A stretch of DNA of 64,000 bases. It comes from Thalassia testudinum. Lineage: Eukaryota; Streptophyta; Magnoliopsida; Alismatales; Hydrocharitaceae. Positions 1 through 64,000 of the stretch are shown here, one piece after another; position 1 is the first letter of the stretch, and the number at the start of each line of letters is the position of its first letter. Location: assembly GCA_037157565.1 (NCBI GenBank), contig JAZHRO010000063.1, positions 90,486,001-90,550,000 on the forward strand. The letters run 5' to 3'. A program made the position numbers and the translations under genes. A model generated the notes under the pieces. It had not been told where the DNA came from and ran no database searches. It worked only from the letters and a program-made list of their open reading frames with translations.

Positions 1-2137
1 GGTGTAGCTACTGCTGTTGCTGTGGTTGCAGCTCCATGGAAGAGAAAAGGAGGAGAAAGAGCTTCTCCTAAATTAGAGATTTCCCTCTTGTTGTACCTCT
101 TTTTTGTTTCCTACGGTCAGGAGTTGTATTAAGGACTAATTGGGAGTGAAATCAGTGATTTGCATGCTTGATTTTGGGTGATATATGTTGTCGTTTCATG
201 TCTTGGTGGGTTGTGGTAATGGGATTTTTCTAGTTAAAGCTTGCCCTAATGTTTGGTAGGGGATTTAATTGGTTCTTTGTGTTCCTTGTAGGTGTGGTTG
301 TTGATACTCAATGTTTTATGAGGTTTGGTTAAGTTAAGAGTGTAATTTGAGGCATGGGAGGTCGATTTTGCAGGTCTACCCTGTTGCTGTAGCCTTACCT
401 AACGTTAGATAAGGGTTAGCTAATGTTAGGTATCTGCTGGAGGGCCTCCTAATGTTAGGTAGCGTGTTGGAGTTGCTTATTGGCCTGAAATTAGGGTTTC
501 TGAACTTATGGAACCTAAGGGGTGATAGGACCTAGTTATAACCTAATTGGGGGTCAGGTTGGTGCTCTAATAGGTGGGGAAATGGTTAAATTGTTATTAA
601 AATCCTAGACGGATGTAGGGTGTCTTTAATTGAGCTTGAAGCTCTCTAAAGGGATTAAAAGCAACTTGAATTGACTAAGTAATGATTAAAACCTCACATA
701 ATGATATCGATGACTAGGTTAAAGTCTAATAAAAGGAAATGCTTCGATCCTAACATCTTGGGTAAAGACCCCAGGCGATCAACTAGGTAATTAAGCTTGT
801 CTGATCTGGTTCAGATCAGGGAGAGAAAGGACTAAGAAATGATTAGGTTGAATAGGTGGGCTCATAATGTTGCAACCTTGGACTTGGTAAACAATGGGTT
901 CATTGCTCGGGTTGGGGGGACTCGAGGTGTTGCGGTGGCTGGGGGCTACCAATGGTTCTGCCATGGAATTTGGAGGCTTCCCGAGTGCTGTGAAAGGCCA
1001 TGGGTTGTCATCGTTGTTCGGTACTTGGATGTACCTGAATCCGACTCGATGCGGAGGTACTCGTGGCTCTAGTCTTGGCCAGTGCCCGTGTGCATAACAG
1101 GGGAATGCGAGGGTACATGTGTTTAGAGGCTCACTTGCTTCCCGTGGATACAAAAGTACCAAGGTACTGTGATGGATTGGTTGAGATCCCGTCTGACGAC
1201 GAATTTGGAGGGGACACCGTAGGCTGTGCTCCTATGGGGAGCTACTCCTAATGGAAGCATTGGTGTGGCTTGACAATTCTGGTCAATCCTACGATGATGA
1301 TCTACTTTATTTATGACTAGTCCTTGTTGTACATGAACCAAGCTTGTGCTTCGTGGTCGCAAGGTGTAGGCCTGAGTAGCTCCTAAAAGGCCTAACTCTT
1401 CTGACTGAGGTCAGCAACGTACTTGATACGTAGAGAGCGGGCACGCCTTTCTCAAGGATCATTAGACTTGCTAGCCTCTCTCCTAACCAAGGAGAGAGTA
1501 TCAGGCTGGAATCCAAAGGAAAGGATGCATCACAATCTCCTCTAGTGGAGAATGATGATTTCCAAAATCTGATCATTAAGGCAAGTTAGAGAATGAGTTA
1601 TAATAATCAAATCATAAGGATTTGGGGCAACTTGATTAACGGGTTTTGGATCACGGTCGTTGGTTAGGTGAAACTGGGTCTAGAGTTAGGATCTGGGGTT
1701 TGAGCGTAGGCTAGGGATCTAGCCAGTTAGTAAGACTATTCACTACCCTGTGTTTTTGATTGTGATACGGTAGTTGGTTGTTCCCTACTGAGCCGATTGG
1801 CTCATCCTTACTTTGTGACCTAATTTCAAGTTGTTGCCATTGCGAGTTGTTGACGGGTGGGGTTTGTTGCTGCACAGGTCTTGAGAGACGTTTGGCAGGT
1901 AATTTTTATGTTTTGATTTTAAAGTAAATTCTTGTTTAGTGCATGTTTAGTTACTGCTTTACATTATTACTTGTATGCCATTCTCCTAATACTTTCTTTC
2001 ATTTTCTTATTAAATGGAACTTGTTGGTAGCTCGACTTAGCCAAGTACAACCTAAATTAAATAGACCAGCACCTCTACCATTGCCATTCTCCAAAACTTC
2101 GACCCTCATTGGAGGCCTGGGATTTTGGGGCGTGACA
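1..2137. repeat. Unassigned repeat DNA, probably part of an LTR
   Basis: No coding region is convincing here; reading frames are short and unrelated to anything I recognise. The stretch ends at 2137 with GGGGCGTGACA, directly abutting the decayed pol tail of element M. Read on the minus strand it would start TGTCACGCCCC, a start common in plant Ty3/gypsy LTRs; read on the plus strand it would end in CA, so orientation is open. Short TAACGTTAG-like and AATGTTAGG words recur at 400-465. The left end and its target duplication (expected TTTCA, as at 2138-2142) lie outside the window. Confidence 0.35.
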
Positions 2138-2464
2138 TTTCAATTCACTGAATTGGAAGAAATTCATTAATTTGTTTATGAAAATGTGCATATCTATAAA
2201 GACCAAACCAAGCCTTTTCATGATAAATACATTGTTTGGAAAACTTTTGAACCTAACTAGCGTGTTTGGCTTTTTGACACATGATTATGAATTTTTCCTA
2301 GAAATTTAAAATCCAAATGGATTGACCCTTATATCATCCTTAAAACTCATCCATACGGTGCCATTGATATTTTAGATATGAAAACAAGCATTTCTTTAAC
2401 TGTTAACGACCAATGCTTAAAGCCCTATTTTGACAACACTCCAAATCAACCTTCTGAATCTTAA
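2138..2464 (+). pseudogene. Decayed C-terminal end of Athila-type pol (integrase tail) of M
   Basis: One frame reads as the end of integrase, resembling the last ~110 residues of the pol of A. Recognisable words are FTELEE, KPFHDKYIVWKTFEPN, RVWLFDT, FPRNLKSKWIDPYII, HPYGAIDI and NDQCLKPYF, ending at TAA 2462-2464. Several in-frame stops (for example after EEIH and after FEPN) and small indels show it is dead. The catalytic core, RNase H and reverse transcriptase are missing, because the upstream sequence is cut at 2137. It would have encoded the DNA-binding C-terminal part of integrase; no chromodomain is visible. Confidence 0.8.
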
Positions 2465-3290
2465 GACCTCTGCAACATACCAAACACTTGATGGACACCA
2501 CACCCAGTTAAAAAGGCATAAAAGATAGCCTTAGTTGGGAGGTAACCCATCATCTCCTAGTTTCTCATTTTTCTTTTATTTTGCATGCATTTTAGGTTTT
2601 GTCAAACTCCAATCTAGATTCCGATTATCTCCATTTATAGGTGATATTTATTATCCTTCCTTATGTATGTGGACATTGCATATCTTAACCATTGGAGAGG
2701 GGGGGGGGGGGGGGGGGGACTTTAACTCAAGTAAAAAATTTTATGTTTTTCAGAACCTAAATTTTGACATTTTGCATATACTTTCAGAAAAAAAAGGACT
2801 AAAGTTGTACTCTTATTTTCAAAAAGGAACACAAGGGATTTAATCCTTAAGAAACTTAAGGACAAATCTAAAGGTCCTTTGGTTAGACTTTTCTGGTTTA
2901 AAACCAAACTTAGATTAAATTAGTGTATCCCTTAAAGAAGTCCTCCTGAACCCTTAAAGAAACTGATTGTCTTGGATTTTGTTTAGCGACCTAAATAGTA
3001 CTTTACTTGGTCCTCAATCCAAAAATTTGCATTTCTTTTGAAACCCAAGTGTCAAAACTTGTTTACACACAAAGCCAACAAAACTAAAAAGCATAAAAAC
3101 CTTTAAATAAATAAATAAATCCCCTTATTCTAGCTTAGGAGGAGCCTGAAATAGTTGATTGGTTGAGTTCCTACCTCTAAGAAGGAGAAAAATCTTCCTT
3201 CTAGGAGTGATGACAACATGTCACCACCTTGGTGCTTGCTCCATATCTATACATAGATGATAAGTCAATGTTAGTGGACTAAATTAGAGC
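2465..3290 (+). other. 3' noncoding region of M, left part
   Basis: No gene. It contains ATGTGGACATTG (2667-2678) followed by a run of 20 G (2699-2718), matching the internal polypurine tract that follows pol in A, C and E. Further on, GAAGGAG and CTTCCTTC (about 3181-3203) and GTGCTT (3232-3237) correspond to the start of the structured region of the other Athila-like copies. The run to about 3290 is the loop into which E inserted. AGAGC at 3286-3290 recurs at 60824-60828 and is the likely target duplication of E. Confidence 0.6.
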
Positions 3291-5357
3291 CTAAGTACCT
3301 CATTATTGGAATGAAAATGTAATTTGAATCATGCATTGCATGGATAAAATTAATAAAGCTACAAAATTATCATTTCATGCATTGTATCAATTTTTACATC
3401 TTAATCAATTAAATTTGGGTCATTATGGAAGGGGCAATCTGGATGGAATCATACCTAAATTTGGAATGCCATTTTCAGAGATTTAATTTGCCACATGTAA
3501 GAAAGGAAAGAGTTTTTCAATTCCCATCTCCAATTTTGGGAAGGAGATGACTCTCTCCTAATTAGAATCCTCCCCATGCAGGTTTTGGAAGCCATGCACA
3601 AGAGGAAAGGAAAGAAAGAAAAAGAAAATAAAAAATGAGAACCTTCCCTATTTTTCTTCCTCTCTCTCTCCCCAATAATCTCTCTCTCTCTCATCGATAT
3701 TCTCTCTCAGATTCTTTCTCTTTCCCTCTTTATATGTAATAGGGAAGAAGATGGTAGGGGATCCATCTCCCTCCCCACAGGGAGGAAACTCCCTCTCCAG
3801 CATCTTCTTCCTCCCTGAGGAGGGAGAACCTTCTCTCCACCATCATCCTCCTTCCACCAACGTGTGCCACCGACCATGACGACCACTCACCGCCATGACC
3901 GCAAGCCATGATCGCGAGCCACATTCGCAACCATGCCATCCACAACCACGTCCCGCCACCGTGGTTGGAGGTGACAACTTCGACACTGCCACAGCGTCCG
4001 CTACTGTGTCTTCAACTTGCCACCACGTCTCGTCTCTGCTGTGTCAACTCCCACGACCGCGTCGTCACCACCAACCCCCTCTCTCCCTCAACCTGCATGC
4101 ACGCAGGATAGAGGCAAGAACTTAAGCCATCTAGGAGCCTCCTTGGACGTCCAGTGCATTCTCCTCCTTCATGGCCTTCTTCTTCCTTCAAACCGTGTTA
4201 CCCATAGTTCTCACGTAGCCACTAGCCACCGCGTGTGGCCAGCCACCTCGGCCACCTCCGCACATTCGCACGCATCCACCGTGCATGGCCAGCAAAGCTG
4301 GCTCCCTTCTTGCCCACTGGTGCCATTGCCCACCCGCACCACTACCCACCGTCGTTGCACCACCGCGCAGCTGCCAACACCCACACGCATGCCTTATGCT
4401 CACGACCAACAACTCCACCCACACCCACCGCACACACCACCTCTACACATGCACCACCTCCTTGTGTGGCCACACGTGATCGCCACTTGCAGCCTCTTCC
4501 TCTTCTTCTTTTTCTTCTCTGCTGACGAAGTAGAACCCAAAGCAGCCAATCTCCACCTCCATGCAGCCGGCATCTCCGGCCACGAAACTTCACACCGTTG
4601 ACTCCATCAAGCTCGCCTCAACACCATGCACCTAACCAAACTATTAGATGCGCCCACCGCAACCCGTGCGCACACGTGGATTGACCTACCACAGGTGACC
4701 TCCAAGTCACCGGCCGGCCACCTCCGGCCATCTCTCTTCTTGTCGCCATTGCCAACGATGCACATTGGCTTACTTTCCCTCCAGCCTCCTTTCCCCTTGT
4801 GCATAGAGAGCACTTGCACAAAGTGCTCTGTTTTGCTACAGTGAAGAGGGTATTAGTTTCTACATCTAAATGCCATTGCGAGACTTTATTTTGGTTTGAA
4901 TATTCATTAAGTGGAATTTTCTAGGATTGATACATATCATTATCTATGGATTTTATTCATGGCATTTGTATTTAGTGATAATTTGAAAAATCATACATTG
5001 TTGTATGTCAGTGAGTTTGGAGTATTCTCATTTATTTTGACTTGGGTTGAAAGATACTTGGTTGAGCAGTAAAAGACATATTTGGTTTCCATGTACATGG
5101 TTCTTACAGACTTGTTGCTCTACCTTAGTTTTCTCTCAAGCCTTTGTGATTGATGATGGAAAATGTTGATTAGAGGGATTTAAAGAAATTATTCATGAGT
5201 TTTTTTGCATTTGTTCCTCCTTGTAGATACGACCTAACTTTCGTGGTTAGTTTTGACTGATAAATACTTTTTATTGGGATTTTTCCACCACGATTTACAT
5301 TACTACGACAACATATTTCTTCGACGCATCATTCTGCCAAGTGAAATCTCCTAATCA
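3291..5357 (+). repeat. 5' LTR of element E
   Basis: It ends CTAATCA at 5357, two bases before a tRNA-Asp primer site. The 5' end is uncertain. A possible TATA region (TTTATATG, about 3730) precedes a CT-rich stretch. Compared with the 3' LTR it lacks about 230 bp near 4920. The His/Thr/Pro-rich open frames at 3895-4601 follow from base composition, recur in altered form in the 3' LTR and are not genes. Confidence 0.65.
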
Positions 5358-5359
5358 AA

Positions 5360-5377
5360 TGGCGTCGTTGCCGGGGA
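5360..5377 (+). other. Primer binding site of E, tRNA-Asp type
   Basis: TGGCGTCGTTGCCGGGGA lies two bases after the LTR end. It matches the complement of the 3' end of plant tRNA-Asp except for one C-to-T change, relative to the same site in C. This places E with Athila-type Ty3/gypsy elements. Confidence 0.85.
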
Positions 5378-6641
5378 GGCAACAAACGCAATAGATTCAC
5401 CTGATTATTTCTGATTATTCAAAGTTGCACATTTATCTGACCATTCTCTATCTTTCTGTGCAAGGAATTTGACAACACGACAGGCGCAGTTGAGAGACGA
5501 TGTCAACCTTGAGCAATGCCCACACATGCAGATAGGATGCGAAGAGAAGGGGACCTAGATCTCGCTTTCACAGGGGATTCTCCTGTGTTGCAGATTTTAT
5601 TTCATTTCAGTCTTCTCACCCTTGTAGCAATTGAGGATAATTTTTGGGAGTCTATCCCCTCTTTGTTTAGCAGCTTGGGCTATTTATCTATGGTGATCTG
5701 CTTGCTTGCCACCAAAACAAAAAGAGGAAAATATCGAGCTGCCTGTTTAGGAGTTGCATGCCCTTAGGTGTGCACATTTGGGGGTGACTGAGCAGCACAC
5801 TAGATCTCTCCTCTTACATTGCGTACATATTTGCACCAAGACTGCTAGAGACAGGTATACCTTTCTTTCTTTGCATCCAGCTCCTATTCATAGATTGACA
5901 TTTGGATTAAATTTCAAGACCACCAAACTGATTGAATTAACCTAATTCAGTGATCGCCTAATTGAAATTGGGATAGTTAATTGGATTTGACCTTAAAATC
6001 AAAATCACATTTGCTTTGATCAAAAGGAACTTGTCTGTGATTTTTCTCAAAAACAAATTGAGTTGCAGTGTGATGCACAATTCTGGTACTAAGCATGCAC
6101 ACTAGGCACTGCACTAGGTCTTGGTCCCTTAAGGCTAGAGGTACTGATCTCTTCATTGGTGTAGACCCTCCTATTTAACCTTGTGGTGGTGATATTATCT
6201 TGTGTCCAAGTGTTTTGATACTTCAAGGAGGGGGACACCCCTTAAAGAAACAAAAGGGTAGTTAAGAGGCATCGCATTCGCATTGCCTCAAAGGAAGGGT
6301 TCGCTCTACGTGCATCCCTTAGTTCCGTCCTTGGAGTAACTTCTCACTAGGTCACTTGAGAGTATCATTGAAGCAGGGTGTAGGTCTTAGGGCACACGAA
6401 GGTTGACTTAGGGCCCATAATTATTTTTGCAACTTCTTTGGTCACCAAGAAAGATCGTAACTGACCTCTATTCTTCTCCAAAGAGCTTATCAGGGATATC
6501 AAGTCACAACCCCCTCTTATACCATTAAAGTGGGAATGGACGGGTGCAAACTTGACCCCATTTGACAACTTTAAGGGCTAGGTTGGAGGTTGGCTCAAAT
6601 CTATTCTAACAAAAAGGAGAGTCCCATTGTCTTGCATTTGA
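5378..6641 (+). other. Untranslated leader of E with a conserved long-range stem
   Basis: No gene. It aligns in blocks to the leader of A: the GAGCTGCCTG block (5736 onward), TTTGCATCCAGC near 5870, and the domain at 6219-6338. In that domain TACTTCAAGGA (6219-6229) pairs with TCCTTGGAGTA (6328-6338), 11 pairs including one G-U, enclosing about 100 nt. The loop starts with the GGGGGACACCC motif also seen in A and C. Confidence 0.6.
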
Positions 6642-8230
6642 TTGGGGTGTGCTTTTCAAGTTATGGATTACAATAGCTACTACACTTCTTACTTTCACCC
6701 CAAAACACCAAATCCCAATCCCATGACCTGTAATTATCCATCATCTGATGAACATTGGGATCCTTTCTACTCCTACTATAGGAGCATTGGTCTAATTAAT
6801 CACCAACCCAGTGATGATGAGTAGAACCTAGGAGAAGGGTATCCCAACCCTAGCTCTCCCATGACTGTACCCAACCTACCCACTCTTAACGATCTTGCTT
6901 ATCGAGGTTGGACCAATACTCTTAGGCAACTTGAACTTGAGATTGACTATCCTTTGTAATCTGATAGTAGCCTCTCCTCTTTTATGATAGAAATGCAAAA
7001 ACAACAGAAAGAAATGATGGATTCTATGGGAGAGATTTTGAGGAATAGTCAAAGATTAACTAAAGAGATTAGCCAGCTTAGCGACCCTCCTACAGTCAAT
7101 TCTGATCCCTACCTCTATACCTCCGATTACCAAGAAAATTTCAAGGAAAACAATGACAACAGGGATCTTGTTTTGAGGAGTAGCTATCACTTAGACGTCC
7201 CCCATGAGATGTGCCCACCAAAAGGCAATCCCGATGATTATCCACCTAATCTTAATTGGAGTTAGAAGAAGGGAAATATGGTCCCATTAAATGAACTCTA
7301 CCTGAATGATAGTATCTTTGTGGTTGCAATTAAACAATCAACCTAACCCCCATTCTGGATTTTGAGGTGGAAGCTGCACCCCATCCTAGGGATGTCGAAC
7401 TTATACCTAACACCTCTGACGACCATGCACCTTAGTTAGATCTCCCTGAGGATTGTAATGAATTCCAGGCGTCTTGGATATCAGATGAAATCATATCGAA
7501 AGAATGTAATCCTCTACTTAGAGGAACAACACCTGTCATTGAACATTCTGAGGATTTACAGGTACCCAACACAAGTGACCCTGAGGGAATTGATATTGAA
7601 ATGGAAGACTTAGATCAATATTGGTCTCAGGGACATGAAGAGTTGATTTTTGAGGAGGACAAGGGAACACTTGAAACACTTGATCTTGGCATGAAAGATT
7701 TTCCTGAGTCTCAGGGGCAAGAGGGATGAGACGTAGAAGAGGATAATGATGACTTTGAGGGGCTCAGACTTAGAGTATGGAGTGACTATAGGGGAGAATA
7801 TGTTTTGTTCGAGGACTTACCCCTAAGGATCTTACTGATTTAGCTAAATCTGGATTCCTACATACCTTTGACTACAAAGATCATCCTCGCAAACATTGGG
7901 AAGAAAAGGAAGCACCTGATACTCTTGATGAAGAAATCCACACACCCCAGGGGCAGGATCTTAGAGTCGAACAAGAACCTGGGGATGTTGTTGTTGAAGA
8001 CATTCACACTCATATTGCTTCCAATCCACCTTTACATGATAATGAAATGGGCGACACCCTTGATCGATTCAATTTGAAAGATGAACATTTGGGCCCATTC
8101 TAGGACATGCATACCATTGATATGCAGCATGAAAGTCAATTACTTACTAAGGCTACTTCTGATGACATTCAGGAACTGGAATGGTTGTCGAGGATGATGT
8201 TGAACCTCTCAAACCCTCTTTGACCCTCAT
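6642..8230 (+). pseudogene. Decayed acidic ORF of unknown function in element E
   Basis: This stands where gag would be in A. The start ATG is 6642 or 6663. One frame reads through 6642-7330 with three stops (6822-6824, about 6957, 7263-7265). It starts with a Tyr/Pro/Asn-rich part (HPKTPNPNPMTCNYPSSDE) and then a short helical part (MIEMQKQQKEMMDSMGEIL) followed by NSQRLTKEISQL. After a frame change an Asp/Glu-rich stretch follows (EDLDQYWSQGHEELIFEED, about 7600-7660; HIASNPPLHDNEMGDTLDR, about 8005-8065). I do not recognise the family. It shows no Retrotrans_gag motif, zinc knuckle, protease or RT. It could be a diverged Gag-like protein of a non-autonomous element or a captured host fragment. 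Stops and frameshifts make it inactive. Confidence 0.5.
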
Positions 8231-8315
8231 CCCTACCCGTAACTGAGAGACTTACACTCCTACAGAAACAACTTCCTAAAATATATGCTCACATTCCTGA
8301 TTTACGGGGGATAAC

Positions 8316-9560
8316 TGTTTGCAATGCTTCGTCAGGCTTTTTAGTCAGTCGCGTTGTAGTATAGGTGACCAAGCATTGACAACAAATAAGAATTTATTAC
8401 TCGAAAACCTAAGTATCTGAGGTCGAACACAGGGAGCAAATGAAATTTATTCACTAATCTCAATAATGTAATTGAACAGTTAGAATTACTCAAAACTTAA
8501 TTCAGAATATAAATGAAAGAGTTTAAGAGTCAATTATGGCAAAAATAGAGAAATTGGACGTCTGATCATGGAATCAGACATCTTAAAAAGATATTTTCTC
8601 TTTTAACTCTCTCTTATTTCTTCTCCTGTTTGCTTTCTCTTCTTCTTCTTCTTTCTTTCTTTCCCTGATTTTCCTCTTTCCTTATCTCTTTTTCTTCTAT
8701 TCTTCTTTGACTTTGGCCGTCTGCTTCTTCTTCCTTGTTTCTTCTCTGTAGCTCCTTTCTAGCTTTTCCTTTCTTCTTCCTTCTTCTTATTTTCCTCTGT
8801 CTTCTACCCTTCCTTCTTAAGTCTTTCTTTTCTGCTTCCCTTAGCTTCAGCCTTGTCTTTTCTTTTTCTCTTTTGCCTTCTCTTATTTAGGGCTAAGTGT
8901 CAGCTTCACCTTTCCTCTTCTGACGTTCTCCTCTTCCTTTGGCCTTCCTTCCTTCTTCCTTTTGCAGCTAAGTATGCTTAGCCTTGCTTCACCGTGCCTT
9001 AGCTTTAGCTGCGCCTTCCTTCTCCTTCTTCTTCCCTGCACACACTGAAGAGCAAAACCTAACCCCTACCCTCCCCTCGTCTCTCTCTCTCTCTATTTCT
9101 CTCTTCCGTATGCTCTCCCAGAGCTAGGTAATCAGGTCCGGTCGCGTGCCTGGGTCCAAGCGCATTGGCGTGGTGTGGTGCGCGAGGAGTGCTAGGTTAG
9201 GTTAGTCGGGTCAGGTGCTAGGTCCGTGGGAGAGTGTCGCAGACGAGGCGTGGTAAGGGTGAGGGACCTCACCCCTGTGTGTCTCGACGCAGACAGCATA
9301 AAACACAAATACAATTTATGTTACTGGCCTTGCTCATGCGTTCACAAGGTGGAACTAAATGTCCCACCCCCTTTTGCGCTCGTGCCCACAGGAGCCCCTT
9401 CTTCAATTGCTGCTACTAGGTTGCTTGCCAAACTAATTGCCCTGCTGTCTGAGTTCGCGCACGCATCTGCTTCCTCTGGGACCTTGACACCTGGAGCGCG
9501 CAGCATGGGATGAAGCTCGCGACCTCCTTGCTGTGTGCGTCAATGGCAGCAGGTGGTGAG
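8316..9560 (-). repeat. Solo LTR F, R/U5-side piece
   Basis: This piece includes GAGGTCGAACACAGGGAG (8417-8434), the complement of the CTCCCTGAGTTCGACCTC-type sequence near the end of the C LTR. It also has a CT-rich tract (8596-9110) matching the AGAAGAAG tract of C, and the GCTCTCCCAGAGCTA region (about 9111). The open frames at 9226-9513 and 9416-9697 are not genes. Confidence 0.85.
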
Positions 9561-9794
9561 TGAAAGTTCCCTACTAGGAGGGGGTGACGTAATAATTGCG
9601 GAAATAAAATATATAAAGTAATCTCACAAAATAAGCAATCACAAAATGTACACAAGTAATTTTTAGGGGGAAACCCAAACCGGGTGAAAACCACCACCTA
9701 ACCCTCTCGAGTTAGGATTTTCCGATCAACCTAGTTGATCAAAATCCACTAAACCGAATCACTTAAAACGAGGGTGATTCAACCTCAGTACAAC
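9561..9794 (-). repeat. 3' LTR of B, terminal U5-side piece
   Basis: It continues at 21142 after element A. It ends in ACAAC (9790-9794), the target site duplicated by A. About nine differences and small indels separate its first 150 bp from the matching part of the other LTR at 24162, far more than in the rest of the LTR. Confidence 0.9.
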
Positions 9795-10199
9795 TGATTA
9801 GCCCATAGTTGTGGGTTATTTAAGTACTTAAGTGCCTACAGATTAGGTTAATTCTAACATTTATTTAGTATAAATTAGGATGTAAATAGATTAATTCATA
9901 GTTTTAATCTAATTACATAATCCATACATTGCATTCATATCTTAAGTGCATTTAGAATTAGCTTAGAATAGCATTCATTTAATTAGATAACCAATTAGGT
10001 ATATTGTTTTTATTAACATAGAAGTTGAGGGTCTATACATAAATAACCCTAATATTTTAATAATATTTGCTTTATTCATCTTCTTTCAGAACGGCTGGCT
10101 GCCGCTCCAACGCCCGGCTGCTGCAGTGATGAAGCCATTCAAGGGGGAGCGGATGTGGTGGATCTGGTCGGCGACTGATTTCAAAATTGTTCAAGACAC

Positions 10200-10207
10200 T
10201 ATAAAAG
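10200..10207 (+). promoter_or_regulatory. TATA box in the 5' LTR of A
   Basis: TATAAAAG in a GC-rich context; the same octamer is at 19808-19815 in the 3' LTR. It is the likely core promoter element of the genomic RNA, with transcription starting some 30 bp downstream. Confidence 0.65.
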
Positions 10208-10465
10208 GAGCACGGAAGCTGCCGGCTGCAGCAGGCCTCCGCCACCGACCCACCACTGTGCAGAGAGATCCTCTCTCTTCCACTCCACACTGCCGGCCTC
10301 TACCGTGGCGGCGAGTCTCCACCACCGTGGGCGTGTGGTGTGACAGGCCACACCGCCATCCGGAGCTCGCCCGCATTACCGTGAGCACCTTAGCGTGCAA
10401 CTCCCTCGCCGTCGTCGCCGACCACCGTCACCAACCTACTGATCAGCCACCCTCTCAGTAACTTA

Positions 10466-10493
10466 AGACGTCTGGGAAATTTCCCAGACGTCT
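10466..10493. repeat. 28-bp perfect palindrome with two GACGTC cores
   Basis: The half site is AGACGTCTGGGAAA followed by its exact complement. CTT/AAG extends the arms beyond one mismatch. It is repeated at 20074-20101 in the 3' LTR. It lies about 260 bp downstream of the TATA box. Confidence 0.8.
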
Positions 10494-11530
10494 GAAGTTA
10501 CCCGCTCCCTTCACCGCACACGCCTGAAGTCGCCTGCAGATCCCTTCCCGCACCTGCAGAACCTTCAGCGCACCCACGTCCGTCAACCTTCAGCTCAAAC
10601 ACGCACAACCGCCTGCAGTCCACGCCGTTCACCACTGTGCCTGCAGAACCGCCAGCAACCGACCTCTGCGCCCTCCACCGCTCACCGGCTGCTGACCTGC
10701 GCACGCCTGCAGATCAGCCCGCGCTCTCCTCCAACGCCTGCAGACCAGCCTGCAGCATCCTCCAACAGCCGTCTGCAGCTTCCACCGCGCAAGCGCCCCC
10801 TCTGCAGCTTCCACCGCACACGCCAGCGCCCGCCTGCAGATCAGCCCGCGCACACGCCAACCGCCTGCAGACGCCCGCCTGCAGACCACCGCGCAAGCGC
10901 CCAAGCGCCCCCTCTGCAGCTTCCACCGCACACGCCAGCGCCCGCCTGCAGACGCCCGCCTGCAGACCACCGCGCGCCAGCGCCTTCCGCAGACTCTCCG
11001 CGCGCCCACGCATAGCCACCTGCAGCACCTCCGCCGGAGCTCGTCCGGCCACCTCCGGCCGCCGCGCGACTCGCCGTCACCACCGATTCGAAGCCCTTGA
11101 TCCAAGGGACCTCCGCCGAGCTTCCCGCGCCCAGCCATCGGCTCCTCGTCGCGCAAGACAACGGGGAAGAATTCCCCTGTTTTGCTACAGTAAAGCATTG
11201 ATTAAAATTTACATTTTCTGCCATTGCCAGATTTTATTCATATTCTATTCACTCTGCATTGCGGAAAATATCCTGTAGTTTATCATAATTGCCATTTCAG
11301 CATTATTTCTTGCTTAAACCTTAATCTAAAGGCAATCTTGGCTTGGTTCTTGTCCAAATTGACTCCGAACAAACATTTTTAAGTGGCGCGAATTTTAATA
11401 CGTTATTGCCTCCCTGTGGAAACGACCCGCTCCTCTGCGAGTGGTTATTTCTTATTAAAAATTGATTAGTCGATTTTTCCACCACATTAAACTACAAACG
11501 ACTTAAAAGCGAAAGATCGACACGATCAAA

Positions 11531-11548
11531 TGGCGCCGCTGCCGGGGA
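11531..11548 (+). other. Primer binding site of A, tRNA-Asp type
   Basis: TGGCGCCGCTGCCGGGGA lies two bases after the LTR. It differs from the site of C by one base and is the complement of the tRNA-Asp 3' end with one mismatch. Confidence 0.9.
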
Positions 11549-12759
11549 GGCAACAGACGCAATAATTTCGCCTAATTTTATTTTGATTATTTGTCAATTG
11601 CACAGAGATTTGACCATTCATTATTTTCTTTTCTGTGCGAGAAATTTTGTGCAAGAATCAGCCACTGTGAGAGGCGACCCTTGACGTCGCCAGACGAGAA
11701 GTGGACAAGCAATTTTGAAAGGAGGAGAAGGACGAGGACGCGACGGACACCACTGTATTTAATCGCTAATTTAATTAAAATAGAATTAAGACTGAAGACT
11801 TAATTTTTTCATTACAGTTAGTTTGAAACCCTTGTTCTGGGGCATATTTTGAGGGTTTGTTCCCTGATTTTATTTTGGACCCGTGTTGGGTAATTTTTGG
11901 GAGCCTGTTCCCTTTTCTTTAGATTTAGGTTTATTTTTTTTATTATTTCTTTTATTTGCTTGTGCATAAGTAGTTCTAAAAAAAAAAAAAAACGAGCTGC
12001 CTGCTAGAAGCTGCCTGCCCTAGGACGAACCATTTAGGTCTGTATGAGCAGCCTCTAGATTTGCTTTTCTGCATTGCGTGCATTTTTGCATCGAAGATCG
12101 CTGGAGGCAAGGTACGCATTCTCTTACTTTGCATCCTATTTTTGATCACGCATTGCATTTGGGATTTAATGCAAAGACCACCTAATCTGTACTGAATAAA
12201 TCTAACAAGTGGTCACATTTTTTTTTTTAGAAAAAGGACTAATTAAAGGAAGGACATTTTAAAAACCAAGGATTTCATTTTCAAACTTGGCGTGCGATTC
12301 AAAGTTTAAAATCTTTTACGGTGTATGCACACTTATTTCACTTGCACCACGACACGCTTCTAGACACTCCTTAGGTTTGGAAATACTAGGACAAGAGCCC
12401 TCCTTTCGTTGGATTCTGAAGTGTTCGGAACTTGAGATCAAAGGTTTTGTAAATCCAAAGAGGGGGATACCCTGTCACGGATTTTTGGGGGTAGTTGAGG
12501 AGCACCGCGAAAGCACAGCTTCAAAGGAAGGCTTAGGCCTACTTGCATCCCTCGATCTTCCGTCTTTGGATTTACTTGACCATTTGAGATTTAGGGAAGA
12601 TTACCTAAGTTCCAACTAGGTCTTTTTAGGCGAGCCGTAGGTTGACAATAGGCGCGTAATTGATTGGGTAACTTGTTTTGTCACCTACAATTTGAATTAA
12701 ATTCAAAAGCCTAAATCTGTAAAGACCAAACAAGTCCGTTTGAATTGTGTTTGTAGTGC
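11549..12759 (+). other. Untranslated leader of A with a conserved long-range stem
   Basis: No gene is supported. The main feature is GTAAATCCAAAG (12449-12460), which pairs perfectly over 12 bp with CTTTGGATTTAC (12564-12575). The loop starts GGGGGATACCCTGT. Equivalent stems with different sequences occur in E, C and G. A 110-residue frame at 12287-12619 overlaps this structure and is not conserved as protein in E. A-runs occur at about 11979-11992. Confidence 0.65.
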
Positions 12760-15700
12760 ATGCTTGGTAGGCGTTCTCTTAGGAGACAACTTGTATTTGA
12801 TCCTGAACCAGAAAGAATCCTAAGAAAAGACCTCCCAAGGGTAGAAATGGCCGGTCAAAGGAGCCTTAAGGAATATTTCATCCCAACCAACCAAGCTGGC
12901 CCAGCACTACGTAGACCTGGAGGGGATAATCCATATGAGATCAAAAGTAGTACCATATCCTTGCTACCCTCCTTTTATGGTACTACTAGGGAAGATCCTT
13001 ACAGGCATATTGAGGAATTCACCGAGGTCTGTTCCACGGTGAAGCTGCAGGGCGTTACTGATGACGCTCAAATGCGGACCCTTTTTCCCTTCTCCCTAAA
13101 GGACAAAGCCAAGTATTGGTATCACACCCTTGATAATTTAAATACTTGGGATGCCCTTAAAAAGGAGTTTTTGAAGAAGTACTTCCCCATGAGCAAAACA
13201 AATCACTTTAGGAGGGAAATCATGAGTTTTGCTCAAAAGGATGGGGAAGCTTTCCATGATGCGTGGGAGCGCTTTAACGATTTGCTGAGACTTTGCCCAC
13301 ATCACCAGGTGCCTAAATGGCAACTGGTTGAAAGGTTCTACACCGGACTTAATGATTCACATAGGCAAACTGTGGATGGTGCCTGTGCAGGAACCTTTCT
13401 ATCTAAGACTGAGGATGAAGCTTGGAACTTATTTGATACTTTGAGTGAGAATTCTATTCACTTGAATTCTGCCTACATGGATAGAAAGCCCACTCTCATG
13501 CAAAGAAAGTTGGAGGCGAATGAAGCAAGGGACACCCAGAATTTAGCTTATCAAATTCAATTACTGAATCAAAACATGGAAAGGCTTATGTCGAACCCGA
13601 GTTCATTCACACCTAACACCTCCACATCCCAAGCTTCCGAATGTGTAATTTGTCAAGGCAATACACACGCCACTGTGGATTGCCACTTAGCCTCCCAATT
13701 CCCTGAGCTTGTACAAGCAGATTTGAATGCCGCTCAAGGGTTCCGTCCAAGACCTCGTAATGATCCTTTCTCCAACACTTATAATGAGGGATGGAGGAAC
13801 CACCCAAACTTTTCATGGAGACAAGGAAATGTCTCAAATTCAGGGAATTACAAACCGCAATCCTTTCAAAACCATCAAATGAACCAACCTCAGACCTTTG
13901 CCCAACCTAAAACCTCTGAGATGGATGAATTGAAGGCGATATTGAAAACTATGCAAGAAAGTCAAAGTGCCATCATCCAATCTCATGACAAGGCTATACA
14001 TGAGATGAAATCACAAATTGGACACCTTGTTGAGGCCGTTAGACAGAGGGAGACTGGGAAGTTTCCAAGTGCTGCTGAGGAAAATCCTAAAGGAAAAGGG
14101 ATTGTCTTTAGGGAGCATGCTCAGGCGGTGACTATTCTGAGGAGTGGGAAAGAAATTTTCAAACCCGATGCTCCTATAGTCTCACCCCCTAAAAAAACAT
14201 CCACCCCGACTTTCACCCCCACCGAAGAAGATTTGCCCAAATCTCCTCCCCTTGAAATCACCTCACCGGAAGAAGTTGCCCCCGTTCCACCCCTTACTCG
14301 ACATGACAACCCTTCCACCCAGAGATCGAGAGTGCCATTTCCAGAGCGCTTATCCACCTCTGGGCAGACTTCTGCTGGCTCATCTGGAGCCAAAGATAAG
14401 ACGGATGAGATTATGGAAACTTTCAAGCAAGTACAGATTAACCTGCCTTTGCTTGAAGCTATCAGGCAGATTCCGTCTTATGCCCGCTTCTTAAAGGACT
14501 TGTGCACGAAAAAGCGGCAATCTAGAAAACAGGTCCAGTCTAAAGTTGTCCTGCCTGATTCTGTTAGCTCAATTGTTCAACATGGCACACCTCCGAAACT
14601 TAAGGACCCAGGGGCCCCATATATCTCTGTAGTTATTGGTGACTTACAAATTGATGAGGCTCTGCTTGATCTGGGTGCGGGGGTGAACATCCTTCCGAGC
14701 TATGTATATGAACAACTTGGGGGAGGCAATCTGAAGCCTAGCCCTGTAGTCCTTCAAGTTGCTGATCGATCACTTAAGACACCACGGGGAATTTTGGAAG
14801 ATGTCCTCGTAAGAGTGGAGGATTTCTTTTTTCCCGTTGACTTCTTAGTTTTGGACACTGACCCTACCAACAAGCCAACCAAACCCTCCATCATTTTGGG
14901 CCGCCCCTTCCTTGCAACTTCCCATGCTTCAATTAATTGCAATACTGGGGCATTGAAAATGGGCTTTGGGAATAGGAAAATCCGGCTTAATGTGTTTGAT
15001 GCTTACAAACAAGCTGGACTTGAGGATTGTTCTCAAGTTGAGGTGATAGATGACCTGATTGAAGAGGCAACTCCTGCAATGTTATGTGATGACCCCCTTC
15101 AGCATGTCATGCTAAATGAGCATTCCCATCTCTTGGAGGAATGTGAAGGGGATATACTAGAACTAGAGGAATTGCTAGGAGTTTCTGCTGAGTCTCTTCC
15201 CCCATCACTTCCGCCGAAGGCAGATTTGCTACCTGAGATGGGGACATCTATTATGAAACCCTCAACCATACAAGCCCCCAACCTTGAGTTGAAACCCCTC
15301 CCTGACACTCTCAAGTATGTTTTCCTAGGTGCCAATGATACGCTCCCAGTTATCATTTCGGCTGTGCTGTCTGAGGCACAGGAGGGAGCCTTGATTGAAT
15401 GCCTGTCTAGGCATAAGGAAGCTATTGCTTGGAGCATTGCTGACATTAAGGGTATAGACTCTACACTCTGCATGCACCACATTTATACTGATGATTCCAT
15501 CAAGCCTTTTAGGGACATGCAGAGACGTCTGAACCCTAATATGAGGGAGGTTGTAAAAAAGGAAATCCTGAAGTGGTTGGACGCTGGGATCATATATCCC
15601 ATTGCTGATAGTAAATGGGTCAGTCCCATTCATGTGGTGCCAAAGAAGGCAGGCTTTACTGTGGAACTCAACGACCAAGGTGAACAAGTTGTCACTAGAC

Positions 15701-18174
15701 CCTCAACTGGATGGAGGGTCTGTATTGATTACCGCAAGCTGAACACCGCTACCCAGAAGGATCACTTTCCTTTGCCTTTTATTGATCAAATTCTCGAAAA
15801 ATTGGCAGGGAATAAGTATTATTGCTTTCTCGATGGATATTCTGGGTACAATCAGGTGGCAGTCTTTCCTGATGACCAGGAAAAGACGACATTCACGAGT
15901 CCTTACGGTACTTTTGCATTCAGGCGTATGCCGTTTGGATTATGTAATGCCCCTGCAACTTTCCAGCGGTGTATGATGTCTATCTTTTCGGACATGATTG
16001 ACGAGTGTGTCGAAGTATTTATGGATGACTTCTCTATTTATGGCTCGTCTTTCGACCAGTGTCTCATGCACCTGGAGAATGTGTTGAAACGATGTAGGGA
16101 GACTGGTTTAGTCCTCAGCTGGGAGAAAAGTCACTTCATGGTACAGAAAGGAATTGTACTTGGGCATGTTGTATCTGAGCAAGGTTTGGAAGTAGATAAA
16201 GCCAAGATTGATTCTATTTCCAAACTTCCATTGCCTACGAATGTCAAACAGATTAGATCCTTTCTGGGCCATGCTGGCTTTTACAGGCGCTTTATTAAAA
16301 ATTTTAGTAAGATTTCTAGGCCACTTTGTGACTTATTGGCGAAGGAATCTTCCTTCAGTTTTGATTCAAAGTGTGCCGAGGCTTTTCAAACTCTAAAGGA
16401 GGCCTTGATCTCTGCGCCTGTTCTCCAAGCTCCTGATTGGGCACTCCCCTTTGAGCTTATGTGTGATGCTTCGGATTATGCAGTGGGAGCAGTCCTTGGA
16501 CAAAGGGTTGAGGGAAGACCTCATGTGCTGCATTATGCAAGCAAGACTTTAACTGAACCTCAGCAAAACTACACCGTCACTGAAAAAGAATTACTTGCTG
16601 TAGTTTTTGCTCTAGAGAAGTTTAGGTCTTATTTACTTGGGTCTAAGGTGGTTATTTTTACTGATCATGCAGCAGTGAAACATCTCATTGCTAAGAAAGA
16701 TTCTAAGCCACGTCTAATTAGGTGGATCTTACTCCTTCAAGAATTTGACTTGGAAATACGTGAAAAGAAAGGAGTAGAAAATGTTGTGGCTGACCACCTG
16801 TCTCGTCTTCCTCTTAACGACTCTATTTCTGAAGACATTCGCGAGACATTCCCCGATGAAACTCTAATGGCGGTAACACCAACTTTACCTTGGTATGCAG
16901 ACATTGTAAATTACTTGGTCACTGGACAAACTCCTGGCTCTTGGGATAAGCAGAAAAGAAAGAGATTCATTTCTCAAGCAAGATATTTTCATTGGGAAGA
17001 GCCAGAATTATTTAGAATTGGACAAGACCAAGTTTTGAGACGTTGTGTGCCTGAAGAGGAACAACAAAGTGTGCTGACATTTTGCCATGCACTTCATTGT
17101 GGAGGACACTTTGGTGCTAAGAAAACTGCTTTTAAGGTTCTCCAGTCTGGTTTTTGGTGGCCTTCCTTATTTAAGGATTCTCATAATTTTGTTAAGGCCT
17201 GTATTAGATGTCAACGGACTGGAACGATTGGGAAGAAGAATGAAATGCCTCAACATCATATTCAATCTGTTGAAATTTTTGATGTGTGGGGAATTGACTT
17301 TATGGGCCCCTTCCCGTCGTCCCATGGTTTTGAATATATCTTGGTGGCAGTTGATTATGTCTCTAAATGGATAGAGGCCATTCCGACGCGCACAAATGAC
17401 CACTCTGTGGTTTTGAAATTTGTGAAGGCCAATATCATATCCCGTTTCGGCTGCCCCAAGACTATTATAAGTGATGGGGGACCTCATTTCCGAAACCACC
17501 ACTTCAATCGGTTAATTAAGAGTTTGGGAGTGACTCACAAGGTTGCTACCCCTTACCACCCTCAGACAAGTGGTCAGGTTGAAGTATCAAATAGGGAGAT
17601 AAAAAATATTTTGGAAAAGACCGTTAGACCTGATAGGAAAGATTGGTCCCAAAAGCTCGATGATGCTTTGTGGGCTTATCGAACGGCCTATAAGACCCCT
17701 TTGGGTACTTCTCCCTTTCGGATTGTGTATGGAAAAGCGTGCCATTTACCTGTTGAGTTGGAACATAAAGCACTTTGGGCTATTCGAAGTGTTAACATGG
17801 ATTTAGAGAAGGCAGGTAAGGCACGATTTCTAGAATTAAGTGAGCTTGAGGAGCTGAGGAATGATGCTTATGACACCTCTCAAGCTTATAAAGAAAGAAC
17901 TAAGGTCTTGCATGACAAGTTTATTCTTCGAAAGACCTTTGAACCCAACCAACAAGTCTGGCTTTTCAATTCCAGACTTAAGCTTTTTCCTGGGAAATTA
18001 AAATCTCGTTGGGATGGGCCTTACATAATCACCAAAGTATTCCCCCATGGAGCTGTGGAGATCAAAAATCCTTCCTCTTCAGCAACTCCCTTTATCGTCA
18101 ACGGTCAACGGTTAAAACCGTACATAACTTTAGATGGCCATCTTGTTGACGAAGTCACTCTTGAGGAGCCTTAG
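12760..18174 (+). CDS. gag-pol: Athila-type Gag-Pol polyprotein, intact, 1,804 residues
   Basis: The start MLGRRS matches the M-x-GRRS start in C and G. Domain order is as follows. Retrotrans_gag lies at about residues 90-200 ([20 protein letters not shown] region). A zinc knuckle CX2CX4HX4C is at 295-308. The aspartic protease has active site DLGA at 637. Reverse transcriptase has FMDD with catalytic Asp at 1089-1090. RNase H starts near 1235 ([14 protein letters not shown]) and runs to DHLSRLP. Integrase has an HHCC finger near 1445-1485 and catalytic D1513, D1572 and E1608, an exact D,D-35-E spacing. The C-terminal tail is plain, without a chromodomain. The protein would form particles, copy the RNA and integrate the DNA. 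No stop or frameshift interrupts it, so A may still be competent. Gag and Pol share one frame, as in other Athila-type elements. Confidence 0.95.
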
Positions 18175-18227
18175 CTCCTACCATTCTCCGCCTCAGGTAA
18201 TATCTTCCTTTAGCTATTTTTGATTTT

Positions 18228-18265
18228 CAATGAGGACATTGTTTGAACCAGGCATGGGGGAGAGG
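18228..18265 (+). promoter_or_regulatory. Internal polypurine tract after pol in A
   Basis: CAATGAGGACATTG is followed nine bases later by AGGCATGGGGGAGAGG. The second part repeats the core of the terminal PPT (AGGCATGGGGG) about 1.1 kb upstream of it. The same pair of motifs follows pol in C and E, and in diverged form in G and M. It is a candidate second plus-strand priming site. Confidence 0.6.
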
Positions 18266-18294
18266 ACCTGAGGCATTTTGTTTATAGCATGCAT

Positions 18295-18342
<48 letters not shown>

Positions 18343-18791
18343 TTTTGAGCTTAACTGGCTAGATCTTGCCGTCTTAAGCAAATCAGAACTCTAGGGTAGA
18401 CTAAGTTAATTCTAGGGTCAAACTTTAGAAGCTAAATAAGCTACTAGCTTTAGACCTTTAGGGTCCTTTGTGGACTTAAAAACTTAAGTAGGAGTTAAGT
18501 TGCGGACCATTCTTCAAGAGGTTGAGGAAGGGAAGCTAGGGTTTGAGTAAAAGGTGGGGTAGTACCTGGAGTCTTATTCTACCTTTTGGTTTACAGGTCC
18601 TTGTAACCCAAGCATCCAAATTGTTCACACTTGGTCTGGTAATTAACTTAATTTCTGAAAAGAGATTTGGTTCTCTTAGTTTTGACTTAAGAAAGGCTTG
18701 AAAACATATTTTGATTGGAAGAGTTCCCGCCGCAGGAGAGGTCGAGTATATACTCACCTTGAGGATGCGATGGTAACATATTACCTCCTCG

Positions 18792-19040
18792 GCGCTTGTC
18801 TCTTAGGATATCCATCCTACTGGGGGCATGTAAGCGCATTGCGCGGTTCAGGTACCATGGGCGGCCCTATCTCGAAGTGCCGATTGCCATAGGCCTGAAT
18901 TCGCTTAAGAAATCCATGGGCGATACTATCTCGAAGTGTCGATTGCCAGGAGTTCTTGGGGTCGTTATGGGCGGTGCTATCTCGAAGCATCGAAAGCCAG
19001 GCACCCTTCGAGGTATGGTAATGGGGACAATGAATCCGAC
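18792..19040 (+). other. Candidate structured RNA: closed stem plus three-hairpin array (A)
   Basis: GCGCTT (18792-18797) pairs with AAGCGC (18832-18837) and encloses AGGAT/ATCCT (18805-18809, 18814-18818). Three hairpins follow, each with loop TATCTCGAA: stems GGCCC/GTGCC (18863-18881, one mismatch), GATAC/GTGTC (18922-18940) and GGTGC/GCATC (18973-18991). Each is flanked by outer TGG...CCA pairs. The tail GGGGACAATGAATCCGACAC is conserved in the other copies. Confidence 0.7.
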
Positions 19041-19088
19041 ACAGGCTGTGTTGATAGCTGATCTGAGGTTAGACTTAGAAGAATCAAA

Positions 19089-19122
<34 letters not shown>

Positions 19123-19388
19123 CCTTTAACTCAAATAACTCGGACCAATGCACAAGCACGGATGCTTTAATCTCAGGGATCAATAAACTTTAGGGTAGAG
19201 TCAGAAATCAGGGAAACTTGTGCTGGCAACTCGTCTTTAGCCGACCTAGTCTGTAACTTAGCAACTACTTAGGAACCTTGGGTTTAGAACCTGAACTTAA
19301 TATGCTTCTGAAGGAAGACTAAGTGAGTTGACTAGTCTACTTAGAGTGCTAGGTTTCGCTTAATTTTGCTAGGGACTAGCAAAAACTA

Positions 19389-19402
19389 GGCATGGGGGTA
19401 TT
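19389..19402 (+). other. Polypurine tract of A
   Basis: GGCATGGGGGTATT immediately precedes the 3' LTR. The same AGGCATGGGGGT core precedes the 3' LTRs of C and G, and a variant that of M. Confidence 0.9.
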
Positions 19403-21136
19403 TGATTAGCCCATAGTTGTGGGTTATTTAAGTACTTAAGTGCCTACAGATTAGGTTAATTCTAACATTTATTTAGTATAAATTAGGATGTAAATAGATT
19501 AATTCATAGTTTTAATCTAATTACATAATCCATACATTGCATTCATATCTTAAGTGCATTTAGAATTAGCTTAGAATAGCATTCATTTAATTAGATAACC
19601 AATTAGGTATATTGTTTTTATTAACATAGAAGTTGAGGGTCTATACATAAATAACCCTAATATTTTAATAATATTTGCTTTATTCGTCTTCTTTCAGAAC
19701 GGCTGGCTGCCGCTCCAACGCCCGGCTGCTGCAGTGATGAAGCCATTCAAGGGGGAGCGGATGTGGTGGATCTGGTCGGCGACTGATTTCAAAATTGTTC
19801 AAGACACTATAAAAGGAGCACGGAAGCTGCCGGCTGCAGCAGGCCTCCGCCACCGACCCACCACTGTGCAGAGAGATCCTCTCTCTTCCACTCCACACTG
19901 CCGGCCTCTACCGTGGCGGCGAGTCTCCACCACCGTGGGCGTGTGGTGTGACAGGCCACACCGCCATCCGGAGCTCGCCCGCATTACCGTGAGCACCTTA
20001 GCGTGCAACTCCCTCGCCGTCGTCGCCGACCACCGTCACCAACCTACTGATCAGCCACCCTCTCAGTAACTTAAGACGTCTGGGAAATTTCCCAGACGTC
20101 TGAAGTTACCCGCTCACTTCACCGCACACGCCTGAAGTCGCCTGCAGATCCCTTCCCGCACCTGCAGAACCTTCAGCGCACCCACGTCCGTCAACCTTCA
20201 GCTCAAACACGCACAACCGCCTGCAGTCCACGCCGTTCACCACTGTGCCTGCAGAACCGCCAGCAACCGACCTCTGCGCCCTCCACCGCTCACCGGCTGC
20301 TGACCTGCGCACGCCTGCAGATCAGCCCGCGCTCTCCTCCAACGCCTGCAGACCAGCCTGCAGCATCCTCCAACAGCCGTCTGCAGCTTCCACCGCGCAA
20401 GCGCCCCCTCTGCAGCTTCCACCGCACACGCCAGTGCCCGCCTGCAGATCAGCCCGCGCACACGCCAACCGCCTGCAGACGCCCGCCTGCAGACCACCGC
20501 GCAAGCGCCCAAGCGCCCCCTCTGCAGCTTCCACCGCACACGCCAGCGCCCGCCTGTAGACGCCCGCCTGCAGACCACCGCGCGCCAGCGCCTTTCGCAG
20601 ACTCTCCGCGCGCCCACGCACAGCCACCTGCAGCACCTCCGCCGGAGCTCGTCCGGCCACCTCCGGCCGCCGCGCGACTCGCCGTCACCACCGATTCGAA
20701 GCCCTTGATCCAAGGGACCTCCGCCGAGCTTCCCGCGCCCAGCCATCGGCTCCTCGTCGCGCAAGACAACGGGGAAGAATTCCCCTGTTTTGCTACAGTA
20801 AAGCATTGATTAAAATTTACATTTTCTGCCATTGCCAGATTTTATTCATATTCTATTCACTCTGCATTGCGGAAAATATCCTGTAGTTTATCATAATTGC
20901 CATTTCAGCATTATTTCTTGCTTAAACCTTAATCTAAAGGCAATCTTGGCTTGGTTCTTGTCCAAATTGACTCCGAACAAACATTTTTAAGTGGCGCGAA
21001 TTTTAATACGTTATTGCCTCCCTGTGGAAACGACCCGCTCCTCTGCGAGTGGTTATTTCTTATTAAAAATTGATTAGTCGATTTTTCCACCACATTAAAC
21101 TACAAACGACTTAAAAGCGAAAGATCGACACGATCA
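19403..21136 (+). repeat. 3' LTR of A
   Basis: Same length as the 5' LTR, with about six substitutions. TATAAAAG is at 19808-19815 and the 28-bp palindrome at 20074-20101. It is followed by ACAAC, the target duplication. Confidence 0.95.
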
Positions 21137-21141
21137 ACAAC

Positions 21142-22640
21142 CACGCTACAAGTACGAGGGTAGCGTTCCTCAACCCCTTCTCTCCACGAGAAGGATTTTG
21201 TCCCACGAAGGAGACGGGAATTCGCAAAGCGAATACCCAACCAAAATACAAAGATAAAATAAAATAACAGTCCTATAGAGCCAACAAAATTAAACCTAGC
21301 TTCTATAGGAAATAGGAAACTCCCCTTTGCAAGGAGTGCGTCGACGATGACGCAGTGCGTGTGCCACGCGATGGCGCTACGTCGCTCTCGTTATCTACGG
21401 CGGGAGAGCGGGTGCGCAACGGTTGAATGCTCTCAAGAAAATGGAGCTTGAGCTTGGAGAGCAAGAGAGTCTTTTCTTTGGACACAAAAGGTTTGAAAGT
21501 GTATTGCAAGGTGTGTGTCTTGTTTTTCTAAGTGTGTCTCTTATTTTTTTGTGTTACAAAGGTTCCCCTCTATTTATAGAGGCCTTAGGAAGGCTTTAGA
21601 AGGCTTAGGAAAGGTTCTATAGCCGTTGGGAACAAAGTCCAAGAGAATCAGCCCGAAATCAGGAACAATCATTGTTCTGACAGGCTTATCAGACGTCTAA
21701 TTCTATCATCAGACGTCTGGAAGTTCACTATAAGACGTCTGATTAGAAGATCAGACGTCTGATTCTATGCGGGTTTCTCCTTGACTTGAATCAGATCTAA
21801 ACAGGGTTTTTGTGCAAGTCCATCAGACGACATACAGGACGTCTGGCACTAAGTCTGGACGTCTGGAAACCTACTTTTACCGTGGGAATTGATTTCCAAA
21901 CGTTGCAACGGCTAGAAAATCTCTGAGAAGAGATTTTGGGTCAGCCGAGGCAAAACGGTCATTTATCAGACGTCTGTAAAGTCCTATGGACGTCTGATAA
22001 GGCTCTAACGGTCATATTCTTGAGTGTCTTCTAAGCCAGCCAACGGTCCACTAACTGGACATCTGGCAAAGTCATCAGACGTCTCCTAAGACGTCTGGTC
22101 TAAGGTCTGGACGTCTGATTTCATCAGACAGAACTAACTATGTCCAGCCTAACAGTTATCGGACGTCTGAAACAACAGTCAGACGTCTTAAAATACTTTA
22201 TCAGACGTCTGATTTTGGGATTAGACGTCTGGAAATGCTGTTTGAGCCCTATATTGGTTTTCTAAGTATTCTACAGAAAACCTAAGTATCCTAGGGTTGT
22301 GCAGGTGTTCCTAGGACTACTTTTAGGGTACTTTGAGGCTCTTTAACATAATGTTCTAAGGAATCAAAAAGAGCAAGAAAATAAATACAAGAGATACATG
22401 AAAGGATAAAAAAGAATCTATCCTATTCTTCTTGTCTTCCATCTCCAATTTTTCGCTCCACGCGAACCTCCTGTGTTTTCCGTCAAGCTCCTCCAATCCG
22501 TCCTGGATGCGAGCTTGAATTCCGTCTAAACACGTCCACATTTGCAATTGACCTGAAATCTAGGACTCAAATTGCAAATGTTAAATAACACGTGTTTTGT
22601 TATCATCAAAACAAATGATCGTGGTGCTCTAGCACCAACA
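21142..22640 (-). repeat. 3' LTR of B, main piece
   Basis: Joined to 9561-9794 it makes a 1,733-bp LTR. On the minus strand it starts TGTTGGTGCTAGAGCACC at 22640. TATAAATA lies on the minus strand at 21571-21578. About 15 GACGTC cores crowd 21690-22235, most in the context CAGACGTCTG. Against 24415-25893 only about four or five substitutions are visible. Confidence 0.93.
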
Positions 22641-22925
22641 ATCTCCCCCTTTTTGATGATGACAAAATCGTAAATAATAATGCATAAAAATCCTCCCCCT
22701 TTTTGACATTATCAAAAAGGTTTAATTGATTTTACATTTCCTATAACTCCCCCTTAAAACATGCTCTTCTATGAGTTTCTTTTAACAAAGGTAATATCCT
22801 CCCCCTTTTTGTAACAATGCGATAGCTATTATTTTTCTCCCCCTTTCTAAAGGAAATTTAGCTACCTTACATCTCCCCCTTAAAAATTGACAATTAGCTC
22901 ATCATTTTTTTTAACTCCCCCTATC
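22641..22925 (-). other. Cluster of seven polypurine tracts of B
   Basis: The terminal PPT AAAAAGGGGGAGAT (22641-22654) abuts the LTR. Similar GGGGGAG-type tracts recur at about 22694-22704, 22747-22755, 22798-22810, 22837-22847, 22871-22881 and 22915-22922. Multiple PPTs upstream of the 3' LTR are an established Sirevirus trait, and this assigns B to that group although it lacks pol. Confidence 0.85.
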
Positions 22926-22970
22926 TAAATGCTTATGATAATAAGATAGGGTTAAGAATTTTTACCTCAC

Positions 22971-24104
22971 CTACCATGGCCAATAAAATGGCCCGAATGG
23001 TGGTGGTGGATGCCACATCGGATGGGGCTCCCATCCGTAGCTTGGAGGCCCGGGCATCGGCGCCGGTCTCCAATCCGGTGGTCGACGTGCGGCGGGTCCG
23101 TCGTTTGTTCGCCATCTCGTCGGTCTTCTTCTTCTCCTCCTTGGTCTACTCATTGGTTCTCCCAACTTAAGTTGACCAGCCTTGAGCTTGTAGGTCCAGT
23201 CCTTTATGTTGTAGTCATCCCTGAACCCTACAAAACAAGATTCTAATTTTTTCTTCGGTATCCAAGTGAGCTTGGATCCGGATTTGTTAGAAGGTCTCCT
23301 TGATGGAGATCCTTTTTCAACCTTAGGGCTATAAAAATTATCAACTTTGTTGATTAATTTGTTAGAATTTTCCCTAAGACATGCGATTTCTTTTTCTATA
23401 ATATCCATCTTAGTCTTTAAATCTGAAATTTCTATTTTTAGACTAACATTTTCCTCAATCAATTTATTATTTTCATTGATGAGGTTATGATTTTCTAATA
23501 ACAGGTTATTATCCTTAGGACTAGTTTCTATATCCTTGAGTTGTTTTTCTAACCTATCATTTTCATTTCTAAGAAAACTAAGGTTTTTTTTAATGCTTTT
23601 ATTTTCTATTTTAAGTGATTTACTAATCTCAAAAAGTTCATTAAAAGCTTCTTGAAGATCGAGATTTACCTCGTCGTCGGAGTCGCTTCCGCTTTCACTG
23701 TCGCTATTGGTTCCTCTGGCCATGAGACCAAAGCAAGCGGTTTCCTCCTTCTCGTGATCTTCTTCCGAGCTTGTCTCTTCATGAGTGCCTTCCAACCTCC
23801 TCCATATCTCGTGGGCGGTGGTGCACTCTTGGATTTTCTCGAACTCCTTCAGACTCAACGCGCAATACATGGCATTCATTGCCTTTGCGTTGATGTTGAG
23901 ATTCTGAACCTGATCTTCTGAGTAACCTTTTGCGGGTTTCTTGGGAATCAAAAATGCGGATTCGCATTTTTCCCACACCCGGAAGTCGTAGGCCTGCAAC
24001 CACATAGTCATACGATTTTTCCAATAAATGAAATCTATACCTGCAAAGTATGGTGGTCGCGAGGTATCGTGTCCTTCAGTGCACACGAATGCTTTTCCCT
24101 CCAT
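22971..24104 (-). CDS. Truncated Gag-like protein of non-autonomous element B, 377 residues
   Basis: The chosen start ATG is at 24104, the first Met after the primer site; the open frame extends upstream into the LTR but that part is not protein-like. Residues 1-107 resemble the N-terminal domain of Ty1/copia Gag (PPYFAGIDFIYWKNRMTMWL, then HEIWRRLEGTHE). The sequence then jumps to an acidic linker (NSDSESGSDSDDE), a long coiled coil (about 145-255), a WIPKKK motif, an Arg run and a Pro/Trp-rich tail ending FYWPW. The usual central Gag region and the CCHC zinc knuckle are missing, an in-frame internal deletion. No stop interrupts it. It could still join particles made by a full-length relative; that is inference. 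Confidence 0.75.
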   Translation of the reverse strand: MEGKAFVCTEGHDTSRPPYFAGIDFIYWKNRMTMWLQAYDFRVWEKCESAFLIPKKPAKGYSEDQVQNLNINAKAMNAMYCALSLKEFEKIQECTTAHEIWRRLEGTHEETSSEEDHEKEETACFGLMARGTNSDSESGSDSDDEVNLDLQEAFNELFEISKSLKIENKSIKKNLSFLRNENDRLEKQLKDIETSPKDNNLLLENHNLINENNKLIEENVSLKIEISDLKTKMDIIEKEIACLRENSNKLINKVDNFYSPKVEKGSPSRRPSNKSGSKLTWIPKKKLESCFVGFRDDYNIKDWTYKLKAGQLKLGEPMSRPRRRRRRPTRWRTNDGPAARRPPDWRPAPMPGPPSYGWEPHPMWHPPPPFGPFYWPW

Positions 24105-24147
24105 GTCTAGATCCTCGCCGGTTTGTAACGCCGATAACGCGAGACCT

Positions 24148-24159
24148 GCTCTGATACCA
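24148..24159 (-). other. Primer binding site of B, initiator tRNA-Met type
   Basis: TGGTATCAGAGC on the minus strand, two bases after the LTR end, is the common plant Ty1/copia primer site complementary to initiator tRNA-Met. Confidence 0.9.
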
Positions 24160-24161
24160 AT

Positions 24162-25893
24162 TGAAAGTTCTTCCCTACCAGGAGGGGTGACGTAATAAAA
24201 TTGCGGAAATAAAAATAAAGCAATCTCACAAAAATCAATCGCACAATGTACACAAGTAATTTTTAGGTGGAAACCCAAACCGGGTGAAAACCACCACATA
24301 ACCCTCTCGAGTTAGGATTTTCCGATCAACCTAGTTGATCAAAATCCACTAAACCGAATCACTTAAAACGAGGGTGATTCAACCTCAGTACAACCACGCT
24401 ACAAGTACGAGGGTAGCGTTCCTCAACCCCTTCTCTCCACGAGAAGGATTTTGTCCCACGAAGGAGACGGGAATTCGCAAAGCGAATACCCAACCAAAAT
24501 ACAAAGATAAAATAAAATAACAGTCCTATAGAGCCAACAAAATTAAACCTAGCTTCTATAGGAAATAGGAAACTCCCCTTTGCAAGGAGTGCGTCGACGA
24601 TGACGCAGTGCGTGTGCCACGCGATGGCGCTACGTCGCTCTCGTTATCTACGGCGGGAGAGCGGGTGCGCAACGGTTGAATGCTCTCAAGAAAATGGAGC
24701 TTGAGCTTGGAGAGCAAGAGAGTCTTTTCTTTGGACACAAAAGGTTTGAAAGTGTATTGCAAGGTGTGTGTCTTGTTTTTCTAAGTGTGTCTCTTATTTT
24801 TTTGTGTTACAAAGGTTCCCCTCTATTTATAGAGGCCTTAGGAAGGCTTTAGAAGGCTTAGGAAAGGTTCTATAGCCGTTGGGAACAAAGTCCAAGAGAA
24901 TCAGCCCGAAATCAGGAACAATCATTGTTCTGACAGGCTTATCAGACGTCTAATTCTATCATCAGACGTCTGGAAGTTCACTATAAGACGTCTGATTAGA
25001 AGATCAGACGTCTGATTCTATGCGGGTTTCTCCCTGACTTGAATCAGATCTAAACAGGGTTTTTGTGCAAGTCCATCAGACGACATACAGGACGTCTGGC
25101 ACTAAGTCTGGACGTCTGGAAACCTACTTTTACCGTGGGAATTGATTTCCAAACGTTGCAACGGCTAGAAAATCTCTGAGAAGAGATTTTGGGTCAGCCG
25201 AGGCAAAACGGTCATTTATCAGACGTCTGTAAAGTCCTATGGACGTCTGATAAGGCTCTAACGGTCATATTCTTGAGTGTCTTCTAAGCCAGCCAACGGT
25301 CCACTAACTGGACATCTGGCAAAGTCATCAGACGTCTCCTAAGACGTCTGGTCTAAGGTCTGGACGTCTGATTTCATCAGACAGAACTAACTATGTCCAG
25401 CCTAACAGTTATCGGACGTCTGAAACAACAGTCAGACGTCTTAAAATACTTTATCAGACGTCTGATTTTGGGATTAGACATCTGGAAATGCTGTTTGAGC
25501 CCTATATTGGTTTTCTAAGTATTCTACAGAAAACCTAAGTATCCTAGGGTTGTGCAGGTGTTTCTAGGACTACTTTTAGGGTACTTTGAGGCTCTTTAAC
25601 ATAATGTTCTAAGGAATCAAAAAGAGCAAGAAAATAAATACAAGAGATACATGAAAGGATAAAAAAGAATCTATCCTATTCTTCTTGTCTTCCATCTCCA
25701 ATTTTTCGCTCCACGCGAACCTCCTGTGTTTTCCGTCAAGCTCCTCCAATCCGTCCTGGATGCGAGCTTGAACTCCGTCTAAACACGTCCACATTTGCAA
25801 TTGACCTGAAATCTAGGACTCAAATTGCAAATGTTAAATAACACGTGTTTTGTTATCATCAAAACAAATGATCGTGGTGCTCTAGCACCAACA
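24162..25893 (-). repeat. 5' LTR of B
   Basis: 1,732 bp, intact; it is the 5' LTR in the direction of the element. TATAAATA lies on the minus strand at 24824-24831. About 14 GACGTC cores occur at 24945-25480, one of the 15 of the other copy having become GACATC. The small frames at 24556-24762 and 25609-25800 recur in the other LTR and are not genes. Confidence 0.93.
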
Positions 25894-25898
25894 GTGAG

Positions 25899-27345
25899 AT
25901 CTGTCACACATAATCATGGCTTTGCAGCCCCATTAAAATACACGGGAAGCTTCGCCGTGTCAAGGCGAAGGTGGGACAGTAGGTGGCAAGCCGCGGGGTG
26001 GCCTAGGAATGCGTGCCTAGGTCACCCTATGGCCATGCTTATGGGTTAAGTTGGGGGGCGTTTAGGGAGGTGTTGGCGGTCGATGGATGGGTGGAAGATG
26101 TTCAGTGGTTGATGGCGGAGGTGAAGAGGTTGGTGGCGAGACGTGTGGAGGTGTGGAGTGATGGGTGCATCTCGCCGGAGGTTGGCTGGAGATAGGGAAG
26201 ATGGCGGTGGACAGTGGCTGTCGAGGAATGTTTTGTGAAATAGATTGAGGAGAATTGAAGAGGGGATAGAGAGGCGTAAGTCTACCCTAATTAAGTGGAC
26301 GAAGGGGGAGAGGTGGCGACTGGCAGTACCTGCTATCGCCAGAGAAGACGGTGTCCAGTGGAGGGAGATGGTGGCGACGACAGGGCTAGAGGTGCTTGCG
26401 CGGGTGTTGCATGATGCGGAGGAAGATGGTGAGGATAGCTCTGCCACTGGTATTCTGGCAGAGCGACGAGAAAGAGGAGGGAGGCTCGCCGGAGCTTGCT
26501 GGACTACTTGATCGGAGGAGAAGAGGATGAAATTGGGGTGGATCTCTAGCCAAGTCACGCAAAAGAGGTGCGGCCGAGGTTGAGGATCCTTTTATAGATG
26601 CGGGCAGGGGCTCCTGTGCTTGGAAGACAAGCTTCCAAGCGCGCGAGTCCTCGCCGGAGAAGGAATCAATTATAGACCCAAATCTCTCGTGTGTTCGCAC
26701 GAGAGATTAGGTGCAAATCAGAGATTAGGATAGAGCTTAGATGGAAGGGAATTCCTCAGAGAATCTCCCTTCCAAATCTGGGAGGAGATCTCTGAGGAAT
26801 CAGGGAGTACTCCCCCTCCATTCCTCATCGGAGTAGGATTTCTCCCCATTAATGGTGGAGGGATCTATTTGTAAGAGTGACGAGGAAGTTAGGGGGGTTT
26901 GTGCAATGGTTTTCAAAAGATAGGGACCAAAATGTAATTGGGTGTACTATTTTGCAAAGTAGGTCAAGATGACCTCCCCTTAGGTCCAAATTTTGGTACA
27001 AACCTAATTTGGACCTAAGGAATCCAATGGTGAAGTTGGATTTTAGGTTTAACCATGTTTGACTGTATATTTTGCATAAAAATACAAATTAGGTCAATTA
27101 ATGAGTTATGACCCCAATCTAGGTCAAAAAAGGTTCCAAAGGTCAAATTGAAGGTTCTAAACCCTAGGGGATATTTTTCCATGAATTTTAGAGGGTTTAA
27201 TTGATTTTTATCCTGACCAAAACCTTGTTGAATTAAGCGGGTCTATTTTAGAGTTACAGAATGTCATTTAATTCTTGGATTGCACAATAACCCATTTCTG
27301 ATTGAACCAACCCACTTTTTATCTTATTCAGATCAGTTGACTTAT
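25899..27345 (-). repeat. Solo LTR F, middle piece
   Basis: It lies between B and C. It aligns in reverse to the C LTR: the CTTCGCCGTG/GGCGAAGG inverted repeat (about 25951-25972), TATAAAAG on the minus strand (26589-26596), and the AGGGTTTAGAACCTTCAATTTG block (near 27147-27170). CTTAT at its right end (27341-27345) is the target duplicated by C. The frame at 26046-26558 is not a gene. Confidence 0.85.
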
Positions 27346-28270
27346 TGATGAGAACCTCATCATGAGCCATAACTAGCTCATTTTGACCCAATACAAAGGA
27401 TAAAAGCTCCTACATATCTCAAGGAAAGGCTTAACTCAGAGAATTCTGAGTTTGAGAAGAAAACCAGTCATAAGGGGTAAAAGTGCAATTTTACCAGTAT
27501 AATCTGCATACAGGGTAATTCAGGGCCCAAACACAGGTCAAAACAGCTTAATAAGAATAAAAGTGGGATGAGATGATCTAGCAAGGGCTACAGCACTTCC
27601 AAGGAACCAAATGATAATCTGTAACCCTAAAACAACCCACTTCAATTCACAAGGTTCGAGGCAAAGTAAAAATAGAATAAACCCTCTAAAATTCATAGAA
27701 AAATAATCTCTAGGGTTTAGAACCTTCAATTTGGCCTTTAGAACCCATTTTGACCTACATTGAGAACCATGCCCAATTAATAACTTAATTTGGGTTTTTA
27801 CGCAAATTGACCGGTCAAACAAGGTTTAATATGAAAATGAAATTCACCATCAGATTCCTTAGGTCCTAATTAGTCATGTATAAAAACTTGAGCCTAAGAA
27901 GAAACCCCCTTGACCGACTTCGCACTTTGGTCCTCATATATTTACTCTTTGGCCCTCAACTTTTGAACCCTCGCATTTTGGCCCCTAACTCTCCTTCGTT
28001 CTTTGCAATCAGGTCCCTCCTGCAAAACCCTGCCAGCACCATGCTCCGGCGACCTTGCGCGGAGCATGGCGCCGCGCAGGGTGAGGTGGGGGACCTGGCA
28101 AGTAAACCGGGGGTGCCCTACGTCGTCAGCCGTCGCAGGGGCACCCCCCTGGTCATTGTAGCCCACCATACCGGCCGTGCGAACGCACGGACGGTATGGG
28201 TTCGTGTTCCGACCATTCTCCGGCGAGGGAGACACGTCGTCTCCCTCCGCCTTCCTCCCTGTTTCATCCC

Positions 28271-28278
28271 TATAAATA
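28271..28278 (+). promoter_or_regulatory. TATA box in the 5' LTR of C
   Basis: TATAAATA after a pyrimidine stretch, followed by CCCCCC; repeated at 39299-39306 in the 3' LTR. Confidence 0.65.
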
Positions 28279-28895
28279 CCCCCCGCTGCTCCACCGACCA
28301 GGGCAGCCTGGATCTGACGGAGAAAATCCCCAACTTTCTTCTCTTCTTCCTCCGGCAGACGCTCACCAGCTCCGGCGGCTTCCTCCCCCTCCACCTCTTC
28401 GCTCTGCCGCAATACCAGCAGCAGAGACTTCCTCCCCTGCTCTTCCCGCGCCACGCCGCACCCAGCTGGCGCCTCTCCGGCTCTCTGCTCGCCGCCGCCC
28501 CTCTTCCTGAGCATCGTCTTCTCCGGCGACAGTCGATACGACTGTCGCCCTGTTCCTCCCCCTTCGTCCCTGCAAGTAAGCTAGAGCTACTCCCCTTCTC
28601 CTCCTCTTTCTTTCCCCGCTTTCAATTTATTCAATTAAGCCCTCTACCGACCCTGACCACCTTCACCCCCTTCGCCTCCGACCACCCTCCGGCGAGCCGT
28701 TCCCATCACCTCAGCAACCCACACGGCTCGCCGACCCTCACCGCACCTCCGCCTCATCACACTGAGCACCCCCCACCCCTCCACTGCCACTCCACACCTC
28801 CGTAACACTCCCCCGAACAAACCCATTCCTCCGGTTGCAGTCCGACCCAGGGCTGCCACCAGACACCTCCTTGCGGCCTGCCGCGCAGCTCCTCA

Positions 28896-28918
28896 CCTTC
28901 GCCGTGCCACGGCGAAGG
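28896..28918. repeat. 23-bp perfect inverted repeat in the LTR of C
   Basis: The arms CCTTCGCCGTG and CACGGCGAAGG are separated by one base. Repeated at 39924-39946. A slightly mismatched version survives in the older solo LTR F near 25951-25972. Confidence 0.75.
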
Positions 28919-30197
28919 TTCCCCAGTGGTTTGATTAGGCCGCGAGGCCATATTCATGTCCAACAGGTTTTGAGGTCCGACCGCCATTGACGCACATTAA
29001 GGCAGCCTCTCCCGCGCTCCAGGCTTGAGGACGCCAGGTCTCCAGCTGCTGCGGGGTACGGGGCGTCGTGCGAAGCCAGCCAGCCAGCAACTTATGCAGA
29101 TAGAAGCCGCAGCTGCAGAAGCCAAGCCGCGGTCTCCCAGCAGGCGCACGCGAGGAACGGTCTGCGTTTAGTCCCACATCGGTAAGCCTCGCACACGTTC
29201 CACTGTTTAAATTGATTTCGTGCACTAGCCTCATTGCCTCAGTACACGGGGTGAGGTCCCCTTACACCCGCCCGGTTACCCGGTCTCGTCCGCGCTCACG
29301 CCTCGCGGACCTGACCCGACCCGACTTAGACTGACTGCACTCCTCGCCCACCACACACGCCGGTGGGCCTGGACCCGGGCCTGACCCGAACCCGAGTACC
29401 CGGTAGCTCTGGGAGAGCTTTCCCAAGAGTGGTTTCAGAGAGAGAGAGACGCGGGGGGGAGGGTAGAGTAGGTTTTGCCTCTTGACGAAAAACTCTGAAG
29501 TGTGCAGGCCAAAGAAGAAGAAGAAGACCCGCGGAAGAAGAAGTGCAGGCGAAGAAGAAGGAGCTGCACTGTAGCAAATGCATAGTTAAGTCGTCTAAGC
29601 ACCGGGTCAGACGACGGAAAGTCAGCAGCCAGAGCAGGAAAGAAGGCAGGCTGAAGAAGAAGGAAGAGCAACGGCCAAAGTAGAAGAAGAAGAAAGGAAG
29701 ACTTAGTAGCTGAAGGCAGAAGCTCTGCAGCCATAAAGAAAAAAAAGGGAAAAGAGAAAGGGTCACCACGATTGCAGAAGAAGAAGAAGAGAGGTCAAGG
29801 CAGAAAACCAAAGAAGAAGAAGAACAAGGAGCTCTGAAGAAAGAAGAACATCACCAACGCAGGAACAGCAGGAAGAAGAAGAAGAGCATCACCATTACAG
29901 AAGAAGAATATCACCTCTGCAGAACAGAGAAAAGAAGGAGATCTAAAGAAAGAGAGAAAGAAGAGCATCCCCCTCTGCAGAACAAAGAGAAAACAACAAA
30001 TTCTTTCCCTCTCTCTTTCTTTTTGTAAAAGAAACATGTATATCTCTAGAATACGACTTGCTCCCTGAGTTCGACCTCGGGAACTCTTTCATTTTCCGAG
30101 TAAAAAATTTTATATTTGAAATGTTGGTAATAACCGGCTTTACTACAACGTTATAACAAAACCCTCAAACCCGGTTGGAACCGTCGACGTTTCATTT

Positions 30198-30215
30198 TGG
30201 CGCCGTTGCCGGGGA
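30198..30215 (+). other. Primer binding site of C, tRNA-Asp
   Basis: TGGCGCCGTTGCCGGGGA, three bases after the LTR, is the complement of the plant tRNA-Asp 3' end including CCA, the Athila-type primer. Confidence 0.93.
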
Positions 30216-31121
30216 GCAACGGCTATTCTAGAGGTAAACATTCCTGTTTCTTTTAAGTTCTGATAATCTCCTCTCTTTTGTGCAGCTACAGGAACTCAAG
30301 AAGACAAGCAACCACACAACCACTCCGAAGACAGGTAAATCTTTTCTCTCACTATTAACCCCTACACTCTAAAGAGGAAGAAAAGAAAAGAACAAGCAAT
30401 ATAGGGCTAACCTGTCTTCCATACTTAGTAACCATAAAAAGTTGCATGTTTTCAACTCATCACTCCTGCACACTATTAAGGGCATTTAAGGGCTAACACA
30501 TTCTTGCTTGAGCCCTAATTGCCCAACAAAGAGTTAAATGGACCAAGTAGAGCCAACATAAGGTCAAACATTAGGATTTCAGTAGAGACACACCCCTTAA
30601 TCAAGAATTGAGGAAATCCAAAAGAGGTGTGCCCAAGCCATTGATTGAAAATAATTAACAAGAAAAATCCTAAACAATTGGCTCTCTCTAAACACTTGAA
30701 CCCTAAAAGAAAGGACCCAAAAAGCTCTCAAAGAAAACAAGAGGTAAAGTTGACCCCTTTGGGTTAACCAACCTTAAATTAGGTCACTCTTTGCACTTAA
30801 AAAGACTAAAGTTCAAGTGAAACCTTAAGCACCCTGATCTTAAAATTGGTAGACTTAAGAGGTCAAGATCCCCATTCTGGTCTACCTGGAACCGCAGTGA
30901 CAAGAGAGGTCGGGTGGGGGAAACCCTGTAACCCGTGGGGACGCTCTACCGTGTAGGGGTCTTCGCGGGACTCTCCCTCTCTGGCTGCCCAGGTAATTCT
31001 CAGGTGGACGATCTTTCTGATCAAGGGGTCCATCTGCCCCGCACCTCTATAGTCACCCAACACATTTTTGGGTGTCTTGATTGGGTCCAGCACCTTCTAA
31101 ACTTACCTCTCCCAACTGTGC
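30216..31121 (+). other. Untranslated leader of C with a conserved long-range stem
   Basis: No gene. TACCTGG (30883-30889) pairs perfectly with CCAGGTA (30989-30995), enclosing about 100 nt that begin ACCGCAGTGACAAGAGAGGTC and contain GGGGGAAACCCTGT. The minus-strand leader of G has the same block with the stem changed to TACTTGG/CCAAGTA. Confidence 0.65.
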
Positions 31122-32459
31122 ATGTACGGAAGGAGGTCTCTAAGACCACCCTTAAGACCTCCATTAGAAATTCGCTCTCGTCAAGACCAAGCCTCGACGC
31201 CCGTATTTGTGCAGCAACACCCTCACATTATTCCCTCTTCTGATTCAGAACCAAGTTCTTCTTCTTCCCCCATCATGGCTCAGCCAGTTGAGGAAGAAAA
31301 TAATCTGGAACACCAGCTCCAGCGACTCAATGACCTCTTCCAAAACTTCGTACACCCACCACAGCGTCCTATGATGCGGGACCACTACAATCCTGCTGCG
31401 GTGGCCATTGAGCCTCGAGTTAGAATCCCGATTGGAGGACCTGATTCCGAACTAAAGCCCAACATGATTCATGCTATACCTAAATTCCATGGGCTTAATT
31501 CTGAAGATCCCTTCCAGCACATCAAACAGCTAAAGCATCTGGCCCACACTTTTGGATCAGATGCGCAAAATCGGGATATTCTTCTCATGAAGATGTTCTC
31601 CTTTTCTCTTATGGACAAGGCCGCCCATTGGTATCAAACTCAGACCCGGCCGATCAACACTTGGGAAGAACTTCAATCCGAGTTTTTGAAAAAGTTCTTT
31701 CCCGTTGGTCGGACCAACGCCTTGCGCCATCAGATTACACACTTCACTCAACAATCAGGAGAACCTCTCCATGAGGCATGGGATCGTTTTCAAGATCTCA
31801 TGAGGAAGTGCCCCCATCACGGAGTTCCTAAATGGGAACAAGTCCAATCTTTTTACCAGGGACTCCGTGAGGACATCCGCCTTTTCGTCAATGCAACCTG
31901 CGGAGGAAACATCATGGGTCAACATGAAGACACCGTATGGGAGATTCTCGAAAACATGTGCGAGAACTCCATCAACAATGACTCCATGGGATTATTCGAC
32001 AGGACGAATACCCGCGCAGCGACGAATCTTAAGGGAGCACATGAGACGCAGGACCTGTCCGCATCAGTCGACCTGGAATTAATGGCCAGTCGATTGGACA
32101 AGGTCTCAATCATTGAAAAGAAGGTGGATGAGCTGACTCAGCACTTGCAGCGAGCCACCTCTGCGCGTAACTCCTTTGCACAACCTCCTTCCACACAGGA
32201 GACTGTGCAAAACATCCTCCACCGATCCTCCCTTGGGATGGATCCATATCCATCCCCATCTGATTCTTGGACTGGAAGATCATCCGATCCTTTCTTCACC
32301 AGCCGGGGGAACTCCATTCCTCCTTTCCCTGATTCTCAGGAGGTTCCTCAGACCTGCGAGGACCTCAACGCCATCCAGAACGACCCATTCTCCAACACTT
32401 ACAACCCTGGATGGCGAAACCATCCCAATTTTCAGTGGGCGAGAAATTCCCAAACCTAG
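31122..32459 (+). CDS. gag: Athila-type Gag of C, 445 residues, ending in UAG
   Basis: The start MYGRRS matches A and G. It has a Retrotrans_gag domain at about residues 125-250 (DKAAHWYQTQTRPINTWEEL, LKKFFPVGRTNALRHQITHF, HEAWDRFQDLMRKCPHHGVP). The C-terminal part [20 protein letters not shown] is shared with A. The zinc knuckle present in A is absent at the matching place. The frame ends at TAG 32457-32459; the following DNA continues in the same frame into pol, so A would read straight through here. The stop may be a point mutation or a site of readthrough. It forms the particle shell. Confidence 0.88.
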   Translation: MYGRRSLRPPLRPPLEIRSRQDQASTPVFVQQHPHIIPSSDSEPSSSSSPIMAQPVEEENNLEHQLQRLNDLFQNFVHPPQRPMMRDHYNPAAVAIEPRVRIPIGGPDSELKPNMIHAIPKFHGLNSEDPFQHIKQLKHLAHTFGSDAQNRDILLMKMFSFSLMDKAAHWYQTQTRPINTWEELQSEFLKKFFPVGRTNALRHQITHFTQQSGEPLHEAWDRFQDLMRKCPHHGVPKWEQVQSFYQGLREDIRLFVNATCGGNIMGQHEDTVWEILENMCENSINNDSMGLFDRTNTRAATNLKGAHETQDLSASVDLELMASRLDKVSIIEKKVDELTQHLQRATSARNSFAQPPSTQETVQNILHRSSLGMDPYPSPSDSWTGRSSDPFFTSRGNSIPPFPDSQEVPQTCEDLNAIQNDPFSNTYNPGWRNHPNFQWARNSQT

Positions 32460-32558
32460 AGACCACCTTTTCAGTCCCGCCCACAGCCCTCTCATCACTA
32501 CCAGCCGCCTCAGCCTCGGCCCAACCCTACTTATCCATCAGGGCCAAATCAAGATCAA

Positions 32559-35500
32559 ATGTCCTTAATCCTCCAGACTCTGGCTGACATTCAAAAATCG
32601 AATGCGGCTATTCAAAAACAGCACAAGGACGAGCTTACTGAAGTTAAAACTCAACTGGCCCAGTTGGCAAATTCTCGCCAGCCAGGCACACTCCCTTCCC
32701 AACCTCTTCCTAACCCAAATAACGTGCCAACCCAGAAGCGCGTTATGAATCCAAATTTAGGCCACGCTCAATGGATTTATCAGGCCCCTACTGCCCCATC
32801 TCCAGACGAGATGGAAGCCTCAACTTCGCGTGCGGGATTTCAGCAGCAACCACCCCTCCTACCAAACCCAAACCAAAATCAGGCCGGATTAAATTCTGTA
32901 ACAACACGTAGTGGTAAGACAACTCAGGACCCGCATTATCCAAACCACTCCCAGCCTGATAACCATGACCCTAGGATAGTTATCCAAGGTACCGCTGTTC
33001 CAGACCCACAACCTGGACCTATCCTAGAGGAACCAACCAAGATCCCGTTTCCCGAGGCCCTGACCAAGGGAAAGAAGACCACCAAACCCGTGGCCCCTGA
33101 GGAGGACCTGGTCAAGCTCTTTGAGCAGGTCCACATAAACATCCCCTTGATGGATGCAATCCGCCACGTACCAGCTTACGCACGATTTCTAAAGAATATA
33201 TGTACACCCCAGCGTAAGCCGCGAACCAAGGGAGGGAGCCCAATTGTTCTGTCAGAGCAAGCCAGCTCTGTAATCCTTAGTAAACTCCCACCCAAGGCAA
33301 AAGATCCTGGAACTCCCCTGATCTCCTGTAAGATAGGTGGTACCCAATTTGATAGAGCATTGTTAGACTTAGGTGCATCTATAAATCTGATACCCACATC
33401 CTTACTTGACCATCTGGAAGAATCTGAGCTGAAACCAACCGAGGTGACATTACAATTAGCAGATCGATCTATAAAGTCACCAAAAGGGATTCTCGAGGAT
33501 GTTATCGTGAGAGTGCGGGATTTCTATTTTCCAGTGGACTTTATAGTCTTAGTCATGGATGCACCTGAGAACCCTAGGGATACACCAATCATTCTAGGGA
33601 GACCTTTCTTGGCTACTGCTAGAGCCAACATCAGCTGTGAGGAGGGCCAAATAGAGCTTAAGTTTGGAGATCAAACACTGAAAATTGATATATTTAAGGC
33701 CCAACAAGGAATTAATTGCGACGTCATCGAGCAAATTTGTGACATCAAGACTTTGGTTGATGAATCACACCTCCAGAATGACTTGAGTATGCCTCATCAA
33801 CCACAGAAGGATCTTGACCCGCAAACAGAGGAGTCGAATCCAGATGTGAACAACCTAGTAACTCCCACCCTTGAACCTCACATCTATACTGAACCACCCG
33901 CTGCTACTGAAAACCCCATCCTCGAACTGAAACCCCTTCCTGCTCATTTGAAATACATCTTTTTGGGTTCTAATCAGACCCTTCCTGTGATCATCAATTC
34001 CAACCTCAGTCCTGAACAGGAAACCAGTCTGATTGTTGTCCTCCAGCAACATCGAAGAGCCATCGGATGGACTCTCGATGATTTGACTGGAATAAGTCCC
34101 TCTTATTGTACTCATCATATCTATTCAGAAGAGGGCACACGACCTTCTCGTGAAATGCAGAGACGCTTAAACCCCAATCTGCAGGAGGTCGTGAAAAAGG
34201 AGATCATCAAGTGGTTAGATGCTGGGATCATCTACCCGATCTCCGATAGTCGTTGGGTGAGCCCAATTCAGGTCGTGCCTAAGAAGGCAGGACTCACCAC
34301 TATAACGACTGAGATCAGAGAAATCATTCCTACCCGATTAGCCAACTCATGGAGAGTCTGTATAGATTACCGTCGACTCAATTCCTCCACGAAGAAGGAT
34401 CATTTCCCACTACCCTTCATTGATCAAATTCTCGAAAAACTAGCGGGAAATAGGTTCTTCTGCTTTCTTGATGGGTACTCCGGTTATAACCAGGTGGCAA
34501 TCCATCCTGAGGACCAAGAAAAGACCACGTTCACCTGCCCCTTCGGAACATACGCTTTCCGAAGGATGCCTTTCGGTCTTTGCAATGCACCCGCTACTTT
34601 TCAGCGATGCATGCTTGCCATATTCTCAGATATGGTAGGTGATTATCTGGAAGTCTTCATGGATGACTTTTCAGTTTTCGGAGCATCATTCGACGATTGC
34701 CTCCAACACTTGGTCCAGATACTCAGGCGGTGCATCGACGTGAATTTGGTTCTTTCCTGGGAAAAGAGCCATTTCATGGTGCCTGAGGGAATTGTCCTGG
34801 GACACTCAATTTCGGAGAAAGGTATCCAAGTGGATCGAGCTAAGGTTAATCTGATTTCTCACCTTCCTATGCCTAGCTCGATCAGGGACATCCGATCCTT
34901 TTTAGGGCATGTCGATTTTTATCGACGATTTATCCCTGATTTTTCAAAAATCGCACGCCCCCTGACCACTCTTCTCTCCAAGGATGTTCCCTTCGAAATC
35001 TCCAAGGAATGCACTCAAGCATTTGAAATCCTGCGTGACCGAGTCACCCAAGCCCCGATCCTACAGTCCCCTGATTGGTCTCAACCCTTTGAGATCATGT
35101 GTGATGCATCCGACTTCGCTGTAGGAGCGGTTTTGGGGCAGAAAAATGACAAGAAACCTGTGGTCATTTACTACGCCAGCAAAACACTCGATGAGGCTCA
35201 GCGTAACTATACGGTTACTGAGAAAGAGCTGCTAGCTGTAGTATTTGCCCTAGAGAAGTTCAGATCATACCTTCTGGGTTCCCATGTCATTATATACTCG
35301 GATCACACGGCTGTGAGGCATCTCCTTGCAAAGAAGGACGCAAAGCCTCGATTGATCCGATGGATCTTGCTGTTGCAAGAATTTGACCTCGAGATTCGCG
35401 ATAAAGCGGGAAAACAAAACGTGGTAGCTGATCACTTGTCCCGTCTTCCTTCTGAAATAATAGACCCTTCCGGACCCATCACTGAGCATTTTCCCGATGA

Positions 35501-36821
35501 GCACCTGCTGACTATTGGTACTAGCCTTCCATGGTTTGCTAATATTGTAAATTACTTGGCATCTCATCAGACCCCGTCCGATTGGCCGAAGGCCAAGAAA
35601 GACAAATTGCGCTCCGATGCCAAGTATTACATTTGGGAAGACCCGTACCTCTTCCGCATAGGTGCCGATCAGATCATCCGGAGATGTGTCCCGGAAGGGG
35701 AAGTCAACAATATCCTCTCTTTCTGCCATGACCAGGCATGCGGTGGCCATTTTGCCGGGCATAAAACCGCATCAAAAGTCCTCCAGTGCAGCTTTTACTG
35801 GCCCACACTGTTCAAAGACGCATACAGTCATTGCAAGGCATGCAGTCGTTGCCAGACTTTGGGCAACATGAGCCATCGCGACATGATGCCTATGCAACCG
35901 ATTCTAGTATGCGAAATCTTTGATGTTTGGGGGATTGATTTTATGGGCCCCTTTCCTGTTTCGGATGGTTTCGAATACATTCTGTTGGCTGTGGACTACG
36001 TGTCCAAATGGATCGAAGCCATACCGACCCGAACCTGTGATCACAAAATCGTTCTCAAATTCATTCATCAACACATATTCTCAAGGTTCGGGATTCCTCG
36101 TGCAATAATCTCTGATGGGGGAACCCATTTCACAAATGCTCAGTTTAGGTCACTGATGACCAAATATGGGGTGTCTCACCGAATCTCTACTCCTTACCAC
36201 CCCCAAACTAATGGTCTAGCTGAGCTATCTAATCGGGAGATCAAGAAAATCCTGCAAGTCACTGTTCGACCTGACAGGAAGGACTGGTCGTCCCGACTTC
36301 CGGAAGCATTGTGGGCCTATAGGACCGCCCACAAGACCCAATTGGGCATGTCTCCCTTTAGATTGGTGTACGGAAAGGCATGCCACCTTCCCGTCGAACT
36401 GGAGCATAAAGCCTATTGGGCAGTACGGAACTGTAATCTGGATCTTTCTAAGACTGGGACCCACAGAAAACTCCAAATCAGCGAGATCGATGAATTACGC
36501 ATAGACGCGTACGAGAACTCGCAAATCTACAAGGAGCGGGTTAAAGCCTTCCACGACAAACACATCTCTAGAAAGATCTTTCATCCTGGTCAAAAGGTCC
36601 TACTCTTTGATGCCCGACTCAAACTCTTCCCAGGAAAACTGAGATCTAAGTGGGTCGGACCATATTTGGTCCGACAGGTTTTTGGAAATGGAGCAATCGA
36701 AATCAGTCCACTCAGCCACGATTCTGAACCTTTCATCGTGAACGGTCAGAGACTCAAGCCGTTCATTGATGTAACTTCTACTGATTTGGCTGAGGCATCT
36801 TATATCCTCCTTTCCCCTTGA
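32559..36821 (+). CDS. pol: Athila-type Pol of C: protease, RT, RNase H, integrase
   Basis: 1,420 residues from the first Met. The open frame actually starts at 32460 right after the gag stop, in the same frame, and has no separate good start, so expression probably needs readthrough or fusion with gag. The protease active site DLGAS is at residue 270, RT FMDD at 702-703, RNase H near 848 ([14 protein letters not shown]), the integrase HHCC finger near 1060, and the catalytic triad D1127, D1186, E1222 with D,D-35-E spacing. No internal stop. The last residues are YILLSP. It copies and integrates the element; a companion Gag is at 31122-32459. Confidence 0.93.
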
Positions 36822-37062
36822 GCTTATTGCGCCCAGCCGATGGCGTAAAACTCAGCGCTTAACGGGAGGCAGCCCGTCATTCTCTTTGAAAACCTGAAAC
36901 TTGTTCTGACACCTTTCAGCACTCGAAGTTCACCCTTGTAGACAGCCGACCCCAACTCAGATGTTCGCATCTGAGATTTGAAATCGTCCGCAAAAATTCA
37001 ACCCGACCCATTCACTCATCCAAATTTCTGTCTTAAGGAATGAACTAAGACCCCCTAGGTTA

Positions 37063-37097
37063 CAATGAGGACATTGCAAATCTTAGGCATGGGGGGG
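37063..37097 (+). promoter_or_regulatory. Internal polypurine tract after pol in C
   Basis: CAATGAGGACATTG (37063-37076) then AGGCATGGGGGGG (37085-37097), the same pair as in A at 18228. Confidence 0.6.
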
Positions 37098-37714
37098 TAG
37101 GAAAGTGCAAAAACTTGTAAGAAAAGGTTTCAAACAAAAAATTCACATATGCCAAAAATACCATAAAAATTAAAAAATTTTTCGAAAAAGAATAAGAGGA
37201 AAAGAGGAGAAGGAAAATTTTGTGAAGGAGAAAAGAAACAAAATGAAAAAGGAGCACAAAATTATGAGAAGTGATAGTCATTAGTAAGGAACTAAGGAAT
37301 TAACCTAAGTTCTAGACCTCATTCAAGAAAATAACTGAAAAGTGCACAATGAGATTAGTAAGAATGCAAACCTTAGGCATTCTTGAATAGACTCTTAGTA
37401 CCCATTAAGATCTGGACACTCCTCAAGAGGTTGAGGAAAATGAAAAGCTGAAGTATTAGGTCTAAGGCTTAGGGAGTATTCGGCCTCGTTAACTAATTTT
37501 TGGTTTACGGGACTCAGTAACCTAAGCACCCTAATCTCACACACAGCCTGGTTCAGTAAGCGTAAAAATCAGAATCACGCAGAAGCGTCGCAAAAATCTG
37601 AAAAGAACACCTAGAATAGGAGCGGCCAATCAACACAAGTTGATTTGGACGAGTTCCCAGCGCAGAGAGGCGGGAAATCCCCTCGAAGATGCGTAACAAA
37701 ATATCATCTCCTCG

Positions 37715-37975
37715 GTGCTTGTCTCTTAGGATATTTACATATCCTACGGGGGGCATGTAAGCACTCTGCTGATTCAGATTCCATGGATGGCATTATCTCG
37801 AAGTGTCAATTGCCAGGGTCTGGATTCGGCCACGGAATACCATGGATGGGATTATCTCGAAATCTCAATAGCCAGGGTTCCGGGGGTTGCCATGGGCGGT
37901 GCTATCTCGAAGCATCGATCGCCAGGAACCCTTGAGGATTGATGATGGGAGCAAGGAATCTGATACAGACTGCGT
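37715..37975 (+). other. Candidate structured RNA: closed stem plus three-hairpin array (C)
   Basis: GTGCTT (37715-37720) pairs with AAGCAC (37759-37764), enclosing AGGATAT/ATATCCT (37728-37734, 37739-37745). Hairpins with loop TATCTCGAA follow: GGCAT/GTGTC (37789-37807), GGGAT/ATCTC (37848-37866) and GGTGC/GCATC (37898-37916). Relative to A and E, stem bases change in compensating pairs while the loop stays fixed. The tail GATGATGGGAGCAAGGAATC follows. Confidence 0.72.
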
Positions 37976-38361
37976 TGAAAAGCCAATCCTAGGCTAGAAC
38001 TAAAAAGAAAAAGAGAGAGAAAACTCTCCAAACAGAAAAACTTTCTATCTCTCTCTTACAAAACGCACTGCGAACTGAGCCAGGGCTAAAATCATTTCAA
38101 GCACGGGTGCTTTAACCACGAAGTCCAATAAACCTTAGGTTAGTTCTTGCGGGCCTTAAAAACCTTTGCTAAAAGACTGAGGCTAAGGCTAGACAGATTT
38201 GGATCTTGATTGGTACTAGAATACCTTTTAGGCCTATGGTCAGCATTCTAACCTAATCTATGCTCAAATAAAAAAGGCACTTATCTAAAACCATTAAAAA
38301 CTTCATGGTCTAGAACAAGGGTTGAAACCTTAAGTTTTTGCTAAGGGACTAGCAAAAGCTA

Positions 38362-38373
38362 GGCATGGGGGTA
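38362..38373 (+). other. Polypurine tract of C
   Basis: GGCATGGGGGTA directly before the 3' LTR. Confidence 0.9.
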
Positions 38374-41221
38374 TGATGAGAACCTCATCATGAGCCATAA
38401 CTAGCTCATTTTGACCCAATACAAAGGATAAAAGCTCCTACATATCTCAAGGAAAGGCTTAACTCAGAGAATTCTGAGTTTGAGAAGAAAACCAGTCATA
38501 AGGGGTAAAAGTGCAATTTTACCAGTATAATCTGCATACAGGGTAATTCAGGGCCCAAACACAGGTCAAAACAGCTTAATAAGAATAAAAGTGGGATGAG
38601 ATGATCTAGCAAGGGCTACAGCACTTCCAAGGAACCAAATGATAATCTGTAACCCTAAAACAACCCACTTCAATTCACAAGGTTCGAGGCAAAGTAAAAA
38701 TAGAATAAACCCTCTAAAATTCATAGAAAAATAATCTCTAGGGTTTAGAACCTTCAATTTGGCCTTTAGAACCCATTTTGACCTACATTGAGAACCATGC
38801 CCAATTAATAACTTAATTTGGGTTTTTGCACAAATTGACCGGTCAAACAAGGTTTAATATGAAAATGAAATTCACCATCAGATTTCTTAGGTCCTAATTA
38901 GTCATGTATAAAAACTTGAGCCTAAGAAGAAACCCCCTTGACCGACTTCGCACTTTGGTCCTCATATATTTACTCTTTGGCCCTCAACTTTTGAACCCTC
39001 GCATTTTGGCCCCTAACTCTCCTTCGTTCTTTGCAATCAGGTCCCTCCTGCAAAACCCTGCCAGCACCATGCTCCGGCGACCTTGCGCGGAGCATGGCGC
39101 CGCGCAGGGTGAGGTGGGGGACCTGGCAAGTAAACCGGGGGTGCCCTACGTCGTCAGCCGTCGCAGGGGCACCCCCCTGGTCATTGTAGCCCACCATACC
39201 GGCCGTGCGAACGCACGGACGGTATGGGTTCGTGTTCCGACCATTCTCCGGCGAGGGAGACACGTCGTCTCCCTCCGCCTTCCTCCCTGTTTCATCCCTA
39301 TAAATACCCCCCGCTGCTCCACCGACCAGGGCAGCCTGGATCTGACGGAGAAAATCCCCAACTTTCTTCTCTTCTTCCTCCGGCAGACGCTCACCAGCTC
39401 CGGCGGCTTCCTCCCCCTCCACCTCTTCGCTCTGCCGCAATACCAGCAGCAGAGACTTCCTCCCCTGCTCTTCCCGCGCCACGCCGCACCCAGCTGGCGC
39501 CTCTCCGGCTCTCTGCTCGCCGCCGCCCCTCTTCCTGAGCATCGTCTTCTCCGGCGACAGTCGATACGACTGTCGCCCTGTTCCTCCCCCTTCGTCCCTG
39601 CAAGTAAGCTAGAGCTACTCCCCTTCTCCTCCTCTTTCTTTCCCCGCTTTCAATTTATTCAATTAAGCCCTCTACCGACCCTGACCACCTTCACCCCCTT
39701 CGCCTCCGACCACCCTCCGGCGAGCCGTTCCCATCACCTCAGCAACCCACACGGCTCGCCGACCCTCACCGCACCTCCGCCTCATCACACTGAGCACCCC
39801 CCACCCCTCCACTGCCACTCCACACCTCCGTAACACTCCCCCGAACAAACCCATTCCTCCGGTTGCAGTCCGACCCAGGGCTGCCACCAGACACCTCCTT
39901 GCGGCCTGCCGCGCAGCTCCTCACCTTCGCCGTGCCACGGCGAAGGTTCCCCAGTGGTTTGATTAGGCCGCGAGGCCATATTCATGTCCAACAGGTTTTG
40001 AGGTCCGACCGCCATTGACGCACATTAAGGCAGCCTCTCCCGCGCTCCAGGCTTGAGGACGCCAGGTCTCCAGCTGCTGCGGGGTACGGGGCGTCGTGCG
40101 AAGCCAGCCAGCCAGCAACTTATGCAGATAGAAGCCGCAGCTGCAGAAGCCAAGCCGCGGTCTCCCAGCAGGCGCACGCGAGGAACGGTCTGCGTTTAGT
40201 CCCACATCGGTAAGCCTCGCACACGTTCCACTGTTTAAATTGATTTCGTGCACTAGCCTCATTGCCTCAGTACACGGGGTGAGGTCCCCTTACACCCGCC
40301 CGGTTACCCGGTCTCGTCCGCGCTCACGCCTCGCGGACCTGACCCGACCCGACTTAGACTGACTGCACTCCTCGCCCACCACACACGCCGGTGGGCCTGG
40401 ACCCGGGCCTGACCCGAACCCGAGTACCCGGTAGCTCTGGGAGAGCTTTCCCAAGAGTGGTTTCAGAGAGAGAGAGACACGGGGGGGAGGGTAGAGTAGG
40501 TTTTGCCTCTTGACGAAAAACTCTGAAGTGTGCAGGCCAAAGAAGAAGAAGAAGACCCGCGGAAGAAGAAGTGCAGGCGAAGAAGAAGGAGCTGCACTGT
40601 AGCAAATGCATAGTTAAGTCGTCTAAGCACCGGGTCAGACGACGGAAAGTCAGCAGCCAGAGCAGGAAAGAAGGCAGGCTGAAGAAGAAGGAAGAGCAAC
40701 GGCCAAAGTGGAAGAAGAAGAAAGGAAGACTTAGTAGCTGAAGGCAGAAGCTCTGCAGCCATAAAGAAAAAAAGGGAAAAGAGAAAGGGTCACCACGATT
40801 GCAGAAGAAGAAGAAGAGAGGTCAAGGCAGAAAACCAAAGAAGAAGAAGAACAAGGAGCTCTGAAGAAAGAAGAACATCACCAACGCAGGAACAGCAGGA
40901 AGAAGAAGAAGAGCATCACCATTACAGAAGAAGAATATCACCTCTGCAGAACAGAGAAAAGAAGGAGATCTAAAGAAAGAGAGAAAGAAGAGCATCCCCC
41001 TCTGCAGAACAAAGAGAAAACAACAAATTCTTTCCCTCTCTCTTTCTTTTTGTAAAAGAAACATGTATATCTCTAGAATACGACTTGCTCCCTGAGTTCG
41101 ACCTCGGGAACTCTTTCATTTTCCGAGTAAAAAATTTTATATTTGAAATGTTGGTAATAACCGGCTTTACTACAACGTTATAACAAAACCCTCAAACCCG
41201 GTTGGAACCGTCGACGTTTCA
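38374..41221 (+). repeat. 3' LTR of C
   Basis: 2,848 bp, nearly identical to the 5' LTR. The differences seen are two bases in the TTTGGGTTTTT region near 38827, one near 38884, one near 40479, one near 40710, and one A fewer near 40770. It is followed by the CTTAT duplication. Confidence 0.95.
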
Positions 41222-41226
41222 CTTAT

Positions 41227-41410
41227 GTTTTGCCTCTGATAAATCCTGTTTATGTACTGCAATGGTAAAATTGTAGTTTTAACCTTTGTTTCATGTTTTC
41301 TTCTCAGAACACTTATTCCGTGAATTAGGTCCTCCAGGTTATGTAAGAGCTCTTATTCTCTTTCTTAGGTCAAAATGAGCTAGTTAGGGCTCATGATGAG
41401 GCTCTTATCA
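41227..41410 (-). repeat. Solo LTR F, U3-side terminal piece
   Basis: Its complement starts TGATAAGAGCCTCATCATGA and continues similar to the first 180 bp of the C LTR. ATAAC follows at 41411-41415, matching 8311-8315. Confidence 0.88.
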
Positions 41411-41815
41411 ATAACTAGACCAATACATCTTGAGGTAGAGTGGCAGGTATGGATCGATACTTGTCTATGTCAGTCCATCATCAGCTTTAGGGTGTCCTTC
41501 TTAGCACCCTCTTTTTCCCACACATATCTGCTTGAGGAGCCTTTCCCTCCTCACTGCACACTCTCTGAGGTCATTACTCATGTGTATTAAGTGAAACCTC
41601 CAACAATGGCTTAGTAGTACCCTATTTTCACTTGCATCTGGAGAGCATTTGACATTACTCTCCATCACCAACTTGCCAACATCTTGGGTTACTTACTCGA
41701 TAGGCCAAGTTTGTTATGTATTTTTTTCAGGTCTCCTTCTACTTCCCTTCTAGAGCTCGATTTGCGAGACATCCCAACTCTACCTCAGGTAATATCTTTA
41801 CTTGCTTTTGCTTTC

Positions 41816-41850
41816 CAATGAGGACATCGTCAGATTTAGGCATGGGAGGG
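41816..41850 (+). promoter_or_regulatory. Internal polypurine tract of E
   Basis: CAATGAGGACATCG (41816-41829), then GGCATGGGAGGG (41839-41850). It is retained although E carries no pol. Confidence 0.55.
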
Positions 41851-42516
41851 TATAACCTGAGGTTGTTCATAGCATGATACCCATTCTACATGTAGTTAGG
41901 GCATCCATCTTTCAAAAAGAGAGAGAAAGAGAAGAGAAAGTAGATGGAATCCTTGTAAGATGAATTGCAAATATATTGAGAAGGAAAAAGAAAGAGAAGA
42001 AGAGAGATACACAGAGAGAAAAGGTGCAAAATATTGTTAGTCCCAGCATTTGATTTTGGAAGAGTTCCTAAGTTCTAGTCTAGAATGAATGATTAAGTAA
42101 GTCCTAAAGTGCTAAGAGAAAAGGAGATAAGAGAGGGATACCAACTTTATGCCTCCTGGTTCCGTTTTAGGGTTTAAACACTTACGTATTTGTTAAGATC
42201 TGGACTATTCCTCAAGAGGTTGAGGGAGTTGCGAGGCTAATGTATTAAGTCTAAGGCTTCGGGGGTATTCAGCCCCGTTGCCTACCCTTTGGTTTGCGGG
42301 AATTAGTAACCTAGGTACCCAAAAATCACATGTCGGCCTAGTTTAGTGAGCATAATGAAGAATAACGCCAAAAAAGTGTTTGTTCTGAAAATGTTTTCCC
42401 AAAAATTTGACTTAGGAGTGGCTCAAAGACACAAGTTAATTTGATGAGTTCTCAGCACGGAGAGGAGGAATGAAAATACTCCCCTCGAAGATGCGTTATA
42501 ACATACCGTCTCCTCG

Positions 42517-42780
42517 GTGCTTGTCTCCTAGGATATCTAAGTATCCTATCGGGGTCACGGAAGCACCTTGTGCTGGTTCATGTGCCATGGGCGACATTAT
42601 CCCAAAATGTCGATTGCCAGGATCTGAATTTAGCTATAGAACATCATGGGCGGCACTATCCTGAAGTGTTGAAAACCAGTGTTCTGGAGGTTTGCCATGG
42701 GTGGTGCTATCTCGAAGCATCGACTACCAGGGACCCTGCGATGATTGATGGTGGGGACAAGGAATCCGATACAGATCATG
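42517..42780 (+). other. Candidate structured RNA: closed stem plus three-hairpin array (E)
   Basis: GTGCTT (42517-42522)/AAGCAC (42561-42566) encloses AGGATA/TATCCT (42530-42535, 42542-42547). Hairpins are GACAT/ATGTC (42593-42611), GGCAC/GTGTT (42652-42670) and GGTGC/GCATC (42703-42721). In the third, the flanking GGGC/GCC pair of other copies is GGGT/ACC, a compensating change. The tail GGGGACAAGGAATCCGATAC follows. Confidence 0.72.
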
Positions 42781-42910
42781 TTTAGGGCCAATTCGATGCT
42801 GGATTTAGGGGAATTTAAAAAGTAAAAGAGTGAACTCTTAAAATAAATATTTATATCTCTCTCTTTTATCCAAAAATGCACTAGCAAACTAAACCCAGAC
42901 TTACGTGTGC

Positions 42911-44028
42911 CACTGACCAATGTGTGCCACCGACTGTGACGACCACTCACCACCACGACCACGAGCCACGTTCACAACACGACATCAACAATTGTGTCTT
43001 GCCACTGTGGTCGAAGGTGACAGCTTTGACACCGCCACTACATTCGCTACTGTGTCTTCGACTTGCCACCGTGTCTCATCTCTACTGCATCAACTCCCAT
43101 GACCACGCCGTCACCACTGACTCCCTTTCTTTCCCTCAACCTGCACGCACGTAGGACAGAGGGCGAGAACTTAAGCCGTCCAGGAGCCTCCTTGGACATC
43201 CACTGCATTCTCCTCCTTTGTGGTCTTCTTCTTCCTTCAGACCTTACTACCCATAGGCCTTGCGTAGCCACCAACTACCACACACGGCCAGCCACCTCGA
43301 CCACCTTTGCACCCTCGCACGCATCCACCTCTCACGACCAGCGTGGTCAGCCCCCTCTGCGCCCACTAGCGCACTACTCACCATCACTGCACCACCACAT
43401 GATTGCCAATACCCACGCGCATGCCTTACACTTACGGCCAACAGCTCCGCTTGCGCCCACCATGCACACCACCTCTGCGTGTGCACCACCTCCTTGCGTA
43501 GCCACATGTGATTGCCACTTGCAACCTCTTCCTCTTCTTCTTCTTCTCTGCCGACAGAGAAGAAGAACCCAAAGCTGTCGATCCCCACCTCCACGCCGTC
43601 GACATCTTCAGCCACGAAACTTTACACCTTCGACTTCATTGAGCTTGCCTCAATACCACACACCTGACCAAGCCCTCAGATGCACCCACCGCAACCTGCG
43701 TGCACACGTGGATTGACCCACCGCTGGTGACCTCCAAGCCACCGGCCGACCACCTCCGACCGTCTCGCTTCTTGCCGCCACCGCCATCGGATGCACGTCG
43801 GCTTACTCTCCCTCCAGCGAACTCCTCATCTCCAGCCTCCCTTCCCCTTATGCATAAAGAGCACTTGCACAAAGTGCCCTATTTTGCTACAGTGAAGAGG
43901 GTATTAGTTTTTACATCCAAATGCCATTGCGAGACTTTATTTTGATTTGAATATTCATTTAGTGGAATTTGCTGGGAGGCCCTCATTTTGCTTCTAATTT
44001 GCAGGATCGATCATTCTTCCCTCATATG
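42911..44028 (+). repeat. 3' LTR of E, first piece
   Basis: Matches 3850-4920 of the 5' LTR from CCACCGAC onward; the LTR start is missing. It is interrupted at 44028 by G, whose target duplication ATATG is 44024-44028. The frames at 43063-43716 and 43247-43615 are compositional. Confidence 0.75.
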
Positions 44029-45702
44029 TGTTCGGTGCGTAATTCGCATTTTAAAAGTTAATTCAGTTGTAGTATAGAGCGAAAACACACCGACAAATAA
44101 ATTTATAAAATCGATGAGTATCGGGTCGTTCACAGGAAGGCAATCGCAATTTACGCAGAAGTGTTTCAATAGAACTTATTCTAAATAGATATGTATAGGA
44201 ATCAGATATATGCATTTAGAAGATCATAATTTTATTGCAATTAAAATAGAGTTTTCACAATAGAGAATGCTACTAGAAACAAATAGATAGATAGATAGAG
44301 AGAGATAGAGAGAGAGAGATAGAAAGTGGCAGAGAGATGACACCGCTTGTAGGATGCTTGTGCGAGGTGCGACAGCTCCTTAGATCTAGAGCACCGGGAC
44401 GAAGGTCGGAGTAGAGTTGCAGAGGGACGGAGAGTTGCAGAGATGGTGGAAGGTATCTGGAGTTGATGGAAGAGAGATACTTCAACTGGGGGCCTTTGGC
44501 CTTCTTTTATAACTTTTATGGAGGGCGAAGTGGGCATTTTAGAACTCTATCTCATGTAACAACTCCTGGGCAATCAGATTTGTCGATCGGGAGATCAACG
44601 GATCAGATTTGACCTCAAAATAACCTCCAACGCTCCCTCTACGCACGGATTCAATCTGGGCTTGACATGTGGTGCGCTCTTGTGCATCGGATCAGGATCG
44701 GATGGCTCCCGCTCCTTCGCGGGCGTTCTCTTCTTTTTCCCGCTGGCCGCTCGCTCAATCTGAGCGCCTCATCCTCAACCGTCCGATCTCATGATTAGAT
44801 GGCTCACACGGGCGCGCATCTAGCATTTGCATTTCAAAAATTGCATGGGATCATGCGTTTGGTCGTGGCGTGCTCTGATTATGCCATGTGGTCATGCCTC
44901 CACCCTTCGATAGCCATCTGATGATGTAATTGCGCCCGCGTGCCACCGCCTTCTGAATCCTCGCACATCACTGCTCGAACGCGCGTCTCACGCTTGCGGT
45001 TGAGAGTGCTCACCATTGCACCACACGTCCACATTGTGAGGTTTTTGTTTTAAGGAAACTTATTCTCATCCGTTGGATGGAGATCCAATGGTAGAGATTT
45101 CCTTTCCTTTGATGAAGCACGACTGGATGGGTGGTGTGGTGCGCTCGTGGCCGTTGGATAAAGATCCAATGGCCCACAGCATACGAGGGTGAACTTCCTA
45201 GATGGGGCGGTGATGAGGGGGCGGCTGTGATGGTGCCACGTGGAGCCATCGTGGCTGTCCATCTTCTTTTCCTTGTATTTAGTGCTATAGACCTCTGATC
45301 AGGTTAATTTTCCTGCCATTAGACTGCAATCGTCGATCCGGATTCATCTGTGCAGTTGGATTCTTCATTTGAGGCTCGAATCTTTGTCTTTTGGCTTTAT
45401 GATCTCCATTCTTTTATAAACTACACAAGATGCCCTGGTTGTCTGATCGAGACGATTTCGGAACCATTGGACTCCCATCGTCATTCTGATCAGATCTGTA
45501 TGGTCTGATCTATCATTCGTGGCTTCGAATCATCTGTGATTAAAAGCATCTCTCTTTTAGGTCATAAAATGACAATATTATCTATATGACTAACAAACTA
45601 GTTATTGTGCAAATTATGATGCCTATGAATGCATTATTCCTAAGTTGTGCTAGAATCTAGCTTAATTTAGGTGATTTAGGTTGCATGATTGCTGTTTAAT
45701 CA
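44029..45702 (-). repeat. 3' LTR of G
   Basis: Minus-strand TATAAAAG at 44504-44511. A GATA/GA microsatellite is at 44284-44325. No gene. Confidence 0.9.
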
Positions 45703-47550
45703 CACCCCCATGCCTAAATCTTGCTAGTCCCTAGCAAATGCAAGACTAAATGCAAAGTGGTCCTACATGAGTATTTTTTGTTAAGAGTTTGACTAGAGGT
45801 TTATGTCCTTTGTTTTCATCCGAAGCTTTAGTAATCCAGATAATCGTGATTGTGTTTTGTTGTAGCCTATGCAACAGATTCAAGTGAAGGCCAATCCTCA
45901 TCTAAAGCTCATACTTGACCCTTAGTAAAAATCTATCGGGATAGGCAAACTTCTTCCCTCAGGGTTATCTGTAAATTCAACCTTGGTTTTTGGCTTAGGT
46001 AGAAGATTTCTGAGTCAAGTAGATTTGTATTTGGTGGCTTGCACTCATCTGGTGTTACATATAGACTAGTACTTTAGAACCTAGATTTTCAGATTATTAA
46101 ATAATTCAACTCAAAGAGAGGCGGAAAAACTGTACTCTCTTTAGTTCCTTTATACTCATTCTCTCTTTCTTTCTCTTTCTTTTTCTTTTTCTTTTTCTTA
46201 TCTTTTTTTTTTCTTTTCTTTTTAAGCTCACAATCTCACCAGATTTATCAGTATATTTAGTGGCCTCTCCTGGCATTAACACTTTGATTAGGTTTTGATA
46301 ACTCTAAGACTAAGTCAGAATTCCTCAGCACGTATTCAGGCAGCCAAAAATATAGAGAAGTAGGTCAAGGCTGTATTTGGTGGATCGTAAGGGTGGTAGG
46401 TGTTGTTATCTCATTACATTTGAAATGAATTCTAAAAACACTTATAAATTCTTTTTTTTCCTGCTTTTTCTTTCTTTCTAAATTTTTTTCTATGTATATA
46501 TATATATATTTTTTCTTTTCTTTTCTTTTATCTCTATTTTTTTTCTATAAATGTGTGTATATATATATATATATTTTTTTTCTCTTTTTTTTTTCGCATC
46601 CAAATATCTACTATCGCAACGTAGTATAGTATACAAACTTTTATTTACGAGGCATTATTCGGGATTATGGGTGTTCAAGAGGATATCGAGTGGCTTATTT
46701 GGTAGAAGTGCCTATTCTCGACACCGGGAAGGGAATAGATAGGACAATGTATTTCTGACCCTGACATTAATACCCTCCTTCAGCCGAGGATTTTGTAAAG
46801 GCTGGTCGTGACCATCCACCTCAGTCTTAGTTTTATCAGAACCCGCTCTCTACATATTTTCCTTATTTGGTGTCTCTCAAGAGATTCGCACTAAGAACTT
46901 GTACGTAAAAATCAAGAGTGAAAACTATGCCTAACTTCGAGTATCATTATCTCATTATTTGGAGTTTAAGATTCCTCATACTAGCCTTAGAGGACCAGTA
47001 GACTTTCTACTCTCACCTCGCACTTGTTTGGTGGTTCTGTTAGAAGATAGTTTTCCTGACTCCCTAATTACTGTCCAAGGATTCAGGAGAATAAGCATTG
47101 CTTCTTTTCAACAAACTAAAGATGTTTATCGGTCTTCACAGATGATCCATTGCAAATTATACGTGTAAGTGTGAAATTATACTGGATTTTAACTCAGGAA
47201 TCAACTTAAGAATAAATCCCTAATAAAGCCTTAATAAAAATTCTAAATGCATTATATATATATATTTTCAGACATAAAGATAAGACATGCAATATCCACC
47301 CCCCCATTCTTTTTCATTATAATGTCCTCATTGAAATGTATACATGAAAATCAAAATATAATAAGTAAGAGGAGGGGATATCACCTGACTATGTTTATTA
47401 ATCTAGGTCAGTATGGATGCAGAGGATGCAGAGCTACCTATACAGAGTACTGGGATGCCTCCCAGCCAGCACTAAGTTTAATGTCATTTGCCGAACTCAG
47501 TTTAGCTTTAAGAAGATTCCAGAAGATTGATGTGACCATTGGGAATGGGA
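45703..47550 (-). other. 3' noncoding region of G with terminal and internal polypurine tracts
   Basis: No ORF. The terminal PPT GGCATGGGGGTG is at 45703-45714 (minus). Near pol, CAATGAGGACATT (plus 47321-47333) and AATGGGGGGGTGG (plus 47296-47307) are the internal PPT pair seen in A, C and E. Between them lie purine tracts on the minus strand (plus 46139-46230) and TA repeats (about 46495-46575). I did not find the three-hairpin array here. Confidence 0.65.
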
Positions 47551-49694
47551 TCACGTGATAAAAGGCTTCAATCTCTGACCATTCACCTTTGTCTCATTGC
47601 CGGTCTTGGGATCCAGGATAAGCACAGCTCTATGAGGGTAGACTTTTCTTACAATGAAGGGACCTATCCACTTTGATCTTAATTTTCCCAGAAAGAGCTT
47701 CAAGCATGCATCAAATAACCAAACCTTTTGATTAGGGACAAAGCTTTTTCTGGAGATGTATTTATTATGTAAAGCTTTTGTCCTATTCTTATAGATTCTC
47801 GTGCTCTCATAAGCATCATTCCGGATTTCATCCAATTTAGTCAATTGGAGTTTTCTTTGTCATCCAGATCGATCGAGATCCAAGTTAAATGTTATGATTT
47901 CCCAATAAGCTTTATGTTCAAGCTCAACAAGCAGATGGCAAGATTTTTTGTAGACCAGACAGAATGGAGACATTCCAATCAAAGTTTTCTACGCAGTCCA
48001 ATAGGCCCAAAGAGCATCATCCAATTTGGTAGACCAATCCTTCCGATCTAGGCGGATCATCTTTTGAAGGATCTTTTTAATTTCTCGATTGGAGATTTCA
48101 GCTTGTCCATTGGTTTGCGGATGGCATGGAGTAGAGATTTTGTGAGTTACTCCATACTTGGCTAGTAAGGTCCCGAATTGGTTGTGAGTGAAATGGGATC
48201 TGCCATCACTAAAAATGTTCTTCTTTATAAAATCCATGACCACTTTATGATCATTAGTTCGGGTCGGGATGGCCTCAATCCATTTGGATACATAATCAAC
48301 TACCACCAGAATGTACAGGTATCCAAATGAATTGGTAAAAGGTCCCATAAATCAATGCCCCAAACATCAAAGATTTCAACTTCAAGGACTGGATTTAGGG
48401 GCATCATGTCCTTCCTGGTCATGTTTCCTAAAGTTTGGCAATTGATACATGACTTACATAAGTTGTACGAGTCATGGAATAAAGACGACCAATACAATCC
48501 ACTCTGCAGTACCTTGGTTGCCATCTTTTTTCCTGAGAAGTGGCCTCCATAAGCAAAAGTGTGGCAGAATTTTAGTACACTTGTGATCTCGTCTAGAATA
48601 CAATAGCGGATAACTTGATCTATGCAAACTTTGAATAGCTCTAGGTCTTCCCAAAAGTAGTATTTGACATCGAAAATCAACTTATCCCGCTTATGCTTAG
48701 GCCAATCCATGGGTAGTTTTCCGATGGCTAAATAGTTGACAATATCTGCAAACCAAGGTAGTTTGCAAATAGTCAAGAGAATCTCATCAGGGAAAGAATC
48801 ATAGAGTTGAGGAGTTGTAGAGTCTACAAGGATTTTAGAGAGATGATTTGAACTACATTTTGGGCACCAGATTTGACTTTGATTTCTAAATCAAATTCTT
48901 GCAGCAGAAGGATCCATCTAATTAATCTGGGTTTTGTGTCCTTTTTAGACATCAAGTGCCTTAATGCAGTATGATCTGTGAAGATTGTGACATGAGATCC
49001 CAATAGGTAAGGTCTAAACCTCTCTAAAGTAAACACTATGTCTAGCAACTCTTTTTCTGTAGTGGTGTAGTTTCTTTAAGCCTCATTCAGAGTTTTACTA
49101 GCGTAGTAAATCACAGACGATTTCTTGTCTACCTTTTGTCCCAAGATTGCCTCAATGGCATAATCAGAGGCGTTGGTCATGATTTTGAAGGGATGATCCC
49201 AAATAGGAGGTTGTAAGATGGGTGATTGTGTAATAGCCTCCTTCAGCTGATTAAAAGCCTTTAAGCAATTTGAATCAAAATCAAAGGATTGATCTTTTAC
49301 CACCAAGTTGCTTAAGGGCCTCGCCACCTTAGAAAAGTTCTTAATAAATCGACGGTAAAATCCCACATGTCCAAGAAACGATCTTACTTGCTTAACCGTT
49401 GAAGGTGGCGGAAGTTTGATTATAGTGTCCACCTTGGCTTTATCCACTTCGATTCCCTTTTCAGAAACAACATGGCCAAGGACTATGCCCTCCTTAACCA
49501 TGAAGTGACTCTTTTCCCAAGATAGAACAAGATTCACCTCAATGCATTTTTGTAAAGTCTTTTCAAGATTGATCAGACATGATTCAAAAGAGTTCCCGAA
49601 CATAGAAAAATCATCCATGAAGATTTCCAAGAAATCACCCACCATGTCTAAAAAGATTGCAAGCATGCACCTTTGAAAGGTTGCTGATGCATTG
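47551..49694 (-). pseudogene. pol: Decayed pol of G: RT C-terminal part, RNase H, integrase
   Basis: Starts on the minus strand at the junction with H with [11 protein letters not shown], then FMDDFSMFG (RT active site), [33 protein letters not shown] (RNase H, with Asn where A and C have Cys-Asp), TDHTALRHL, the integrase finger (HFSGKKMATKV, CKSCINCQ), core words DVWGIDLW and NREIKKIL, and a C-terminal part ending in FIT. It is broken into at least five frames with stops, and the ISDGG region is shortened. It is inactive. Confidence 0.88.
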
Positions 49695-51269
49695 TGGTCG
49701 GGTGTGTTTCGCGTGTTAGAAACAGGGGTTACGAGTAACCTGTCGTCGTAGTTGCAAAACACGTCGATCAGATAAAATTTATACCGAAACTCCAAGGGAG
49801 TCTCAGGTCGAACACAGGGAGTCGACGTTTACTTTAATTGAAAATCGTGCTTCGATTTTATTTATTTTTGGTCGTTTTTATCTTTTCTAAATTTTTTGGT
49901 TTTTAGCAGGAAAGAGATCAGGTTGATGAGTTCTAGCTAATCTACTTGCAAGAATATATATATGAGAGAGAAAGAGAGAGAGAGAAACAAACATCTATTT
50001 ATCAAGAATTGTTTGTTACAACTATGAAAGCAGGAAAAATCTACACTATGAAAGCATAAAAAGATAGAATGAGGTGAGAGAAATCCCCCTCGACGGTTGC
50101 TCGGAGGACGACTCGCTCTGACGTCGCCTGGAGGAAGGTGGTGAGGAGTGGGACGAAGGAGGATGGAACCGGAGGATAGAGGATGGGGCAGGATGACGTT
50201 GCAGCGAGGATCTTCTTCCCGAAGGGTGGTGAGACGACGGCCACGGAATGCTCCATGAAGGGGGGTGAGAGGACGGAAAACTATTTGATTTTCTACTCTA
50301 GAGGATCATCCCAGGCTTGGGACAAGCTCTCTCTAGAGCCTTGGAGGTGGTGAGAGGAAGAAAGGAAGAGATGGTTTGGAATGGTGGTGGGTAGGTCCTT
50401 TTATAGTGGAGGAAGAAGAACAAATTCAGTTCTGAGCCTTTACTGATGTCCATAAACGTTGCTGTAGCTGTCGCTGAAGATCCGCCCTTCAAATCCACTT
50501 GCTGGCGTGCTCTAACCATTAGTGACAGCTGCAAGCATCACTAAAGGTGCGTCGCTGAAGATCCACGCCTGCCCCACTGGCACCTGCCCCGTTGGCATGC
50601 TCCGCTGGCACCTGCCTTGTTGGCGCACTTCGCTGGCGCGCATCACGCGCCTTGTGCTCCCCGCACCTCGCGCACGCGCGTGCGGCATGCATTGCGCTGC
50701 TACTGCGCGCAACGGCGGCTGTGCGCGTGTGCTGTTGCTGCACATGGCTGCGGCTGTGTGCGTGAGCTGCTGCTGGCCGGCGTTGGGTGGCCTGGATGGC
50801 ACCACGTGGCGCCACCTAGGCCGTCCATTCTTCTTTCTTTTGTAGAGGGTGCCACGGTGCTCAGATCGGGATGATTCCCATGATGCCGAACTGCGATCGT
50901 TGCTCCAAATCCATCCATACGGTCGGATTTTCCATCCAAAACCTGTATGGATGTCGCATTGCCCCCTGGCCGTTGATCTTCCTCGGGCTTAATGTGATGC
51001 TACGAGACTCCGATCTGGACGATTTCAGAGGCGTTAGTCTCCGATCATTATCCCGATCAGATCCGTTTGGTCTGATTGTCCATCCGAGGCCCTGAAATAA
51101 ATCCTCTTTTCTCCTGACCATAAAAAGGGCCTTATTAACCTAAAATATAAACAACTACTCTAAATGCAGAATGATGCATGCTATGAGATATTTATATCAT
51201 GATATGTAGTGCTAAGCCTAGGAACTATTACAAATAAGCATTTTACGATGAATTTATACATGTTTATCA
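49695..51269 (-). mobile_element. Element H: solo LTR, Athila-like
   Basis: 1,575 bp with duplication CATTG at 49690-49694 and 51270-51274. On the minus strand it starts TGATAAACATG and ends CACACCCGACCA. Minus-strand TATAAAAG is at 50398-50405. GGTCGAACACAGGGAGTCG (plus 49806-49824) is the CTCCCTG-TTCGACC sequence shared with the C/F LTRs. It splits the RT gene of G between PFGLCN and ASATFQRC. Frames at 50519-50874 are not genes. Confidence 0.9.
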
Positions 51270-51274
51270 CATTG

Positions 51275-52162
51275 CATAATCCAAAAGGCATTCTACGGAA
51301 GGCAAATGTTCCATAGGGACATGTGAAGGTGGTTTTCTCTTAATCCTCGAGGTGGATAGCTACTTGATTGTAGCTGGAATAGCCATCCAAGAAACATAAG
51401 AATTGTTGGCTTGCCAGTCTTTCCAGGATTTGATCAATGAAGGGAAGTGGAAAGTGGTCTTTCTTGGTTGCATTATTTAGCTTCCTGTAGTCGATACAAA
51501 CTCTCTAAGAGGAAGCTGTGTGGGTTCGAATCAATTCCCCATTATCATTAGTAATTGCAGTCAGCCTAGCTTTCTTAGGAACTACTTGTACAAGACTGAT
51601 CCACGGGCTATCAAAGATTGGGTATATTATTCCTGCGTCTAACCACTTGATTATTTTCTTTTTCACTACCTCTCATATGTTAGGATTCAACCGTCTCTGC
51701 ATTTCTCGGGAGGGCCTCAATCCGTCCTCAGTATAGATTCTGTGGGTGCAGTAAGTGGACTGATTCCCTTCAGATCATCTAATGTCCAACCAATTGCTCT
51801 ACTATTTCTTCCCAATACTTGAATCAATTGCTTTTCTTGAGTTTGGGTTAGATGAAAGCTAATGATTAAAGGGTAAGTCTGATCAGATCCCAAGAAAACA
51901 TATTTTAGATGATCTTGAAGAGGTTTAAGTTTAGGTTTGGGTCCTTGGGATAAAGGGTCCAGTGGTGGATCACAGTTACCCTCAAGAGGTCTTGGAATCA
52001 AGTCAGTGATTAGTGGACTAACCTCTTGATTGGTTTGGGTGTCAAGGCCTGTAGGTTCAGATTGGGTTATTCCTAATTCATACAATATTCAATGGTATTG
52101 TCCTCAGAATCTTCTATCATTCCACAATCCTCAAATTGTTTGATGGCCTTAAAGATGTTAAT
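51275..52162 (-). pseudogene. pol: Decayed pol of G: protease-RT linker and N-terminal RT
   Basis: Minus-strand words: NIFKAIKQFEDCG (just after I), [94 protein letters not shown] and [12 protein letters not shown], at which point H interrupts. Several stops (for example in GISP...ILRTD and near EEVVKK) and frame changes are present. It aligns over its length with RT of A and C. Confidence 0.85.
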
Positions 52163-54514
52163 TGATTGCGTAGCAATCATAGGTCTTAATTGACCTAAAT
52201 TAGGCCAGAACTTAGCATAAGTTAGGGAAATTCATGCATGCATATGCATCATCTGCATCTTTACTGCTTTACTTTAGCTATGCATAAAATAATGTTATAA
52301 TATGCTGATTAAGTGCATTATGTCAGTTGCAGGCAATAAGCTGATCAGAAGTTTGATCTGGAGTAGGATCTAAAGCTGGATCAGGAATAATGGGTGTTGC
52401 AGTAGGACTAGAGCAGAAGACTTAGATTAGACATAGGGAATAATGATGTAAGGGAATTAAGGTTTACTACTTTGTCAAGTAGGAATAAAGTAGTAAAATG
52501 TGAAGAGCTTAGGTTCATCCTAGCCCTAGGATAGCCTAGAGATTTCCCCCAAGCCTTAGCCACCCTTAGATTAGGTCACAGCACCCTAGGAAGCCCTAAA
52601 ACCCTAGTTCCAACCCTTATCTGGACGTCCAGATAAGTTATAGGATGTCCAAGACCCTTAGCCATCTCCTGCACACCTCAAACCCACTTCTGTAGTGTTA
52701 TTGGACGTCCAGACACTTTGTTAGACGTCCAATTTCTGCATAATACCCAAAATAGAACCTAGATTTTCGCCTGACTCAGATTGGACGTCTAGAACTGAAG
52801 TCTGGACTTTTGATTTTTGAGTATAAGCCGTCTGATCATGTTTCTGGATGTCTGGAACTGGTCTCCAGTTTCTGTTTTGAGATTCAAGCCTTGATCTTGG
52901 ATTTCTAGCTCCCTAGACCTAATCCCAACCCCATAGGAACCTAAATTAAGGTGTCCTAACCCTAGTACATTACCTCTAGACCTCCCTAAGGACCTAATCA
53001 GGTCCTCACCAAACCTAATTGACTTAGATCAAAGTCAATTACCATCACCTAAGCCAATTGGGCTCATTGAGTCCAATTGAGCTTAGATCTCAACCCACAC
53101 AAGTCCAATTGGACTTAGTGAGAGTCCAATTGATCCAAAGCCAACCCAATTGAGTTATTCCACTCTCAATTATATTTACACTCATGCAATTAAACTTAGG
53201 TTAAGTTTAATTGCAATTTCCCCTTAGCAATTAGGGTTTGCAACCCTAATTCAAGGCATACACCTACCCAGACCCCTTAGGACCTAACCTAGACCTCTTA
53301 GACACCTAGGGCACGACCACACACACACACACACACACACCCATTCATGCACACAACTCCTCTAGAGTTCTCTAGAACCCTCTTGGAGTGGCGCCAACTC
53401 TTGGTTGCCAAATTTAGCAACCAAGAGGCATTCAATTCTTAGATCCACAAATGGTGGGTCTAAGAAACCACCTTTATCCTCTCTTGGCCGGCCACTCTTG
53501 GACTCTCTCTAGAGAGTTCCACACTTGTCTAGAGAGAGTCCCTTAGGTCTATAAAAAGACCTAAGGGGTAGCCATATCCACATTCATGGCTTCCATCCAC
53601 TCTTGGCCTTACATGCTTGGCTCCATTCACATCCACCTCCACTTAGGCTAGCCACTTTCACTCCATCTCCACGAGTTGAGCACCACCATGAAGGACACCA
53701 TGGCAGGATGCTGGATCACTCCTCCAACCTCTCTCCAAGGACTGACCTAAGCTCCATTGGCCGCCCCTCATTCTCCTCTCAACCACTCCAAGGCCATCGG
53801 AGCCCACCTCCGAATGCCCTCACTTTCTGATAGATTAGTAGCTAGCTCTTTACATTTACTACTTCTATTTACTGCTTAGTAGTGTAGTCCTTATTCTCCC
53901 CCATTGATGCATTCAAAATCCCCTTGTAGATTCTTGTATGCGATCGTTTTCTGGTAGCTAGATTTACATTTTCAAGCATTCTTGTACAAGCTTTCCTCTA
54001 CATTTCCTGTTGCAAAAACTTCTCTGAATGAATGAATAAAAGATACATTTTTATATATATGTTTGAAATCACAATGAGCTTATTGGTTGCCATCTTTTCT
54101 GCGTGATTCAAGTTGCCTGTTTTTCACTTATATATTTCGCAACAAGCATGTCGATTCCGAAAAATATAGAAAATCTAACTATAGATGCATTTTTTGTGAA
54201 TAGCCACCACATCACTAGAATCGTGTGCATCGAAACCCACACTTTCACTTTCGTTATTTATTTGACACACGGGCACATAATCCGAACTCATAATAGAAGT
54301 GGCGAAGTCTTAATTCGAAGATTAGAAACTGGTGTGCGATTTTAAATAAAGCAGAGCGATAAAAGATTGACTTAGAAATTAAACAAATGTCTCCCAGAGA
54401 TGAACGACCGGGACTTAAGTCTCGTTATCTCTTTAGAAATTATTTTTGTTTGATCGTATTATACACTATACTACGATGCTTTTTCAAATCAAAACACGCT
54501 CTACGATTTCAACA
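52163..54514 (+). mobile_element. Element I: solo LTR, plus orientation
   Basis: 2,352 bp with duplication TTAAT at 52158-52162 and 54515-54519. Starts TGATTGCGTAGCAATCATAG, ends GATTTCAACA. TATAAAAAG near 53556 supports the plus orientation. It contains GACGTC-type palindromes, including a 20-bp perfect one at 52617-52636 (half site TTATCTGGAC), and a CA repeat at about 53317-53341. The end region (ACTACGATGC, then TTTCAACA) resembles Athila LTR ends. No gene is evident; the short frame at 53603-53830 is not supported. Confidence 0.9.
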
Positions 54515-54519
54515 TTAAT

Positions 54520-57096
54520 TTATCTTCTTATCCCCGAATTTGATTTCCATTCTGCCAGATTCATAGTTAATATTTGCCTTGATAGTAGCTAAAAATGGTC
54601 TTCCTAGAATTATCGGGTGTTCTTCAAGTTCTCTAGTACCTCCATGTCAAGAACCAGGAAATCCATAGGAAAATAAAAATCACGGACCTTGACAATTATA
54701 TCCTCAACAATCCCCTGTGGTGTGGTCATAGATCGATCAGCCAGTTGTAATATGACCTCAGTAGGTTTTAACTCTCCAAAGTTAAATTTTCGTATAACAT
54801 AGTGGGGATTAAATTTATGAAGGCACCTAAATCTAACAGAGCCCTATTAAAAGTAGTATCTCCAATAACACATGAGATTAGAGGGGCTTGTGGATCTTTT
54901 TGTTTTTAGGGTAGGTTTCCAAGGATAACTGCACTATCTTGTTCAGATAACACTAACCTTTTAGTTGATTTGGCCTGGCGTTTAGGTGTGCACATTTCCT
55001 TTAAAAATTTCGCACAGGATGAGATATTCTCAATAGCTTCAAGGAGTGGTATGTTCACCTGGACTTGTTTAAAAATATCAAGCCACTCCTCAGATGGATT
55101 GGTTTTCTTTTTTTCTAGGTTTGTTCAAGGCTTCAGGAAAAGGAGCTTGAGAGAAATCATGAGTGTTTGGGTCCTAATCCTTGTCTTCTTGATCTCCTAG
55201 GTCAAATTCGAGCTCCTCAAGATCTTGTTTAGATTTAGATTTACAAGGGTAAGGATCTTGGATTTGTCTCCCACTTCTCAAGGTTACTGCACCAGCAAAA
55301 GCATTAGGGTTAGAAAGTTGAGGTAGGTTCTGCAAAATAGGTGGAGCCTGATTAGGGTTAGCAAAACTAGGTGGGTGCTGGGGAGCAGGTTGAACTATAT
55401 GTGCCTGTTGCTCTCTTGTGTTGTATTGGTTAACCCTATTGAAATTTCTTGGGTTTGGGATGGGTTGGGATAGCAGCATCCCGTGTTGTCTAGCATCTAC
55501 TAGCTGGTCCAGTCATTCTGTCAATTCTGTCCTCAATTAATTCATTTCTTCCTTATGTCTCAGATTCATCTCTCTCATTTCTTTAAGGACCAGGCTCAGA
55601 TCAGTGGGCTGGTTTTCCTGAGTAGGTTGTGGCTGGTACGTGCATGGTTGTGTGTACATACTAGGTTGCCCATAAGTGTTTGGTTTAGTCAAGTTAGGAC
55701 CCTGGACAGGCTTCTAACTTGACCAAGAAAAGTTAGGATGGTTGCGTCATCCAACATTGTAAGTGTTTGAATAAGGCTCATTTCTAGTGTAACCCTGGAG
55801 TGCATTCACATCCTCAGGATAACTAGGCATCGGGCTGCCTAGTTCTGAATTCGAGGGCATCAAGGTCCCTCCTTGGTACCCAAAAAGAGATGGGTCTAAG
55901 TATAGTTGGCTCATAGGTGGAGCCATGGTTAGGTCATGAATGTTGTGCACTGATTCTTGACCTAGTGGGTTGGGGAATTGGTTGTGGGTTAATATAGGCA
56001 CTCCTTGGGTAGGCATAGGATTTAATCTGGATTGTGTACCTAAGGAATTCCCTCCCTTTAGAAGGTTATCCAGTTTCTTATCCAAATTCTCCACATTCTT
56101 TCCCATGAGTTCCACCTTATCTAATCATTGTGCAATTAGCTCTAAATAAACCAAGTTTGAATTATTGTTAACTTCATAAACTCTGCTCCTTGGTTGATTA
56201 TCTCTGTTAAAGGTAGACATTGAGGCATTGTTGAGGAAATTTTCACTCATATTCTCAAACAATTGAAAGGCTCCCTCAACATCTCGACTCAGGAAATTGC
56301 CCTCACATGCTGCATTAACAAAATTCTTCAGATTATCACTCAACCCATAATAGAAAATACGAGACAAGTGTTACTTCAGAATCCCATGATGGGGGCATTT
56401 CCTAGCTAAATCATTGAACCTCTCCCAAGCCTCATGTAGTTGTTCCTCGGGATTCTGCTTAAAGGTTGTTATGGCACATCTAAGGGTATTAATTTTTCCT
56501 ACGGGGAAGAATTTCTTTAGGAATGTGCTTCTCAGGTCTTCCCAAGTTAGGATTGGTCTACCAATTGTCCTCAGCCAATGTGCAGCTCTATCTTTCAAGG
56601 AGAATGGGAACATTTTCATCATCAGGGTACCTTCATTCAGGTTCCTAGGACCAAAGGTTCTTCCTATGTGTAGGAGCTCTTCAAGGTGGTGGAAGGGGTC
56701 ATCTGATTCACGGCCATGAAAGTGGGGCATCAAGTTAATGATCTAAGGTTTGAGTTCAAAATCATCCCCATCCTAAGGTACCCTAACAAAGGGTTCAGGT
56801 TGGGCATTAGGAGGGTTATAAAAGTCACGAAGAGGACAGTCTGCCCTTCTATTTTGGAGTCGAGTGATGGACTGCACTATGACTTCCATCTGCCGGTCAT
56901 GATGCTGGCCCTACTTAGTGATCTACCTTTGTAAGAGAGTCATAAGATCCAGATTTTGTTCATCAATCTCTTCTTCCTCGTGATGACTGGCCATTGTAGA
57001 GGGTTTAGATTCAGATCCTGGATAAGTAGGTCTTCTCCTAGGATTTCTTTCTAATGGTGGTAGCAAATCAGGATTTTGAGATCGTCTACCTTGCAT
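54520..57096 (-). pseudogene. gag: Decayed gag and protease of G
   Basis: The start MQGRRS at 57096 matches the M-x-GRRS start of A and C. Gag words follow: [102 protein letters not shown]. Then comes TLRSGRQIQDP and the protease: [52 protein letters not shown]. Stops and frameshifts occur after PHHGILK, at LELIAQ and around the protease. As in C, no zinc knuckle lies before NEPYSNTYN. It is cut by I within the protease end (EIKFGDKK). Confidence 0.87.
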
Positions 57097-58519
57097 GCAC
57101 CAGAAGAATGCCTGTAGACGAGAGAGAAGATAGATGAGAGAAACGTCGGTCACTCAATGCAAGCAATCAAACTGGTTCTTAGAGTGTCAACCCTAATTAG
57201 ACCTAATCCTGGCTCCCCAAAACACGACTGGGTTAGATCAACCCTTGAATTACTTGGCTGTCCAGAAGGGTGGGACCCCTTAGGACACCCCGCACGGTGG
57301 GACACCACTAAAGGTTAACGTGGTTACCGCACTGACCTTTCTTGTCACCAGTGGGTCCAAGTAGACAAGGCCTTGACCTTAGTCCAATCTAGTTTCAAGT
57401 CCCTAAGTCTATTAGTCTTGCCTAGGGCACGTCTACTCAATTTTAGGCATGGGTTTGATGTGCTTTTGTTATATGATGGGAGTTAGGGGAGTGTTTGCCC
57501 TTAAAAATTGATTTTGAAATGTATAATGCGTAGGTAAAAAGGGTTTACAAGCAATTTTTCTTGATGAAGTGAATTTTAAGATTCGAATGCTTGTGTTTAT
57601 GAGTTTTAGGGTTCACTTGAGTTAATATTTTCAATCAAGGTTTTGATGAGACACACAAGAGTTTTGCAAATCCCAATTTGTTTGATAGATTTTATTTAAA
57701 TATGGAAATGCAGGTGTGCTTTATCCTTAATATAGAACCCTAAGCACAGATAATTCTAGATGATTCTTTTAAGTTCAAAATCGGATGAGTGGTACGACCC
57801 AAGCAATGTAATCAATTGGTCTTCTTGCACCACTAACTAGGCACTTAGAAAATATTTTCAAGAATTTTTAATGCACATTTTCTATTTTTTTCTAGTTTAA
57901 AGTGTACTGGGGGTTTTGCAGTCTGTTTTGACCTCCAGTTGGTGATTGGATAATCCATGCAATCAAATGTGCAAGAAATAATTTTTTTTCAAATTTTTTC
58001 TAAATTATTTATTATTTCATAAATTCAGTACCGTAAATTTCAAGTCAATCAAAGTTGTATAAAAATTCATATGATATTTTAAACTCCGAAAAATCAGAAA
58101 CTATATTCGAATTGACAATAGATCAGTGCATGAATTTTTTTAAATTTATGTACCTCAGATTTGTGTGAAATTTGGATATGTTGTTCCTGACTTCAAAACT
58201 TATGTCTAATAAAAATTTGAGAATTTTTGGATGTGCGGATCTTCAAGAATTGATTTTATAAGTTAAGATTTTATTTCAGACTGAAAATCAAGAGAATTTT
58301 TTTTTCAATAAGTAAACAAATTCTAACTAATCCTAGGGTTCAAGCAAATCCTAAATCTAACTAATCTAAACTACAAGTACTTACTTGAGGTTTGAACCTG
58401 CAATTCCCGTTGTGTTTTATTCTGATTTCCTTGTTTTCCTACACACATGAAATCAACGAAAATAGCAAGTTAGAAATCTCAAATTCGCATCAAAGAAAGC
58501 TTCAAAAATTTTTGTTGCC
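57097..58519 (-). other. Untranslated leader of G
   Basis: No gene. On the minus strand TACTTGG (plus 57357-57363) pairs with CCAAGTA (plus 57251-57257), enclosing about 100 nt with CACTGGTGACAAGAAAGGTC, the counterpart of the leader domain of C. 57430-58510 is AT-rich without recognisable motifs. Confidence 0.6.
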
Positions 58520-58537
58520 TCCTCGGCAATGACGCCA
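58520..58537 (-). other. Primer binding site of G, tRNA-Asp-like
   Basis: TGGCGTCATTGCCGAGGA on the minus strand, a few bases from the LTR end. It has three changes from the tRNA-Asp complement seen in C, consistent with the age of G. Confidence 0.8.
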
Positions 58538-58540
58538 ACC

Positions 58541-60208
58541 TGTTCGGTACGTAATTCATGTTTTAAAAGTTAATTCAGTTGTAGTATGACACAAAAACAT
58601 GTCGACAAATAAATTTATAAAATCGGTGAGTACCCGGTCATTTGCAAGGAGGCAACCACAATTTACGTAGAAGTGTTTCAATAGAACTTGTTCTAAACAG
58701 ATATTTATATATGTATATATGTATAGGAATCAGATATATACATTCAGAAGATCAGAATTTTGTTGCAATTAAAATAGAGTTTTCACAATAGAGAATGCTA
58801 CTAGAAATAAATAGATAGATAGATAGAGAGAGATACAGAGAGAGAAAGTGGTAGAGAGATGACGTCGCTTGTAGGATGCTTGTGTGAGGTGCGGTAGTTC
58901 CTCAGATCCAGAGTGCTGGGACGAAGGTCGAAGTAGAGTTGTAGAGGGATGGAGAGTTGCAGAGAAGGTGGAAGTTATCTGGAGTTGATAGAAGAGGGAT
59001 ACTTCAACTAGGGGGGCTTTGGCCTTCTTTTATAGCTTTTATGGAGGGCAAAGTGGGCATTTTAGCCTTCTATCTCATGTAACTCTTGGGCAATCAGATC
59101 CATTTATCAGGAGATCAACGGATCAAATCTGGCCTCAAAATAACCTCCAACGTGCCCTCTACGCACAAATTCAATCTGGGCTTGATAGATGGTGCGCTCT
59201 CGTGTGTTGGATCAGGATCGGATGGCTCCCACTCATCCGCGTGCGTTCTCTTCTTTTTCTTGCTCGCCGCTCGCTTAATCTGAGCTCCTTATCCTCAGCC
59301 GTCCGATCTCACAATTGGATGGCTCACGCAGGCATGCATCTTGCATTTGCGTTTCAAAAATCGCGTGGGATTACATGTTCGACCACGGCGCGCTCTGATC
59401 ATGCCACGTGGTCACGCCTCCACCCTTCGATCGCCATCTGACGACATAATTGCGCCTGCACTCCACCGCCTTCCGAATCCTCGCGCATCACCACTCGAAT
59501 GCACGTTTCGTACTTGTAGTTGAGTGCGCTCACCGCTACGCCACATGTCCACATTGTTAGGTTTTTATTTTAAGGAAGCTTATTCTCGTCCGTTGGATGA
59601 AGATCTAACGGTCAAGATTTCCTTTCCTTTGATGAAGCACGATTGGATGGGTCGCATGGCACGCTCGTGGCCGTTGGATGAAGATCCACTGGCCCACAAC
59701 GTGCGAGGGTGAACTTCCTAGATGGGGCGGTGATGAGGGGGCAGCTGTGATGGCACCACATGATGTCATTGTGGCCGTCCATCTTCTTTTCCTTGTATTT
59801 GGTGCTATAAACCTCCGATCGGGTTGATTTTCTCGCCGTTGGACTGCGATCGTTGATCTGGATTCATCCGTGTGGTTGAATTCTTCATCTAAGGCACGGA
59901 TCTTTGTCTTTTGGCTTTATGATCTTCGTTCTTTTATGGACTGCACAAGATGCCCTAGTTGTCTAATCGAGACAATTTTGGAAGCGTTAGACTCCCATCA
60001 TCATTCTGATCAGATCTATCATCCGTGGCTTTGAATCATCTATGATTAAAATCATCTCTCTTTTAGGTCATAAAATGACAATATTATCTATATGACTAAC
60101 AAACTAGCTTTTGTGCAAATTACGATGCCTATGAATGCATTATTCCTAAGTTCTGCTAGAATCTAACTTATTTCAGGTGATTTAGGTTGCATGATTGTTG
60201 TGCAATCA
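58541..60208 (-). repeat. 5' LTR of G
   Basis: 1,668 bp, homologous along its length to 44029-45702. Minus-strand TATAAAAG at 59027-59034. Plus-side start TGTTCGGTAC, end TGCAATCA. Confidence 0.9.
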
Positions 60209-60213
60209 ATATG

Positions 60214-60823
60214 CACTCCCTCTTTGCCCAACACACATTGTAAGCTTAACAGTGGGAGAATGTTAAATTATTGGTTGATTTTCCACGAGATTATTTTCTA
60301 AGAATATTATTTGCATGCATTTGAATTCCAAATCATTTAACTGCAGAAATTATGGTTGCCTCTAGGGTTGCATGGGACTAGATATGATTCTTGATACATA
60401 TCATTATCTATAGATTTGATTTGTGACATTTGTATTTGGTGATAATTTGAAAAATCATACATTGCTGTTATGTCCAGTGAGTTGGAGTATTCTCACGTAT
60501 TTTGACTTGGGTTGAAAGGTACTTCATTGCGTAATAAAAGGCATATTTGGTTTCCATGTACATGGTTCTTACAGACTTGTTGCTCTACTTTAGCTTTCTC
60601 TGAGCCTTTGTGATTGATGATGGAAAACATTGGTTAGAGGGATTTAAAGAAATTATTCATGAGTTTTTTTGCATTTGTTCCTTTCTGTGGATACAACCTA
60701 ACTTTCGTGGTTAGTTTTGATTGATAAATATTTTTGATCGGAATTTTTCCACCATGATTTACATTACTACGATGACGTATTTCTCTAATGCATCATTCTG
60801 TCAAGCTAAATCTCTCGTTTAAT
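60214..60823 (+). repeat. 3' LTR of E, second piece
   Basis: Continues 44028. 60392-60808 aligns closely with 4930-5340 of the 5' LTR (for example GGTTTCCATGTACATGG near 60550 and 5090). The end, CTCTCGTTTAAT, no longer reads CA. 60214-60390 has no counterpart in the 5' LTR. Confidence 0.75.
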
Positions 60824-61455
60824 AGAGCTTATAAGCACATTTTGTGGTTTAGGTGTCTCAAATGGTACTATCTCAAAGTATCGAAGTGAGAGCTTGAATT
60901 CACTAGGAGTTTCTCTCACGGTGTCACGAGGTGTTGGGGTGTAAGGTTCCTAGGAGGTGCCTTGGATGGTGCTATCATAGCATCGGAGCAAGAGCCTCTT
61001 CAAGGATCGATGATGGGAATGATGATTCTGACACAATATGTACTAGGGATAATCTAAAGCTAGGCATGGGGGAGAAAACCAACAAAAAAAAGTTGGCCAA
61101 TCATAATGCATTGACACTTAGATTTTCAATGACATGCAAATTATAGATCAAGTTCTTAGGTTAAGGAGTTTCTAACTGTGAAGATGGGATTTCAAGATAG
61201 CTAGAATCAGAAGGGGTAAATTAGTTGAGTTCTTGGGTGGATGCATAGATCCTAATTATTCTAGCCCTTGGATTCAAAGACAAATTTTGATGTTTTATCA
61301 AAAACAAATCTCGTACCTTCATTTATCAAAATCAACCAAAGTCCTATAAAAGAAATTTCTCCTCAAAACGAAAAAAATTATTTTCGTAATTTTCAATATT
61401 ATTATTTTGCGAAATAAGTTTTGCTAGGGACTAGGAAAAGCTAAGTATGGGGGTG
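60824..61455 (+). other. 3' noncoding region of M, right part, with hairpins and PPT
   Basis: AAGCAC (60833-60838) is the partner of GTGCTT at 3232. Two hairpins of the shared array are recognisable: GGTAC/GTATC with loop TATCTCAAA (60864-60882) and GGTGC/GCATC with a shortened loop TATCATA (60968-60984). The middle one is degraded. The tail GGATCGATGATGGGAATGAT follows at about 61003. A GGCATGGGGGAG tract is near 61062, and AGTATGGGGGTG (61444-61455) is the terminal PPT. No gene. Confidence 0.65.
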
Positions 61456-61493
61456 TGATAAGATCTTATTTATCATCATTCTTAAGCATATTT

Positions 61494-63224
61494 TGAAATT
61501 GCACTAGAGGGAGGATGAATCTTATTGGATAAAAAATATGAGAAAATAGCAATCCAATCACATAAAATATTCACCACAAGCGACAATAAATTTTTAGGTG
61601 GAAATCCCAAGGGTAAAAACCACCACCTAAGCCTCTCGACTTAGGATTTCCCGGTCGACCGAGTTGACCAAATCCACTAACCAAACTACAGTGAGGGTAG
61701 TTCAACCTCAATACAACCACGCTACTTTAACCTGAGGGTAGCGTAACTCAAACCACTCTTCTCCATGGAGAGTATTTTGTCTCATGAAGGAGACAGGAAT
61801 TCACCACATGAATACCCAACCAAAAACAAAATGAAAAGTATAATAACTTCTAGAGCCCAAATGTAAGATTTAAATTATGCTACTATAGGAAAGGTGACTT
61901 CCTTAGGATGGAACTGAGCAGGCGTGATTACGCAGGTATTCGATGCTCTCGGATGTGAAGTATAGAGCTTCGAGAGCAAGGAATTTCTCTTCTATATAAT
62001 CTCTTTCTCTTAAGCACTCAAATGGTGGAAAGTATTGCTCCTTAAGATATGTATTGCCAAGGGGAGGTCCTCCTCTATTTAAAGTAGTATTAGGAACCTT
62101 CAAGAAGGCCTTGGAGAGGTCTCATAGCTGTTGGAAACAAATCCAAGGTAAATTAGGCCGAAATCAGGGTCATAATGTTTCTGATAGTAGAATCAGATGT
62201 CTAATGTTAGGGTCACACATTTGGTCAGACATCTAATGACAAGTTTAGATGTTTGATTTAAAGGGTTAGAGTTCTGATTCTGTCAGACAGAAACAAGATC
62301 TAGGTTAGACATCTGGAAAGCTATTTTAGGACATCTAGGTAAAAATTTGGACATCTAATTCTGTGCGGGTTCATTCCTATTTTGGATCAGATCTAAATAG
62401 AGTTCTAGTATAAAGAGGTCAAACGATGTATTGGACATCTAGACATGGTATTGGTCATATGAAATTAAACATGCTATATGAGAATTGATTCTTGAGAAGC
62501 CAATGGTTAGATTTGGTCTGACATCTTAAGATTTTGGTCTAACGTCTCTTTATCAGACGTATGGAAGGCTCTACGGACATTTGCCAATACTAAAAAGTTA
62601 TTTTCTGTGTTGGATCTCGAAGATATTGAGCTAAGAGTCCAATGGTCCTATTATTGGATGTTTGGCAAGGTCATCAGACGTCTTATAGGATGTTTGGATA
62701 TAAGTCAGGATGTCTAAATGGAAAGGCACAGAATATGAATTTCTAGCCGAGATAATTAGATGTCGGGTCATAAAATCAGACAACTTAAAAGTATGGATTA
62801 GATGTCTGGTAATCATGTTGGACATTTGATCAGCCTGTCTGATTCCTATTTTGGCTTTCTAACTTTATTCTAAGGTTTGCCTAAGTGTCCTAAGGATGTA
62901 TAAGTGTTCATAGGACTAAAGGTGATATACTTTGGGCTCTTTATCATGATTCTAAGGAAAATGTAAAGAGCAAAAAATAAATACAAGTGCATTGACAACA
63001 CTTCCATCTTATTCTTCAAACTCTTTCTTCTTCAAGTTTTCACTCCATGCGAAGCACTTTCTCCTTCATCAAGCTCCTCCATCCCACCATGTATATGAGC
63101 TTGAGCTCCTTGCACTTGCTTGCATTTGCATCAAACCTGAAACTTATATATTCAAATGCAAATGTCAAAATACGCTTATTTTGTTATCATCAAAATTAAC
63201 AATCGAGATGCCTTCACACAAACA
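61494..63224 (-). mobile_element. Element K: solo LTR of the B (Sirevirus-like) family
   Basis: 1,731 bp, duplication TATTT at 61489-61493 and 63225-63229. It aligns along its length with the LTR of B: AGGTGGAAATCCCAA near 61600, CAACCACGCTAC near 61714, TTGTTATCATCAAAA near 63181. Most GACGTC cores of B have become GATGTC or GACATC. Much older than B, same orientation. Confidence 0.88.
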
Positions 63225-63752
63225 TATTTCACACCTAGTTCATAGGTATTTTACACCTGCACTACAGTATTAGGTGTGCATTAGGCATACATGCATATTT
63301 AGGGACATTGCATGCATTATTAGGTTATCATAGTGTTTTATCTTATTAATATGCATTATTTGCTTGTCAGGGATTGCGGGACGTTCGCAAATTATCTAAA
63401 CCTTGGCAAACTAGAAAGAAAGGTAGAAACTCTAATCAAGAGAATACGATCAATTTGAACTCGGAAACCCGGTTGTAGTTCGGTGCTAGTGTTAGCACCT
63501 CCTTAAATTGTCAAAAATATGTATTTTGAGTCAAACCCTATCCAAATGTTGTCAAAAGGGTGCCATATATGATATTGTTGGATTTCCCTTGTCGCAAGCT
63601 TTCTGGTGATGGTTGTTTCACGCGAATCCAATGTGTATAGCTCTAGTTATTGCCAAAAGAAGTTGAAAGGGACCTCAATGTAAGGTGAACCAGCCTTAGG
63701 GGTATTTCAGGTATTTCACCTTACTAAAACTATTTGCAACAACCTTTGGGCC

Positions 63753-63760
63753 TATATAAG
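63753..63760 (+). promoter_or_regulatory. TATA box in the 3' LTR of M
   Basis: TATATAAG between GGGCC and GACCCC, about 0.55 kb after K; likely the core promoter of the LTR. Confidence 0.5.
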
Positions 63761-64000
63761 GACCCCTTTGGGTCATTGGGTTGCAATTAGCCCTTAAACC
63801 ACCAAAAACCCAAAGAGAAAGAGAAAAGGAAAGAATTAGAAAAATCTAATTAGGTTTCGCAGGGACTTAAGTGAGATTCCAAATTTTGCGGGCTTCCCAC
63901 CAAAAACTCACAAAAAACACCGATGGTAGTGACGCATGGCAATGCGGGGCATTGACGGGCGATGCATGGTGGGCTGGCGAGCGCAAGCACTCGCAAAGGT

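Follow-up and report, generated by a model that had tools for sequence, protein, structure and literature searches.

The musD transport element (MTE) and the IAP RNA transport element (RTE) are located between pol and the 3′ LTR. The constitutive transport element (CTE) of Mason-Pfizer monkey virus is also 3′ non-coding and carries repeated binding sites as internal loops within one extended stem, and retroviral psi, within the full-length RNA, is a hairpin array whose loops are exposed. In mouse LTR retrotransposons, MTE and RTE are described as promoting export independently of splicing, and docking of host factors is either demonstrated or suggested (PMC12786077, PMC5767303). For HIV-1, psi is described at the 5′ end (PMC8036536). 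The Ty1/copia Sirevirus elements of plants are described as having conserved stem-forming motifs in non-coding DNA near the 3′ LTR: an inverted repeat that includes the PPT, and palindromic repeated motifs that lie within the LTR, upstream of its TATA box, and also 5′ of ENV in two elements (PMC2829016). Retand, from another Ty3/gypsy lineage, is described with family-specific arrays of tandem repeats in the region from pol to the 3′ LTR, and the words hairpin and secondary structure are absent from the main text on these repeats (PMC11963269). In soybean Diaspora, which is described as related to Athila, only 128 bp separate pol from the PPT (PMC1142308).

In this study, a three-hairpin array between pol and the 3′ LTR was analyzed in the window, i.e., the whole stretch of 64,000 nt of Thalassia testudinum DNA. 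No such element was described for Athila in the literature searched (open-licence PMC papers). As in the CTE, RTE, and MTE, a conserved RNA secondary structure was found in the 3′ non-coding region, with pairwise covariation not significant. Like MTE and RTE, the domain is a structured, very probably cis-acting LTR-retrotransposon RNA; it differs in belonging to plant Ty3/gypsy elements and in repeating one AUCNCGA heptaloop as many as three times, and no homology is claimed. A likeness in export is only proposed, the domain here being known from sequence and predicted fold. Compared with the CTE, the repeated parts are apical loops in a multibranched domain. In contrast to psi, the domain lies 3′ of pol. 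The 5′ leaders of elements A and C could be aligned only at the PBS (24 nt) and in stretches of 17 and 14 nt, the latter inverted, and matches to the hairpin-unit model above 12 bits occurred in the window only at the 3′ arrays, not at a psi-like leader position. The domain is much larger than the Sirevirus repeat, and the PPT is not its outer arm, the last hairpin (H3) lying about 420–480 nt upstream. Compared with Retand, whose repeats occupy the same region, three diverged units are held here by structure across families. Diaspora, as described, has no room for the domain, so not all of the clade depends on it.

Retrotransposons in the Window

The array was present in four elements, of which A and C have both LTRs (Table 1) and E and M are remnants. 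Retrotrans_gag, Integrase_H2C2, and rve domains were present in pieces of A and C. The Gags of A and C shared 35% identity over 364 aa, and their pol DNA 65%. A carries the CX2CX4HX4C motif at residue 294 of its frame; the two ORFs of C (31122–36821) lack it, despite the 99.8% identity of C's LTRs. Integrase relatives showed up to 68% identity among the best 120 of 7947, many of the source-named ones coming from plants; the integrase piece had no relative among viral contigs.

The sequence TGGCGCCGYTGCCGGGGA followed the 5′ LTR in both A and C. This PBS is presumably of the tRNA-Asp type, which we take to be a hallmark of Athila. The Athila label of A and C was based on this PBS and on the original prediction, not on an RT tree. 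A hairpin adjoining the PPT was found, with at most one mismatch per arm, at 40/40 fetched PPT sites. Rfam snoR71 (RF00097) gave matches above the gathering threshold at 13205–13310 (-), 31719–31826 (-), and 56381–56487 (+). Two of the three were antisense within gag ORFs, and this family in Rfam may include sequence of retrotransposon origin.

Table 1. Positions of the retrotransposon and RNA features in the window; the replacement ORFs are listed under their elements.
Feature	Position	Strand	Remarks
Element A	LTRs 9795–11529 and 19403–21137		LTRs 99.7% identical; open gag-pol frame 12760–18174
Element C	LTRs 27346–30197 and 38374–41224		LTRs 99.8% identical; ORFs 31122–32459 and 32559–36821
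PBS of C	30198–30215	+	TGGCGCCGTTGCCGGGGA
Domain of C	37612–37997	+	Closed by P0 (37612–37658 with 37947–37997)
Ha of C	37660–37694	+	Accessory hairpin; MFE
P1 of C	37703–37946	+	Junction-closing helix around H0–H3 (37703–37713 with 37934–37946); MFE
H0 of C	37714–37765	+	Long stem, variable loop
H1 of C	37768–37830	+	Loop ATCTCGA 37795–37801
H2 of C	37833–37882	+	Loop ATCTCGA 37854–37860
H3 of C	37883–37932	+	Loop ATCTCGA 37904–37910
PPT-adjoining hairpin	38336–38357 (C), 19364–19384 (A)	+ (C)	TTTTGCTA...TAGCAAAA
PPT of C	38359–38371	+	CTAGGCATGGGGG; just before the 3′ LTR (38374)
Domain of A	18681–19076	+	H0 18792–18837, H1 18841–18904, H2 18906–18958, H3 18959–19006
Domain of remnant E	42390–42800	+	Units at about 42576–42632, 42635–42691, 42686–42742
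Diverged array of M	60847–61007	+	Canonical H1 60847–60903; H3 with different short loop 60951–61007
ORFs replacing gag-pol	L305 1191–2864	+	557–646 aa (the four ORFs)
	L306 1151–3037	+
	L307 1029–2969	+
	L309 1634–3511	-

Predicted Structure of the Domain

A closed, multibranched domain, about 390 nt long, encloses the units and an upstream hairpin. It lies between pol and the PPT, and in A and C it is found 0.5–0.8 kb past the pol stop. The MFE of the domain in C was -146 kcal/mol, with z-scores of -4.64 for the sense and -1.86 for the antisense strand; those of A were -2.34 and -0.04. When A and C were folded separately (MFE), the topology was the same: P0, Ha, P1, H0, and then H1–H3. The two folds had 107 pairs in common, of 137 in C and 133 mapped in A. 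The RNAalifold consensus structure of 39 copies was the same fold as that of C. The conserved block of A and C (18703–19083 and 37632–38009, 75% identity) exceeded their pol DNA (65%) in similarity and nearly coincided with the domain. The H0 stem was GCGCTT/AAGCGC in A and GTGCTT/AAGCAC in C and E.

In remnant E, 125/136 pairs of C could form; its own MFE structure contained H0 and H1 but lacked H2 and H3. The MFE structure of M contained H1 and H3, and not H2. No kissing loop or pseudoknot was found in the domain; kissing with Ha was rejected, segment 37684–37691 not being specially conserved. Rfam 15 gave no match inside the domain at the gathering threshold, and at E ≤ 5 only sub-threshold antisense miRNA matches (38003–38065) over 37600–38380. 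A coding role was rejected on the stops in all sense frames of the domain (2, 9, and 5 in A; 6, 2, and 6 in C) and on the unit spacing of 59/50 nt.

Hairpin Unit

Hairpins were confirmed in A, C, and E where the original prediction had placed them, and a covariance model of the unit gave 43–52 bits for all nine units of these elements, which had also trained that model. In M, the predicted array held for a canonical unit 1; unit 2 was barely recognizable, and unit 3 had a short, different loop (16.8 bits). The unit had been described as a 5-bp stem with a 9-nt loop. It consists of a 7-bp stem and a 7-nt loop, and beyond the stem lie a 1 × 4 internal loop, the outer TGG/CCA helix, and one more helix outside it; the stem includes the flanking pair (C-G, U-A, U-G) and a U-A pair closing the loop. 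The outer TGG/CCA pair was said to be kept, but M has other letters there, which do pair in its own fold.

The stems listed earlier and their single mismatch (A1) were correct, and pairing in 11 units of the window comprised 62 Watson-Crick, 14 G-U, 0 A-C, and 1 other. The presence of G-U without A-C points to the sense RNA. In 10 aligned units, 97% of the cells paired compared with at most 54.5% in slid versions, and 13 double-change cells were found compared with 3.7 after shuffling, although the cells are not independent events because the units are paralogous.

The loop, proposed to be invariant, varied in the window (E1 ATCCCAA, E2 ATCCTGA, M1 ATCTCAA), and its consensus genome-wide is AUCNCGA. 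With up to three mismatches, GGTGCTATCTCGAAGCATC occurred 4 times, with 0.02 expected. The loop word alone, with one mismatch allowed, showed no excess over chance (16 sites, 14.8 expected). The above-chance signal is thus the stem-plus-loop context and not the loop word alone. A weak match to the unit model (11.1 bits, E 0.4) was observed at 3440–3472 (+), upstream of an E-like LTR, and is possibly an old array remnant.

Selection on the Fold

Covariation in a larger alignment, the check suggested with the original prediction, gave a mixed outcome. In a pairwise G-test (APC, tree-shuffled null, 39 copies), 0/163 pairs reached E < 0.05, with a best value of 0.08; 1 of the top 60 pairs was in the structure, and clade splits seemed to dominate the scores. 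This null result is either evidence against covariation or a sign that the test was underpowered through a few deep, dominating clades. Paired double changes, in contrast, exceeded those of all 300 nulls. They were counted branch by branch over a tree built from 58 non-redundant copies; C alone supplied the structure, and 300 null alignments served for comparison. Removal of copies with at least 95% identity to a kept copy had reduced 59 copies to 39 for the G-test and 76 to 58 for the branch set. L266 (no H1 recorded), L288, and L299 (both with no array) were outside the alignment. Internal branches correspond to replicating lineages, and terminal branches are mostly post-insertion.

On internal branches, pairing was kept in 128/180 pair-changing events (71%; null 44%, maximum 56%). 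Of 14 internal double changes, 12 kept pairing (null mean 2.0, maximum 7), a number reached by 0/300 null alignments. On terminal branches, 345/671 events kept pairing (51%; null 48%, reached by 32/300), as expected if constraint mostly ends at insertion. Some signal remained in the terminal double changes, with 17/34 kept (null 8.0, reached by 2/300). When A's own structure was used, 12/12 internal double changes kept pairing. Structures slid by -3, -2, +2, and +3 kept 0/0, 0/2, 0/3, and 0/1 double changes, and antisense-only pairs kept 2/3. The kept fraction on internal branches was less clean in these controls, at 50/73 (68%) for the -3 slide and 59/119 (50%, null 39%) for antisense-only pairs. 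Weight was therefore put on double changes and refolding. Internal changes gave 71 G-U and 28 A-C pairs (null 48.6 and 39.4), and terminal changes 227 and 165 (null 120.6 and 111.1).

H2 was the best-supported helix, with 22/24 internal-branch changes kept and 3/3 double changes. The changes kept were 14/18 in P1, 34/47 in P0, 25/37 in H1, and 12/19 in H3 (double changes 3/4). Support was weak for Ha (13/21, no double changes) and H0 (8/14). The H3 loop had 0.14 internal-branch substitutions per site compared with a domain mean of 1.02, a low rate that is partly biased because many loci were selected through the loop.

For refolding, the bases of eight diverged copies were set on the frame of C, with 160 equally changed randomized controls each. 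Six of the eight retained more C pairs than all 160 controls; E was beaten or equalled by 1/160 and L225 by 7/160. The numbers of C pairs retained, of 137, were 27 in L225, 29 in M, 42 in A (control maximum 35), 45 in E, and 124 in L262 (control maximum 82). Comparison of the copies showed that the sense RNA has been kept able to fold into the predicted closed multibranched structure, in which 7-bp stems carry the 7-nt AUCNCGA loops, three at most. The originally proposed selection for an RNA fold is well supported by the paired double changes, the refolding of diverged copies, the strand bias, and the retention without gag-pol. By these sequence comparisons, the domain is very probably a selected cis-acting RNA structure.

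Genome-Wide Occurrence

The assembly of the window was searched as the one host genome (4.26 Gb, 237 contigs). One loop pattern gave 46,045 exact matches compared with 4 for the reversed control, the PPT pattern 35,924 compared with 1, and the PBS 30,625 exact copies compared with 0. All 55 hairpin-selected loci contained exactly three units (165 unit-model matches); the model run took 55 of 70 fetched loci, several of the others being second matches within the same elements. A PPT-selected sample of 94 listed sites (first 11.93 Mb of contig C1) was taken to lessen selection through the loop. The array was present at 92 of them, 54 being credited by an exact loop match within 800 nt upstream rather than by one-by-one reading. 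The other 40 sites were fetched and scanned, and 38 had an array (34 with three units, 4 with two) while 2 had none. Two units instead of three were seen in L266, L282, L289, and L298; the unit number can drop. The distance from H3 to the PPT was 422–477 nt in 52/55 hairpin-selected loci, the other three lacking a PPT, and about 453–473 nt across the 38 PPT-selected arrays.

The fetched PPT sites were chosen as lacking an exact match, so the following loop and stem tallies under-represent exact ATCTCGA units with the usual flanks. The commonest H1 loop was ATCACGA (23/37), and the H2 loop was ATCTCGA in 28/35. The H3 loop was ATCTCGA in 21/38, ATCTCAA in 8, and ATCTTGA in 4; the latter two resemble products of CpG decay. 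Across 110 units, the 7-bp stems contained 134 G-U and 9 A-C pairs. The last hairpin had been reported as GGTGC/GCATC in all four elements, which holds for A, C, E, and M, but family F has the H3 stem CGGGATT/AATCTCG instead of CGGTGCT/AGCATCG (16/34 fully paired H3 stems). H2 of family F has the same stem as its H3, so one inter-unit copying event is likely rather than three separate compensations.

The M-type H1 occurred at 53 sites genome-wide with up to two mismatches. In 11 fetched stretches, the M-type copies had a canonical H1 with a different outer helix and one canonical loop, and matches to the second unit reached at most 14.6 bits. A pattern scan for relatives beyond the host yielded 71 stretches from viral contigs and at least 119 from genome contigs. 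These 190 stretches gave 14 loop sites in 13 stretches (at least four stem pairs or a second loop nearby), which were judged to be chance; two sites had five stem pairs, and the sole two-loop stretch had unpaired stems.

Elements without gag-pol

For 42 of 100 PPT sites listed, a listed PBS was found on the same strand within 16 kb. The PBS–PPT distance was 4,326–4,523 nt in 12, 7,983–8,227 nt in 24, and 10–16 kb in 6. In all 12 short elements, no gag, PR-RT-RH, or IN of A or C was found (tblastn, 1e-4), and 12/12 kept the PBS, leader sequence, array, and PPT. The domain is kept in these elements, which indicates that it acts in cis, independently of gag-pol coding. Three loop matches were found in 11 of them; L304 had one by regular expression and two units by the model, as L282.

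Six C-type short elements aligned with C from its internal start to 901–1071 (gag from 925), and the alignment resumed 15–18 nt past the pol stop of C. Five F-type elements aligned with 286–358 nt of C's leader and then from 6 or 229–239 nt past the stop. The A-type L311 aligned with the first 1221 nt of A (gag from 1231) and resumed about 150 nt past A's pol stop. Pfam gave no match with six ORFs from five elements, including those that replace gag-pol (Table 1), and none of 5052 candidate proteins scored with the L306 ORF. C- and F-type replacement ORFs were about 60% identical. L311 has two shorter ORFs that differ from these, and their relatives occur as window remnants at 6693–7319 (38%, 256 aa) and 41408–41809 (44%, 138 aa). 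The second remnant belongs to E, upstream of its domain, and E was therefore probably once of the gag-pol-less kind.

Proposed Function and Alternatives

The domain very probably acts in cis in the 3′ non-coding part of the full-length Athila-lineage RNA. Repeated, near-identical loops on variable stems suggest that one partner reads loop and helix. The repeated loop together with the internal loop would form a docking site for a conserved partner, up to three being bound per RNA, and P0, P1, and H0 would hold the sites in place. Loop and fold are shared although the Gags of A and C are only 35% identical, C lacks CX2CX4HX4C, and the 5′ leaders align only in short stretches, so the partner seems to be shared as well. 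A shared partner would favor a host factor, and with it export or routing, with packaging close behind. A host RNA-binding protein would then export or route the long unspliced RNA, as for the mouse musD MTE and IAP RTE. Nuclear export or cytoplasmic routing via a host factor is tentatively proposed, by analogy, as the step served. Retention without the usual genes suggests that the element RNA needs the fold to move, and it fits packaging as well as export.

Under a packaging role, possibly coupled to dimerization, binding of the three loops by Gag or a Gag precursor would select the full-length RNA of autonomous and gag-pol-less elements. This alternative is judged somewhat less probable than export or routing; in its favor, the array is kept by the 12 gag-pol-less elements, whose RNA depends on uptake by proteins supplied from elsewhere, and repeated identical exposed loops suit a multimeric Gag. 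The diverged Gags and the motif missing from C speak against it. Dimerization, an option in the original prediction, is disfavored in its plain UCGA loop–loop form, and such kissing was rejected, since many H1 loops are ACGA and cannot self-pair through the UCGA palindrome. Kissing between the 5′ and 3′ ends was also rejected; in A and C, neither the leaders and 5′ LTRs nor the domains contained the loop complement UCGNGAU (0.1–0.5 expected).

The export or routing reading was also weighed against three others. An element for mRNA stability or translation in a long 3′ UTR, e.g., against nonsense-mediated decay or exonucleases, would agree with the position past the pol stop in A and C and with the ORF of 557–646 aa upstream of the domain in 4/5 gag-pol-less elements with ORFs listed; a clamp needs no three repeated loops, and this role is unlikely. 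An aid to reverse transcription at the PPT or to strand transfer is more improbable still. The nearly fixed distance from H3 to the PPT would suit it, as would the PPT role proposed for the Sirevirus inverted repeat (PMC2829016), but H3 is more than 400 nt away and the PPT-adjoining hairpin is the better candidate. The units are clearly paralogous, and the identity of H3 with H2 in family F indicates that inter-unit copying happens, which would suit DNA-level dyads (protein-binding palindromes or cruciforms) or of a functionless, decayed tandem duplication. That explanation is very hard to reconcile with G-U far exceeding A-C (14 and 0 in the window, 134 and 9 in the PPT-selected sample, 71 and 28 on internal branches), with fold z-scores that favor the sense strand, and with double changes that keep pairing; it is the least probable of all.

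The domain may represent an undescribed plant RNA family, a proposal that we hold somewhat short of probable: a three-loop docking domain serving, in trans, one genome-wide retrotransposon system made up of several autonomous Athila families and gag-pol-less partners with a replacement ORF. If true, plant LTR retrotransposons would thereby gain their first known structured RNA element for transport or packaging. As a concrete RNA with a defined loop, the domain leads one to expect one partner, common to diverged families, that recognizes AUCNCGA on a 7-bp stem. It also offers a view on the mobilization of gag-pol-less elements, in which the PBS with leader, the domain, and the PPT are the parts kept.
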